In this document: piece after piece, positions 1-42,787 of the stretch
Layout of the letters: every line of letters begins with the position of its first letter
How positions within the stretch are numbered: position 1 is the stretch's first letter
IMG/VR virus record: IMGVR_UViG_3300020385_000607
Location: 1-42,787 of that record
Reading direction: 5' to 3' (one strand)
DNA from: a virus
DNA length: 42,787 nt
The notes under the pieces: model-generated
Databases searched by the model: none
Seen by the model: the letters and a program-made list of their open reading frames with translations, nothing else
Told to the model about the DNA's origin: nothing
Made by a program: the position numbers and the translations under genes

Positions 1-128
1 AACAGAGTTGGAATCATCAGTACGCCGAACCAACCGACATAGAGGCGGTTATTGGTAGAAGTTACCCACTCGCAGAACGAATCCCACGATGAGGTTGTTT
101 GTTGTTGTTGTAATGTAGCGTTAGCCAT
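1..128 (-). CDS. psbA: Photosystem II D1 protein, N-terminal part (runs off the left edge)
   Basis: The D1 protein is the core reaction-centre subunit of photosystem II in the thylakoid membrane. Phage copies replace host D1 that turns over in the light during infection. Only the first 42 codons are in the window. The translation begins [18 protein letters not shown] and continues with the [20 protein letters not shown] stretch typical of cyanobacterial and cyanophage D1. The start is the ATG read from position 128. No clear Shine-Dalgarno sequence is visible, which is common for psbA. The gene lies 195 bp downstream of a virion protein gene and has its own sigma-70 promoter and a hairpin-rich leader. 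The remainder of the gene, including any intron, cannot be judged here. Confidence 0.97.
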
Positions 129-178
129 TGTTTTGAAAAGGGTTAGATATAAGTGCGGGGAACACTAAGTAAAATATT

Positions 179-284
179 CCTGTCTCACCCTCAGAGGCAG
201 GTATTAAAGACTGTTGTTTAGACACGCTGTTTAGTCTTGGTAAGGCGTGTTACAAACAGTTAAGAAATGTGTTGGTTCCTTAAC
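179..284 (-). promoter_or_regulatory. Structured 5' leader of psbA with three hairpins
   Basis: Between the predicted start of transcription near 292 and the psbA ATG at 128 there are about 164 nt holding three inverted repeats. Arms are GTTAAG/CTTAAC at 259-264 and 279-284, ACACGC/GCGTGT at 222-227 and 245-250, and CCTGTCTC/GAGGCAGG at 179-186 and 194-201. The last is the strongest (8 bp with one G-U) and is followed in the RNA by AAUAUUUU, so it could be an attenuator or a terminator. Known RNA families of this context are the PhotoRC motifs upstream of psbA; membership is not established from reading alone. Confidence 0.55.
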
Positions 285-298
285 CTGCTGATTTATTT

Positions 299-327
299 AG
301 TATACTACGGTTTCCCCCACCTGTCAA
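299..327 (-). promoter_or_regulatory. Sigma-70 type promoter for psbA (TTGACA-17-TATACT)
   Basis: On the minus strand TTGACA (322-327) is followed after exactly 17 bp by TATACT (299-304). The TGA inside the -35 box is the stop codon of the virion protein gene (324-326). Just past the -10 box is CTAAATAAA (291-299), which resembles the cyanophage late-promoter motif, so the site may work both early and late. Confidence 0.8.
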
Positions 328-3300
328 CCCTTTTTGCCAAGAATATTTTTGAGTTTTCTTGCTTTCTCTTTTTGGTTGGTTGCCTTCTTGATATTTGCAT
401 CGATCACAGGGTCACCTGTAGGGGGCATGAACTCCGCACTATGTGGGTCTAACTTATCATGCTTATATCGTTTTCCATATTTTGGATGAAACCCATTTAC
501 CATTTCTGGTGGTGGAGTATCTGGATATCCATTCTTAGATGGTTTATCTGGATAATCAATTTGTTTTTTTAATTTATCCGCAACTTTTTTGAGTAATGGA
601 TCCTTAGGAGCATCTAATGTTTGTTGCTCAATGATTTCTTTCATTGCCTTATTGTGATCAATAAGATTCAGATGTTCCTGAATTTCTCTATTACGAATAT
701 TTTTTTTATGCTGGTTCTCATTAACAATCGTATCCCAATAAATTTGTCCATGACCAACATGGTCATAGATGATATTCATTCTTTCAGTGCTTTCGTATCC
801 AGACCAATACTTATCATTAGTTCTCCAGGTTTGACCAGCAGCATTCTTTGCAGTTACTACTTCATCACTTTGCTTAGAAGCAGTTACATCAGGAGTATTT
901 TGTGCTGTGAACTTACCTTTGAAGTTCATCTTATACTTCTGCTTTGGTTGCTCCGGAAGTTTATATGGTTGCTTAATCTCACGAAGAATTTTTCTACGTC
1001 CCTCACTCAAAACAATACCTGAGTTAGGTTCATAGGATTCTCCTTTATACCCAGGAAGTCTTCTCTGCTTTTTATTTTTTTCAGTCTCCATCATTTTAAT
1101 TAATACATCCATAACTTTTTTTAAATCTTCAATAGATTCAGTTTCTTTCAGAGCAGCATCTATTGAAGATTCCAATGATTTATCAGTTTCTTCATTAAGT
1201 AAAGTTCCTTTTAGATCATAACTCTGAAAAAGATTCATCAAGGCTCTAAATGGTCTTTCAATTGCTTGGCGAACAGCAGGTGTAGGACCAGAACCAAAAC
1301 CACCTTTATCTGCATCAACACCAGGTCTAAATCCCCTAGTAGGATCCCAACCACCCTTGTCTCCTGAACCAGGTTTTCCACGTTGTTTCCAATCATTCTC
1401 TAAAAGTTTTCTCCAAGACATCTTATTTTCACCAGGCGATCTACCTTTGTTATACCATTTTGCAATCCCATCTGCTTTTTTGAGAATGGAGGTAAGAGTG
1501 GTAGCACTAGCAAGACCTACTGATGCTACAAATACTCTGGCTACAGCAGCTGATATACCCAATAGAGCGAGTTCTGATGCAGCATCATATGTGGCATTTC
1601 CACGAGGTATTTCTTCCAAACTATATGGATCATCACTTAAGGTATTAGCATAGTTAGAAAATTCACTACGAATATTCCACTCTCTTACAATTTGAATATA
1701 AAAAGGTCTGAACAAAATATCTGATTGCTTTCTATAATTATTGTCATTTTCTTCACGGTCTTTATTAACCCTATCCCTAACAGTTTTACTATTGAATGTA
1801 TCCCAAGTTTTATTAAATAAATCACTCCACTCATGCAACTTTTTATATAAAAGATCACGACTTCCTATTCTTTCTCCAGTATTTTTATTAGTAAACTGGG
1901 GATACCCATTTCCATCTCTACCAAAGTGAATTTGACTCACATATGTATCATGGAGATATTCAGCCTGGTTATAATAACGTTTAAATTCTGGACTTATACT
2001 AAAACCATGTTCTAAACTTCCAATATAACTTCTTCTTTCAGCATATGCATTGTATAGTTTATCAACTTTTACAGTATCAATAAGAGACTCATTTCTACCA
2101 AATGATTCCATTAACCAATCTGGATCAATCTTATATATCATGTCTGCAGATGCACTTAGTTGATCAGCATCCATAGACTCTGGATTACTGACAGCAAAGT
2201 TAGTCAATCTCCTTGCTTCTGCTTCAGCATCCTTATCAATTTTTGCTAAATCAGCATCAGATAATCCTTTACCACCTTCCTTGGCAATATTATTTGCGTC
2301 ATCAGATGCTTTTTCTAATTGCTCAGGAGATGAAGTTTCAGATACTTTATCAACATAACCATCAACAACCTCTGTGCCACCACCAGAAGGACTTGCAGAT
2401 GCTGTTTCTGTTTCAAGCAACAAGTAGTTGTTGATTTGTTCTAAAATATATTCATAATCTTCCCCTAACCTTGGTAGTCTTCGTGCAGGAACGTTTGTTT
2501 GACCAGAACCAAATCCAGCTTGCTGTGCTTGCTGTCTATATTGATTTGCTCTGTTGCTTTTTGGAAATTTTCCACTCTGAATTTTTTGGAAAAGTTGTTG
2601 TCCTTTCTGGAAAGTTTGAGGATTTACAACTTTTTGTGGTTCAATAACACCAATTCCTCTTGCGCCACCAGGAGTGATACTACCAACAACACCACCAGGT
2701 TGACCAGCAGCACCTTGTGCTCCTCCTAGAGGATTAGAACCTGATTTAGCATATCTTGCTCCACCAGATCCTGGTTTCAATCCACCAGATCCCATTTGTC
2801 CCACTTTAGGTGCAGAATATACACCCTTACCACCAGGACTCAATAAACCTTTACTACCTTTATGAAGATTTTGACCCCCTTTTAATGCTTCAAATCCACC
2901 CTTCTTCAATCCAGTAGCACCAACTTGTGAACCTCTCAACCCTCTAGCAAGTCCTGTACTACCTTTGAATGGATTAAATTTGTTAATTGCTTGTGCAAAT
3001 TTAGCAACATACCTTAATTTAGAACCAAGTATTGCTGCTCCTGCTGCTGAAGATGCTGGTTCTGGGAACAATAATGCTAAAACAGCGGCAATATCCAAAC
3101 CCAGCATTGCTGCGTTGAGAATCATTCGTGCATTTTTATCAGCAGTCACATTGGCAAATACTTTTGGATCTTGCTGATTATAATATAGTTGAGCGTCTTC
3201 TGGTCCACCATGATTTGGAGTATTCTGTGGAGTTCCGATATCAGGATTACCACCAGTTCCTGAACCCACATTTGCATCGTCACCATCAGAAGCATCACCT

Positions 3301-4100
3301 GATCCAGCACCAGCAGCGTTTCCTTGAACACTTCCAGTAGGTTGACCAGTGCCACCACCACCACTTATGACAGGAACACCACCAGAATTAAAGAATGAAG
3401 CATTTTTTACAGTTAATCCTGCCTTCAATTTATCATGAAACCATTGAAGCATCTCAAATGTAAAATTAGAATTTGTTGCAACAAATCCACTCGATTCACC
3501 ATTCCAAATACGTCCAGATGTAAATCCATCTTGATAGATTAAATTATTATCATTATCATTTCCCCATCTACCATTAACATATCCAAGAAGAACAAACTCT
3601 CGGGTATCTTTCTGAACATATCCAACATATGTCCTATTATCATTTGAGTGATTATGAAAATATAAGTCAACAAGTGGTCCTAAGATAAAACTTCTGCTAT
3701 TAGGTGGTAGTTCTGAACGAACATAACCAGTATCAGGATCTATAAGTGTCTCAGTATTTCTTGGATTATCTTCCAGAATACTATATGACCAATCTGCTGT
3801 GTATAAAGTATCGTATGGATTAGCTACCGTAGCTCCTGGTCCCTCATCCCAGTAACCAGCAGGTCTTATATAATTTGGTTCTCCAGGTGTTCCAGGAATA
3901 CCTGCTGGCCAATTTCCATCTACATCGGGATAAAAAACTTTTGCTGGATCTAATTCACGACTTAAACGTTGTCCAGGTTGATTCAGCGCATAGACTCCGC
4001 CTATAGAATTCGTAGGGGATTCATTAAGACCTTTGATCTTTTCATCCAACTCAGTAGATTTAAGATGCCGAAGTGCTTTACTAAATTTATTTTTTGCCAC
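324..4100 (-). CDS. Large virion structural protein (1258 aa)
   Basis: The N-terminus MAKNKFSKALRHLKSTELDEK is of a type I recognise from large structural proteins encoded near psbA in T4-like cyanophages; this is memory of the family, not a search. Residues about 245-300 are rich in Gly, Ser, Asn and Asp, and residues about 340-370 form a hydrophobic AALALLFPEPASSAAGAAILG segment. A long Gly/Pro/Lys-rich low-complexity stretch at about 380-530 suggests a flexible linker or fibre. The C-terminal third is charged and includes the tail KEKARKLKNILGKKG. The start codon is GTG at 4100. It lies 10 bp downstream of a 2OG oxygenase gene, with a CATAAATA late-promoter-like site at 4128-4135. The exact virion location is unknown; the Gly/Pro-rich part is a conceivable substrate of the neighbouring hydroxylase. 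Confidence 0.8.
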   Translation of the reverse strand: MAKNKFSKALRHLKSTELDEKIKGLNESPTNSIGGVYALNQPGQRLSRELDPAKVFYPDVDGNWPAGIPGTPGEPNYIRPAGYWDEGPGATVANPYDTLYTADWSYSILEDNPRNTETLIDPDTGYVRSELPPNSRSFILGPLVDLYFHNHSNDNRTYVGYVQKDTREFVLLGYVNGRWGNDNDNNLIYQDGFTSGRIWNGESSGFVATNSNFTFEMLQWFHDKLKAGLTVKNASFFNSGGVPVISGGGGTGQPTGSVQGNAAGAGSGDASDGDDANVGSGTGGNPDIGTPQNTPNHGGPEDAQLYYNQQDPKVFANVTADKNARMILNAAMLGLDIAAVLALLFPEPASSAAGAAILGSKLRYVAKFAQAINKFNPFKGSTGLARGLRGSQVGATGLKKGGFEALKGGQNLHKGSKGLLSPGGKGVYSAPKVGQMGSGGLKPGSGGARYAKSGSNPLGGAQGAAGQPGGVVGSITPGGARGIGVIEPQKVVNPQTFQKGQQLFQKIQSGKFPKSNRANQYRQQAQQAGFGSGQTNVPARRLPRLGEDYEYILEQINNYLLLETETASASPSGGGTEVVDGYVDKVSETSSPEQLEKASDDANNIAKEGGKGLSDADLAKIDKDAEAEARRLTNFAVSNPESMDADQLSASADMIYKIDPDWLMESFGRNESLIDTVKVDKLYNAYAERRSYIGSLEHGFSISPEFKRYYNQAEYLHDTYVSQIHFGRDGNGYPQFTNKNTGERIGSRDLLYKKLHEWSDLFNKTWDTFNSKTVRDRVNKDREENDNNYRKQSDILFRPFYIQIVREWNIRSEFSNYANTLSDDPYSLEEIPRGNATYDAASELALLGISAAVARVFVASVGLASATTLTSILKKADGIAKWYNKGRSPGENKMSWRKLLENDWKQRGKPGSGDKGGWDPTRGFRPGVDADKGGFGSGPTPAVRQAIERPFRALMNLFQSYDLKGTLLNEETDKSLESSIDAALKETESIEDLKKVMDVLIKMMETEKNKKQRRLPGYKGESYEPNSGIVLSEGRRKILREIKQPYKLPEQPKQKYKMNFKGKFTAQNTPDVTASKQSDEVVTAKNAAGQTWRTNDKYWSGYESTERMNIIYDHVGHGQIYWDTIVNENQHKKNIRNREIQEHLNLIDHNKAMKEIIEQQTLDAPKDPLLKKVADKLKKQIDYPDKPSKNGYPDTPPPEMVNGFHPKYGKRYKHDKLDPHSAEFMPPTGDPVIDANIKKATNQKEKARKLKNILGKKG

Positions 4101-4110
4101 TACAAAAGAT

Positions 4111-4668
4111 TTAATCGGTCGTAAAGATATTTATGTATTCTACACCAACTGGATTATTATCGAAACAAGCATTAAGAAACCCTAAGTTAGTTACTCTTGA
4201 ATGTTCTGCATTAGGTGAAGTTGTGGATATATCATGAATTACATCTGGATTCATCCAAATAAATCGATTTGGTTTAGCAAAAATACCAGTTCTATATTGT
4301 TCTTCTTCTGCTTCAATTAATTTTATTTTACCTTCCCAATTCTCATCCCAATGTGGATGTATGTAATAAACATATGATCCATTATCAATATGGGGTCCAT
4401 TAAAATTTCCGTGACCATAGTTTGCTGGACGGAATTGATTGTATGAATGATTGTGTGCTTCTACTATTTCTGAGAAATGACTTTGATATAATCCAATCTC
4501 CTGAAGTTTAGCAAACACTAAAGAAGTTACTTCTTCCCATAACTCATCCCTTTCATCAGACCATTTACCATTCCTATATTGTGATGAGTTTTCTACCTTC
4601 GATGATATTAAAGTAAATGTATCTTGAGGTAAAAAATTATCTATGAGAACAGCAGACCTATGAGACAT
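4111..4668 (-). CDS. 2-oxoglutarate/Fe(II)-dependent oxygenase (prolyl 4-hydroxylase type)
   Basis: This 185-aa protein carries the double-stranded beta-helix signature of 2OG-Fe(II) oxygenases: HID in the segment FNGPHIDNGSY, the distal His in DVIHDIS, and an Arg in SRVTNLGF that would bind 2-oxoglutarate. The family hydroxylates amino-acid side chains or small molecules using O2, Fe(II) and 2-oxoglutarate. Such genes are frequent in T4-like cyanophages, usually beside structural genes. It starts at ATG 4668, is preceded by a TAATAAATA late promoter at 4687-4695, and is followed after 10 bp by the 1258-aa virion protein. That arrangement suggests late expression and a virion or nitrogen/carbon-signal related role; the substrate is not readable from sequence. 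Confidence 0.85.
   Translation of the reverse strand: MSHRSAVLIDNFLPQDTFTLISSKVENSSQYRNGKWSDERDELWEEVTSLVFAKLQEIGLYQSHFSEIVEAHNHSYNQFRPANYGHGNFNGPHIDNGSYVYYIHPHWDENWEGKIKLIEAEEEQYRTGIFAKPNRFIWMNPDVIHDISTTSPNAEHSRVTNLGFLNACFDNNPVGVEYINIFTTD
4128..4135 (-). promoter_or_regulatory. Late-promoter-like site (CATAAATA)
   Basis: The octamer differs by one base from the T4 late consensus TATAAATA and lies 28 bp before the GTG start of the 1258-aa virion protein, inside the 3' end of the oxygenase gene. Confidence 0.45.
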
Positions 4669-4686
4669 TTATTTGAGGTTTTTAGA

Positions 4687-4695
4687 TATTTATTA
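4687..4695 (-). promoter_or_regulatory. Late promoter TAATAAATA before the oxygenase gene
   Basis: The 9-mer is identical to those ahead of the fibre genes and includes the TAA stop codon (4693-4695) of the upstream 61-aa gene. It lies about 20 bp before the oxygenase ATG. Confidence 0.65.
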
Positions 4696-4878
4696 GAACC
4701 TATACCCATCTAGTTCATCCAAAACATAACTCAGATGTTTCTGAACTAATTCCTGCTCTCCAGGATAAAGATGTCTTTTCTGTCCACCAATATCATCAAC
4801 AACATCATACTGTGCATTATTCTTTATCTTCATAATGCGACAACGCAACTCTTCAATACTTACTTGATTTCTAGGCAT
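4693..4878 (-). CDS. Small conserved-type phage protein (61 aa), function unknown
   Basis: The 61-residue product (MPRNQVSIEELRCRIM at the start, HLSYVLDELDGYRF at the end) is charged, soluble and mostly helical by eye, with a YPGEQELV turn in the middle. I do not recognise a domain. The ATG at 4878 sits only 2 bp after the T-run of a strong hairpin terminator. The only purine-rich candidate ribosome site, AGAGGG, is inside the 3' arm of that hairpin, so translation may depend on whether the hairpin forms. The stop codon is part of the late promoter of the next gene. A later start is possible but there is no obvious better one. Confidence 0.65.
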   Translation of the reverse strand: MPRNQVSIEELRCRIMKIKNNAQYDVVDDIGGQKRHLYPGEQELVQKHLSYVLDELDGYRF

Positions 4879-4880
4879 AT

Positions 4881-4912
4881 AAAAAAAGACCCTCTACGGT
4901 ATGTAGAGAGTC
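4881..4912 (-). terminator. Rho-independent terminator of the hli/tiny-ORF operon
   Basis: Minus-strand GACTCTCTAC (4903-4912) pairs with GTAGAGGGTC (4888-4897) around a 5-nt loop, 10 bp with one G-U, followed by seven T (4881-4887). Confidence 0.85.
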
Positions 4913-4917
4913 TAGCA

Positions 4918-5061
4918 TCAATTTGGTGTTGGTGCATACACTGGTGTCAGCATTCCACCATCTGGGGGTCCATCATCATCTTCATTAGTTTCTATGAAGA
5001 GGAGTATAAAGAATAAGGGTGCCAAGAAAAAAATAATTGTCTGTGCCCATTCTATACTCAT
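4918..5061 (-). CDS. Small membrane protein (47 aa), photosynthesis-cluster neighbour
   Basis: The protein starts MSIEWAQTIIFFLAPLFFIL: one hydrophobic segment at about residues 8-24, then an acidic patch (ETNEDDDGPPDGG) and a Pro-rich tail ending VYAPTPN. An acidic DDD followed by a GGM and Pro-rich tail is a pattern I associate with small cyanophage ORFs beside hli genes, but no function is known to me. Its ATG overlaps the stop of the preceding 22-aa ORF (ATGA), and a terminator follows directly, so it is the last gene of the petF-hli set. Likely a single-pass inner or thylakoid membrane peptide. Confidence 0.75.
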   Translation of the reverse strand: MSIEWAQTIIFFLAPLFFILLFIETNEDDDGPPDGGMLTPVYAPTPN

Positions 5062-5126
5062 GATGATTCTCTAGCTGCTGCTCCAATTGGAATAAGAAAC
5101 AGCAGTGCTGCTACTACAAATCCCAT
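5058..5126 (-). CDS. Tiny hydrophobic peptide (22 aa)
   Basis: The reading frame gives MGFVVAALLFLIPIGAAARESS: a 17-residue hydrophobic run and a short polar tail. The ATG overlaps the hli stop (TGATG) and the stop overlaps the next start (ATGA), which is strong evidence of a translated, coupled frame. The GF..A.LFLIP pattern recalls small photosystem or cytochrome b6f subunits such as PsbM or PetM, but the match is too short to name it. Confidence 0.6.
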   Translation of the reverse strand: MGFVVAALLFLIPIGAAARESS

Positions 5127-5233
5127 CACCATACTCCTGGAATGATTTGACCTGTGACTGCATAACTACCCATTGCTGCAATCACTCCGATCATTGCTGC
5201 CCAACCATTAATCCGTTCTGCGTTTTCGTTCAT
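5126..5233 (-). CDS. hli: High-light-inducible protein (35 aa)
   Basis: The sequence MNENAERINGWAAMIGVIAAM leads into GSYAVTGQIIPGVW. It has the core E-R-x-N-G-x-A-A-M-x-G chlorophyll-binding motif of HLIP/CAB proteins and one transmembrane helix, ending in the usual Q-I-I-P-G-x-W. HLIPs bind chlorophyll and carotenoid and protect photosystem II during assembly and under excess light. AGGAG lies 7 bp before the ATG at 5233. The gene overlaps the end of the 56-aa ORF upstream (5208-5233) and is coupled to the 22-aa ORF downstream. It is too short for most gene finders. Confidence 0.92.
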   Translation of the reverse strand: MNENAERINGWAAMIGVIAAMGSYAVTGQIIPGVW

Positions 5234-5378
5234 TTGTTTTCTCCTGAGTTTTGTTGTAAATAATGATTTCTTCACCATCGTGGGTGAAAACTAATTCGTC
5301 GTCGTGCCCCCAACAAAGTTCTTCGTAGAGGGTATTAAGTTTCTCCATGTCTTCATGGAGTTGATTTGGATTTGTCAT
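5208..5378 (-). CDS. Small acidic protein (56 aa), function unknown
   Basis: The product begins MTNPNQLHEDMEKLNTLYEE and continues LCWGHDDELVFTHDGEEIIIY. It is acidic, soluble, a helix followed by a probable beta hairpin, and ends in a basic KTNERKRRTD tail. It starts 4 bp after the ferredoxin stop and runs 26 bp into the hli gene in another frame, so it is the second gene of the petF unit. Proteins of this pattern are common beside petF/hli in cyanophages (memory of the family); no activity is known to me. Confidence 0.75.
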   Translation of the reverse strand: MTNPNQLHEDMEKLNTLYEELCWGHDDELVFTHDGEEIIIYNKTQEKTNERKRRTD

Positions 5379-5382
5379 CAGA

Positions 5383-5673
5383 TCAATAAAGAGATTCTTC
5401 CTGATCTGTCTCGATTACACAATCACTTGTTGGGTATGCAACACAAGTAAGAACAAATCCTTCCTCAATTTGATCATCATCAAGGAATGACTGATCACTT
5501 TGATCAACAGTTCCACTTACAATCTTACCTGCACATGATGAACAAGCACCAGCGCGGCATGAGTAGTTCATATCAACACCTGCTTCCTCAGCAGCATCTA
5601 GAATATACTGGTCGTCTTCACAGGTAACAGTTTGTTCTCCATCAGGAGTGCGAAGAGTAATGTTGAATGCCAT
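5383..5673 (-). CDS. petF: Plant-type [2Fe-2S] ferredoxin (96 aa)
   Basis: This soluble electron carrier accepts electrons from photosystem I and passes them to FNR and other reductases, including phage and host bilin reductases. The cluster ligands are visible in CRAGACSSC (about residues 39-47) and the distal Cys in LTCVAYP (about residue 76). The length of 96 aa is normal for the family and no cysteine is missing. It has a perfect consensus promoter of its own upstream and is followed by the 56-aa ORF, hli and two tiny membrane ORFs, then a terminator. The start ATG at 5673 gives the usual short [13 protein letters not shown]-terminus. Confidence 0.97.
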
Positions 5674-5697
5674 CGTGGTTCTGTAAAATTAGGTGTA

Positions 5698-5726
5698 ATT
5701 ATATAGAAAGTTTGATACTGTGTCAA
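5698..5726 (-). promoter_or_regulatory. Consensus sigma-70 promoter for petF, with inverted repeat
   Basis: TTGACA (5721-5726) and TATAAT (5698-5703) are both perfect and spaced by 17 bp. A 6-bp inverted repeat, GATACT/AGTATC (5714-5719 and 5726-5731), straddles the -35 box and could be an operator. Confidence 0.9.
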
Positions 5727-5729
5727 GTA

Positions 5730-5951
5730 TCAAGTTTTAAGTTCAAGATAAAATTTACTCTGATCTGATGGTGCATTCTCATAAAATGAGATATCACCAT
5801 ATTGTTTATGATCTTTGTAACCTACCATACGACCTTTCGTATTCTGGATTGCTCCCATCATAGCAATGATCAGGAAGATTGCAGGTGGTCCAATGATGAG
5901 GGCACCTCCAATCACATAATAAGTCAGTAGTTCGAGTAGAGAGGGTTCCAT
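5730..5951 (-). CDS. Small membrane protein (73 aa)
   Basis: The product begins MEPSLLELLTYYVIGGALII and continues GPPAIFLIIAMMGAI, giving a hydrophobic region at about residues 6-33 that is one long or two short membrane helices. A cytoplasmic-type tail follows (GRMVGYKDHKQYGDISFY). It is of a type I recall from small T4-like cyanophage genes in hli regions, without known function. The ATG at 5951 overlaps the stop of the preceding 28-aa ORF (TGATG); an upstream TTG would add one residue but is less likely. It is the last gene of the transcript from the hli promoter at 6284-6312. Confidence 0.75.
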   Translation of the reverse strand: MEPSLLELLTYYVIGGALIIGPPAIFLIIAMMGAIQNTKGRMVGYKDHKQYGDISFYENAPSDQSKFYLELKT

Positions 5952-6037
5952 CAATAAGTTTCAGATAGGTTTTCAATAGAGTAGCAAAGCAAGACAAGAA
6001 ATGCAATGCTTGTCAGGGTAAAAGTAACCTCAGTCAT
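5951..6037 (-). CDS. Tiny membrane peptide (28 aa)
   Basis: The frame starts MTEVTFTLTSIAFLVLLCYS and ends IENLSETY: a single hydrophobic helix. Its ATG directly abuts the stop of the hli gene (6038) and its TGA overlaps the next ATG. That placement, between two real genes with no spare base, argues for translation. No family is recognised. Confidence 0.6.
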   Translation of the reverse strand: MTEVTFTLTSIAFLVLLCYSIENLSETY

Positions 6038-6256
6038 TTAAAATCCGAACGCACCAAAGAAAAATACGCTACCACTGAAAGCATAAGAGACAACAGCAGC
6101 AACAAATCCAAGCATAGCAGTCCGTCCATTTAATTTCTCTGCTTTTTCTGCATAGGTCTCGTATCCATAACGCTGCGCGTCAGTCTCAGAGATATACATT
6201 CTTGGTTCAGTGGCATACATGTTTGTGCGTCCACCATCTTCGGTTGTTACAGTCAC
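6038..6256 (-). CDS. hli: High-light-inducible protein (72 aa)
   Basis: The second HLIP in the window. The C-terminal half (AEKLNGRTAMLGFVAAVVSY) has the conserved E-x-x-N-G-R-x-A-M-x-G-F chlorophyll-binding helix. The N-terminal 35 residues are a polar extension (including YISETDAQRYGYE) seen in longer phage HLIPs. The start is GTG at 6256 with GGAG 6 bp upstream; an internal ATG 12 codons later is less well placed. It sits behind a perfect sigma-70 promoter and is followed without a gap by the 28-aa and 73-aa membrane ORFs. Confidence 0.92.
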   Translation of the reverse strand: MTVTTEDGGRTNMYATEPRMYISETDAQRYGYETYAEKAEKLNGRTAMLGFVAAVVSYAFSGSVFFFGAFGF

Positions 6257-6283
6257 GATACACTCCGTAATGTTTCTTTACAT

Positions 6284-6312
6284 ATTATATAGGAAACATA
6301 AAGTTTTGTCAA
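6284..6312 (-). promoter_or_regulatory. Perfect sigma-70 promoter for the hli unit
   Basis: TTGACA (6307-6312), 17 bp, TATAAT (6284-6289). It lies just after the end of the glycan island and restarts transcription for hli and the two membrane ORFs. Confidence 0.92.
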
Positions 6313-6331
6313 GATTTCTTAGGAGGTTTTC

Positions 6332-7129
6332 TTATTTTCCCTCAAACCCAGGGGGAATCCTATTGAAATATGGGTCATAGTTGAAAATTGCATTCCAATC
6401 TTGAATATCTGCTGATTGGTTCTTCCAGAACTGCCATAAACCATCATGACTACTACGATGAAATACATCAACATGAATATCATGAATATCAGATCCCAAC
6501 TCAATCTTATATAAGAAGAGAGGAATTGCAAAAGTATTTCCAGAATTGTAAATTAAGTCATCGGCAACTGCTCTAGGTTTTACACCTTGATCAAGTTTAA
6601 ACTTATCTCCACGACAATGCAAACGAACAAGTTTTTCTGCGTGATGCCTAGTAATCAAATAACAAGCAGTTGAAAAATCATTTACAAATCTACGATGCAA
6701 TTGTAAATGAACTGTTGCTGGATTGATAATTGCAAGTTGAATAACATCATAATCATATGGAACTTGAGCATAAAAATCTTTCCAGGTAAATCCCCAATGA
6801 GATATTGTAGAAATATCACAATCATCTTCCATCATCAGAAGACATGGTTCATCTTCAGTTTCATTCAACCACTTCTTCATTGCTTTTAAATGAGAAGTAA
6901 CACACCCAACTTCGCCAGAAGTCATATTATCTGGATATCTACCCTTCAGAATTTCTCCAAGGTCATTATCGCCCCTGCCATCACAAGCAGAGATGCGTTC
7001 ATAATTTCCAATACCCCAATATTTAAATTGGTCTTCCATGAACGCAGCACGTTCTGGTTTGTCATCTAGATTAATATAGTAAATTCTAGGAAGACCTTTT
7101 ATCTTGTGTTGTGCTTTATTTTTTTCCAT
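6332..7129 (-). CDS. Family 25-type glycosyltransferase (LPS glycosyltransferase)
   Basis: GT25 enzymes transfer a sugar, often galactose or glucose, onto LPS or protein acceptors. The 265-aa product has IYYINLDDKPERAAFME near the N-terminus, then GEVGCVTSHLKAMKKW, the acidic MMEDDCD motif (DxD-like metal site), and PRAVADDLIYN in the C-terminal half, all in the usual family order. I place the start at ATG 7129 (MEKNKAQHKIKG), overlapping the previous gene by 14 bp; an earlier start would run further into it. It is the last gene of unit C. It is clearly paralogous to the gene at 40209-41030. Confidence 0.88.
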   Translation of the reverse strand: MEKNKAQHKIKGLPRIYYINLDDKPERAAFMEDQFKYWGIGNYERISACDGRGDNDLGEILKGRYPDNMTSGEVGCVTSHLKAMKKWLNETEDEPCLLMMEDDCDISTISHWGFTWKDFYAQVPYDYDVIQLAIINPATVHLQLHRRFVNDFSTACYLITRHHAEKLVRLHCRGDKFKLDQGVKPRAVADDLIYNSGNTFAIPLFLYKIELGSDIHDIHVDVFHRSSHDGLWQFWKNQSADIQDWNAIFNYDPYFNRIPPGFEGK

Positions 7130-8006
7130 TAATCCATTCCTCAAGATTTGTCTTTGCAGACCAACCAAATGCTTGTTTTATCTTGTCACAGTTGGCAAGA
7201 GTAACACGACACTCACCAGGACGTGAAGGAATATTAGTAGTGTTTTTAGAAATCATAGCAGCAATTTCATTTACAGAATAATTAACTCCACTACCAACAT
7301 TATATACCTCACCATAATATTCATCATCTTGGTTACTAATTGCTGCCATTATATTGGCAGTAACAACATCATTAACATGAACAAAATCTCTACGCTGCTC
7401 CCCATCACCCACAATAGTTAATGGTTGACCAGCATTCTCTTGACGCATGAAGATACCCATCACAGGAGCATACTGACCTGTTGTAGGTTGTCCTTCACCA
7501 TAAACATTAAAGTATCTAAAGATTATGGTTTTCAATCCATAGAGGTCATTATAAACCTTACACCAGTTCTCACCATTTACTTTAGAGATTGAATATGGAT
7601 TCAGACAATCATTTGTCTGTGTTTCCACGTTAGGACTTTCATTCAATCCGTATGCAGCAGATGTAGATGAATAAACAAAACGCTTTACACCTGCTTCTCG
7701 TGCTGCTTGAAGAAGGGTGCAAGTTCCATGGTCATTTGTGCTAGAAGCACTGATAGGATCTTCCACACAAGTTCCAATCTTAGATTCTGCGGCAAGGTGA
7801 AATACAGTATCTACATTATGCATACATTCTTTCATGGCAGCATAGTCTCTGATGTCTGCTATCCTATTAGAGAATTGTCCATCCTTACGTAGATCAGAAA
7901 CTAAAAAGTTTTTATCAATACTAAGAACTTCATAATTATGTTCTCTCAATCTTTTTACTAGGTGAGATCCAATGAATCCTTTACCACCCGTAACTAAACA
8001 TTTCAT
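7116..8006 (-). CDS. NAD-dependent nucleotide-sugar epimerase/dehydratase (296 aa)
   Basis: An extended short-chain dehydrogenase. GGKGFIGSH near the N-terminus binds NAD; the S-x-x-Y-x-x-x-K catalytic set is seen in VYSSTSAAYG and NPYSISK; RRDFVHVNDVV is the usual substrate-side motif. The overall order resembles UDP-glucose/UDP-GlcNAc 4-epimerases (GalE/WbpP type), though the exact substrate is uncertain. If it makes UDP-Gal or UDP-GalNAc it would feed the GT6 in the same operon. The ATG at 8006 overlaps the preceding fucosyltransferase stop (ATGA). Confidence 0.85.
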   Translation of the reverse strand: MKCLVTGGKGFIGSHLVKRLREHNYEVLSIDKNFLVSDLRKDGQFSNRIADIRDYAAMKECMHNVDTVFHLAAESKIGTCVEDPISASSTNDHGTCTLLQAAREAGVKRFVYSSTSAAYGLNESPNVETQTNDCLNPYSISKVNGENWCKVYNDLYGLKTIIFRYFNVYGEGQPTTGQYAPVMGIFMRQENAGQPLTIVGDGEQRRDFVHVNDVVTANIMAAISNQDDEYYGEVYNVGSGVNYSVNEIAAMISKNTTNIPSRPGECRVTLANCDKIKQAFGWSAKTNLEEWINGKK

Positions 8007-8848
8007 AAAACAATCCAATCAGAGCAATACAAATCTTTCGTATCTTTATCAGCGTATGCAGGTCCAAACCACATCTTAGGTGCAATTACCTTTTTATTTG
8101 GATTGGATTGTAACCAGGCACCCCACCAACTCATACTACTATTAGCAATAATAGCATGAGAACACAAGGACATCAAGCACAAATCAATGTATGGAGTATA
8201 TGATCCATCATCATATTTCTCTTCTGGTTCTGATATAAAGAATCGATCTCCAGCAAAAAACTCTTGCTCTTGAACCCATTCAGGAGAATCTGAGAAAACA
8301 ATTACTGGTTGTTCATCATCAAACTGAGCAAGTGCCTTTTCATAGTATTCCAGTGGTTGAACTGGATGTTGATCAGAGCAATTAACATATGCCCACTTAA
8401 ATCCACGAGGATCAACCAAGTTAGGATCACCACGCCGAACATGAAGCATAATTGGTTCATCTTCTAATTGATTGATCATGTTTTGACATGGTGCCAAAAA
8501 CTCATCCTTGAATCGGAATATCTTTCGAATATCTTTCTCTACGTGTTTGAAGTATTTTTCAGACTGAAAAAATCCATACAGTGATGAATCATCAGGACAC
8601 CCGTCCATAAGATCTTTATCAAAATGAAAGAACCTTTCACCAATTAATTTATCAGTTTCAATAAAATTTTCATTTACACCGTCAATATTAAATGCTTCAA
8701 AGAGACTATAGTTTTCAATACCTTTATGTGATTTGGGAGGAATACACCAGTTATACCCATTCTTTGTCGCAATACCATAAAGAGCCGCAAACTCAAACAT
8801 CTGGTTTCCAAGACGACCCAGACTTCCTAAGTGATTAAATCCAATCAT
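8003..8848 (-). CDS. GT11 family fucosyltransferase (281 aa)
   Basis: GT11 enzymes (FutC/WbsJ type) move fucose from GDP-fucose, commonly in alpha-1,2 linkage to galactose. The markers are GRLGNQMFEFAALYG at about residues 11-25, HVRRGD at 136-141, which binds GDP, and the C-terminal ANSSMSWWGAWL motif. The length is normal. It overlaps its neighbours by 4 bp on both sides. It is one of two GT11 genes in this unit, and gmd-fcl in the same island would supply the donor. Relative to the copy at 12510 it has a longer N-terminal half and a diverged acceptor region, so the two probably use different acceptors. Confidence 0.92.
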   Translation of the reverse strand: MIGFNHLGSLGRLGNQMFEFAALYGIATKNGYNWCIPPKSHKGIENYSLFEAFNIDGVNENFIETDKLIGERFFHFDKDLMDGCPDDSSLYGFFQSEKYFKHVEKDIRKIFRFKDEFLAPCQNMINQLEDEPIMLHVRRGDPNLVDPRGFKWAYVNCSDQHPVQPLEYYEKALAQFDDEQPVIVFSDSPEWVQEQEFFAGDRFFISEPEEKYDDGSYTPYIDLCLMSLCSHAIIANSSMSWWGAWLQSNPNKKVIAPKMWFGPAYADKDTKDLYCSDWIVL

Positions 8849-9702
8849 TCTTTAATATACTCCTTTTTCATTTCGTCGAATACTTTATCAATTCCTTTAT
8901 CTATGCTTGTTTTAGGCAACCACCATCCAGTGATAAATGTGTTTGCTTCATTTCTCTTATCCAACTGAACAGGGTCCTTTGCAAAACCAGGAGTAATCTT
9001 TACACCATACTTCTCAATCCGATTAAAACAACCTTGAATGATATGAGCAATATCCTTAATAGATGTTGAGTTAAAAGATGTGATATGAAGAGGATCTTCA
9101 GTTTTAAAATCAGTATAGTTCTCCATTACTGTTTCAAGTCCTTCACAACAATCTTCGGCATATAAGAATTGACGTTCTTCTGTGCCATCGGTCATCATTT
9201 CAAACTCACCATCTTCAAATCCTTTGCGAATGAAATCAGTAATGACATGTGCCTTATCTTGGTCTTTTTCGATACCATATACATTCCAAAATTTTACAAT
9301 CAATCCCTTCAGTGATGTAGTGTAGAGTTCACCAACACGCTTCATTACACCATACGGAGAATGACTCATATTACTCATCTGAGATGATGCAAAGATAAAT
9401 CTCTTATTATATTTCTGGAGCATACCAAAAACATTCGCCATAATACGAGTGTTATTGTTGATGAAATCAAAAGTATGCTGATACTTCTTCAGGTAATGTG
9501 AACCACCAACATCAAATGAAAGAAAGAATACAAAGTCCGCATTCTTAATAATGCTCTCAACATAAGTATTTGGTGTTACACGAAGATCATTCTGTGGACC
9601 TTCAATAATATCAACACCAATTACATCATGACCTTTTTCTACCAGATACTCTTCTAAGTATGCACCGATCTGTCCTGCAGATCCTAAAATAGCAATGTTC
9701 AT
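8845..9702 (-). CDS. NAD-dependent sugar epimerase/reductase, SDR family (285 aa)
   Basis: The N-terminus MNIAILGSAGQIGAYLEEYL has the Gly-rich Rossmann motif. FASSQMS and SPYGVMKRVGELY give a Ser/Tyr/Lys catalytic set (Y-G-V-M-K). RQFLYAEDCCEGL is the usual extended-SDR motif. The opening is reminiscent of dTDP-4-dehydrorhamnose reductases (RfbD), but the rest, with a classical YxxxK and RQFLYAED, looks more like an epimerase/dehydratase, so I do not name it rfbD. It is coupled by 4-bp overlap to the genes on both sides. Substrate unknown; it would act on a nucleotide sugar in the cytosol. Confidence 0.8.
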   Translation of the reverse strand: MNIAILGSAGQIGAYLEEYLVEKGHDVIGVDIIEGPQNDLRVTPNTYVESIIKNADFVFFLSFDVGGSHYLKKYQHTFDFINNNTRIMANVFGMLQKYNKRFIFASSQMSNMSHSPYGVMKRVGELYTTSLKGLIVKFWNVYGIEKDQDKAHVITDFIRKGFEDGEFEMMTDGTEERQFLYAEDCCEGLETVMENYTDFKTEDPLHITSFNSTSIKDIAHIIQGCFNRIEKYGVKITPGFAKDPVQLDKRNEANTFITGWWLPKTSIDKGIDKVFDEMKKEYIKE

Positions 9703-10343
9703 GAGATTCTTTCAGGTAGATAATAATTCTTATTGAAGTTAAAACACTCTTGCGTTGGGTAACTTGTGAGTGGATTTACAGTTGCTTGATAAGAACTGTT
9801 TTGATAGAACATGGGATCATCAAATGTATAAACATTGAACCAACGTTGTATCTCAGCAAATCCAATATCCTGGTAACTTTCAATCACATTACCAGCATAA
9901 AAACTTACTCTCTGGCACATTCTAACATAGTCTTCGGTGAGATACAATATGGCGTGTGCTCCAAGCATATTATATACACGATAAAAGTTATCTCTTACCT
10001 TTTCATATTCAACAAAAGGTCCAGAATGTCCGTTCATCCTTCCCCAAGATGAAACTCCAAGATAAACTGCATCTGCATCATCAGGAACTTCAATCACTGG
10101 TTCAAAGTTTTTGATTGCACAATCATCCTCAAAAAGAATAAAAGGAGGATCGATTTCTTCCAATCCTTTAAGATGTGCCAAAGAACATCCAACTAAAGTA
10201 TTATCTGGACGTGATACACCCTCAACACGAATTGAATGTTTGAATCCACAGTCTTTAATAAGTTTTTGCATACTTCGATTCTTTTCAGTATGCTCATTTA
10301 AATTCAAATAGACTGCAGGAATGTCTCTAAGATCTAAGTTCAT
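9699..10343 (-). CDS. Short family 25-like glycosyltransferase (214 aa)
   Basis: The protein contains AVYLNLNEHTEKNRSMQKL at the start, VGCSLAHLKGLEEID in the first third, and FILFEDDCAI with the acidic metal-binding patch, in the same order as GT25 LPS transferases. The C-terminal part is short and differs from the two GT25 paralogues elsewhere in the window. It overlaps the GT6 gene by 17 bp at its start. Likely cytosolic or membrane-associated; the sugar and acceptor are unknown. Confidence 0.72.
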   Translation of the reverse strand: MNLDLRDIPAVYLNLNEHTEKNRSMQKLIKDCGFKHSIRVEGVSRPDNTLVGCSLAHLKGLEEIDPPFILFEDDCAIKNFEPVIEVPDDADAVYLGVSSWGRMNGHSGPFVEYEKVRDNFYRVYNMLGAHAILYLTEDYVRMCQRVSFYAGNVIESYQDIGFAEIQRWFNVYTFDDPMFYQNSSYQATVNPLTSYPTQECFNFNKNYYLPERIS

Positions 10344-11022
10344 TATGATTTTTTTTCAAAGCAATGATTTTGGGTTCATATGGATAATCAGTTCCATAGA
10401 ATTCTTCAGCATAGCAATAGGTTGGTGTCAACTCTAGTGCTGGAGGATTATTAATAAGATAACGGTTCATATGACTTTCATCGTGCCACAGTGCAACAAT
10501 ACCTTTCTCAAGATCTTTATTCACATTGTTGGCAATAACTTCTGCCATCTCCATAAAACTTTCAGTTTTACCACCGTTAAAACCACCAGCAAAATAAGTA
10601 TTTCCTTGTCCCATAGGAACATATGCTAGTGAATCGGGATTACGATCATAAGACATATCCATCACAGTATTAAATGATTGATATGGATGCTTAGTAGCAA
10701 CAACTCCATTCGCAAGAACTTCTTCGCCAACTGGATTATCAATCCGCATATCAGCATCAAAGTAGAAGCAATAATCGTGCTCCAGGATAAAATCCTTTTC
10801 CTTCACAAAGTAGTTATAACGCTTTAGAGTGGGCATCGGCCAAGGTTCATGATCAATATAATGAATCCGAACATTATCACCTGCCTCTTCAATTTCATGA
10901 TCAGTGAACAGAAGACAATTGATCTCTGTGCCAGGTAGAAACTTTTCAGAAATATCAGTATACAGTTTTTCTACAAACTGAAGATACTTATTAGTTGCAA
11001 TAGTTAGAATACAAATTTTCAC
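10327..11022 (-). CDS. GT6 family glycosyltransferase, ABO blood-group type (231 aa)
   Basis: GT6 enzymes transfer Gal or GalNAc in alpha-1,3 linkage; the vertebrate ABO enzymes use Fuc-alpha-1,2-Gal as acceptor. The family marks are present in order: FYFDADMRI with DAD at 89-91, KHPYQSF at 111-117, YDRNPDSLAYVP, YFAGGFNGG at 143-151, GIVALWHDESHMNRYL with the catalytic-region Glu at about 182, and KNHNELR near the end. Many bacterial GT6 have NXN in place of DXD; this one keeps DXD like the vertebrate enzymes and, to my memory, the earlier cyanophage P-SSM2 example. It is a soluble catalytic core with no membrane anchor. It lies between a GT25-like gene and an FkbM methyltransferase, in the same unit as two GT11 genes. 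Confidence 0.93.
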   Translation of the reverse strand: MKICILTIATNKYLQFVEKLYTDISEKFLPGTEINCLLFTDHEIEEAGDNVRIHYIDHEPWPMPTLKRYNYFVKEKDFILEHDYCFYFDADMRIDNPVGEEVLANGVVATKHPYQSFNTVMDMSYDRNPDSLAYVPMGQGNTYFAGGFNGGKTESFMEMAEVIANNVNKDLEKGIVALWHDESHMNRYLINNPPALELTPTYCYAEEFYGTDYPYEPKIIALKKNHNELRS

Positions 11023-11639
11023 AGTAGATTTTTCCTTACGTAAAGAGCATCACCCCAGATTTGACCTTCCCAACTGGTCATTACACGTTCCATATTATAT
11101 TGAGCAAGGAACTCATCCAGTTCCTCAACATAAGCATTGTTTTCGTAAACCTCATCACGGTTTACCTCACAGTAAACGTAGTCAACTTTTTCAAGAGTTT
11201 TAGTGGCACCCTTCAAAACTTCAAGTTCATAACCTTGAACATCCATATTAATGAAGTTATATTCGTGACAATCATAATTATCCAAACAACTAACTTCAAC
11301 ATCCTCTGTAGTAGGGAACTTTACATAAGGATGATGTGTAAGATGAACTTTTGGTTTCAGAATACTACTACTCTGTTTTTCATTATCACTAACATACATC
11401 GTAGTCTTTCCAGGTTCAGAACCAAGAGCAACCTGATGCCCCTCAATATTGGCATTCAAATCCTTTACCTTATCTGCCAAGATATTGAAGTTCTCTTCTA
11501 ATGGTTCAAACATAACCATGTCTTGAATACCACAATCAATATAATCAGGTATCTCTTCACCATAATGGGCACCAATCTGAATGATGCCCTTAATCTTCAT
11601 ATTATATTTTTTCTTTAGAAGTTTAAAACTAAGCAGCAT
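11019..11639 (-). CDS. FkbM-type SAM-dependent methyltransferase (206 aa)
   Basis: KGIIQIGAHYGEE is the SAM-binding motif I and FINMDVQGYELEVLKG the hallmark FkbM segment; MFEPLEENF lies between them. FkbM enzymes O-methylate sugars, often as a cap on LPS or polysaccharide. The ATG at 11639 has GGAG 7 bp upstream and overlaps the previous stop; a second possible start at 11600 (MKIKGII) would fit the typical family N-terminus. The gene overlaps GT6 by 4 bp. It likely methylates a glycan built by the neighbouring transferases. Confidence 0.87.
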   Translation of the reverse strand: MLLSFKLLKKKYNMKIKGIIQIGAHYGEEIPDYIDCGIQDMVMFEPLEENFNILADKVKDLNANIEGHQVALGSEPGKTTMYVSDNEKQSSSILKPKVHLTHHPYVKFPTTEDVEVSCLDNYDCHEYNFINMDVQGYELEVLKGATKTLEKVDYVYCEVNRDEVYENNAYVEELDEFLAQYNMERVMTSWEGQIWGDALYVRKNLL

Positions 11640-12513
11640 CGAAAATCTCCATTAATGTTTTTACTGATTGTTTATAGGAAAGGTTTTCCTTCACATATTT
11701 ACGTGGATTGTATCTATCCAGTTTACTATAAAACTGATCAAATGTCTCCTCTAAGATTACATCATCAAACAAAAGATCGGATTCGATAAACTTCTCTCCA
11801 CAATCAGGAGACCAGAAAGGAATTGATGTTGCAGGAACTCTCCACTGTTCACCCTGATCATTCCATTCCGTAATGTCCCAAGCAAAAATAGGAGTTCCAC
11901 AAGCCATGATTTCTTGAACTGCAATACCTTGACTTTCAGTTCCATTGATAAGAAAGCAGCATTTAGATTTAGATGCTAGTTCATTCACTTGTTCTGGTGT
12001 ATAAGATCCATACTGCATAATGTTGTATGTCATTTCTCTGGAATCCAAGAGTGATACGACATTATCAAGTTCTTTAGATGATCTTCTTTTAAAGTAAACA
12101 AGACAATCAAACTCTTCAGTTCTCTTCACCTCAGGTAGTTCGATACCAACAGACCATACAGAAATCTTTTCTTCTGGATATCCAAACTTATTAACATACA
12201 AATCCTTTACCCATTGAGATGGTGCAATAATTGATTTGTAATAATTTGGATTTTCTTTTAGTTCATTAACATGACCATCAAACATCCAGATCTGAGGACC
12301 GATTACACAATTTTCCAATGTAAGATTAGAATGCTTAACATGCCCTGTCCAATCATATTGAACTAGAAAGTTATGTTTATACTCTTCAACATTTACCGCA
12401 TATGGAATATTTTCTTGTTCTAAACTTGCACGTAAATTTTCAACAACTTTTCTAGGACCATTCATCCCAGAAGAATGACCCCAATAAGATGGTTCATAGA
12501 ATAGATTGATCAT
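11629..12513 (-). CDS. GT4-like (GT-B fold) glycosyltransferase (294 aa)
   Basis: IAPSQWVKDLY and ISVWSVGIELPE mark the end of the N-domain, and ESQGIAVQEIMACGTPIFAWD is the E-x7-E type donor-binding motif of family 4 retaining enzymes. The product is shorter than a usual GT4 (350-400 aa), with a trimmed N-terminal domain, and begins MINLFYEPSYWGHSSGMNGP. Donor and acceptor are unknown. It overlaps the GT11 gene upstream by 4 bp and the FkbM gene downstream by 11 bp. Confidence 0.82.
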   Translation of the reverse strand: MINLFYEPSYWGHSSGMNGPRKVVENLRASLEQENIPYAVNVEEYKHNFLVQYDWTGHVKHSNLTLENCVIGPQIWMFDGHVNELKENPNYYKSIIAPSQWVKDLYVNKFGYPEEKISVWSVGIELPEVKRTEEFDCLVYFKRRSSKELDNVVSLLDSREMTYNIMQYGSYTPEQVNELASKSKCCFLINGTESQGIAVQEIMACGTPIFAWDITEWNDQGEQWRVPATSIPFWSPDCGEKFIESDLLFDDVILEETFDQFYSKLDRYNPRKYVKENLSYKQSVKTLMEIFDAA

Positions 12514-13280
12514 ACCTTAATCCACTCCTCTAACATATATTCAGATCCAGATGCTTCACGATTCCATCTCTCTGGTCCAATAGTAAACTCACTATTACCC
12601 AAGAATGCTCCCCACCAAGAATATGAGGAGTTAGCAATAATATGATTTTTACACTTAGTCATTAAGTAAAGATGACCACTGTCTTTAACATCATTACATT
12701 CAGGTCCAACAAAAGTAATCTCTTTATCGGTTTCAATATTTCCCCTACACCATTCAACATCTTCTGAGAATACAAAGTAGTGAGGATTGGAATACTTAGA
12801 CTCCATTAGTTTTACAGCACGATCATAATATGCTTTATCAAGAACACCATGATGTGCGAGTGCTGTTGGGTTAGTGATGTAATCACCTCTCCTAACGTGA
12901 ATAGCAACTGGAGTTTCTACATCACTAATTTGTTCTTCAACTTTCTTTGTTGCTTCTGAAAATTCAACAGAGAAAGTAAACTGTTTCTTAACATCTTCAA
13001 TAACATTTTCAAACTCTTTTAGATTTTGAAACCACCCCTGAAGCATTGTTGCACCCTCTGGTGCTTCTTCAGAGATTTTATATTTAATGTTTAGAATATC
13101 AAGATCATATCCACGACCTGTCAATCCATTCACAATAACCTTCCTTTCTTGATTACCATAAAATGATGTATCAAGACGAAGTTCTGTGAACTGTGGATAT
13201 TCTTTCAGTGCAGAAACTCCTGCCGCATACTGAAACATTTGGTTTCCCAAACCACCTTGGAGATAGACGTATAAAATCAT
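12510..13280 (-). CDS. GT11 alpha-1,2-fucosyltransferase-type enzyme (256 aa)
   Basis: This is the more canonical of the two GT11 proteins: QGGLGNQMFQYAAG at residues 8-21, HVRRGDY at 128-134, HYFVFSEDVEWC, and HIIANSSYSWWGAFL near the C-terminus. The family uses GDP-fucose and commonly makes Fuc-alpha-1,2-Gal. The order and length match bacterial FutC-like proteins. It is coupled to the GT4-like gene downstream by a 4-bp overlap. If it fucosylates a terminal Gal, its product would be the acceptor class used by ABO-type GT6 enzymes. Confidence 0.94.
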   Translation of the reverse strand: MILYVYLQGGLGNQMFQYAAGVSALKEYPQFTELRLDTSFYGNQERKVIVNGLTGRGYDLDILNIKYKISEEAPEGATMLQGWFQNLKEFENVIEDVKKQFTFSVEFSEATKKVEEQISDVETPVAIHVRRGDYITNPTALAHHGVLDKAYYDRAVKLMESKYSNPHYFVFSEDVEWCRGNIETDKEITFVGPECNDVKDSGHLYLMTKCKNHIIANSSYSWWGAFLGNSEFTIGPERWNREASGSEYMLEEWIKV

Positions 13281-13282
13281 TA

Positions 13283-14146
13283 TTAGTTTCTTTCTAAAAG
13301 GATATGACTACCCTTACCATTATAAGCAAGATAATCTACACCAGCATACAATTCTGGTTCATCAATCTGGTAGTTAACCCAATCACCAGCATATGGTCGT
13401 TCAACATCAATAATGCCTGCAAGAGCATCAATTGAGGCACCCACATCAAGAAATACAGCATCAGTATACTTCTTAAGTCTATGTATTAGACCAGACTTAA
13501 CGTGACCCATACCCATCAAGAAAATTTTAGATGTAGTGTTTTCTAGTTGTTCACCAACCATTTTTTCGGTTGCATCAATATCATCACATGCAAATCTCTG
13601 AGGAAGAGATATGTAATCCTCAAACTGCTCAAGTCCAAGATAATCTTGATACTGAGGTGCTTCAATAACATTGCGAATGATATTCATTTTCATATCTGCA
13701 CCAATCAAACCAATCTTTCCAGCAAAGGTTTGAAGCAACCACTTGTTAGTGACTAACCCATATCCAAACTCTGCTGGATAATCAATACTCACCCCAGGAA
13801 GAACCTCACTAAACTTTTGACGATTATCAGGGTAAATCTCGCAAGTGTAATAGTCGCACTCTCTAGCACCGTCCTTGAACGCCTGGTGATCAATCTGACT
13901 GTAGGGTTTACTTAGTGCTCTACGACCAGGTGTTGCACTACCAACTGATTCACCTTTAAGAAAGAAATAATCACCATCGCCAAACTTATAAAAAGTTTTA
14001 GATTCATTCTTATCTACAAGATCAACCAGAAGGTCCTTAAATTCACTCAACTTCTCTTGAAAGTTTGGATAGGTTTTAACACTACCAAAACATGGATTGG
14101 CATCTAAGTTTTTAGTGCCATTAATTTTATAAAGATCCAAATACAT
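13283..14146 (-). CDS. Putative GT-D fold glycosyltransferase-like protein (287 aa)
   Basis: No sure family assignment. The segment FYKFGDGDYFFL (about residues 51-62) resembles the F-x-x-x-G-D-G-E motif of GT-D/DUF1792-type sugar transferases, and IFLMGMGHVKSGLIHRL followed by AVFLDVGASIDAL near residue 215-240 matches the nucleotide-binding second half of such proteins. It sits 1 bp downstream of the DegT gene and 2 bp upstream of a GT11 gene, so it belongs to the glycan operon. An alternative is an unrelated phage protein. No signal peptide or membrane helix. Confidence 0.6.
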   Translation of the reverse strand: MYLDLYKINGTKNLDANPCFGSVKTYPNFQEKLSEFKDLLVDLVDKNESKTFYKFGDGDYFFLKGESVGSATPGRRALSKPYSQIDHQAFKDGARECDYYTCEIYPDNRQKFSEVLPGVSIDYPAEFGYGLVTNKWLLQTFAGKIGLIGADMKMNIIRNVIEAPQYQDYLGLEQFEDYISLPQRFACDDIDATEKMVGEQLENTTSKIFLMGMGHVKSGLIHRLKKYTDAVFLDVGASIDALAGIIDVERPYAGDWVNYQIDEPELYAGVDYLAYNGKGSHILLERN

Positions 14147-14147
14147 A

Positions 14148-15311
14148 TCAATCCTCAGTTACAGCAACACCGTGATAGATGGCATTCTTACCATCATAAG
14201 ATGAAATTCTTCTCTCACCATAAAACTCCTTTACCCAATAAATCACATAATCAATATCTTCTTGTGCCATTCCAGGATGACAAGGAAGACTTACTAACTT
14301 TTTCCATTCACGATCGGCAACAGTATAACTACGATCCTGTTTAACAATCTTATGTGTATGTAGTGGTTTGTAGTGAACACTGGTATGAATTTTCTTATCC
14401 GCAAGATAATTAATCATATCATTTCGTTCAGCAGTAGGAACACGAGCACCATAGTGCTGAACCGTTTCTGACCAAACAGGTATTCTAATTAAACCATTCA
14501 ATTCTTCATTATAGCACTTTTGAATGTGCCTACGCCACTCAAGATGTTTGGGTAGTTTCTTCATTTGCTCCAGTGCAATTGCTGCCTGGAGATCAATCAT
14601 ATAGCACTTATATCCAAGGACATCAATATCATAATCCCAAGAATATCCAGGTTTATTACCCAACTTATTAGTGCGTGAGAAAGTGCTAGTGATACCCAAC
14701 CAAGTCAAAGGAACAAGTTTTTCATAAAGTTCTTTATCATTGGTAGTAATCATACCACCATCACCACAAGGCATAGTCTTCACTGCCTGGAAAGACCATA
14801 CTGCAGCATCACCTTTAGATCCTGCCCCAGATGTATAGCAACTATGAGCACAATCTTCTAAAATAAAACCATCATAAAACTCACGAATCTCATCAATCGG
14901 TGCAGGAACTCCTGCCATATTGACAGCAATAACTGCTTTAGTATTTGGTTTTAGATTTCTACGAACATCTTCAGGATCAATGCATAGAGTGTCATCCAAA
15001 ACATCTACAATGTTTGATGTGCAATTATTCCAAAGTGGAACAGCAGCAGTTGTCATAAAAGACATTGTAGGATTGATAATATCACAATCCTTGATACCTA
15101 GTGCCTTGAATACAAGATCTTGCCCTGCGGTATTACTAGTTACTGCAACAGCATACTTGGCACCGACCATTTCGGCAAACTTCTTTTCAAACTCAGCAAC
15201 CTTTGGACCTTTACCCCACCATCCAGTTTCAATACATTCTCTCAAAGAATCAAGTTCCTCATCACCACCAACTGGTCGAAGAACTGGTAATACTGTATCT
15301 CGAATTTCCAT
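14148..15311 (-). CDS. DegT/DnrJ/EryC1/StrS family PLP sugar aminotransferase (387 aa)
   Basis: These enzymes transaminate keto groups of nucleotide-linked deoxysugars. The PLP-binding Lys is in WSFQAVKTMPCGDGGM (about residue 183), the Asp in FILEDCAHS, and the family C-terminus SVHYKPLH is present. The length is normal. Two keto-sugars are made in the window: GDP-4-keto-6-deoxymannose by Gmd (giving GDP-perosamine in RfbE-type enzymes) and dTDP-4-keto-6-deoxyglucose by RfbB. Either could be the substrate; I cannot choose. The C-terminal 25 residues (RRISSYDGKNAIYHGVAV) extend past the usual end. Confidence 0.9.
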   Translation of the reverse strand: MEIRDTVLPVLRPVGGDEELDSLRECIETGWWGKGPKVAEFEKKFAEMVGAKYAVAVTSNTAGQDLVFKALGIKDCDIINPTMSFMTTAAVPLWNNCTSNIVDVLDDTLCIDPEDVRRNLKPNTKAVIAVNMAGVPAPIDEIREFYDGFILEDCAHSCYTSGAGSKGDAAVWSFQAVKTMPCGDGGMITTNDKELYEKLVPLTWLGITSTFSRTNKLGNKPGYSWDYDIDVLGYKCYMIDLQAAIALEQMKKLPKHLEWRRHIQKCYNEELNGLIRIPVWSETVQHYGARVPTAERNDMINYLADKKIHTSVHYKPLHTHKIVKQDRSYTVADREWKKLVSLPCHPGMAQEDIDYVIYWVKEFYGERRISSYDGKNAIYHGVAVTED

Positions 15312-15312
15312 A

Positions 15313-16014
15313 TCAACAAATGTGGTAGTTAGAAACGTCTAGTGTTTGTCCATTGATCTCCCAATCATTACGAATAAGACCCAGGAAGTCTAACCACTCA
15401 TAATCAATATTATTTGTGGTTATGTAGTTGTAGAGATTTTGTTCAGACCCAATATGATTAGAAAGATTATTATTCAGTTCACTCATACTGTGCTCTGCAT
15501 ATTCTACCATGCATTTTGTCTTCATAGAGAAGAACATATCATTATATAAAGATCCTTTGTATGATTCAGTCAATCTACCATCCAAAAATAAAAAATCTGG
15601 ATTTGATATCAATGCACTTTTCTCTAAACGCTCTGTTTTTTCAAATACATACGGGCATGTAAAAACTTTTCTTGCCGAGATGTATGATACGTTTTCATAT
15701 TGATCCAAATCAGTTTGATCTAAAACTGTTTTGAGCATGAGAAGTTCTCCCATACCTTTATTTCTAGTTCCAATATTACCTTCACTACCAGTTGCACACA
15801 TCTCAGTGTCAGAAAGTAGTTCCTTTAATTCAGTATTTTGTAGTTGGTCTGGATCATCAATAGTATTTTCACATACTAAAAGATCGAAGGAGTCTGGTAG
15901 AACTCTCTCCAATTGTTTAAGGCAAATCAAGTATTCATCTTCTCTGGCATCGCAAACTTCTTTAGAAAGTTGAACGGGACGCAAAGAGCAGAATGCTAGT
16001 GCTAAATTTTTCAT
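15313..16014 (-). CDS. Unknown protein heading glycan unit C (233 aa)
   Basis: I do not recognise the family. The protein has GSEGNIGTRNKGMGELLML at about residues 75-94, VSYISARKVFTCPYVF, and NDMFFSMKTKCMVEYAEH followed by GSEQNLYNYI. This ordering (an acidic/Asn patch, then a SEQ motif) is reminiscent of some GT-A-like transferases, but no clear DxD is visible. It is the first gene after the unit C promoter and stops 1 bp before the DegT start, so it is expected to act in the same pathway. Confidence 0.7.
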   Translation of the reverse strand: MKNLALAFCSLRPVQLSKEVCDAREDEYLICLKQLERVLPDSFDLLVCENTIDDPDQLQNTELKELLSDTEMCATGSEGNIGTRNKGMGELLMLKTVLDQTDLDQYENVSYISARKVFTCPYVFEKTERLEKSALISNPDFLFLDGRLTESYKGSLYNDMFFSMKTKCMVEYAEHSMSELNNNLSNHIGSEQNLYNYITTNNIDYEWLDFLGLIRNDWEINGQTLDVSNYHIC

Positions 16015-16037
16015 CTAAGACTTCACACTTATCAAGT

Positions 16038-16066
16038 ATTATACTCGATACAGAGTCTTTATGCAA
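16038..16066 (-). promoter_or_regulatory. TTGCAT-17-TATAAT promoter for glycan unit C
   Basis: TTGCAT (16061-16066) and perfect TATAAT (16038-16043) with 17-bp spacing. The -35 box plus the next two bases, TTGCATAA, contains the TAA stop of rfbC. Confidence 0.8.
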
Positions 16067-16598
16067 GGGTGCATTCCTTCAATAATTTACCCTCAACGTC
16101 CTTTTCAGATAGAATTGGATTATCAATCTGCCAATCAATATTCAGTTCAGGATCATTCCAAAGCAATGTCCGTTCATTCTCTGGACTATATTCGTTAGTA
16201 ACTTTATAGAAAAATTGTGTTCCCTCACTTAAAGATAAAAATCCATGAGCAAATCCTGGAGGAACCCATAAAGATAAATTATTTCTACTAGACAGAATAA
16301 TTGAAAAATGTTTTCCAAAAGTAGGAGATCGTTCTCTAATATCAACGATAACATCCCTTACAGATCCCTTGAGAACCCTAACGAGTTTACCTTGAGGTTT
16401 CTTAAGTTGATAGTGAAGACCCCTTAGAACACCCTTTTTTGAAACAGATAAATTATCCTGAGTAAAATCAGCATAGAAATTTGTTGCTTCTCTAAATTCT
16501 TTTAGATTAAATGGAACATTAAATACTCCACGATCATCTTTATATTTTGGTGTCTTGAATACATAAACACCATGCATGTCAATCTCTGTTGCTTTCAT
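16059..16598 (-). CDS. rfbC: dTDP-4-dehydrorhamnose 3,5-epimerase
   Basis: RfbC converts dTDP-4-keto-6-deoxyglucose to dTDP-4-keto-L-rhamnose. The cupin-fold protein shows VFKTPKYKDDRGVFNV, QDNLSVSKKGVLRGLHYQ with the catalytic His, GSVRDVIVDIRERSPTFGK, and VPPGFAHGFLSL, all canonical. I use the ATG at 16598 (MKATEIDMHG), which overlaps rfbB by 20 bp; a TTG 21 bp upstream is less likely. The length of 179 aa is normal. It is the last gene of unit B, and its stop codon is built into the next promoter. No rfbD follows. Confidence 0.95.
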   Translation of the reverse strand: MKATEIDMHGVYVFKTPKYKDDRGVFNVPFNLKEFREATNFYADFTQDNLSVSKKGVLRGLHYQLKKPQGKLVRVLKGSVRDVIVDIRERSPTFGKHFSIILSSRNNLSLWVPPGFAHGFLSLSEGTQFFYKVTNEYSPENERTLLWNDPELNIDWQIDNPILSEKDVEGKLLKECTLA

Positions 16599-17511
16599 AC
16601 CACTCAATAGTTTTTTCAAGTCCTTCTTTTATATTAAATCTTGGTTTCCAGTTCAATTCAGTAGAGATCTTACTGATATTAGTTGAATATCTTCTATCAT
16701 GACCTGGACGATCTTTCACATATTCTATCATAGATTCTTCTTTGTCAAGCAGATTCACAATTTGTTTGACAAGATCAATATTTCTAACTTCACATTCACC
16801 ACCAATATTATATTTTTCACCAATCTTCCCATTCTTCCAAACTTCAGTCAGTGCTTCACAATGATCTTGGACATACAACCAATCTCTAATCTGTAGTCCG
16901 TCCCCATATACAGGAACTTTTTTGTCACTCAACAGATTTAAAATTGTTTGTGGAATAAGTTTTTCTTTATATTGCCGTGGACCGTAATTATTAGAACAGT
17001 TGGTAATCACTGTTGGTAAACCATATGTGTTATGAAAGGCACTGACAAAATGGTCACTTGCTGCTTTTGATGCAGAGTATGGATTCTTTGGATCATAAGG
17101 ACTTTCCTCAGTAAAAGATCCCTCAGGGATAGAACCAAAAACCTCATCGGTAGAGATATGGTGAAACTTCTCAATATCGATCAAACGACTTGCATTAAGA
17201 AGATTGATTGTTCCAACAATATTACTTTCAACAAAAGGTTTGCAATCTTGAATTGAATTATCCACATGACTTTCTGCAGCAAAATGAAATACTACCCGTG
17301 GTTTAAATCTTGTGAAAATATATTTAACCTGATCTTCATTGAAAAGATCACAGTTCTCAAAATGAAATTGTGGAGTGTCTGGAATATAATTTAGATTTGA
17401 GGCATATCCCAACTTATCAATAACAACTACATGTTCTTCGACAGTTTCTTGTAAGTGCTTAACAAAGTTACCTCCAATAAAACCTGCACCGCCAGTTACT
17501 AATATAGTCAT
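16579..17511 (-). CDS. rfbB: dTDP-glucose 4,6-dehydratase
   Basis: An NAD-dependent extended SDR that makes dTDP-4-keto-6-deoxyglucose. GGAGFIGGNF binds NAD; HISTDEVFGSI holds the Thr-Asp-Glu catalytic triad; NPYSASKAASDHFV supplies the Tyr/Lys; NCSNNYGPRQ and RDWLYVQDHCEAL are family-specific. The length of 310 aa is slightly short for the family (usually 330-355). The start overlaps the rfbA stop at one base. Confidence 0.95.
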   Translation of the reverse strand: MTILVTGGAGFIGGNFVKHLQETVEEHVVVIDKLGYASNLNYIPDTPQFHFENCDLFNEDQVKYIFTRFKPRVVFHFAAESHVDNSIQDCKPFVESNIVGTINLLNASRLIDIEKFHHISTDEVFGSIPEGSFTEESPYDPKNPYSASKAASDHFVSAFHNTYGLPTVITNCSNNYGPRQYKEKLIPQTILNLLSDKKVPVYGDGLQIRDWLYVQDHCEALTEVWKNGKIGEKYNIGGECEVRNIDLVKQIVNLLDKEESMIEYVKDRPGHDRRYSTNISKISTELNWKPRFNIKEGLEKTIEWYESNRD

Positions 17512-18383
17512 CAGTGGTCCTCAATAATACTTTTTAAATAATCACCATACCCACTCTTTGGATATTGTTCAGATAGTTTCAAAAGTTGCTTACCATCAAT
17601 CCATTCGTTTTTGTATGCAACATCTTCAGGACATGATATCTTGTATGATTGAATTTTTTCAAAGTTAGACACAAAATTTGATGCCAATAATAAAGAATCA
17701 AATGTTCCAGCATCAATCCACGTCATTGTTCTTGTTAGATTTTTTACATTGAGTTCTCCATCCTCAAGATACTTCTTACAAAGATCAATAATTTCCAACT
17801 CACCTCTCTTTGATGGTTTGAGTTTCTTTGAATATTCAACACATCGATTATCAAAAAAGTAAATACCAATCAGTGCTCTATTTGATTTTGGATTCTCAGG
17901 TTTCTCTTCAATAGAAATTACAGGACCCTTATCAAAACTTTCAAACTCAATAACACCAAATCTCTCAGGATCTCTAACTGGATAAGAAAGAATAGTTGCT
18001 CCTGATTGATCCTGACATTGCTTGAGGATATTATCTAAATCATTACCAAAGATAATATTATCCCCAAGAATCATACAAACATCATCATCACCAATAAAGT
18101 CTTCAGCAAGAATGAACGCCTCAGGCAATCCATTTGGATTATCCTGAACTTTATATGATATTGAAATACCTAAGTGGGATCCATCAGAAAAAAGTTTTCT
18201 AAATTGATCTTCTTGTCCTGGATTAGTAATTATTAAAATTTCTCTAATACCTGCCAACATCAGAGTGCTTAGTGGATAGTAAATCAGAGGTTTATCATAC
18301 ACGTTCATCAACTGCTTTGACACAACTAAGGAAGATGGATACAGTCGTGTTCCATTTCCCCCAGCGAGTATGATACCTTTCAT
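17511..18383 (-). CDS. rfbA: Glucose-1-phosphate thymidylyltransferase
   Basis: RfbA makes dTDP-glucose from glucose-1-phosphate and dTTP, the first step of dTDP-deoxysugar synthesis. GIILAGGNGTRLYP is the nucleotide-binding signature; SKQLMNVYDKPLIYYPLS, ILGDNIIFG and TWIDAGTFDSLL follow in the family order. 290 aa is the standard length. It overlaps the upstream gene by 4 bp and forms a tight A-B-C set with rfbB and rfbC. The dTTP draw would compete with phage DNA synthesis, so it is probably run when dTTP is plentiful (inference). Confidence 0.96.
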   Translation of the reverse strand: MKGIILAGGNGTRLYPSSLVVSKQLMNVYDKPLIYYPLSTLMLAGIREILIITNPGQEDQFRKLFSDGSHLGISISYKVQDNPNGLPEAFILAEDFIGDDDVCMILGDNIIFGNDLDNILKQCQDQSGATILSYPVRDPERFGVIEFESFDKGPVISIEEKPENPKSNRALIGIYFFDNRCVEYSKKLKPSKRGELEIIDLCKKYLEDGELNVKNLTRTMTWIDAGTFDSLLLASNFVSNFEKIQSYKISCPEDVAYKNEWIDGKQLLKLSEQYPKSGYGDYLKSIIEDH

Positions 18384-19336
18384 TCTTCCCCGTAATCTTC
18401 ATCATCTAAATCAAAACAAGACCGATATACTTCCAAGAAGTTTTTAGTTTCTTCTGGAAGATAACTCATATAATTTTTAAGATCTCTTATGAGTTTGTAA
18501 GTATTGCGATATCCAATAACTTCCTTTTCAAGATTTGTAATTAGATCTTGAACATTTCTATCTTGATAAACGGATGCTTTATTATAAACAACACTATTTG
18601 GAAAATAATGTTGAAGAATATAAGATCCCCAAATATCATCCATCCTACCAACATGAGGTAGAACAGCATAGTATGGAATTACTTCCCTTGCCAAAAATGT
18701 ATTTTGACTATTAAAGGGAGAAATCTTATTTGAACAATACGGGTTCTCTACATTATATTTTACAATAGGTTTCATGGTGAGTCTAGCCATAGCATCAATA
18801 TCAGGATCACCATCCCAAAGATCTGCCTGAACTAATACTTTACGTTTTATTTTCCCTTTGTATTCAACTCTATTACGACGTTGAAGTAATTCAATGGGAT
18901 ATCCTCTGTGCCAAATTTCAGGTGTATTAGTTACTGAAAGAGGATCAAATACATTATCTACAGGTTCGTAAAAATCGCAGTCAACTGTTTGCCCAATTAA
19001 AAGATTTTGCCCCCAATCGTCATAAGGAATATTGTCATCATCAACAGTTGCAATTACATCTGCACCCTGATCATATGCATAAAGAAGACCAATATTTCTA
19101 CGTTGAATAGAATTCCAACCAATAGCATCCGAAAGTTCTGGATACATATCTGGTTGTTCTTTAGAACATAGATAAACACAATTCAGTTCTTCTTGGTAAT
19201 AATATCTGGGAGTTTTTTTATCACCAACTACAACAAAAGTCCATCCATCTCTTTTTGCAATTTCAGCAAATTTATGCGTTGCAATAGTTGGTTCATTAAT
19301 TGTAGTAGTTACAATATACTTATTTTTTAATTCCAT
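18380..19336 (-). CDS. STELLO/DUF288-like putative glycosyltransferase (318 aa)
   Basis: The order of motifs resembles the STELLO (DUF288) group best known from plants: IVTTTINEPTIATHKFAEI at the start, TFVVVGDKKTPRYYY, IGWNSIQRRNIGLLYAYDQG, and ADVIATVDDDNIP, an acidic DDDN in the metal-site position. In plants the proteins act in Golgi glycan or cellulose-synthase assembly; the phage role is unknown. There is no membrane anchor. The family call rests on recalled motif patterns, so a general GT-A transferase is the fallback. It overlaps both neighbours and ends 4 bp into rfbA. Confidence 0.68.
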   Translation of the reverse strand: MELKNKYIVTTTINEPTIATHKFAEIAKRDGWTFVVVGDKKTPRYYYQEELNCVYLCSKEQPDMYPELSDAIGWNSIQRRNIGLLYAYDQGADVIATVDDDNIPYDDWGQNLLIGQTVDCDFYEPVDNVFDPLSVTNTPEIWHRGYPIELLQRRNRVEYKGKIKRKVLVQADLWDGDPDIDAMARLTMKPIVKYNVENPYCSNKISPFNSQNTFLAREVIPYYAVLPHVGRMDDIWGSYILQHYFPNSVVYNKASVYQDRNVQDLITNLEKEVIGYRNTYKLIRDLKNYMSYLPEETKNFLEVYRSCFDLDDEDYGEE

Positions 19337-20256
19337 TCTATTTCTCCATTAACAAGGATTTCGGTATTGTCGTTGATTCTCTCTTTATTATACTTGACAA
19401 ATCCCCAATCTGGTTTGTTGTCATACTTCACTTTAGCATACTTATTATCTCTAGGAATAGGATGCCCATGGTAAATGTGATAATAAGGGGAAACTATAAA
19501 CTTAAGTTTCTTACCCTTATGCTTTAGATTCCAAAGAATCTCTGCATCCATACTAGATTGATTGAAACTAGTTCGATGCCCATCATCTTTTTCATTATAT
19601 GCTGTGGCAACATTAAAGAATACATCTCTTGAGAACATGGATGCATCTCCAGACCACAATCCAAGCACAGGATCTTCACCAAGAAGATTATGATATTCCA
19701 AATTCTTATACAGATCCAAAACTTGACCAGGATCACCCCACCCATCAAGAGGACCCGTTAACTCACCACCATGATTAGCAACCTTGGGGTTAGATACTGG
19801 ATAATCTCCTAAAGAAATATCTCCACGATACCTAGCACGATAGAATACATTTTCTTTTTCATCACTATCAAGTTCACCTTTAATTTCTTCAATCAACTCT
19901 TCTGTCATCATAATATCAGAATTAGTGATAAAGATTAGTTCTCCAGTAGAAATTCTACAACCAGCATTCTTTGCAAAATACTCATAATAAGTTGAAGGTG
20001 TCAAATCCTCAGCAACTGATACTGAAGGATCAACAATCAAGTTCTTCACCTTGGGGTGTTGAAGAACTTCTTCCATCAAAGAATTGATATAGAGATACTG
20101 ACCATTAATTGGATTGAAGTCAACCACAATCATTTCATATTCAAGACCAGACTTATCAAGGAGTTCTAAGTTATAGGAAACTGCTTGCTTTAATCTTTCG
20201 ATAAAGTGTTCCCCATAATTATCATCTCTGCCACCCAATACAACACTTAAATCCAT
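19327..20256 (-). CDS. GT-A type glycosyltransferase (309 aa)
   Basis: The N-terminus MDLSVVLGGRDDNYGEHFIE and the segments YEMIVVDFNPI, FAKNAGCRISTGELIFITNSDIMM (NSD as the DxD equivalent) and LWSGDASMFSRDVF match the GT2/galactosyltransferase-type GT-A fold. A His-rich YYHIYHGHPIP near the C-terminus is typical of the metal- and acceptor-binding end. The ATG at 20256 overlaps the upstream stop (TGATG) with AGGAG 8 bp before it. Sugar and acceptor unknown. Confidence 0.8.
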   Translation of the reverse strand: MDLSVVLGGRDDNYGEHFIERLKQAVSYNLELLDKSGLEYEMIVVDFNPINGQYLYINSLMEEVLQHPKVKNLIVDPSVSVAEDLTPSTYYEYFAKNAGCRISTGELIFITNSDIMMTEELIEEIKGELDSDEKENVFYRARYRGDISLGDYPVSNPKVANHGGELTGPLDGWGDPGQVLDLYKNLEYHNLLGEDPVLGLWSGDASMFSRDVFFNVATAYNEKDDGHRTSFNQSSMDAEILWNLKHKGKKLKFIVSPYYHIYHGHPIPRDNKYAKVKYDNKPDWGFVKYNKERINDNTEILVNGEIEWN

Positions 20257-21311
20257 CAACCATTCTCCTGTTTTTTAATTTGCTCTTGAATCCAATTATA
20301 AGTTTGGTGAATACCTTCTTCTAGAGTTTGTGAATAGTCCCATCCAAGTTTCTCTCGGATTAAATCATTATTGGAATTACGACCACGAACTCCAAGAGGT
20401 CCATCAATATGAATCTTGGAGACTTCCTTACCAGCAACCTTAGCAGCAGTATCTACCAGTTGATTAATAGTAACCATCTCTTCAGAACCAATATTCACAG
20501 GACCCATAAAGTCACTATCCATTAGTCTTCTAGTTGCTTCAACGCATTCGTCAACGAACAAGAAGGAACGAGTTTGTAAGCCATCTCCCCACACCTCGAT
20601 AGATCCACCTTCCTTCGGGAGGTAAGCGACTTTACGGCAGATTGCAGCTGGTGCCTTCTCTCTGCCACCATCCCAGGTGCCCTCTGGTCCAAAGATATTA
20701 TGATACCTAGCAACCCGAACAGGGATGCCATGGTTACGATTGTAAGCAAAGTAGAGACGCTCACTGAAGAGTTTCTCCCATCCATACTCGGAGTCTGGTG
20801 CTGCTGGGTATGCTGATTCTTCACGACAGTCAGGATTATCGGGGTCTAATTGATTATGCTCTGGATACATACAAGCAGAACTAGAATAAAAAATCTTAGT
20901 CTTGTTTACACCATCAAGTTCATTACGCATTCTTTGGCATTCAAGAACATTCAAATTAATTGTGGCAGAGTTGTGCATGATGTCTGCATCATTCTCACCT
21001 GTAAAGATGAAACCTGCTCCACCCATATCGGCAGCAAACTGATAGATCTCATCAAATGAAACAATATGACGTTCAGGAACAAGATTATAAAAGTTGCCAT
21101 TATATCCTTTAAATTGAAGGCACGATGCAGTAAACTTTAGATCTTTTAGATCCCCAGTAATAAATTCGTTTGCTTCAGATTGAGAAAAATCGGGACGTTT
21201 AAGATCAACACCTCGCACCCAGTATCCTTCGGAACGAAGACGTTTCACCATATGACTACCAATAAATCCACCAGCACCGAGAACAAGTGCTGTCTTCTTA
21301 TATTCACTCAT
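20256..21311 (-). CDS. GDP-mannose 3,5-epimerase type enzyme (351 aa)
   Basis: The sequence closely follows plant and bacterial GDP-D-mannose 3',5'-epimerase (GME): GAGGFIGSHMVKRL for NAD, MGGAGFIFTGENDADIMHNS, FYSSSACMYPEHNQ, YGWEKLFSERLYFAYNR with catalytic Tyr/Lys, ARYHNIFGPEGTWDGGREK, and RSFLFVDECVEATRRLM. GME makes GDP-L-galactose and GDP-L-gulose from GDP-mannose, the same precursor used by gmd. The length is close to the family norm of about 370 aa. It is the first gene of unit B, behind its own TTGCATAA promoter. I leave the symbol blank because no standard bacterial name exists. Confidence 0.93.
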   Translation of the reverse strand: MSEYKKTALVLGAGGFIGSHMVKRLRSEGYWVRGVDLKRPDFSQSEANEFITGDLKDLKFTASCLQFKGYNGNFYNLVPERHIVSFDEIYQFAADMGGAGFIFTGENDADIMHNSATINLNVLECQRMRNELDGVNKTKIFYSSSACMYPEHNQLDPDNPDCREESAYPAAPDSEYGWEKLFSERLYFAYNRNHGIPVRVARYHNIFGPEGTWDGGREKAPAAICRKVAYLPKEGGSIEVWGDGLQTRSFLFVDECVEATRRLMDSDFMGPVNIGSEEMVTINQLVDTAAKVAGKEVSKIHIDGPLGVRGRNSNNDLIREKLGWDYSQTLEEGIHQTYNWIQEQIKKQENG

Positions 21312-21337
21312 GAATAAAAACGTTATGTATAGTATGT

Positions 21338-21366
21338 ATTATACGAAAAAAAGGTGAATTATGCAA
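21338..21366 (-). promoter_or_regulatory. TTGCAT-17-TATAAT promoter for glycan unit B
   Basis: TTGCAT (21361-21366) and perfect TATAAT (21338-21343), 17-bp spacer containing a run of seven T. TTGCATAA includes the TAA stop of fcl. Confidence 0.82.
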
Positions 21367-22294
21367 CTTCTTGAATAAAACATTCATATGCATGTTCGAT
21401 ACCTTGACGTAATTCAATCTTTGGTTCCCATCCAAGTTTTTTTATTTTTCTCACATCCATAACCTTTCGCATCGTTCCATTTGGTTTAGAAGTATCCCAC
21501 TCAATATTACCAACGAAACCAACAACATCTGCAATAGTTTCAGCAAGTTCTTTGATAGTTACATCTTTACCAGGACCAATATTCAGATGTTCTCTCCCAT
21601 CATATTTTTCCATAATGAGATGACATGCTTCAGCAAGATCATCAACATGTAAAAACTCCCGCATAGGAGTTCCATCTCCCCAGCAAGTTACAGAAAGTTT
21701 ATTCTCTGCTGCTGCCTCATGAAATCTACGAACGAATCCAGGAAAAACATGAGAGTTAACTGGATGGTAGTTATCACCTGGTCCATACAAATTACAAGGC
21801 ATCACACTGACTGCATTAAATCCATACTGATCTCGATATGATTGACACATCTTAATACCAGAGATTTTTGCAATAGCATAAGCATCATTGGTTGGTTCCA
21901 ATGGACCAGTTAAGAGTTGCTCTTCCGTAATTGGTAAAGAACACACCTTTGGGTAGATACAAGATGATCCCAGAAACAAAAGTTTCTTTACCTCAAACTT
22001 ATGAGCATAATGAATAATATTCGTCTGAATCATCAAATTCTCATAAATCATTTCTGCCTTATGGTCTCTATTACCAATAATTCCACCGACCTTGGCGGCA
22101 GCAACAAAAACATATTCAGGTTTCACATGATCAAAGAAAAACTCAGTTTCTTTTTGACAAGTGAAGTCAACCATATTTCTGGTTGCTTCTGTAATATTTG
22201 TATATCCTTTACTCCTAAGATTTCTTACGATGGCACTACCAACCATCCCCCTAGAACCTGCTACAACAATTCTCGAATCAAGTTTCATTTTCAC
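21359..22294 (-). CDS. fcl: GDP-L-fucose synthase
   Basis: Fcl (WcaG) epimerises and reduces GDP-4-keto-6-deoxymannose to GDP-L-fucose with [21 protein letters not shown] is the nucleotide-binding motif; [10 protein letters not shown] and [15 protein letters not shown] hold the Ser/Tyr/Lys set; [22 protein letters not shown] and [13 protein letters not shown] are family-specific. The length of 311 aa is normal. GTG at 22294 has GAGGA 5 bp upstream; an ATG two codons later is the other possible start. It overlaps gmd by 17 bp, so the two are translated together. Confidence 0.96.
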
Positions 22295-23279
22295 ACATGT
22301 CCTCTACTAATTCTCTAAATGATATTTCTGGTTCCCATCCAAGTTGTTCTTTTGCCTTAGATGAATCACCAAGAAGTGTTTCTACTTCTGTTGGGCGATA
22401 ATATTTAGAGTGAACTGAGATGATGGTTTTTTTCGTATTCTTATCCATTGCAATCTCATCATCACCACTACCGTGCCACTCAAGTTCAAATCCATAGAAA
22501 GGAGCACACCTTTCAATGAACTCACGAACAGAATACTGTTCACCAGTGGCAATTACATAGTCTTCAGGAGTATCTTGCTGAAGCATCAACCACATTGCTC
22601 TTACATAATCTTTAGCATGACCCCAATCACGCTTTGCATCCAAATTACCAAGGTATAAAACAGTTTGCTTTCCTTCAAAGATTGCTTTCAAACCGCGAGT
22701 AATTTTACGGGTTACAAAGGTTTCACCTCTACGTGGAGATTCATGATTAAAAAGAATACCCGTGCAGGCATACATGTTATATGCATCACGATAGTTTTTG
22801 GTAATCCAATACCCATATACCTTCGCACAACCATAAGGTGATCGTGGATAGAATGGCGTTGTTTCTGTTTGAGGAACTTCTTGAACCTTACCAAACATTT
22901 CTGAAGTGGATGCTTGATAGATACGAACTTTATCTTCCATACCTAGAAGACGAACTGCCTCAAGAATACGGAGGGTTCCAAGACCATCAGTATTACCAGT
23001 ATACTCAGGAGTTTCAAATGAAACCTTTACATGACTTTGAGCACCTAGATTATATATTTCGTCAGGTTCTACCTTCTTAATTACCCCAATAATATTGGTA
23101 GCATCGGTCAAATCACCATAATGTAGTTTAATTTTAGAATAGATATGATCAATTCTATGGGTATTAATCAAAGAAGCACGACGCACAATACCGTGAACTT
23201 CATATCCTTTCTCAAGGAGAAGTTCTGCAAGGTATGATCCATCTTGCCCTGTAATACCAGTAATTAGAGCAACTTTCAT
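22278..23279 (-). CDS. gmd: GDP-mannose 4,6-dehydratase
   Basis: Gmd makes GDP-4-keto-6-deoxymannose, the precursor of GDP-fucose, GDP-rhamnose and GDP-perosamine. [16 protein letters not shown] (6-21) binds NADP; STSEMFG at 124-130 and Y149/K153 in [11 protein letters not shown] are the catalytic set; [16 protein letters not shown] and [17 protein letters not shown] are diagnostic of the family. 333 aa is close to the usual 345-370. It is the first gene of unit A, just after a promoter nested in a terminator. Confidence 0.97.
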
Positions 23280-23299
23280 CTACAATAATATTTTTAGTT

Positions 23300-23328
23300 A
23301 TTATACAAAAAAAGCAAGGTTTATGCAA
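23300..23328 (-). promoter_or_regulatory. TTGCAT-17-TATAAT promoter for gmd-fcl (unit A)
   Basis: TTGCAT (23323-23328) and perfect TATAAT (23300-23305), 17-bp spacing. The spacer carries the T-run of the terminator at 23307-23334, so the promoter restarts transcription at the point where the upstream transcript ends. Confidence 0.82.
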
Positions 23329-23468
23329 CCCTGCTCATTCATACGGTCTTTCATGCACGCCACTTGTTCTTTAACAGGAAACAAGAAACCTGGCGGGAGT
23401 AACCCATCCGCACCAACGGCATTTAAGAGATGCCGTAAACTCGTAAGAGGGTCTAATGACTCCACCAC
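23301..23468 (-). CDS. Possible 55-aa ORF in the region before gmd (low confidence)
   Basis: A frame from GTG at 23468 (directly after in-frame stops) gives VVESLDPLTSLRHLLNAVGA and then DGLLPPGFLFPVKEQVACMK, running to TAA at 23301. It looks protein-like (amphipathic helix, then LPPGFLFP). Against it: the GTG has no convincing ribosome site, the last codons run through a terminator and a promoter, and the same DNA forms several perfect hairpins. The region may therefore be an RNA element instead. Listed so that it is not lost. Confidence 0.35.
   Translation of the reverse strand: MVESLDPLTSLRHLLNAVGADGLLPPGFLFPVKEQVACMKDRMNEQGCINLAFFV
23307..23334 (-). terminator. Rho-independent terminator nested in the gmd promoter
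   Basis: GCAGGGT (23328-23334) pairs with ACCTTGC (23314-23320), 7 bp with one G-U, loop of 7 nt, then seven T (23307-23313). Confidence 0.75.
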
Positions 23469-23520
23469 CTAGTTTTAGGAACTAAGAAACCCGAGGGTCT
23501 ATTGACCATCCCGACCAGGG
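23335..23520 (-). other. Hairpin-rich region between the 93-aa gene and gmd
   Basis: About 185 bp that look richer in G+C than the genes around them. Perfect hairpins include ACGGCAT/ATGCCGT (7 bp, 23416-23436) and CTTGTT/AACAAG (6 bp, 23363-23385). A motif reading AGGGTCTA(A/T)TGAC on the plus strand occurs twice (near 23447 and 23494). It would form the 3' end of the transcript that covers the 72-aa and 93-aa genes and ends at the terminator. It is either a structured RNA or holds the 55-aa ORF above. Confidence 0.45.
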
Positions 23521-23802
23521 CTAGTTTATACGACTTACCGAGTCTCTTGTATAACAAGGCACACCATCTGGATCTAACCATTTGGCATATTCAAAGTCTT
23601 CAATAGCAAGAAGCAGTTGATCACCATTATCAAACAGATAGATATCAGTATACTTCTTAGTATACTCGTTTGCTTTTTGCAAACGGAAATCAGGTTTACC
23701 ATTCAGTTGAATGTAACCCCTTTGCACGTAGCGATAGGGGAACCTCTCGTGGATCACGGTAGTCTTAGTCGTTGCGACAGACTTTGGATCTAGATCATTC
23801 AT
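23521..23802 (-). CDS. Hypothetical phage protein (93 aa)
   Basis: A soluble protein beginning MNDLDPKSVATTKTTVIHER, with aromatic-rich PYRYVQRGYIQ, and IYLFDNGDQLLLAIEDFEYA in the second half, giving an alpha/beta look. I do not recognise a domain. The ATG at 23802 overlaps the stop of the 72-aa gene (ATGA), so the two are translationally coupled. Its position among early-looking small genes suggests a host-takeover or regulatory role, but the sequence itself shows none. Confidence 0.7.
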   Translation of the reverse strand: MNDLDPKSVATTKTTVIHERFPYRYVQRGYIQLNGKPDFRLQKANEYTKKYTDIYLFDNGDQLLLAIEDFEYAKWLDPDGVPCYTRDSVSRIN

Positions 23803-24017
23803 TGTGCAACCTCAACAGTTTCAAGATCGCTGTAGATAAGTTCCATCAGCATTTCATAATCATCAAGTGGTTCTCCCGAAAACACCGATCCTTCACGTTC
23901 GTAGTATCGGCGCACCTTTTTGAAAAGTTTCGGATTCTTTACATCAAGGAAAATTTCTCCAGTAGAAGCAGCACGAAGAGTGCTGATGTCTTTCTTGAAT
24001 TTTTCAGTGAGAGCCAT
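23799..24017 (-). CDS. Hypothetical phage protein (72 aa)
   Basis: The product starts MALTEKFKKDISTLRAASTG and continues with EIFLDVKNPKLFKKVRRYYE, then an acidic C-terminus (DDYEMLMELIYSDLETVEVA). It is a highly charged soluble protein, basic first and acidic later. No domain is recognised. It follows a TTGACT-17-TATAAT promoter and a structured upstream region, and is coupled to the 93-aa gene. Confidence 0.72.
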   Translation of the reverse strand: MALTEKFKKDISTLRAASTGEIFLDVKNPKLFKKVRRYYEREGSVFSGEPLDDYEMLMELIYSDLETVEVAQ

Positions 24018-24040
24018 TGTTGTGTTTGGTTTACCCTTAC

Positions 24041-24069
24041 ATTATAAGGTTTTATCTATATGTAGTCAA
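24041..24069 (-). promoter_or_regulatory. Sigma-70 promoter TTGACT-17-TATAAT before the 72-aa gene
   Basis: TTGACT (24064-24069), 17-bp spacer, TATAAT (24041-24046). It is the second promoter in this gap, about 130 bp after the one at 24174-24202. Confidence 0.85.
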
Positions 24070-24071
24070 GG

Positions 24072-24167
24072 TGCCAGTGAGTATACTGGCAGTTAACTGG
24101 TAGGTTCCTATCGCCGCTACTTCTGAATCTACCAAAGGGAAGCACCGCAGTTGAGTTACATCTCAAC
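24072..24167 (-). ncRNA. Probable structured RNA (about 95 nt or a long leader)
   Basis: A perfect promoter (24174-24202) points into a gap with no ORF. The predicted RNA would start at about 24167, exactly at the hairpin GUUGAG-AUGUAA-CUCAAC (24150-24167). It then has a long-range stem UGGUAG/CUACCA and ends in the 7-bp hairpin UGCCAGU-AUACUC-ACUGGCA (24072-24091). The stretch looks richer in G+C than its surroundings. There is no T-run after the last hairpin, so it may continue as the leader of the 72-aa gene. It is not a tRNA. Known cyanophage RNA motifs (wcaG, manA, PhotoRC types) should be tested; I cannot assign one by eye. Confidence 0.55.
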
Positions 24168-24173
24168 AGAATA

Positions 24174-24202
24174 ATTATACTACTTCTTGAACCACCTGTC
24201 AA
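24174..24202 (-). promoter_or_regulatory. Perfect sigma-70 promoter reading into a non-coding region
   Basis: TTGACA (24197-24202), 17 bp, TATAAT (24174-24179), inside the last codons of the 62-aa frame. No ORF starts within the next 130 bp. Confidence 0.88.
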
Positions 24203-24344
24203 ATGGTTCCCAGTGTTGCCAATCGTATTTGTGAACTGCCCACATCCCTATAATAGGAACAAACACCAAAATAGTTGAAAGAAATCCTATTCCATATGGG
24301 TTGTTTAATACAACACCACAAAACCTAGCAAATTGTAGCATCAT
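24180..24344 (-). CDS. Small membrane protein (54 aa)
   Basis: From the ATG at 24344 the product is MMLQFARFCGVVLNNPYGIG followed by FLSTILVFVPIIGMWAVHKY and a WQHWEPFDRWFKK tail, so one clear transmembrane helix and a Trp/basic end. AAGGT lies about 10 bp upstream of this ATG; an upstream GTG (24368) would add 8 residues. It overlaps the end of the 53-aa Cys-rich ORF by 20 bp. No family recognised. Its last codons hold the -35 box of the next promoter. Confidence 0.65.
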   Translation of the reverse strand: MMLQFARFCGVVLNNPYGIGFLSTILVFVPIIGMWAVHKYDWQHWEPFDRWFKK

Positions 24345-24486
24345 TAGATTCGTTACCTTTAATATCACATGTTAATTCACAATCTTCTCCCTGATATTCA
24401 CTATCAGGAATAAAAATATCTCCTCCACATACAACGCTTCTACATAATTTTTTGGATGTATTTATTTTAATGTGCTGATTATCCAT
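24325..24486 (-). CDS. Small cysteine-rich protein (53 aa)
   Basis: The frame gives MDNQHIKINTSKKLCRSVVC, then GGDIFIPDSEYQGEDCEL and TCDIKGNESNDATIC. Five cysteines in 53 residues, three in the last 18, suggest metal binding or disulfides. It overlaps the gene upstream by 25 bp and the gene downstream by 20 bp, each in another frame, which fits the packed style of this region. No homologue is recognised. Confidence 0.55.
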   Translation of the reverse strand: MDNQHIKINTSKKLCRSVVCGGDIFIPDSEYQGEDCELTCDIKGNESNDATIC

Positions 24487-24701
24487 AAATCTCTAAAATA
24501 AAAATCTACTTTGGTAAGGTTATCCAATGGTGGATCTAAATTCGATTCCGCCCATAGTATGCAAAATCTATGAATACCATCATTCGATTGGACGTATCTG
24601 ACTCCATACATTCTAGCAAAAGACGACATAGCAAAGTCATAAGAACTTTTTAATTCTGGTTTAATGTGCTGTACCATTTCCATCATAATCATTGCTTTCA
24701 T
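24462..24701 (-). CDS. Hypothetical protein (79 aa)
   Basis: From ATG 24701 the product is MKAMIMMEMVQHIKPELKSS, then YDFAMSSFARMYGVRYVQSN and a C-terminal VDFYFRDLWIISTLK. GAGGAG lies about 12 bp upstream of this ATG, rather far; later Met codons (for example at 24677, giving MVQHIKPELK) are also possible. It overlaps the 43-aa membrane gene by 41 bp. A longer frame running back to 24785 is a shadow of that gene. Function unknown. Confidence 0.6.
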   Translation of the reverse strand: MKAMIMMEMVQHIKPELKSSYDFAMSSFARMYGVRYVQSNDGIHRFCILWAESNLDPPLDNLTKVDFYFRDLWIISTLK

Positions 24702-24792
24702 AGTAAAAATTTTCTCCTCTATAAATCGCAAAAAATATAGTAGAAAATACAAAGGGAATTGAACCCCAAAGTAGAATGTGTCCAAAAGTCAT
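24661..24792 (-). CDS. Small membrane protein (43 aa)
   Basis: The frame reads MTFGHILLWGSIPFVFSTIF then FAIYRGENFYYESNDYDGNG and TAH. One transmembrane helix (about 5-23) and an acidic aromatic tail. It resembles, to my memory, short membrane ORFs found in many T4-like cyanophages. It is in another frame from the overlapping downstream gene and would be missed by an ORF length cut-off. Confidence 0.7.
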   Translation of the reverse strand: MTFGHILLWGSIPFVFSTIFFAIYRGENFYYESNDYDGNGTAH

Positions 24793-24810
24793 ATGTGTTA
24801 TCGTGGTAAA

Positions 24811-25029
24811 TTAATTTATTGTAAGTTTAAGCCACGGAAAAATTGGATCTATGACTCCAATGAGTCGAAGTAAACCCTCAGCAAAAAGTGCGAGAACAAC
24901 CCAACCAACACACATACTGATAATTCCAGCGTTACGATTATGCTTTCGTATGGCATCATCGATCATCTCCTGAACTTCTTCTTTGGTTGCAAAATGTTCT
25001 GGTTTTATCTCAGACATCCGGTGAGACAT
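24811..25029 (-). CDS. Small membrane protein with N-terminal coiled helix (72 aa)
   Basis: MSEIKPEHFATKEEVQEMID continues as a charged amphipathic helix, then NAGIISMCVGWVVLALFAEG is a transmembrane helix, ending near FPWLKLTIN. There are two candidate starts: ATG 25029 (MSHRMSE) and ATG 25017 (MSEIKPE); the second overlaps the previous gene by only 8 bp and may be the true one. A membrane-anchored helix of this kind can resemble holin- or spanin-like proteins, but nothing specific supports that. Confidence 0.68.
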   Translation of the reverse strand: MSHRMSEIKPEHFATKEEVQEMIDDAIRKHNRNAGIISMCVGWVVLALFAEGLLRLIGVIDPIFPWLKLTIN

Positions 25030-25165
25030 TAGATAAATTAACTATTGGGTCTGGTTTCCCGTCCACTATAGCACAAGCACGAATATAAAAGTAATTATCA
25101 GTATTTCCCGATTCTTCGAATGTTTCCTTGATCTTTACCCAGTTTGAGTATTCTTGAGGATTCAT
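25010..25165 (-). CDS. Small soluble protein (51 aa)
   Basis: The product is MNPQEYSNWVKIKETFEESG, then NTDNYFYIRACAIVDGKPDP and IVNLSNVSPDV: a short helix followed by beta strands. No family is recognised. A 5-bp hairpin (GTAGA/TCTAC, 25167-25185) lies directly before the ATG and there is no clear ribosome site. A CAATAAATA late-like site lies upstream at 25282-25289 (see the gap entry). Confidence 0.6.
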   Translation of the reverse strand: MNPQEYSNWVKIKETFEESGNTDNYFYIRACAIVDGKPDPIVNLSNVSPDV

Positions 25166-25315
25166 GGTAGAAAGTTATTGTCTACATCACTATTTAATGA
25201 TAACTATCTTTATACCACTACCAATAATGTTAAATTCATAACATTCTATATTAAAGATATTTTGCTACTACTAGTTTTTTGTATTTATTGCGTTTACAAA
25301 AGCAATCACTCTTAT
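25166..25315 (-). other. 150-bp AT-rich gap with a late-promoter-like site
   Basis: No ORF of note. CAATAAATA at 25282-25289 resembles the late-promoter 9-mers ahead of the fibre genes but lacks the leading T. A hairpin of 5 bp (25167-25185) abuts the next ATG. I see no terminator. Confidence 0.4.
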
Positions 25316-25675
25316 CTACGAAAGAAAATCTCTAACTTCTTGTTTACGTTTTTCCAATTCATTAGCATCTAATGTTTGTTTTGGACTAGCATCTTTTATA
25401 TCTTGAATATCTGATTTCCAGGCATCAATACCTTGATGAAAGATCTGATCAAGTTGTTCAGACATTGGTGGGTATTGGCGTTGCTGTTTATACGCAAATA
25501 CTTCTTGGTTATAATACTGCTCAACAGATGCTAGAGCAAGATCTAATTGATTGGGTTTGGGTCCTAATTTTTCGTCCCAACTCAAAGTAGAGTAATCGAA
25601 TGGGTTGGAATAACTCCACCCATTTTCTTCGGGACCAAATAAATTAAATGTGGGTGTTGCGTAATCTATATTCAT
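25316..25675 (-). CDS. Small protein after the fibre genes (119 aa), possible fibre-assembly helper
   Basis: The N-terminal half, FGPEENGWSYSNPFDYSTLS, is aromatic. The C-terminal half holds RQYPPMSEQLDQIFHQGIDAWKSDIQDI, a motif shared by many tail-fibre-associated phage proteins (Y-P-x-x-x-E/D-Q-L-D-x-x-x-H-x-G-I-D-x-W), and ends in a charged helix (LEKRKQEVRDFLS). It starts 5 bp after the 810-aa fibre gene and has no promoter of its own, so it is made with the fibre. Fibre-assembly chaperone is an inference from position. Confidence 0.65.
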   Translation of the reverse strand: MNIDYATPTFNLFGPEENGWSYSNPFDYSTLSWDEKLGPKPNQLDLALASVEQYYNQEVFAYKQQRQYPPMSEQLDQIFHQGIDAWKSDIQDIKDASPKQTLDANELEKRKQEVRDFLS

Positions 25676-25680
25676 TTTAA

Positions 25681-28113
25681 TTAGTTGATGAAACTTCCTG
25701 TTTGACTGCGTTCGTTTGTACTGTTACTTGTATAAGTAGTACTATATTTTCTTACAAAACTATTATTATAAAGATCAAGACCATAACTACAGTTACTGAT
25801 TGTAACTCCATTTAGCATTGCGACTCCACCTGTTTCAGCGCCATAATGATTTATACCAAATCTAATTCCAGTATTAAAATTATTTACATTCCACTGACCA
25901 CCAAAAAATGACCCATTGACAACTGCTACGGCAGCATTACCAAATTGTGATCCAGCCTTAGTAATACTGCGACTACCATCGCATGAAGAATTATATAAAA
26001 TAACTATAGCACCCAATCCGCTAGACGCTGTGCTGGCAACAGCAATATCCATTTCATCACGAAATGTAGAATCAATATATTGTATGCGATACGACCAACC
26101 ACCAGTAGCAGTCACATTCATATCACACGAAGGATATATCTTACCTCTTTGACAATTAGTAAATGAAAGATGTCCACCAGAAGCGTCACAAATGAAATTT
26201 ATATTCTGAAATCTAAGTCCATCGACGCTTTCAAACAGAAGAGTTGATCTTAAATATACATCAATTTGAGAACCAGATTCTGATTTAATATCGATTGCTG
26301 GACCATACTGCCAATTTCCACCAGCACCACCACCTCTACAATAATGTGTAGTATCAACTGTATATGATGTCCCCTTAATCAATATTCTGGGAGCGTGATT
26401 ATGGGAGTAAACCCTTGGTATGTGATACCACGCTGTACTAAGAGTTCTGTATGGATTAGAAGATGTTCCATCACCAGTAGAATCATTGCCCGAATCTGAA
26501 ACATAAACGGTAGGCGTTGACTGACCACTAGAAATTAGAAATAGAGTATTACCATTTTTTTGCCAAAAAGATGATCCACTTGCCTGAATTAAATCACCAG
26601 TAGAATCTATACGAAGTCTTTCTGCTAATCCACTTCCATTAGATCTTGTTCCAAAAGCAAGATAAGCAGCATAGTTTGATCCAGTTCCGTTTTCTTTTCC
26701 AGCAAAAAGTGAAGCAAAGTCACGACTATTTCCGCCATCGTGTCCTGCTAAGAGGATAGATGAACCAGTGTTGATAGCACCAGTGGTTGTTTTTTCTGCA
26801 GTTACTCTTAAAGTTGCGGAACTAATTGAACCCGTGGTGCTTTGTACTTCAAATTTTGCATTTGACCCTGTTGCTGTTCCATTAACAATTACTTCACCAC
26901 CAGAAGTTATACGAAGTCTTTCTGTTCCACCAGTATTGAATTCTAGTTCTTGTTGACCAGAACCAATAGATCTAATGAAGGGATTACTACCAGATGATGC
27001 TGTCCATTCTAATCTAGCGTTTGCTGTTGTTAAGCGAGCATATCCATCAGAAGTTATACGAACTCTTTCTGCCATCGCACCACCAGCAGGTCTGGTGTTA
27101 AATGCTAAGTATCCAGCAGTATTACCAGAAGTTCCATTCTCTTTAGCACCTTTGATTGATGCATGATAGCGACCTTCTGATCCTGAGTGACCGTAGAATC
27201 TAAGAACTGGACCAGTATCTTGTGCTCCGCTTGTGGCAGAAGACTGTAGATTTAAAGTTGCTTCTGCAATAGGTCTACTAGCATCTACTATCGTTACTTT
27301 TGAATCTGTTTGACCATATTCGCCACCAATGTTTACATTTCCACCAGAAGTTATGCGAAGTTTTTCACTTCCCTGAACCTCAAAAGCGTGGAAACCAGAA
27401 TTACCAGCACTACCTACAACATCATAATGAATACCTGAATTGTCATATGCCCCATCTCTTCCAACTTTTACAAACAAACCTCTGGAAGCATAACTACCAG
27501 ATGGGTCAGCTCTCAAGTGAATAAGATTTGCAGTAGCAGAGTTTTCTGAAGTATGGTAAACAATATCAAGTTTAGAATCTGGTGTTGCTTCATTAATACC
27601 AAGAGAACCATCAGAAGTTATGCGAAGTTTTTCTGCATTTACATCATTTCCATCCACTCTGAATGAAATAAAACTATTAGAAGAACCTGCCCCACCATCA
27701 GCAGTTAAAATTAAATCTCCACCAGCACCATCAATTTGACTGAAAACACCAGATGGATCAGTATCTGTAAGTCTAATTGCTGGATTTGCATTAAGTATAT
27801 CTAATGCCTGTGCTGGAATTGCACTTCCGATTCCAACCAATCCAGCAGAAGTTATACGAAGTCTTTCACTACCAGCAGTCTCTACAGTAAAAGTATCATT
27901 AGCAGGGAATCTTATCTTTGTATCAGTATCTCCTAGATGAGTAATACTATCATCTAACTGAATACCTGCCTTAAATGTAGATAAACCAACAGCATCTACA
28001 CTCGTCACATCTTCATATGTAAGTGTTCCACCAATACTAACATTTCCTGCTAAAGAAAAATTATTATCAACTGCACTGATAGTATCAGTCTGCCCGTTTA
28101 TTTGGATGCCCAT
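25681..28113 (-). CDS. Tail-fibre-like protein with C-terminal beta-helix (810 aa)
   Basis: A T4-like cyanophage fibre paralogue. The N-terminal region has LAGNVSIGGTLTYEDVTSVD (about 21-40), shared with two other fibres here. Residues about 80-510 hold six copies of the E-(R/K)-(L/V)-R-I-(T/D)-S motif separated by beta-rich modules. From about residue 535 the chain changes: TVYVSDSGNDSTGDGTSSNP and following repeats look like a parallel beta-helix, as in phage receptor-binding or glycan-degrading tips. No catalytic acid pair can be named by eye. A TGATAAATA late promoter lies 20 bp upstream, and the 119-aa gene follows at once. Confidence 0.85.
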   Translation of the reverse strand: MGIQINGQTDTISAVDNNFSLAGNVSIGGTLTYEDVTSVDAVGLSTFKAGIQLDDSITHLGDTDTKIRFPANDTFTVETAGSERLRITSAGLVGIGSAIPAQALDILNANPAIRLTDTDPSGVFSQIDGAGGDLILTADGGAGSSNSFISFRVDGNDVNAEKLRITSDGSLGINEATPDSKLDIVYHTSENSATANLIHLRADPSGSYASRGLFVKVGRDGAYDNSGIHYDVVGSAGNSGFHAFEVQGSEKLRITSGGNVNIGGEYGQTDSKVTIVDASRPIAEATLNLQSSATSGAQDTGPVLRFYGHSGSEGRYHASIKGAKENGTSGNTAGYLAFNTRPAGGAMAERVRITSDGYARLTTANARLEWTASSGSNPFIRSIGSGQQELEFNTGGTERLRITSGGEVIVNGTATGSNAKFEVQSTTGSISSATLRVTAEKTTTGAINTGSSILLAGHDGGNSRDFASLFAGKENGTGSNYAAYLAFGTRSNGSGLAERLRIDSTGDLIQASGSSFWQKNGNTLFLISSGQSTPTVYVSDSGNDSTGDGTSSNPYRTLSTAWYHIPRVYSHNHAPRILIKGTSYTVDTTHYCRGGGAGGNWQYGPAIDIKSESGSQIDVYLRSTLLFESVDGLRFQNINFICDASGGHLSFTNCQRGKIYPSCDMNVTATGGWSYRIQYIDSTFRDEMDIAVASTASSGLGAIVILYNSSCDGSRSITKAGSQFGNAAVAVVNGSFFGGQWNVNNFNTGIRFGINHYGAETGGVAMLNGVTISNCSYGLDLYNNSFVRKYSTTYTSNSTNERSQTGSFIN

Positions 28114-28132
28114 CTATCAAAGACTTTTCAGT

Positions 28133-28141
28133 TATTTATCA
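28133..28141 (-). promoter_or_regulatory. Late promoter TGATAAATA before the 810-aa fibre gene
   Basis: Same 9-mer as at the other fibre genes, 20 bp before the ATG. Its TGA and TAA are in frame with the 54-aa gene just upstream, whose actual stop is now two codons earlier. Confidence 0.7.
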
Positions 28142-28144
28142 TCC

Positions 28145-28309
28145 TCACTCTGGATGAGAAACCCATTCTCCATTTTGGTATATGAAACGATGACCCTTAT
28201 ATCCATCTATGGGACCACCTGGATACCAAACAATATCTCCCTCGTTAACTTCAGGGAATGGTAGATTTTTGACAGCATCTTGTGCTTCTTCGAGTGTAAT
28301 ATTTGACAT
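28145..28309 (-). CDS. Small protein between fibre genes (54 aa)
   Basis: The frame is MSNITLEEAQDAVKNLPFPE, then VNEGDIVWYPGGPIDGYKGH and RFIYQNGEWVSHPE: an N-terminal helix followed by a small beta fold with Trp/Tyr and Gly turns, SH3-like in look. It starts 5 bp after the stop of the 814-aa fibre and lies before the late promoter of the next, so it is probably late and virion- or fibre-associated. No family recognised. Confidence 0.7.
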   Translation of the reverse strand: MSNITLEEAQDAVKNLPFPEVNEGDIVWYPGGPIDGYKGHRFIYQNGEWVSHPE

Positions 28310-28314
28310 GTTAA

Positions 28315-30759
28315 TTAAATTGTTCCGGAATTGCTGTAAGTCACGTTAGTAACTGTAATATCTCTGTTGGCATACCAAGCATGTTGTATAAGATCAATTA
28401 TATATCCATAATATTGTCCATTAGATAGTCTGAGAGTAACGTATCCGCCAGTACCCACATATACATAGTTGTTTGGATCCCAATTACCATAATGATTTCT
28501 AGTATATCCTGCTAAACTCCCACTCCAATTATGGAAATATATTATCTCCTCTGAAATACCACTACTACTATATTTAAGTCCATGTATATGGAAACCACCC
28601 ATAATATACTCAGTATTACTTCCTGAACCTCCATATAAACTAGTAGTGAGATGAGCATATGTGTTTGCACCGTTATAACGATACATATACCATCCGAGTA
28701 CATATCTACCACCTTGAACAGTATCTCCTCCATTTCCTAAAGGACCTACAGAAAGACCTCCACCGGCAACACAGAAAGCAGTACCAGAACTAGTAGCAGT
28801 ATCTAACTCAGCATAAGCACTAGGTCCGGTAATTGTTTTCTTGTCAGATCGGATATACATCGCAACATTAGCCGAGTTGGAAGAGTTGCCGGTAAGAATT
28901 CCTAGTCCATGAACGCCTCCAGAACTTGTCTGTAAATTCCAGTTAGCATCAGTAGCAACAAGAGACATGCCGTTCGCACCATTTGTATTGCCACCTGTAG
29001 ACACACTTCCTAAATGAATAGCAGGATAACCACCAGTTCCACCATTATTGACGATTGACAACGCCATATTAGTAGATTCCGAACCAAAATGAGCAGTAGG
29101 AGAAATACATACTCTACCACTTGAACCTATACGAAGTCTTTCATTATTTCCATTAGTATAGAAAGCTAAAGAATTTCCATTATGATTATACTGTATTCTA
29201 CCTTGATTATGATCAGAATCATCACTGAATACCAATCTAGAAGTCTCATTGGTATTAGCAATGATATCAAGCATTGTGTGATCAGAACCAGAAGCACCAT
29301 TTCTTACGGCTAATCCAACTGATGTATCAAAACCAGTTGTGGTATTAATACCAACCACACCATTGCTTGCTAAAACTAGTTGAGCTTCATTAGAAGCAGA
29401 AGCACTGGAAGCTGCTCTTAGCTCCATTCTTCCAGCTGGTTGATACCAAATACCTGCAGGATAGTGAGATTCAGTACCGCCTCCATTTGTAAATCTAATA
29501 TAATTATGTAAACTATTGTCAGCAGAAATTAAGAGAGTTCCGTGTCGTTGTGGATTGCCTGAATCAAATCCAGCACCAATTTGTAAAGTTGCCTGAGGAT
29601 TTTCAGCACCAACACCAACTTTACCATCAGAAGTTATACGAAGTCTTTCTGTTGTATCTGTTGTTCCTCCATTGGTTTTAAATATTAAATCAGTTGGCAG
29701 ATCATCATTGCCAACACCACTTTGTACCTCTGCAAGTATTTCTGCACCAAATTGTAATGATGTTCCGTCTGAACCAGCAAATATTAAATCACCAAGATCA
29801 TCACCTGCTTGTACAGCTGCGTTACCATAAGTATTCGGTGATCTTGTTTTTCCTAAAATAATTCCACCGTCATTTGCATCATTTGAGTTTCTAATAATAG
29901 AAAGTGTAGATGATGCAAATGAACTTCCTTCTATTTGGACTTGAGCCTCAACACCACTTGCATTATTAGCAAGATTACCTCTTGCAGTTGCAATACCTGA
30001 TAATATCTTACCAGCAGAAGTGATACGAAGTCTTTCTGCATCTGATGTGTAGAATGTTATTGGTCTATATGCACCACTCGCACCACTATAAAAAGAACTT
30101 CTTATTCTTGCTTCGTTACTAACTAAATTGATTCCAATAAATTCTTTATTAGCATTCTTACTTGCTATTTCGTTACTTACTTCAAGTAAAAATTCTGGAA
30201 TATTAGTTCCGATGCCAACCGATCCAGCAGAAGTTATACGAAGTCTTTCTTCCGAATTCGTGCGGAATTGCATTGAGTTTTCTTGGTGATCATATCTAAG
30301 CATTCCACGATATTCATCCTGCCCACTAGTTCCATCAGAGAAGAAAATCTGCGAACGACCAGAGGTGCCACCGCGAATTGTGATTCCAGCTTGATCACTA
30401 GCAGAACCATTGTTGGCAACAACTAAATCATCAGCAGTTCCGTTGCTCCCTGCATTCGTGGTGCCAATGAGCACACGACCACCAGTAACATTAATACCAG
30501 AACGTGCTGTTACAACACCAACTGAATCAATATTGGTTACATCTTCGTATGTTAATGTTCCACCAATACTTACATTACCACCAACTGTTAAATTACCACT
30601 AGTATCTAAAGAAGCATTCGTTCCAGAAAAAGACAGACCACTCGTCGATACGCGCAATCGCTCCGTGGTGTCATTTGTATGAACTGTCAGAACATTACTA
30701 GCACTTGGACTAGTAATACTTGTTACACCAATAATACTGTTCTGATTAATTAATGCCAT
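28315..30759 (-). CDS. Tail-fibre-like protein (814 aa)
   Basis: MALINQNSIIGVTSITSPSA opens the protein, then GGNVSIGGTLTYEDVTNIDS (about 60-80), then E-R-L-R-(I/V) repeats spaced through residues 30-560 (for example TTERLRITSDGKVGVG). The last 200 residues are a distinct Tyr/Gly-rich domain (WYMYRYNGANTYAHLTTSLY, NYVYVGTGGYVTLRLSNGQY) that probably forms the receptor-binding tip. I use ATG 30759; a TTG 9 bp upstream is less likely. A TAATAAATA late promoter lies at 30781-30789. The DNA for the GTLTYEDVTNID region is a perfect 55-bp copy of that in the 812-aa fibre. Confidence 0.85.
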   Translation of the reverse strand: MALINQNSIIGVTSITSPSASNVLTVHTNDTTERLRVSTSGLSFSGTNASLDTSGNLTVGGNVSIGGTLTYEDVTNIDSVGVVTARSGINVTGGRVLIGTTNAGSNGTADDLVVANNGSASDQAGITIRGGTSGRSQIFFSDGTSGQDEYRGMLRYDHQENSMQFRTNSEERLRITSAGSVGIGTNIPEFLLEVSNEIASKNANKEFIGINLVSNEARIRSSFYSGASGAYRPITFYTSDAERLRITSAGKILSGIATARGNLANNASGVEAQVQIEGSSFASSTLSIIRNSNDANDGGIILGKTRSPNTYGNAAVQAGDDLGDLIFAGSDGTSLQFGAEILAEVQSGVGNDDLPTDLIFKTNGGTTDTTERLRITSDGKVGVGAENPQATLQIGAGFDSGNPQRHGTLLISADNSLHNYIRFTNGGGTESHYPAGIWYQPAGRMELRAASSASASNEAQLVLASNGVVGINTTTGFDTSVGLAVRNGASGSDHTMLDIIANTNETSRLVFSDDSDHNQGRIQYNHNGNSLAFYTNGNNERLRIGSSGRVCISPTAHFGSESTNMALSIVNNGGTGGYPAIHLGSVSTGGNTNGANGMSLVATDANWNLQTSSGGVHGLGILTGNSSNSANVAMYIRSDKKTITGPSAYAELDTATSSGTAFCVAGGGLSVGPLGNGGDTVQGGRYVLGWYMYRYNGANTYAHLTTSLYGGSGSNTEYIMGGFHIHGLKYSSSGISEEIIYFHNWSGSLAGYTRNHYGNWDPNNYVYVGTGGYVTLRLSNGQYYGYIIDLIQHAWYANRDITVTNVTYSNSGTI
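30527..30581. repeat. 55-bp perfect direct repeat, copy 1 (fibre genes)
   Basis: Positions 30527-30581 are identical to 38101-38155. Both copies encode the SIGGTLTYEDVTNID region of two fibre genes about 7.5 kb apart. A third, diverged copy lies near 28007-28055. Confidence 0.9.
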
Positions 30760-30780
30760 TTTATACAATCCCCATTTTGG

Positions 30781-30789
30781 TATTTATTA
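30781..30789 (-). promoter_or_regulatory. Late promoter TAATAAATA before the 814-aa fibre gene
   Basis: Contains the TAA stop (30787-30789) of the 453-aa gene upstream; 21 bp before the fibre ATG. Confidence 0.75.
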
Positions 30790-32148
30790 GACCACAACAT
30801 AGTTACCATCAATACTCAATACTCCAGTAATGCTAACAGGACCTGCCATCATGCCACTAAAGTTAGTTCCAATATAGTGATTGCCATTCAAAGTATTATC
30901 GTGAATCACCATACCATTAGCAATATAAAGTCCTTTAAATGAATTTCCAATACCAGTTAGATCAGTATCATCCAGAGTGCTTGTATTAATACCAATAGAT
31001 TTTACGGTTGCAATACCTGCACTATATCCGTGCCAGGTTCCGCCAGCACCACTCTGAATACTAATATCTACAGTTGATCCATCAACTACAATAGTATTAC
31101 CAATACCAATGAAGTTTAGTTGAGTAATACCAGCACCAATCTGAACTCCACCAGATTGAATACCAATTTGAGATGAACCAACAAAACTTCCTTCAAAAGA
31201 TGTTGCAGTTATAACACCCGAAGAATTTACATTACGAACAGCAATATCATCAGTTGATTGTAAACTTGCATTACCAGTTCTTCCGTAGAATCCAGTAACC
31301 CCGCCACCACCACCTACAGTCGCACCAGCAAATCCAATATGACGAACTTGAATTGCAGAATTTGCTGGTGGTGCAGCAGAAAATGTAAGGGTAGTATCAA
31401 CTACATTATATGCTCTAGTATTTTGAGCATCGGATGGATATTGAGTAACACCATCAATAGTAACAAGAATATTTTCGTTGTTTAGTGCTGGTTTTGATAA
31501 ATTAAAATCAACAGTAGATCCATTACCAGTAAAGTTATCTACCTTATTATCAGTAATATCAAAGGTAGGTAAATTATTTGCTAATAAGTTACCCCAGAAA
31601 ACATCAGTTGATGCTGGTGCCGTTGAGAATACAATGACACTATTAAAATCTATGCCATATCCAGTTGCTGGACTTGCACTATCATGTCCTTGCTGGATAA
31701 CACCATTAATTGAAACTTGAAGTTGTGCAGATCTATGAAGTCTTGCAAGTGTTCCATTCTCATATGTTACTTTAAACTTGGTATTAAAATTATCAAAAGC
31801 AACGTTAATTGTATGTGATAAACCCGCACCAAGTCCAGTGATATTTCTTGCAGATCCAGCAAGAGCATCACTATAAGTATCTGCTAATTTAATATGATTA
31901 TTATCGTCTTTAATGATGTAATAAGAATTACCATCATTTAATCCACTAATATTTGTGCCGCCGCCATTAGAATACGTAATCTTCTGCCCATTTACAAATC
32001 GATGGGAATTATGAGTTATTGTATCATTAGCAGCAGAAACAACAGTGGAAGAAGATCCATCAAAAGTTAGAGTATATGAAGTAATATCATCTAATACTTT
32101 AAATGAATTATTTTCCCCTGTTGTCGGACGCTGACCAATATATGCCAT
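30787..32148 (-). CDS. Fibre-like structural protein with T7-fibre-type N-domain (453 aa)
   Basis: MAYIGQRPTTGENNSFKVLD begins the protein. Repeated beta modules follow (LTFDGSSSTVV, VDNFTGNGSTVDFNLSKPAL, QVSINGVIQ, ILVTIDGVTQYPSD), the GNGST-x-x-F-x-L type found in T7-like and cyanophage fibre/baseplate attachment domains. The second half has GGGGGVTGFYGRTGNASLQS and NVNSSGVITATSFEGSFVGS, shared in style with the other fibres, and a short C-terminal segment. No chaperone or enzyme domain is seen. Probably a short fibre or a connector. TGATAAATA lies 17 bp upstream. Confidence 0.82.
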   Translation of the reverse strand: MAYIGQRPTTGENNSFKVLDDITSYTLTFDGSSSTVVSAANDTITHNSHRFVNGQKITYSNGGGTNISGLNDGNSYYIIKDDNNHIKLADTYSDALAGSARNITGLGAGLSHTINVAFDNFNTKFKVTYENGTLARLHRSAQLQVSINGVIQQGHDSASPATGYGIDFNSVIVFSTAPASTDVFWGNLLANNLPTFDITDNKVDNFTGNGSTVDFNLSKPALNNENILVTIDGVTQYPSDAQNTRAYNVVDTTLTFSAAPPANSAIQVRHIGFAGATVGGGGGVTGFYGRTGNASLQSTDDIAVRNVNSSGVITATSFEGSFVGSSQIGIQSGGVQIGAGITQLNFIGIGNTIVVDGSTVDISIQSGAGGTWHGYSAGIATVKSIGINTSTLDDTDLTGIGNSFKGLYIANGMVIHDNTLNGNHYIGTNFSGMMAGPVSITGVLSIDGNYVVV

Positions 32149-32164
32149 GGCAGTGCTTTTTAGT

Positions 32165-32173
32165 TATTTATCA
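32165..32173 (-). promoter_or_regulatory. Late promoter TGATAAATA before the 453-aa gene
   Basis: Contains the TGA stop (32171-32173) of the 97-aa gene upstream. Confidence 0.75.
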
Positions 32174-32464
32174 CTCCGCCGCTGCAGCAGCATCTGCGAC
32201 TAACTTAAGTCTCCATGCTTCTTTGACTGCATCAGTCCATGCCGCATTGCAGATTGCTTGAACATCAGCATCTTCGCCACTGATATCAGTATCTACCAGA
32301 GCATCACTTTCTCCCAGTGTTCCTGGTTGAAGAGAATTACGATGGAATGAACGTGTAAGTTCTACACCGTCTTTTTCAATAACATTTGCTCTACGAACTT
32401 GAATTGTTTTAAATGGTCCAACGACTTCAATTTTGTCGTTTTCAAATCTTTCAGTAAGTGCCAT
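32171..32464 (-). CDS. Small virion-region protein (97 aa)
   Basis: MALTERFENDKIEVVGPFKT then IQVRRANVIEKDGVELTRSF with HRNSLQPG; the second half is helical, ending KLVADAAAAAE. GGAGG is 9 bp before the ATG, the best ribosome site among the fibre genes. The pattern VRRA-x-V-I-E-x-D-G-V-E is one I associate with small proteins beside tail fibres of cyanophages. Late expression is implied by TAATAAATA at 32503-32511. No catalytic signature; likely structural or an assembly factor. Confidence 0.72.
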   Translation of the reverse strand: MALTERFENDKIEVVGPFKTIQVRRANVIEKDGVELTRSFHRNSLQPGTLGESDALVDTDISGEDADVQAICNAAWTDAVKEAWRLKLVADAAAAAE

Positions 32465-32502
32465 TAGGATTGTCCTCCGAACTAAACAGGTTTAGGCGCT
32501 AT

Positions 32503-32511
32503 TATTTATTA
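32503..32511 (-). promoter_or_regulatory. Late promoter TAATAAATA before the 97-aa gene
   Basis: Contains the TAA stop (32509-32511) of the 1167-aa fibre gene. Confidence 0.75.
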
Positions 32512-35500
32512 GGCAGTGAAATATGTGAGCGTAAACATATAATATCCGTTTTGAGTTGCCTGTACATTTTGGTCAGATGCATTATCCCTTACTTCTTTGA
32601 AGAGTATATTATTTGTTCCAGCATCAGATATACAAATAACTTGCACAGCTGTACCCGTAATACCAGCATTATAAAGTCTTACAGCACCAACACTGAAAGA
32701 TTCTCCCTCAGTAGAAGTTGCACAATTAAATGGCATATTATTGATGATTAGGGCTGCACCACTATTGTTATTATCAACTCTAATTTGACCAGTGACTGTA
32801 ACTTGCCTACCAATCTTTGTATATGAACACAAATTAACAGTGCTGTGTAAAGTTATACTATTAGCAGTATTAGCAGTCCAAGTGCCCTCTTCATAATCAT
32901 CCAGCACCTCACTGGTCATTCCAGAGGCGTTGGGATTACTACCAAAGTTAATACCACCACCATTTTTAACACTTATTACACCAGTATCAGAATCAACCCT
33001 CATAGCCATAGCACCAGAAGAATTTGTTATCTCAACATTTGGTGTAGTTGCTAAAGTTGGTCGTATGAATAAAGTTCCGTAATCATTTGCACCATAATGT
33101 GATTGAAAAAATCTCCATGCATTATCATAACTAGATGTTCGATGCAGTTTAACTTCAGGCATAGTTACTGCAGCACCACCGATATGTAGAGTTACATCAG
33201 GATTATTTTTACCCACCCCCACACTACCATCAGAACCTATACGAAGTTTTTCTGATAATGTCCCATCCTTTCTGGTTTGGAATGTTAGGTCAGCAGTTCT
33301 ATTCGCACTTGAAGAGAAATCTTCCTGCGCCTCACATATAATTTGTGCTCCTGTAACCTTATTGGATGGAGCAAAAGAAATATCACAAGTTCCTGAAGCA
33401 GATGTAGCATTATTGGCAATAAGTAATCCTGCCTGCCCATTCCCGCTTCCAATAATGTCAAGTTTTCTGTCACCATTGTCAGATCCGAGACCAGCATCAC
33501 CAATTTGAACTACTCCGCTAGAATTTATAAGCATCTTCGTAGAACCATCTACCTGAAGTCTAATATCACTATCTGCATCTTCTGCTCCAGTATCAGAAAT
33601 AATCTTCAATGTAGATCCAGTTTGTTCAATAGATGATCTTGCAGAGTTATCGATCAAATTAAGAACCGCACCTGCATCACCACTCTTTACATTAACAATG
33701 GTGTTGGAAGTCGCATCAAATACTTCTAATATAGCACCTGGAGTATCAGTTCCGATGCCAACATTGAGATTAGTGAAAATATCTGGAGTTGCATTAGTAG
33801 CAACATCAGTCATTCTCCAATCAGAAGCACCTACAATATAGATGTTACCGATCATTCCAGAGTGGATTGTGCATTGATAATACAGTCTTACAGGAGCATC
33901 ATTCTGAACATTGAAGTCCTGAGTTCCACTCTGCGAACCAGAAACACCATCGGTATATGCAGTTCCTGAAGTATCAGACTGAATACGGAATGGATGACCA
34001 CTACCAGTTCCATTGATAAATCGATATCTTTGTCCTCTTACCAAATAAAGATCTGGATTGCTTTCGGAAGCATCATACCCTGGACCAGTGATTCTGTAAT
34101 TATTACCATTAGCACTTATATCATAAGTTACCTGAACATCAGTATCTGCGGGAGTAGGTGATGGTAAGTTAGTTAAGTTAGCACCCGAACCACTGAATGA
34201 TGTAGCAGTTACACTGCCAGTTACAGTTACACCAGTGGAACTGGTTTGTAACTTTGTACTATCAGAATGTTTAAGTGTAACTGGTGCAGCATCAATTTCT
34301 ATCTCACCAGCACTACCATTTCTTTCAAATTTAACAATATTTCCAATGTTGTTATAAATTAATCTTGCATCATTGTTACTACCAAGATTAATTGCATTCT
34401 CATCATACATGTATAGTGAACTATTTCCACTAGCTGCTTTGAATTCAACGTGTGCATTTACATCAACAGCATCATTGAAATCAACAGCACCATTAAAATC
34501 AACAGTACCATTAAAGGTTGATACACCAGAAACACTTAATTGATTTGAGAAAGTAGTTCCAGTAACTGTTACACCAGCACCAAGGGTTTCAAATTTCTTG
34601 TTTCCTGCAAAGTGTGCTTCTACACCAGCACCAGAATTAAATTGCAACCAACTTTGGTTTGCATTACCTTGATCCTGAATATTTCCTGCTGATGCTCTAA
34701 TGTATAAACTACCAACACCAGAATCTACAATGAAACTGTGAGATCCAGTATGATAAATTTCCAAATCATCACCAGAACCAAGAAGGATCTTGTCATCATC
34801 CTGAAGGTCTAGATTTGCATTAAGAATTACATTATCAGTAAAGGTTGATACACCAGCAACAGTAAGATTGTTGAGTTCTGTAGTTCCAGAAGTATTGATA
34901 CCGGCGATTGATCCTGCTGATGCAGTAACTGTTACAACACCAGCAGAAATTGGAGAAACAGAAACATTAGATCCAAAATCAATTGTTCCTGCGGTTCCAA
35001 CAAGAGATCCACCATCTCTTACAATAACACCAGAACCAGATGCAGTAATACCAGTTAATCCAGATCCATCACCAATGAATGAACCAGCAGTAAGTCCTCC
35101 ACTAGAAGAATTATACTTTAAAGAACTAGAAGACTTTGGTGCATTATTTCCTGTGGCATTAACACCAAACATCACAAAACATTCGGTATCTGATGCTTCA
35201 TTGGCAACAGTTACATTAGTTGCTGTTGTTGCAGTAGCAACTAAAGTGCCAGTTACGATAGCACCGGTGCTTGTGGTTTCAAATTTCTTGGAGTTGTCAT
35301 TATAAAGTTCTACTGCACCATCTGCAATACCCCTGATAATATTATCATATCCACCACCCTCTTTTCTAACAACAACTCCACCCTTAGTACTAATATAAGA
35401 AAGTCCAACCGTATTACTCCACATGGCAGAACCGCCATTGTGGTCAAGTTTTACTTGATTGGAAGAACCAATATAAAGATCTGATTGATTGCCAGGACCA

Positions 35501-36012
35501 TTTAAATAAATGGCAGATTTAATATCAACACCGTTATTGAACGTAGAAACACCAACAACACTTACATTATCTAAATTAGTGTGACCATCAACATCTAAAT
35601 CAAAAGCGGTAACAATACCAGAAAATGCTGCGTTTCCATCAGGAGTAATCGTTACACCTGTTCCAGTTATATTCTTACTATTGAGATCTAAGTTACCACC
35701 AAGTTGTGGAGTAGTGTCTGAAACGATATCAGAGAGACCACCACCTCCTCCACCACTAGTAGCAATCTCAATACTTGCAATTCCACCAGAAATTGTTGCG
35801 GTTACACCAGTTCCAATAAAGTTTATTGTTTGTGCTGTTCCTACGTTTGATCCTTCTTCTCGAACAACAACACCAGATCCAACTGCAGTAATACCAGTTA
35901 GTCCAGAACCATCACCACTAAATGACGCAGCAGTAACAATACCAGTGGTATTAATACTAGTATCAGTCCCAAAACCAGAATTTCCAATCCTTGTAAGATT
36001 ATTAAGCGCCAT
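32509..36012 (-). CDS. Large tail-fibre-like protein with cupredoxin-like domain (1167 aa)
   Basis: The protein begins MALNNLTRIGNSGFGTDTSI and has repeated SFSGDGSGLTGITA-type modules and STFNNGVDI-type beta repeats. At about residues 624-727 there is a separate domain: NPDLYLVRGQRYRFINGTGS, GHPFRIQSD and LYYQCTIHSGMIGNIYIVG. Here His, Cys, His and Met have the spacing of a type-1 copper site. ERLRITS-like motifs (SEKLRIGSDGSVGVG) follow at about 915. The last 130 residues, DDYEEGTWTANTANSI onward with YTKIGRQVTVTG, are a C-terminal fibre domain widespread in marine phages. It is the largest of the fibre set; TGATAAATA lies upstream. Confidence 0.87.
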   Translation of the reverse strand: MALNNLTRIGNSGFGTDTSINTTGIVTAASFSGDGSGLTGITAVGSGVVVREEGSNVGTAQTINFIGTGVTATISGGIASIEIATSGGGGGGLSDIVSDTTPQLGGNLDLNSKNITGTGVTITPDGNAAFSGIVTAFDLDVDGHTNLDNVSVVGVSTFNNGVDIKSAIYLNGPGNQSDLYIGSSNQVKLDHNGGSAMWSNTVGLSYISTKGGVVVRKEGGGYDNIIRGIADGAVELYNDNSKKFETTSTGAIVTGTLVATATTATNVTVANEASDTECFVMFGVNATGNNAPKSSSSLKYNSSSGGLTAGSFIGDGSGLTGITASGSGVIVRDGGSLVGTAGTIDFGSNVSVSPISAGVVTVTASAGSIAGINTSGTTELNNLTVAGVSTFTDNVILNANLDLQDDDKILLGSGDDLEIYHTGSHSFIVDSGVGSLYIRASAGNIQDQGNANQSWLQFNSGAGVEAHFAGNKKFETLGAGVTVTGTTFSNQLSVSGVSTFNGTVDFNGAVDFNDAVDVNAHVEFKAASGNSSLYMYDENAINLGSNNDARLIYNNIGNIVKFERNGSAGEIEIDAAPVTLKHSDSTKLQTSSTGVTVTGSVTATSFSGSGANLTNLPSPTPADTDVQVTYDISANGNNYRITGPGYDASESNPDLYLVRGQRYRFINGTGSGHPFRIQSDTSGTAYTDGVSGSQSGTQDFNVQNDAPVRLYYQCTIHSGMIGNIYIVGASDWRMTDVATNATPDIFTNLNVGIGTDTPGAILEVFDATSNTIVNVKSGDAGAVLNLIDNSARSSIEQTGSTLKIISDTGAEDADSDIRLQVDGSTKMLINSSGVVQIGDAGLGSDNGDRKLDIIGSGNGQAGLLIANNATSASGTCDISFAPSNKVTGAQIICEAQEDFSSSANRTADLTFQTRKDGTLSEKLRIGSDGSVGVGKNNPDVTLHIGGAAVTMPEVKLHRTSSYDNAWRFFQSHYGANDYGTLFIRPTLATTPNVEITNSSGAMAMRVDSDTGVISVKNGGGINFGSNPNASGMTSEVLDDYEEGTWTANTANSITLHSTVNLCSYTKIGRQVTVTGQIRVDNNNSGAALIINNMPFNCATSTEGESFSVGAVRLYNAGITGTAVQVICISDAGTNNILFKEVRDNASDQNVQATQNGYYMFTLTYFTA

Positions 36013-36032
36013 TATTGCTTAGTCTTTTTTTG

Positions 36033-36041
36033 TATTTATCA
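36033..36041 (-). promoter_or_regulatory. Late promoter TGATAAATA before the 1167-aa fibre gene
   Basis: Contains the TGA stop (36039-36041) of the 812-aa fibre gene; 20 bp before the ATG. Confidence 0.75.
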
Positions 36042-38477
36042 GAGTCCTGCATCATCCATTCTTCCCTCTAGAGTTTCAATTTTTAAGGCAGCTTCTTGTA
36101 ATGCTTTCATCAGATAAGCGACCATACCTGATGGATTAAACGCATACCTATCGGTTGAGGCAGTCAACGGATACGCTTCAGGAAATTTCTCTAAATTATC
36201 TTGTGCAATAAAACCTTTAGTTTTTTCAGACCCATCATCTTCTTCAATCCAATTGAATAGTTTAGGACTAAGTGTTTTGAATTTAGAAAGATTATCTTCT
36301 GTCCAATCCTCAAAGTTCTTCTTGGTTCTTATGTCAGAGCTTGAAGTGCTATAGGTAACACTGCCTGGGTTAATACGAATATAACCCCTCAACGTGCCAT
36401 TTCTCTGAAACTGGACATCTTCCATTACTCTTTGATTATTTGTATCCTGATCATTAACCACAAGTGCTGGTTGACCAGCATAATAAGCAAAGTTTTCTAG
36501 ATATAGACAACCTTTGCCACCTGGTGCGTAAGCAATTTCTTGGTAAAAATTACCACTAGGACTTCCTTCGTTTATGGTAAGCATACTACCACTACTACCA
36601 GGAATTTTTATTTCTCCACCAGAAGTTATACGAAGTCTTTCTGTTACAGAATTTGCTCCGTCAGATGCTGTCCAAAATGTCAGTCTTGATGGATAATCTC
36701 CGCCGCCTGGGATATTATCAACATTACATTCAATTTTTGCACTCTCTCCATCTGTTAGATTATTATTATTTGCCATTACCCATCGAAGGGCACCTAAGGC
36801 ATCACCATTTTGTGGTTTATCAACATCACCACCACTTGTTCCTCTACCTTTACCTAAAGTTAAGTTAGATCCACCATTATCGTTACTATATCTGAATATA
36901 GACATACTTGCCGTATGAGAATCTGTTCCTTGAATTTGAATTGAAGATTCGTAATATCCAATTTGTTGTGAGGTAAAATAGTTACCAGCTAAAACTTTAC
37001 CACCAGAAGTTATACGAAGTCTTTCCACAGGGCCAGTTCCACTCCAAAGTTGAAGTTCTTTCTGAATTATCCTACAATCAACATAAGCACTACCACTTCT
37101 ATCATAACTTACTAAAGAATTTATTCCACTATCGTTAGGTCCAAAAGCAAATTCATAACCACCACCATCTGAAACTTTTAATTTAAAACCATTATTTGTA
37201 GTAACTCCTCCTATAAGAACTGCATTATTAAACGTGGCGGTGCCGTTGGCATTTATACGAAGTCTTTCTGCATTATTAGCATTATCATATGCTACAAGTG
37301 CTCCAGCACCATTGTTGTGATAGAGACTCCATTTATTAGTTCCACCTGTTGCCCAACGAATTGCCTTATCACCTGATGCGTGATCTAAGATTAAATCACT
37401 TGTTATTGTAGCACCAGTTGTTGTGGTTTCTAATTTCTTGGAGTTATCATAGTAAAGACTAACAGCATTGTTATTTGCAGCATGAATATAATTTTCACCA
37501 AGATAACTTTGTAGTCTTAAATTGTTACTACGAATTAATAATTGGTTTTGTTCACCTCTAATATATTGATCAGTATTATCAGACCAAATCTGTAAGTCAT
37601 CACCAGCACCAGCAGTGAACTTACCGTTATCAGGAACTCTGACTTTACCATCAGAAGTTATACGAAGTCTTTCTGTTCCATCAACATCAAAACGAAAATG
37701 GCTATCAGCAACACTATCTGATGTATCAGCACTAAATGCAATCGCTCCTTGGTGAGTTCCCATAATTTGGGAATATCCAGTTGGTGCTGCAGTATCTTGA
37801 AGTCTTATGTATGGATCTGCTGCTGTAATATGTAATTTTACCTGTGGATTATCAGTTCCGACGCCAATCTTACCTAAAAAGTGTGCATCACCATCATTAT
37901 CAATCCTACTGGTTTGAGTAGAAGAACCTTGTGTATATCCTGCCCACAAAGCAGAGACACCACTACCACGACTTGCTTGAATAAATCCGCTAGTATTGAG
38001 TTGAAGTCCTTCTGCGGTGCCATTATTAGCATCCCCACCAATCACAACTTGACCACCAGTAACCTTAACACCTGCTTGTGCAGTTATAATACCAACAGAG
38101 TCAATATTGGTTACATCTTCGTATGTTAATGTTCCACCAATACTTACATTACCACTAAATGTTCCGCTAGTAGCAGTTATATCATCAACAGTGATACTAG
38201 GAGAACCAGTTAGACCCTGTGCATTTGTTGCAACAGTTGCGCTAGTTACATTACCAGTTACAGGTCCAACAAAACTAGTGGCACTAATGATACCAGTTGA
38301 ATTAATATTATGAGAGGTTATATTCCCACTACCCAGGTCAATACCAGTGGTATGAATAGTGGTTGCAGATCCAACCTGAACTGTTCCTGCCGTTGCAACA
38401 CCAACAGTATTCAGTTCTTGAACAGTATAACTACCTGTCGTATCAATACCAGGAGAAACTATTTTGGTAAATGCCAT
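36039..38477 (-). CDS. Tail-fibre protein with C-terminal endosialidase-type chaperone (812 aa)
   Basis: MAFTKIVSPGIDTTGSYTVQ begins the protein; GNVSIGGTLTYEDVTNIDSV at about 109-128 is shared with the 814-aa fibre; several ERLRIT(S/A) modules follow. The last 100 residues, SSSDIRTKKNFEDWTEDNLS then KFKTLSPKLFNWIEED and GFIAQDNLEKFPEAY, are a Peptidase_S74 intramolecular chaperone. In this family the domain trimerises the fibre and cuts itself off at the Ser before Asp (SDIRxKxN). The C-terminal helix ALQEAALKIETLEGRM is a coiled coil. It is the only fibre in the window with this domain. Confidence 0.9.
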   Translation of the reverse strand: MAFTKIVSPGIDTTGSYTVQELNTVGVATAGTVQVGSATTIHTTGIDLGSGNITSHNINSTGIISATSFVGPVTGNVTSATVATNAQGLTGSPSITVDDITATSGTFSGNVSIGGTLTYEDVTNIDSVGIITAQAGVKVTGGQVVIGGDANNGTAEGLQLNTSGFIQASRGSGVSALWAGYTQGSSTQTSRIDNDGDAHFLGKIGVGTDNPQVKLHITAADPYIRLQDTAAPTGYSQIMGTHQGAIAFSADTSDSVADSHFRFDVDGTERLRITSDGKVRVPDNGKFTAGAGDDLQIWSDNTDQYIRGEQNQLLIRSNNLRLQSYLGENYIHAANNNAVSLYYDNSKKLETTTTGATITSDLILDHASGDKAIRWATGGTNKWSLYHNNGAGALVAYDNANNAERLRINANGTATFNNAVLIGGVTTNNGFKLKVSDGGGYEFAFGPNDSGINSLVSYDRSGSAYVDCRIIQKELQLWSGTGPVERLRITSGGKVLAGNYFTSQQIGYYESSIQIQGTDSHTASMSIFRYSNDNGGSNLTLGKGRGTSGGDVDKPQNGDALGALRWVMANNNNLTDGESAKIECNVDNIPGGGDYPSRLTFWTASDGANSVTERLRITSGGEIKIPGSSGSMLTINEGSPSGNFYQEIAYAPGGKGCLYLENFAYYAGQPALVVNDQDTNNQRVMEDVQFQRNGTLRGYIRINPGSVTYSTSSSDIRTKKNFEDWTEDNLSKFKTLSPKLFNWIEEDDGSEKTKGFIAQDNLEKFPEAYPLTASTDRYAFNPSGMVAYLMKALQEAALKIETLEGRMDDAGL
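36600..37680. repeat. Repeated ERLRITS coding motif, example cluster
   Basis: The plus-strand string gaagttatacgaagtctttc (coding ERLRITS on the minus strand) occurs in this gene near 36620, 37003 and 37656 and again in other fibre genes near 26903, 27845, 29630 and 30230. Near copies occur at 26594, 27051, 27335, 27610, 29110, 30015, 33230 and 37250. Conservation is at DNA level, with the same codons, not only in protein. Confidence 0.8.
38101..38155. repeat. 55-bp perfect direct repeat, copy 2 (fibre genes)
   Basis: Identical to 30527-30581; see copy 1. Confidence 0.9.
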
Positions 38478-38498
38478 TTATATAACTTCTTTTTTACC

Positions 38499-38507
38499 TA
38501 TTTATTA
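38499..38507 (-). promoter_or_regulatory. Late promoter TAATAAATA before the 812-aa fibre gene
   Basis: Lies 21 bp before the ATG and 3 bp past the tRNA-Ser discriminator base. Confidence 0.72.
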
Positions 38508-38509
38508 AA

Positions 38510-38593
38510 CGGAAAGTCAGGGATTCGAACCCTGGGTGCTATTAACACGCTTGTTTTCAAGACAAGTACCTTAAACCACTCGGTCAACTTTCC
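38510..38593 (-). tRNA. tRNA-Ser (anticodon UGA)
   Basis: Class II cloverleaf on the minus strand. Acceptor GGAAAGT (38587-38593) pairs with ACTTTCC (38511-38517), discriminator G. The anticodon arm is CTTGT-CTTGAAA-ACAAG with anticodon TGA. The variable arm is GTG-TTAATAG-CAC and the T arm CAGGG-TTCGAAT-CCCTG. The CCA is not encoded. It reads UCA codons, frequent in AT-rich phage genes. Its 5' base overlaps the stop codon of the zinc-ribbon gene. Confidence 0.95.
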
Positions 38594-38847
38594 TAGCGAA
38601 CTTCAAAATCCAATTTACGTATTTTCCTTTGCTTTCTTTGTTCCTGAAAAGCAAGATCTTCTTGAGTAAGAATACTATCTTTCTTACTTGAATAAGAACT
38701 TAGCATAACAACTTGCCCTAAATCAACTGCTGAAATTTTATCTCCGCGAACTGTTGTCATATTTGGACAACCACAGCAGACAGTTTTTATTGGATGCCCA
38801 GTCAACTCCTTACCACAGGAGCGGCACCTAACTTTTACATTATCCAT
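38593..38847 (-). CDS. Zinc-ribbon protein (84 aa)
   Basis: MDNVKVRCRSCGKELTGHPI is followed by KTVCCGCPNMTTVRGDKIS. The pair C-R-S-C and C-C-G-C, spaced 12-13 residues apart, is a four-Cys zinc ribbon (residues about 8-26). The C-terminal half is a helix ending in a strongly basic EQRKQRKIRKLDFEVR, suitable for nucleic-acid binding. The ATG at 38847 is chosen because earlier in-frame starts lie in the tRNA-Val gene. An exact TATAAATA late promoter lies at 38892-38899. The TAG stop shares one base with the tRNA-Ser gene. A transcription or replication factor role is possible but unproven. Confidence 0.78.
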   Translation of the reverse strand: MDNVKVRCRSCGKELTGHPIKTVCCGCPNMTTVRGDKISAVDLGQVVMLSSYSSKKDSILTQEDLAFQEQRKQRKIRKLDFEVR

Positions 38848-38891
38848 TTTTTTATAATGTGATCCTTCCTTCAAAGAAGTCTTTCCAGATC

Positions 38892-38899
38892 TATTTATA
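38892..38899 (-). promoter_or_regulatory. T4-consensus late promoter TATAAATA
   Basis: Exact match to the T4 late promoter, starting at the base after the tRNA-Val gene and 45 bp before the zinc-ribbon ATG. Confidence 0.65.
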
Positions 38900-38971
38900 T
38901 GGGCGAAGAGGGGATCGAACCCCCGACAACCTCCGTGTAAAGGAGACACTCTACCGCTGAGTTATTCGCCC
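38900..38971 (-). tRNA. tRNA-Val (anticodon UAC)
   Basis: 72-nt cloverleaf on the minus strand. Acceptor GGGCGAA (38965-38971) pairs with TTCGCCC (38901-38907), discriminator A. D arm ACTCAGCGGTAGAGT, anticodon arm CTCC-TTTACAC-GGAG with anticodon TAC, T arm GGGGG-TTCGATC-CCCTC. No encoded CCA. It reads GUA. Its first 10 bases overlap the end of the 61-aa gene. Confidence 0.95.
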
Positions 38972-39147
38972 TTGTCCTTACATTCTAACATATACTCTAC
39001 AGTATTTGCAACATCATCCATTGCATCACGAAGTTCTTGCTGAGTTCCGGAGTGTTGTTCTATTTTTGTAACACCATTTCTAAACTCTTCACATAAAGTC
39101 CATCGCCACTGATGCATACTTTTGGAATACCAAAGATTAATTTTCAT
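38962..39147 (-). CDS. Small phage protein ending inside tRNA-Val (61 aa)
   Basis: MKINLWYSKSMHQWRWTLCE then EFRNGVTKIEQHSGTQQELR and a helical acidic end (DAMDDVANTVEYMLECKDKGE). Aromatic N-terminus, helical C-terminus; no family recognised. The TAA stop lies in the tRNA-Val acceptor/D region, so the last ten bases of the gene are also tRNA. It overlaps the coiled-coil gene upstream by 11 bp and belongs to the transcript from the promoter at 39380-39408. Confidence 0.68.
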   Translation of the reverse strand: MKINLWYSKSMHQWRWTLCEEFRNGVTKIEQHSGTQQELRDAMDDVANTVEYMLECKDKGE

Positions 39148-39352
39148 TAGACAACTCAGATTCCAACATATCTAGTTTACCCTGTAACTTACCAATTTCA
39201 CAAACAAGATGCATATGTTCATTTTCCATATTTTCTAATCGATACTGAAGTTTCTCTACCAGTTCATAGAGATTGACACAATTTGCCACATTCTCTTCGC
39301 CCAGATCAGTTTCAAAAAACCAATCTAAAAGTTTTTTTGTTCGCTTCTTCAT
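39137..39352 (-). CDS. Small coiled-coil protein (71 aa)
   Basis: MKKRTKKLLDWFFETDLGEE is followed by NVANCVNLYELVEKLQYRLE and a long heptad-like helix (NMENEHMHLVCEIGKLQGKL). The basic start and coiled coil suggest an oligomeric or DNA-associated protein; no family is known to me. The start is set at ATG 39352, because the longer frame from a TTG at 39388 would begin inside the promoter. It is the first gene of the small tRNA operon. Confidence 0.7.
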   Translation of the reverse strand: MKKRTKKLLDWFFETDLGEENVANCVNLYELVEKLQYRLENMENEHMHLVCEIGKLQGKLDMLESELSNEN

Positions 39353-39379
39353 AGAAAAAAAGGGGTCAGAAGATCTCTT

Positions 39380-39408
39380 AGTATACAACGATCAGTTAAG
39401 TGTGTCAA
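39380..39408 (-). promoter_or_regulatory. Sigma-70 promoter TTGACA-17-TATACT for the tRNA operon
   Basis: TTGACA (39403-39408) and TATACT (39380-39385), 17-bp spacing, the same pair as at psbA. The -35 box contains the TGA stop of the 69-aa gene upstream. Confidence 0.85.
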
Positions 39409-39614
39409 TAGTCCATGTTTCCACCATAACTGATGCAGGTCTTTTTGTTTTCTGCAGATGACCTACACCACTGTCTTACATAAGCATCTGCATCTTTACT
39501 CATTGTGAAGTGAGCATGGTTATGAAGCATCCCTATTGTGATGAGCACACCGATAGTGATCAGATTATAGTGTGTAGCAGGATGAGTGACGATCTTTACA
39601 AAATAATTTCGCAT
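39405..39614 (-). CDS. Small membrane protein (69 aa)
   Basis: From ATG 39614: MRNYFVKIVTHPATHYNLIT, then IGVLITIGMLHNHAHFTMSK and a polar C-terminus with two Cys (RQWCRSSAENKKTCISYGG). One membrane segment at about 17-29, rich in His around it (HPATHYN, HNHAH). No family recognised. The ATG follows directly after a T-run that belongs to a terminator hairpin, so translation starts almost without a leader; a longer in-frame start at 39650 would cross that hairpin and is less likely. Confidence 0.62.
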   Translation of the reverse strand: MRNYFVKIVTHPATHYNLITIGVLITIGMLHNHAHFTMSKDADAYVRQWCRSSAENKKTCISYGGNMDY

Positions 39615-39639
39615 AAAAAAAGGGATGCCGTCGCACCCC
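39615..39639 (-). terminator. Terminator after the outer-membrane protein gene
   Basis: GGGGTGC (39633-39639) pairs with GCATCCC (39622-39628), one G-U, 4-nt loop, followed by seven T (39615-39621). Confidence 0.7.
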
Positions 39640-39640
39640 C

Positions 39641-39669
39641 AGTATAACATCTAGATGTTTATGTGTCTA
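39641..39669 (-). promoter_or_regulatory. Promoter TAGACA-17-TATACT before the 69-aa gene
   Basis: TAGACA (39664-39669), 17 bp, TATACT (39641-39646). The start would fall near 39634, inside the terminator stem, so the terminator acts only on RNA coming from upstream. Confidence 0.6.
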
Positions 39670-39678
39670 TATGAACGA

Positions 39679-40050
39679 TCAGAAGTTGTACTTGACGCCC
39701 AACTTAGCTCCATAACCACGGTCGATGTCCTCATCGCCAGATCCGAGGAATGAAACTTCACCATAAGCACCGAGGTTATCGGTCAAACCGAGACCCAAAC
39801 CTGCCTTACCAGAAGGAACGGTGTCGCTCTCAGCACCATCAGGGGAAACTACACTAGCGCCGCCCTGTACATAGTACGATGCGTTCTCGCCAAGTGCGCC
39901 TTCATACCCTACGTGAAGATCTGTCGTGGTTGAATTATAATCAGAACCCGTCCAACCAGCATTAGCTTCTACGTTGACGTAGGGACCTGCAAGGGCAGCT
40001 CCAGCGGATGCGAACAGAGCAGCAGAGGCTGCGAATACAGATTTAAACAT
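39679..40050 (-). CDS. Secreted outer-membrane beta-barrel-like protein (123 aa)
   Basis: MFKSVFAASAALFASAGAAL followed by A-GPYVNVEANAGWTGSDY: a clear signal peptide with cleavage after about residue 21. The mature part alternates hydrophobic and polar residues in beta strands (TTDLHVGYEGALGENASYYV, GKAGLGLGLTDNLGAYGEVS) and ends in KLGVKYNF, the terminal Phe typical of outer-membrane beta barrels. AAAGGT lies 7 bp before the ATG at 40050; earlier in-frame starts are shadows. About 100 mature residues is short for a barrel (about 6-8 strands). A phage-encoded envelope protein could alter host surface or block rival phages (inference). Confidence 0.8.
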   Translation of the reverse strand: MFKSVFAASAALFASAGAALAGPYVNVEANAGWTGSDYNSTTTDLHVGYEGALGENASYYVQGGASVVSPDGAESDTVPSGKAGLGLGLTDNLGAYGEVSFLGSGDEDIDRGYGAKLGVKYNF

Positions 40051-40073
40051 TTTTGTTACCTTTAAGTATATCT

Positions 40074-40157
40074 CGTGGAGTGTCCCACGGATGGAAAGAC
40101 CCTCGACATGGGTCTGTTTGTAAACTGTCACACTGTAGTAAGTATTTCTACGGTGTG
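40074..40157 (-). promoter_or_regulatory. Structured leader of the outer-membrane protein gene (three hairpins)
   Basis: Three inverted repeats lie between promoter and gene. CACAC-x-GTAG/CTAC-x-GTGTG is at 40129-40157 (9 bp, one mismatch), AGACCC/GGGTCT at 40097-40115 (6 bp), and CGTGG/CCACG at 40074-40089 (5 bp). The middle one is followed by a short U run, attenuator-like. No ORF fits this 120-bp leader. Confidence 0.55.
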
Positions 40158-40165
40158 CCAATTGT

Positions 40166-40199
40166 TATTTATCTTAATTCATTTTTAAGATAATGTCAA
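40166..40199 (-). promoter_or_regulatory. Early and late promoter overlap (TTGACA-17-TAAGAT with GATAAATA)
   Basis: TTGACA (40194-40199) and TAAGAT (40171-40176), 17-bp spacing, a weaker -10. A GATAAATA late motif (40166-40173) shares bases with the -10, so the gene could be expressed in both phases. Confidence 0.6.
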
Positions 40200-40208
40200 G
40201 AGGTTGGG

Positions 40209-41030
40209 TTATCCCGCCTCTTGTGTTTGTTTGGCAGCAGAGTTTTCCGTAATTCTGCCAAGATAAGGATCATAGTTCATATAGTCAGCGATGTCAACAT
40301 TAGCACCGTTCTGAGCCCAGAAATTAGAAAGAGCATTAAAGTTACCTTGATGGAAGACTCCAATGTGTTCTGGATGAATAGATGATCCAAGTTCCGTCTT
40401 ATAAATCAAGAGCGGAATAGAATAAGTATTACCTGAATTGTAAATCAAATCGTCAGCAACAGCTCGTGGTTTAGAACCATTGTCCAATTTATACTTGTCT
40501 TTTCTACAATGAAAATGGATTAACTTTTCTGCATGACGACGATTGATTAGATAACACGCAGTAGAGAAATCATTAACAAACCTCTTATGAAGTTTGACAT
40601 GAATATCTCCAGTGCAGATAATTGCAATTTGAACAACATCCCAATCATAAGGAATGTGTGCATAAAAATCTTTCCAAGTAAAATTCCAATACCTGACGAG
40701 ATCAAGATTGCAATCATCTTCCATCATTATAGCATAGGGGCTATCTGATGTGGCAAGCCAATGTTTGATTGCTTTAAGGTGTGAGGTGGTACAACCAATC
40801 TCACCACCAGTCATGTTGTTAGGATATGTCCCCACAAGGATGTCACTCAAGTCATCCTCTCTACCATCATAAGCAGAGATGCGTGTCACTTTATCTTCTA
40901 TCTCCCAATACTTAAATTGGTTCTCCATGTATTCCCAACGATCAGTCTGACCATCAAGATTGATGCAATAGATTGGACCAATACCTTTTAATTTAAAGGC
41001 AGATTTATTCTTATCAATAACTTCGGTCAT
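40209..41030 (-). CDS. Family 25-type glycosyltransferase (273 aa)
   Basis: The same protein type as the one at 6332-7129: IYCINLDGQTDRWEYMENQF, YPNNMTGGEIGCTTSHLKAI, the MMEDDCN acidic motif, then FTWKDFYAHIPYDWDVVQIA and KPRAVADDLIYNSGNT, where large blocks are near-identical between the two. GT25 enzymes add sugars to LPS or protein. It ends the nadE-ugd-GT25 set, coupled to the dehydrogenase by ATGA. The two copies differ mainly at both ends and around the middle acceptor region, so they probably share a donor but have different acceptors. Confidence 0.88.
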   Translation of the reverse strand: MTEVIDKNKSAFKLKGIGPIYCINLDGQTDRWEYMENQFKYWEIEDKVTRISAYDGREDDLSDILVGTYPNNMTGGEIGCTTSHLKAIKHWLATSDSPYAIMMEDDCNLDLVRYWNFTWKDFYAHIPYDWDVVQIAIICTGDIHVKLHKRFVNDFSTACYLINRRHAEKLIHFHCRKDKYKLDNGSKPRAVADDLIYNSGNTYSIPLLIYKTELGSSIHPEHIGVFHQGNFNALSNFWAQNGANVDIADYMNYDPYLGRITENSAAKQTQEAG

Positions 41031-42142
41031 AAATCAATCCAATAGACAGCCTCTTCGGATGTTTCAAAACTAATTCTCTCATCAACTTGAGACTTGATCT
41101 GATCTTCTACCACATAGACCTTGTAACCAAGATCTAAAAGATCCTTACAAAGACGATACTGTTGACTCTCTGTAAGAATATCTGTTCCTTTCTTATATGC
41201 TACCGACTGAAAACCAAATGGCAACTTCTCTACATTCTTAGATACAAAATAATTTACCAAGAACCTAGCATGTTCGTCATTAAAGTTATCTGTTGTTGCA
41301 CCTAGGTTATACTCAAGTCCAAGTTTCTCCGCATAAGCAGCAAAGGCACGATTGTCTCTTGGCAAACAAGGACCACCATAACCATATCCATACTTCAGAT
41401 ACTTACCACCAACCCTTGTATCTGCACCAATTGCCTGCAGTGCCAAATCAATCTCATCACCAAGGCCTGCAAGAGTCATCACCTCTCCAACCATGTTCGC
41501 ATAACTGATCTTTGTGGTCAAGAAACAGTTGACTGCCAACTTGACCATCTCAGCAGCAGTGGTAGACATGAAACTAATCTTTGGTTCTGTCTCTTGAATC
41601 TTGTAATACAACTCACATAGATCTGCGTAGACCAAACTATTATTACCACCAATCAGAACCATGTCTGCTCCTCTCAGATCACGCACGATTGATCCTTGAG
41701 CGATGAACTCTGGGTTATAAAACACCTCCATACCAAAGTGGTTCAGTTGTTCTGAAAACTTTTCACAGTCTCCTGGATTGGTTGTACAACCAACTACAAG
41801 TGTTTTACCATTCAACTTCAAAGATGAATTCTTGAAGTCATCAACAACATCCCAGACTGCACTTACATCATAGCTTCCGTCTGGAAGAGATGGTGTTGCA
41901 ACAAGAGTGTAAATGATTTCACATTCATTAATAACTTCTTGATTACTGGTCGTAGCAGTCAGGTTTGTTGCCTCAAGCAACAACTTTTGCACTTCAGGTT
42001 CAGTAGTTTCAATTGTATGATTCTGAAGACCTTTCACATAGTCTTCTCTACAGTCTGAAACTATAACATCATACCCTGCTTGCTCACAAAGAAGAGCAAA
42101 ACAAATACCAAGTCGCCCTGCGCCAATTACTCCAATCTTCAT
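41027..42142 (-). CDS. ugd: UDP-glucose/GDP-mannose dehydrogenase family protein (371 aa)
   Basis: This NAD-dependent enzyme oxidises UDP-glucose to UDP-glucuronate in two steps. GVIGAGRLGICFAL binds NAD; VATPSLPDGSYD and VVGCTTNPGDC lie in the N-domain; FYNPEFIAQGSIVRDL and KLAVNCFLTTKISYANMVGE are the central helix region; YGYGYGGPCLPRDN carries the catalytic Cys at about residue 259. 371 aa is a little short (usually 390-450) because the C-terminal domain is trimmed. The substrate could also be another UDP-sugar, so the symbol is by family. It overlaps nadE and GT25 by 4 bp each. Confidence 0.88.
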   Translation of the reverse strand: MKIGVIGAGRLGICFALLCEQAGYDVIVSDCREDYVKGLQNHTIETTEPEVQKLLLEATNLTATTSNQEVINECEIIYTLVATPSLPDGSYDVSAVWDVVDDFKNSSLKLNGKTLVVGCTTNPGDCEKFSEQLNHFGMEVFYNPEFIAQGSIVRDLRGADMVLIGGNNSLVYADLCELYYKIQETEPKISFMSTTAAEMVKLAVNCFLTTKISYANMVGEVMTLAGLGDEIDLALQAIGADTRVGGKYLKYGYGYGGPCLPRDNRAFAAYAEKLGLEYNLGATTDNFNDEHARFLVNYFVSKNVEKLPFGFQSVAYKKGTDILTESQQYRLCKDLLDLGYKVYVVEDQIKSQVDERISFETSEEAVYWIDL

Positions 42143-42787
42143 AACTTAAATGTCGGGATAGGTTCCATCTTATGCTTGTTCTTACAGTTAAAATCATTCA
42201 AGATCTTAACTGCTGGGCCAGTGCCAGTCTCCATTGCTTCTTCTAATTCTTCGTATGAGGCACCGATTTGTGTCTCATCGGTTCTTGAATCATCCCACAG
42301 ACCATCTGTAGGTGGTGCATCAATGATACGTTGATCTACGCCAAGATGCTTTCCAAGTTCCCATACTTCAGTTTTGTATAGATCAGCAATAGGAGCGATG
42401 TCAACACCGCCGTCACCATATTTAGTGTAGAATCCAATACCATAATCTTCTACTTTATTGCCTGTTCCTACGACAATACCACCAGTAGATCCTGCAACCT
42501 GATACAAAGTCACCATACGCATACGGGACTTGGTGTTTGCATTCGCAAGACCATTACCAGTGTATTCTTCTTTGTTCGTCCAGAGATCAAAAGTTGTGAT
42601 GAATGTTTGATATACGGCTCCAAGATCAATTCGGATCTTGGTCACATTGTCGTAGTTGTTCTCAAGATAGGTGGCATATGAATCTGAAAGAGTGTCATTC
42701 TTAGAACTCGATTTCAGAGGCATGGACAAAACATATGTAGGAATTCCAGTCTCTGCACAAAGCGTAGCAACTACAGCAGAGTCAATA
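42139..42787 (-). CDS. nadE: NAD+ synthetase, C-terminal part (5' end beyond the window)
   Basis: NadE amidates nicotinic acid adenine dinucleotide to NAD+ using ATP. The frame is open to the right edge, where IDSAVVATLCAETGIPTYVL is the end of the SGGxDS PP-loop motif. The following segments GAVYQTFITTFDLW, ANTKSRMRMVTLYQVA, VGTGNKVEDYGIGFYTKYGD and DIAPIADLYKTEVWELGKHL are canonical for NadE. 216 codons are present; roughly 40-60 N-terminal residues lie outside, though an extra glutaminase domain cannot be excluded. It supplies NAD for the dehydrogenase it overlaps and for NAD-using sugar enzymes. Confidence 0.92.
   Translation of the reverse strand, partial: IDSAVVATLCAETGIPTYVLSMPLKSSSKNDTLSDSYATYLENNYDNVTKIRIDLGAVYQTFITTFDLWTNKEEYTGNGLANANTKSRMRMVTLYQVAGSTGGIVVGTGNKVEDYGIGFYTKYGDGGVDIAPIADLYKTEVWELGKHLGVDQRIIDAPPTDGLWDDSRTDETQIGASYEELEEAMETGTGPAVKILNDFNCKNKHKMEPIPTFKL

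Follow-up and report, generated by a model that had tools for sequence, protein, structure and literature searches.

The virus record IMGVR_UViG_3300020385_000607 (42,787 nucleotides, analysed at full length and referred to here as the window), an IMG/VR fragment most closely related to T4-like cyanophages of the P-SSM2 type, raises the question of which glycan such a phage would make and on whose surface it would be placed. LPS islands have been known in cyanophages since P-SSM2. A 2010 comparison did not decide between functional islands and mere filler (PMC3037559), and the idea that the LPS genes of P-SSM2 act on the host surface is already in print (PMC2984593). For the window, the first-pass annotation had proposed an H-like unit carrying an A/B-like cap, with masking, superinfection exclusion or particle decoration as its purpose.

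Gene content and layout of the island

The island adjoins the tail-fibre genes of the window and is a single cassette of 20 genes, all on the minus strand, running from gmd (23279) to a GT25 gene (6332) with intergenic gaps of no more than 48 bp and mostly overlaps. Among its genes are a pair of GT11s, a single GT6 of the DXD type, two epimerases and gmd/fcl, and the E-values of the family matches lie far past chance. The range originally given for the transcription unit, 7116-13280, does belong to one same-strand unit but covers only the middle of it.

As had been noted, gmd and fcl both lie in the island: gmd (22278..23279; TIGR01472, 555 bits, over cut-off) encodes GDP-mannose 4,6-dehydratase, the first step to GDP-fucose, and fcl (21359..22294) the second, GDP-L-fucose synthase, which is its best model although the score of 454 bits is below the curated cut-off of 500 for NF047922. 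The motifs of both, which we take to be the catalytic ones, are intact. They are followed by a sugar-nucleotide epimerase (20256..21311; PF01370) that is probably GDP-mannose 3,5-epimerase (GME)-like; a GT2-like glycosyltransferase with a weak match just under cut-off (19327..20259; PF00535, 21.7 bits); a protein without a Pfam match, suspected from its position only to be a glycosyltransferase (18380..19336); RmlA (17511..18383; TIGR01207, 401 bits), RmlB (16579..17511; TIGR01181, 430 bits) and RmlC (16059..16619; TIGR01221, 212 bits), all over cut-off; a protein without a Pfam or PHROG match (15313..16014); a DegT/DnrJ/EryC1 sugar aminotransferase (14148..15311; PF01041, 268 bits); and a conserved protein with a weak WecG/TagA-like match below cut-off (13283..14146; PF03808), for which dN/dS against relatives is 0.05-0.10.

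The remainder comprises the first GT11 gene, GT11a (12510..13280), a GT1/GT4-type (GT-B) glycosyltransferase just over cut-off (11629..12513; PF00534, 26.5 bits), an FkbM methyltransferase (11019..11639; PF05050), GT6 (10327..11022), a GT25-like small protein (9699..10343; phrog_24091, no assigned function), a sugar-nucleotide epimerase/dehydratase (8845..9702; PF01370), the second GT11 gene, GT11b (8003..8848), a GalE/WbpP-like epimerase (7116..8018) and the final GT25 gene (6332..7132; PF01755), by position and similarity the counterpart of PSSM2_271 (T4-GC 266). Both GT11 genes, GT6 and the GalE-like gene are intact, the last as described in the first-pass annotation; its best PDB match is 4zrm (GalE), then WbgU and WbpP, and its score falls below the GalE equivalog cut-off. 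Its sequence reads Thr at the substrate-gate position, which presumably decides access of UDP-GalNAc and where UDP-GalNAc 4-epimerases of the WbpP/WbgU type are expected to have a small residue.

No strong membrane segment was found in the proteins of the operon (top 19-residue hydropathy mean 1.66), and none of them could be recognised as an initiating enzyme, a flippase or a polymerase, so that these assembly steps must be borrowed from the host. A complete O-antigen cluster of the E. coli O86 type, by contrast, has its own flippase and polymerase, both integral membrane proteins.

Judged by gene order, this kind of island is already known from P-SSM2. The order GT11-GT1-FkbM-GT6-ORF-epimerase-GT25 is common to the window and the LPS island of P-SSM2 (PSSM2_257-271) and P-SSM5; gmd/fcl lie nearby in P-SSM2 as well, and in the window, as in P-SSM2, the conserved cassette stands beside hli/ferredoxin genes, the arrangement that characterises P-SSM2-type LPS islands (PMC3037559). 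In the window, however, another GT11 and one more epimerase are inserted between the GT25-like ORF and the final epimerase; RmlABC, DegT and others lie upstream of GT11a, where P-SSM2 has other glycosyltransferase genes.

Sequence, fold and acceptor loop of GT6

GT6 matches PF03414 over residues 4-231 (114 bits, cut-off 25) and has the residues first reported for it, DAD (D89-A-D91) and WHDES (W179-S183), together with a donor motif AGG and an acceptor loop HPYQ. Asp89, Asp91 and Trp179-His-Asp-Glu-Ser183 are invariant across 28 viral homologues. Its AlphaFold model (pLDDT 93.8) has a GT-A fold with a TM-score of 0.92 both to BoGT6a (4ayj), the metal-independent A-antigen synthase of Bacteroides ovatus, and to the human ABO transferase GTA. 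D89-A-D91 aligns with N95-A-N97 of BoGT6a and DVD of GTA, and with this DXD metal site the protein is predicted to belong to the metal-dependent branch of CAZy GT6. BoGT6a is 33-34% identical to the window protein and shares WHDES and AGG, but has NXN and an HPGF loop. GTA, from another host and another context, shares DXD, WHDES and the C-terminal KNHxxxR, but has a donor motif LGG, an HPGF loop and only 26-27% identity. Donor motif and modelled fold thus match an A-antigen enzyme, which partly supports a blood-group reading. At the position of GTA residues 233-236, however, the HPGF loop of ABO/fucosylgalactoside-type GT6 is replaced by HPYQ in the window protein (bovine alpha-1,3-GalT has QAWW), and an H-type acceptor therefore cannot be assumed.

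The GT6 of P-SSM2 is 65.7% identical to that of the window, with the same HPYQ loop and, as had been claimed, a DXD (DVD). Phage GT6 proteins of the HPGF type do occur, in the sister subclade. This trait does not set the window phage apart: all phage GT6 proteins aligned have a DXD-type motif, and NXN was seen only in BoGT6a and Gastranaerophilales genomes. A separate phage clade (SH-aLRT 99; S-CAM9, S-8S56, Bellamy, SynMITS9220M01 and DSL-LC02/03) likewise has DXD and lies in islands with GT11, but differs in its donor motif QGC and an HPCH loop; in these phages the gene directly before GT6 is usually a GT11. Within the limits set by sampling and by a pattern-based search, a recent host origin of GT6 was rejected, as the bacterial genome scan gave no close relative (best 34%, gut Gastranaerophilales); within the phylum of that group, GT6 was detected in 11 of 386 sampled genomes. 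We know of no enzyme assay of a phage GT6 protein, and these two clades, DXD throughout, are a resource for blood-group-type enzymes.

GT11 genes and their association with GT6

Both GT11 proteins match PF01531 (cut-off 23.9), GT11a with 107 bits and GT11b, a generic cyanophage type, with 79 bits (phrog_2644, 356 bits), and both carry HVRRGD, the HxRRxD motif of CAZy GT11, in agreement with the first-pass annotation. The AlphaFold model of GT11a (pLDDT 91.6) shows a GT-B fucosyltransferase fold (NodZ, FUT8, AtFUT1 and POFUT1, TM about 0.5); a PDB sequence search with both proteins gave nothing useful. In the GT11 tree every row of the GT11a clade has a GT6 nearby, whereas the GT11b clade is mostly without one, and we therefore rejected the two as joint partners of GT6 and regard GT11a as the likelier partner. 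Membership of GT11 does not itself give an alpha-1,2 linkage, because the alpha-1,3-fucosyltransferase HhFT2 also falls within the family (PMC4202792).

GT6 occurs in 71 phage records and more than 100 IMG/VR loci. A GT11 lies within 10 ORFs in 96 of 107 representative GT6 loci, and the nine GT6-bearing isolate phages examined all have GT11 too (directly upstream of GT6 in seven), so a linked pathway cannot be dismissed for want of co-occurrence. The association nevertheless adds little, and was rejected as proof of an H-antigen pathway, because GT11 is as common in GT25-anchored islands without GT6 (20/26) as in those with it (44/54; Fisher p=0.77). Adjacent GT11 and GT6 genes were found in 25 of the 107 loci against 13.6 expected under random placement, a count that ignores shared ancestry and comes mostly from the QGC clade.

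On the blood-group pathway, likened to E. coli O86 or Helicobacter mustelae, GT11 would make Fuc-alpha-1,2-Gal and GT6 would cap it with alpha-1,3-GalNAc on a host glycan. The enzyme families, the GDP-fucose supply and the co-location of GT6 with GT11, directly adjacent in some phages, agree with this, as do the resemblance of GT6 to BoGT6a, which makes A antigen on 2'-fucosyl-lactose (PMC3961637), the placement of GT11a in the GT6-linked clade and an epimerase (7116-8018) that may supply UDP-GalNAc. Set against these are the HPYQ loop, HhFT2, the GT11b clade, the frequency of GT11 in islands without GT6, the 11 GT6 loci with no GT11 within 10 ORFs, and the GT1 and FkbM genes that separate GT11a from GT6 in this clade, with other GT1, GT2 and GT25 enzymes that could act between the two. 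We consider the pathway as a whole unlikely.

Promoters and proposed action on the host surface

A TATAAT box (23300..23305, minus strand), the probable sigma70-type promoter of the operon, lies 26 bp before gmd and has a poor -35 hexamer; it comes straight after a hairpin that ends in a run of T (23312-23336). When promoters and terminators are counted mechanically, the island has no more of them than shuffled sequence, and for this reason only a position-specific test across loci was used. TATAAT stands at -45 to -12 of phage gmd genes in 26 of 65 distinct upstreams (2.9 expected) and upstream of 34 of 52 homologues of the GME-like gene (2.3 expected), which in the window has it at -32; the 100 bp upstream of P-SSM2 gmd contain none. 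Before most internal island genes TATAAT is near chance across loci and the late motif almost missing. The T4-type late motif ATAAATA lies 19-28 bp before the ORF start in 5/5 tail-fibre genes of the window and 0/20 island genes, and occurs in the window only at tail-fibre and neighbouring genes. The 20-gene operon is thus probably switched on early in infection, and the two promoter types, a contrast first described here, point to the host surface as the target, rather than virions only.

Decoration of virion parts (tail fibres or capsid) in place of the host surface would suit cytosolic transferases without recognised membrane parts, encoded beside tail-fibre genes, which could modify virion proteins equally well. 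The sigma70-type box, the confinement of the late motif and a nucleotide-sugar and glycosyltransferase set of LPS type speak against it; we hold it to be improbable, and the early-type promoter lowers the likelihood of virion-only decoration, one of the purposes first suggested.

With moderate confidence we favour a sugar-nucleotide and LPS-type glycosyltransferase island of a P-SSM2-like T4-like cyanophage that remodels the host surface glycan. From the host-type promoter before gmd, a single long transcript would start in the early or middle phase of infection; Gmd and Fcl would convert host GDP-mannose to GDP-fucose, while RmlA/B/C, the aminotransferase and the epimerases, by family, would provide other activated sugars. 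In the cytosol, the transferases would then build or edit a surface glycan of the host, with GT11a adding fucose and GT6 a retaining alpha-linked GalNAc or Gal, of which AGG makes GalNAc likelier; an A-antigen-like trisaccharide is a possible product. The changed surface would most likely block adsorption of competing phages, or grazers, until lysis, a role that the literature has suggested for P-SSM2 before. The promoter types argue for an action of the island on the host that precedes the late stage, and a specific question is now open to test: do the surface sugars of the host change upon infection, and are rivals kept out?

Selection and gene exchange

All 16 island genes tested are under purifying selection (median dN/dS 0.08-0.27; GT6 down to 0.03), and stop codons are almost nil across the compared homologues. 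That the genes are non-functional filler for headful packaging, the "stuffer DNA" option left by PMC3037559, would fit the highly variable island content among phages but is contradicted by this selection, which is newly described here, and is very improbable indeed. Codon selection argues instead that LPS islands work.

Also new here is that GT6 has been exchanged between islands as a gene on its own. Lytic marine cyanophages might, early in infection, build an A-antigen-like, fucosylated cap with terminal alpha-GalNAc on their host by means of a metal-dependent GT6, the swapping of single transferases altering the cap and serving as a serotype switch against competing phages; we regard this as improbable.

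Content and preservation of the island

The two GT11 genes (GT11a, 12510–13280; GT11b, 8003–8848), the GT6 gene (10327–11022) and the epimerase gene (7116–8018), all on the minus strand, that the first-pass annotation had read as a blood-group-like glycan operon at 7116–13280 were confirmed as intact by ORF listing and Pfam scan, with their named motifs where it had placed them. They sit within a longer same-strand run of 20 genes, from gmd (23279) to GT25 (6332), whose neighbours overlap or stand ≤48 bp apart. Median dN/dS against relatives was 0.08–0.27 across the 16 genes tested and stop codons were few, which argues against the option that cyanophage LPS islands are filler (PMC3037559); the island is of an ordinary kind, is well preserved and probably functions.

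RmlA, RmlB, RmlC and a DegT aminotransferase are encoded at 14148–18383 with no RmlD recognised there, so their product is probably an amino-deoxysugar rather than rhamnose. Beyond the tail fibres, a further run (40209–42729) encodes a second GT25, a UDP-glucose/GDP-mannose dehydrogenase and an NAD synthase.

Predicted glycan product

The gmd product matched its profile above the model cut-off; the best model for fcl was GDP-L-fucose synthase, with a score below that model's cut-off. GT11a is predicted to adopt a GT-B fucosyltransferase fold, like NodZ, FUT8, AtFUT1 and POFUT1. The epimerase is nearest to GalE (4zrm), and also resembles WbgU/WbpP; its gate position is occupied by Thr, which in this family presumably permits N-acetylated substrates, and such substrates may be accepted here.

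The GT6 AlphaFold model (pLDDT 93.8) superposed with a TM of 0.92 on human ABO A transferase (GTA) and on the metal-independent Bacteroides ovatus BoGT6a, including its fucosyl-lactose complex (4ayj). Its donor motif, AGG, is that of BoGT6a, a GalNAc transferase. As Gly at GTA position 268 leaves space for the N-acetyl group (PMC4692239), this identity suggests GalNAc as the likelier donor. The acceptor loop is HPYQ in the window GT6, HPGF in GTA and BoGT6a, and QAWW in bovine alpha-1,3-galactosyltransferase (for GTA and the bovine enzyme, the sequences agreed with PDB at every residue). GTA and BoGT6a act on fucosylated galactose, the bovine enzyme on unfucosylated LacNAc. HPGF does occur in phage GT6 proteins of a sister subclade, so acceptors probably differ from phage to phage.

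GT11 was found within 10 ORFs of GT6, mostly upstream, in 96 of the 107 GT6 loci that had four or more ORFs upstream, and adjacent to it in 25 (13.6 expected by random placement, uncorrected for relatedness). In all nine isolate phages GT11 lay upstream within about 2.5 kb, directly before GT6 in seven. A label marking rows with GT6 no more than 5 kb away switched 17 times on a thinned GT11 tree, versus 56 with shuffled labels; GT11a was among the five rows of one starred set, all with GT6 nearby, and GT11b in a set of 40 of which 32 lacked GT6, a pattern that describes clustering and not rates as sampling was anchored on GT6, GT11, GT25 and Fcl. The co-occurrence is real, yet it does not discriminate, because in GT25-anchored islands GT11 was about as frequent without GT6 (20/26) as with it (44/54). 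Although the enzyme set is compatible with a blood-group-like product, the HPYQ loop and this control together make such a product unlikely.

Relatives and exchange of GT6

The nearest named relatives of the window, itself an IMG/VR record, are P-SSM2-type T4-like cyanophages. P-SSM2 has the same gene order (GT11-GT1-FkbM-GT6-ORF-epimerase-GT25, gmd/fcl upstream), its GT6 being 65.7% identical, and two sister IMG/VR contigs (L091, L252) match the window at 95–96% across about 12–13 kb. Phage collections contain GT6 in 71 records and GT11 in about 103; the number of cyanophages known to carry GT6 stood at just two in 2014 (PMC3961637).

On the GT6 tree the phage proteins split into a QGC clade (support 99) and a second clade, that of the window and P-SSM2, with donor motifs AGG or AAA; GTA and BoGT6a fell on the side of the second, on long branches and with uncertain placement. 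A DXD-type motif was present in 131 of 137 aligned GT6 sequences, GTA included, the six NXN rows being BoGT6a and five loci (L411–L415) from gut Gastranaerophilales, non-photosynthetic cyanobacteria, which have an EWLN/EWVN loop and for which no GT11 was found within 10 kb.

GT6 alone (10317–11022) shares 86–90% DNA identity with loci L013/L014, where most flanking blocks share 64–78%, and in L011/L331 dS is about 0.06 in GT6 versus 0.9–1.2 in FkbM, GT1 and GT11b; these comparisons point to exchange of GT6 between islands as a single gene. Two contigs carry both phage types (AGG and QGC/QGS) within one island (L040:9989–11427; L046:3901–6761), the two ORFs in L040 sharing a 4-bp overlap.

Promoter motifs and probable expression timing

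Among distinct phage upstreams, TATAAT occurred between -45 and -12 of gmd in 26 of 65 (2.9 expected) and, for the GDP-mannose 3,5-epimerase-like gene (20256–21311), in 34 of 52 (2.3 expected); upstream of GT6, GT11b, Fcl and GT25, which are internal genes, it was at chance level across phage upstreams. The T4-type late motif ATAAATA stood 19–28 bp before the ORF start in 5/5 tail-fibre-like genes of the window and in 0/20 island genes. The published cyanophage late promoter is NATAAATA, and some cyanophages have sigma70-like motifs upstream of their early genes (PMC2984593). From this distribution we infer early or middle expression of the island, which would make the host cell the target of its products; it has already been proposed that the LPS genes of P-SSM2 change the surface of the host to counter other phages (PMC2984593). 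The five long ATAAATA-bearing genes span 25681–38477, and one (36039–38477) encodes a C-terminal Peptidase_S74 chaperone domain.

Directly 5' of the gmd -10 box lies a hairpin with a T-run, which with that box (together 23300–23336) appears to form a composite terminator-promoter; the arrangement recurs in other phages (L311, L312, L031 and L058).
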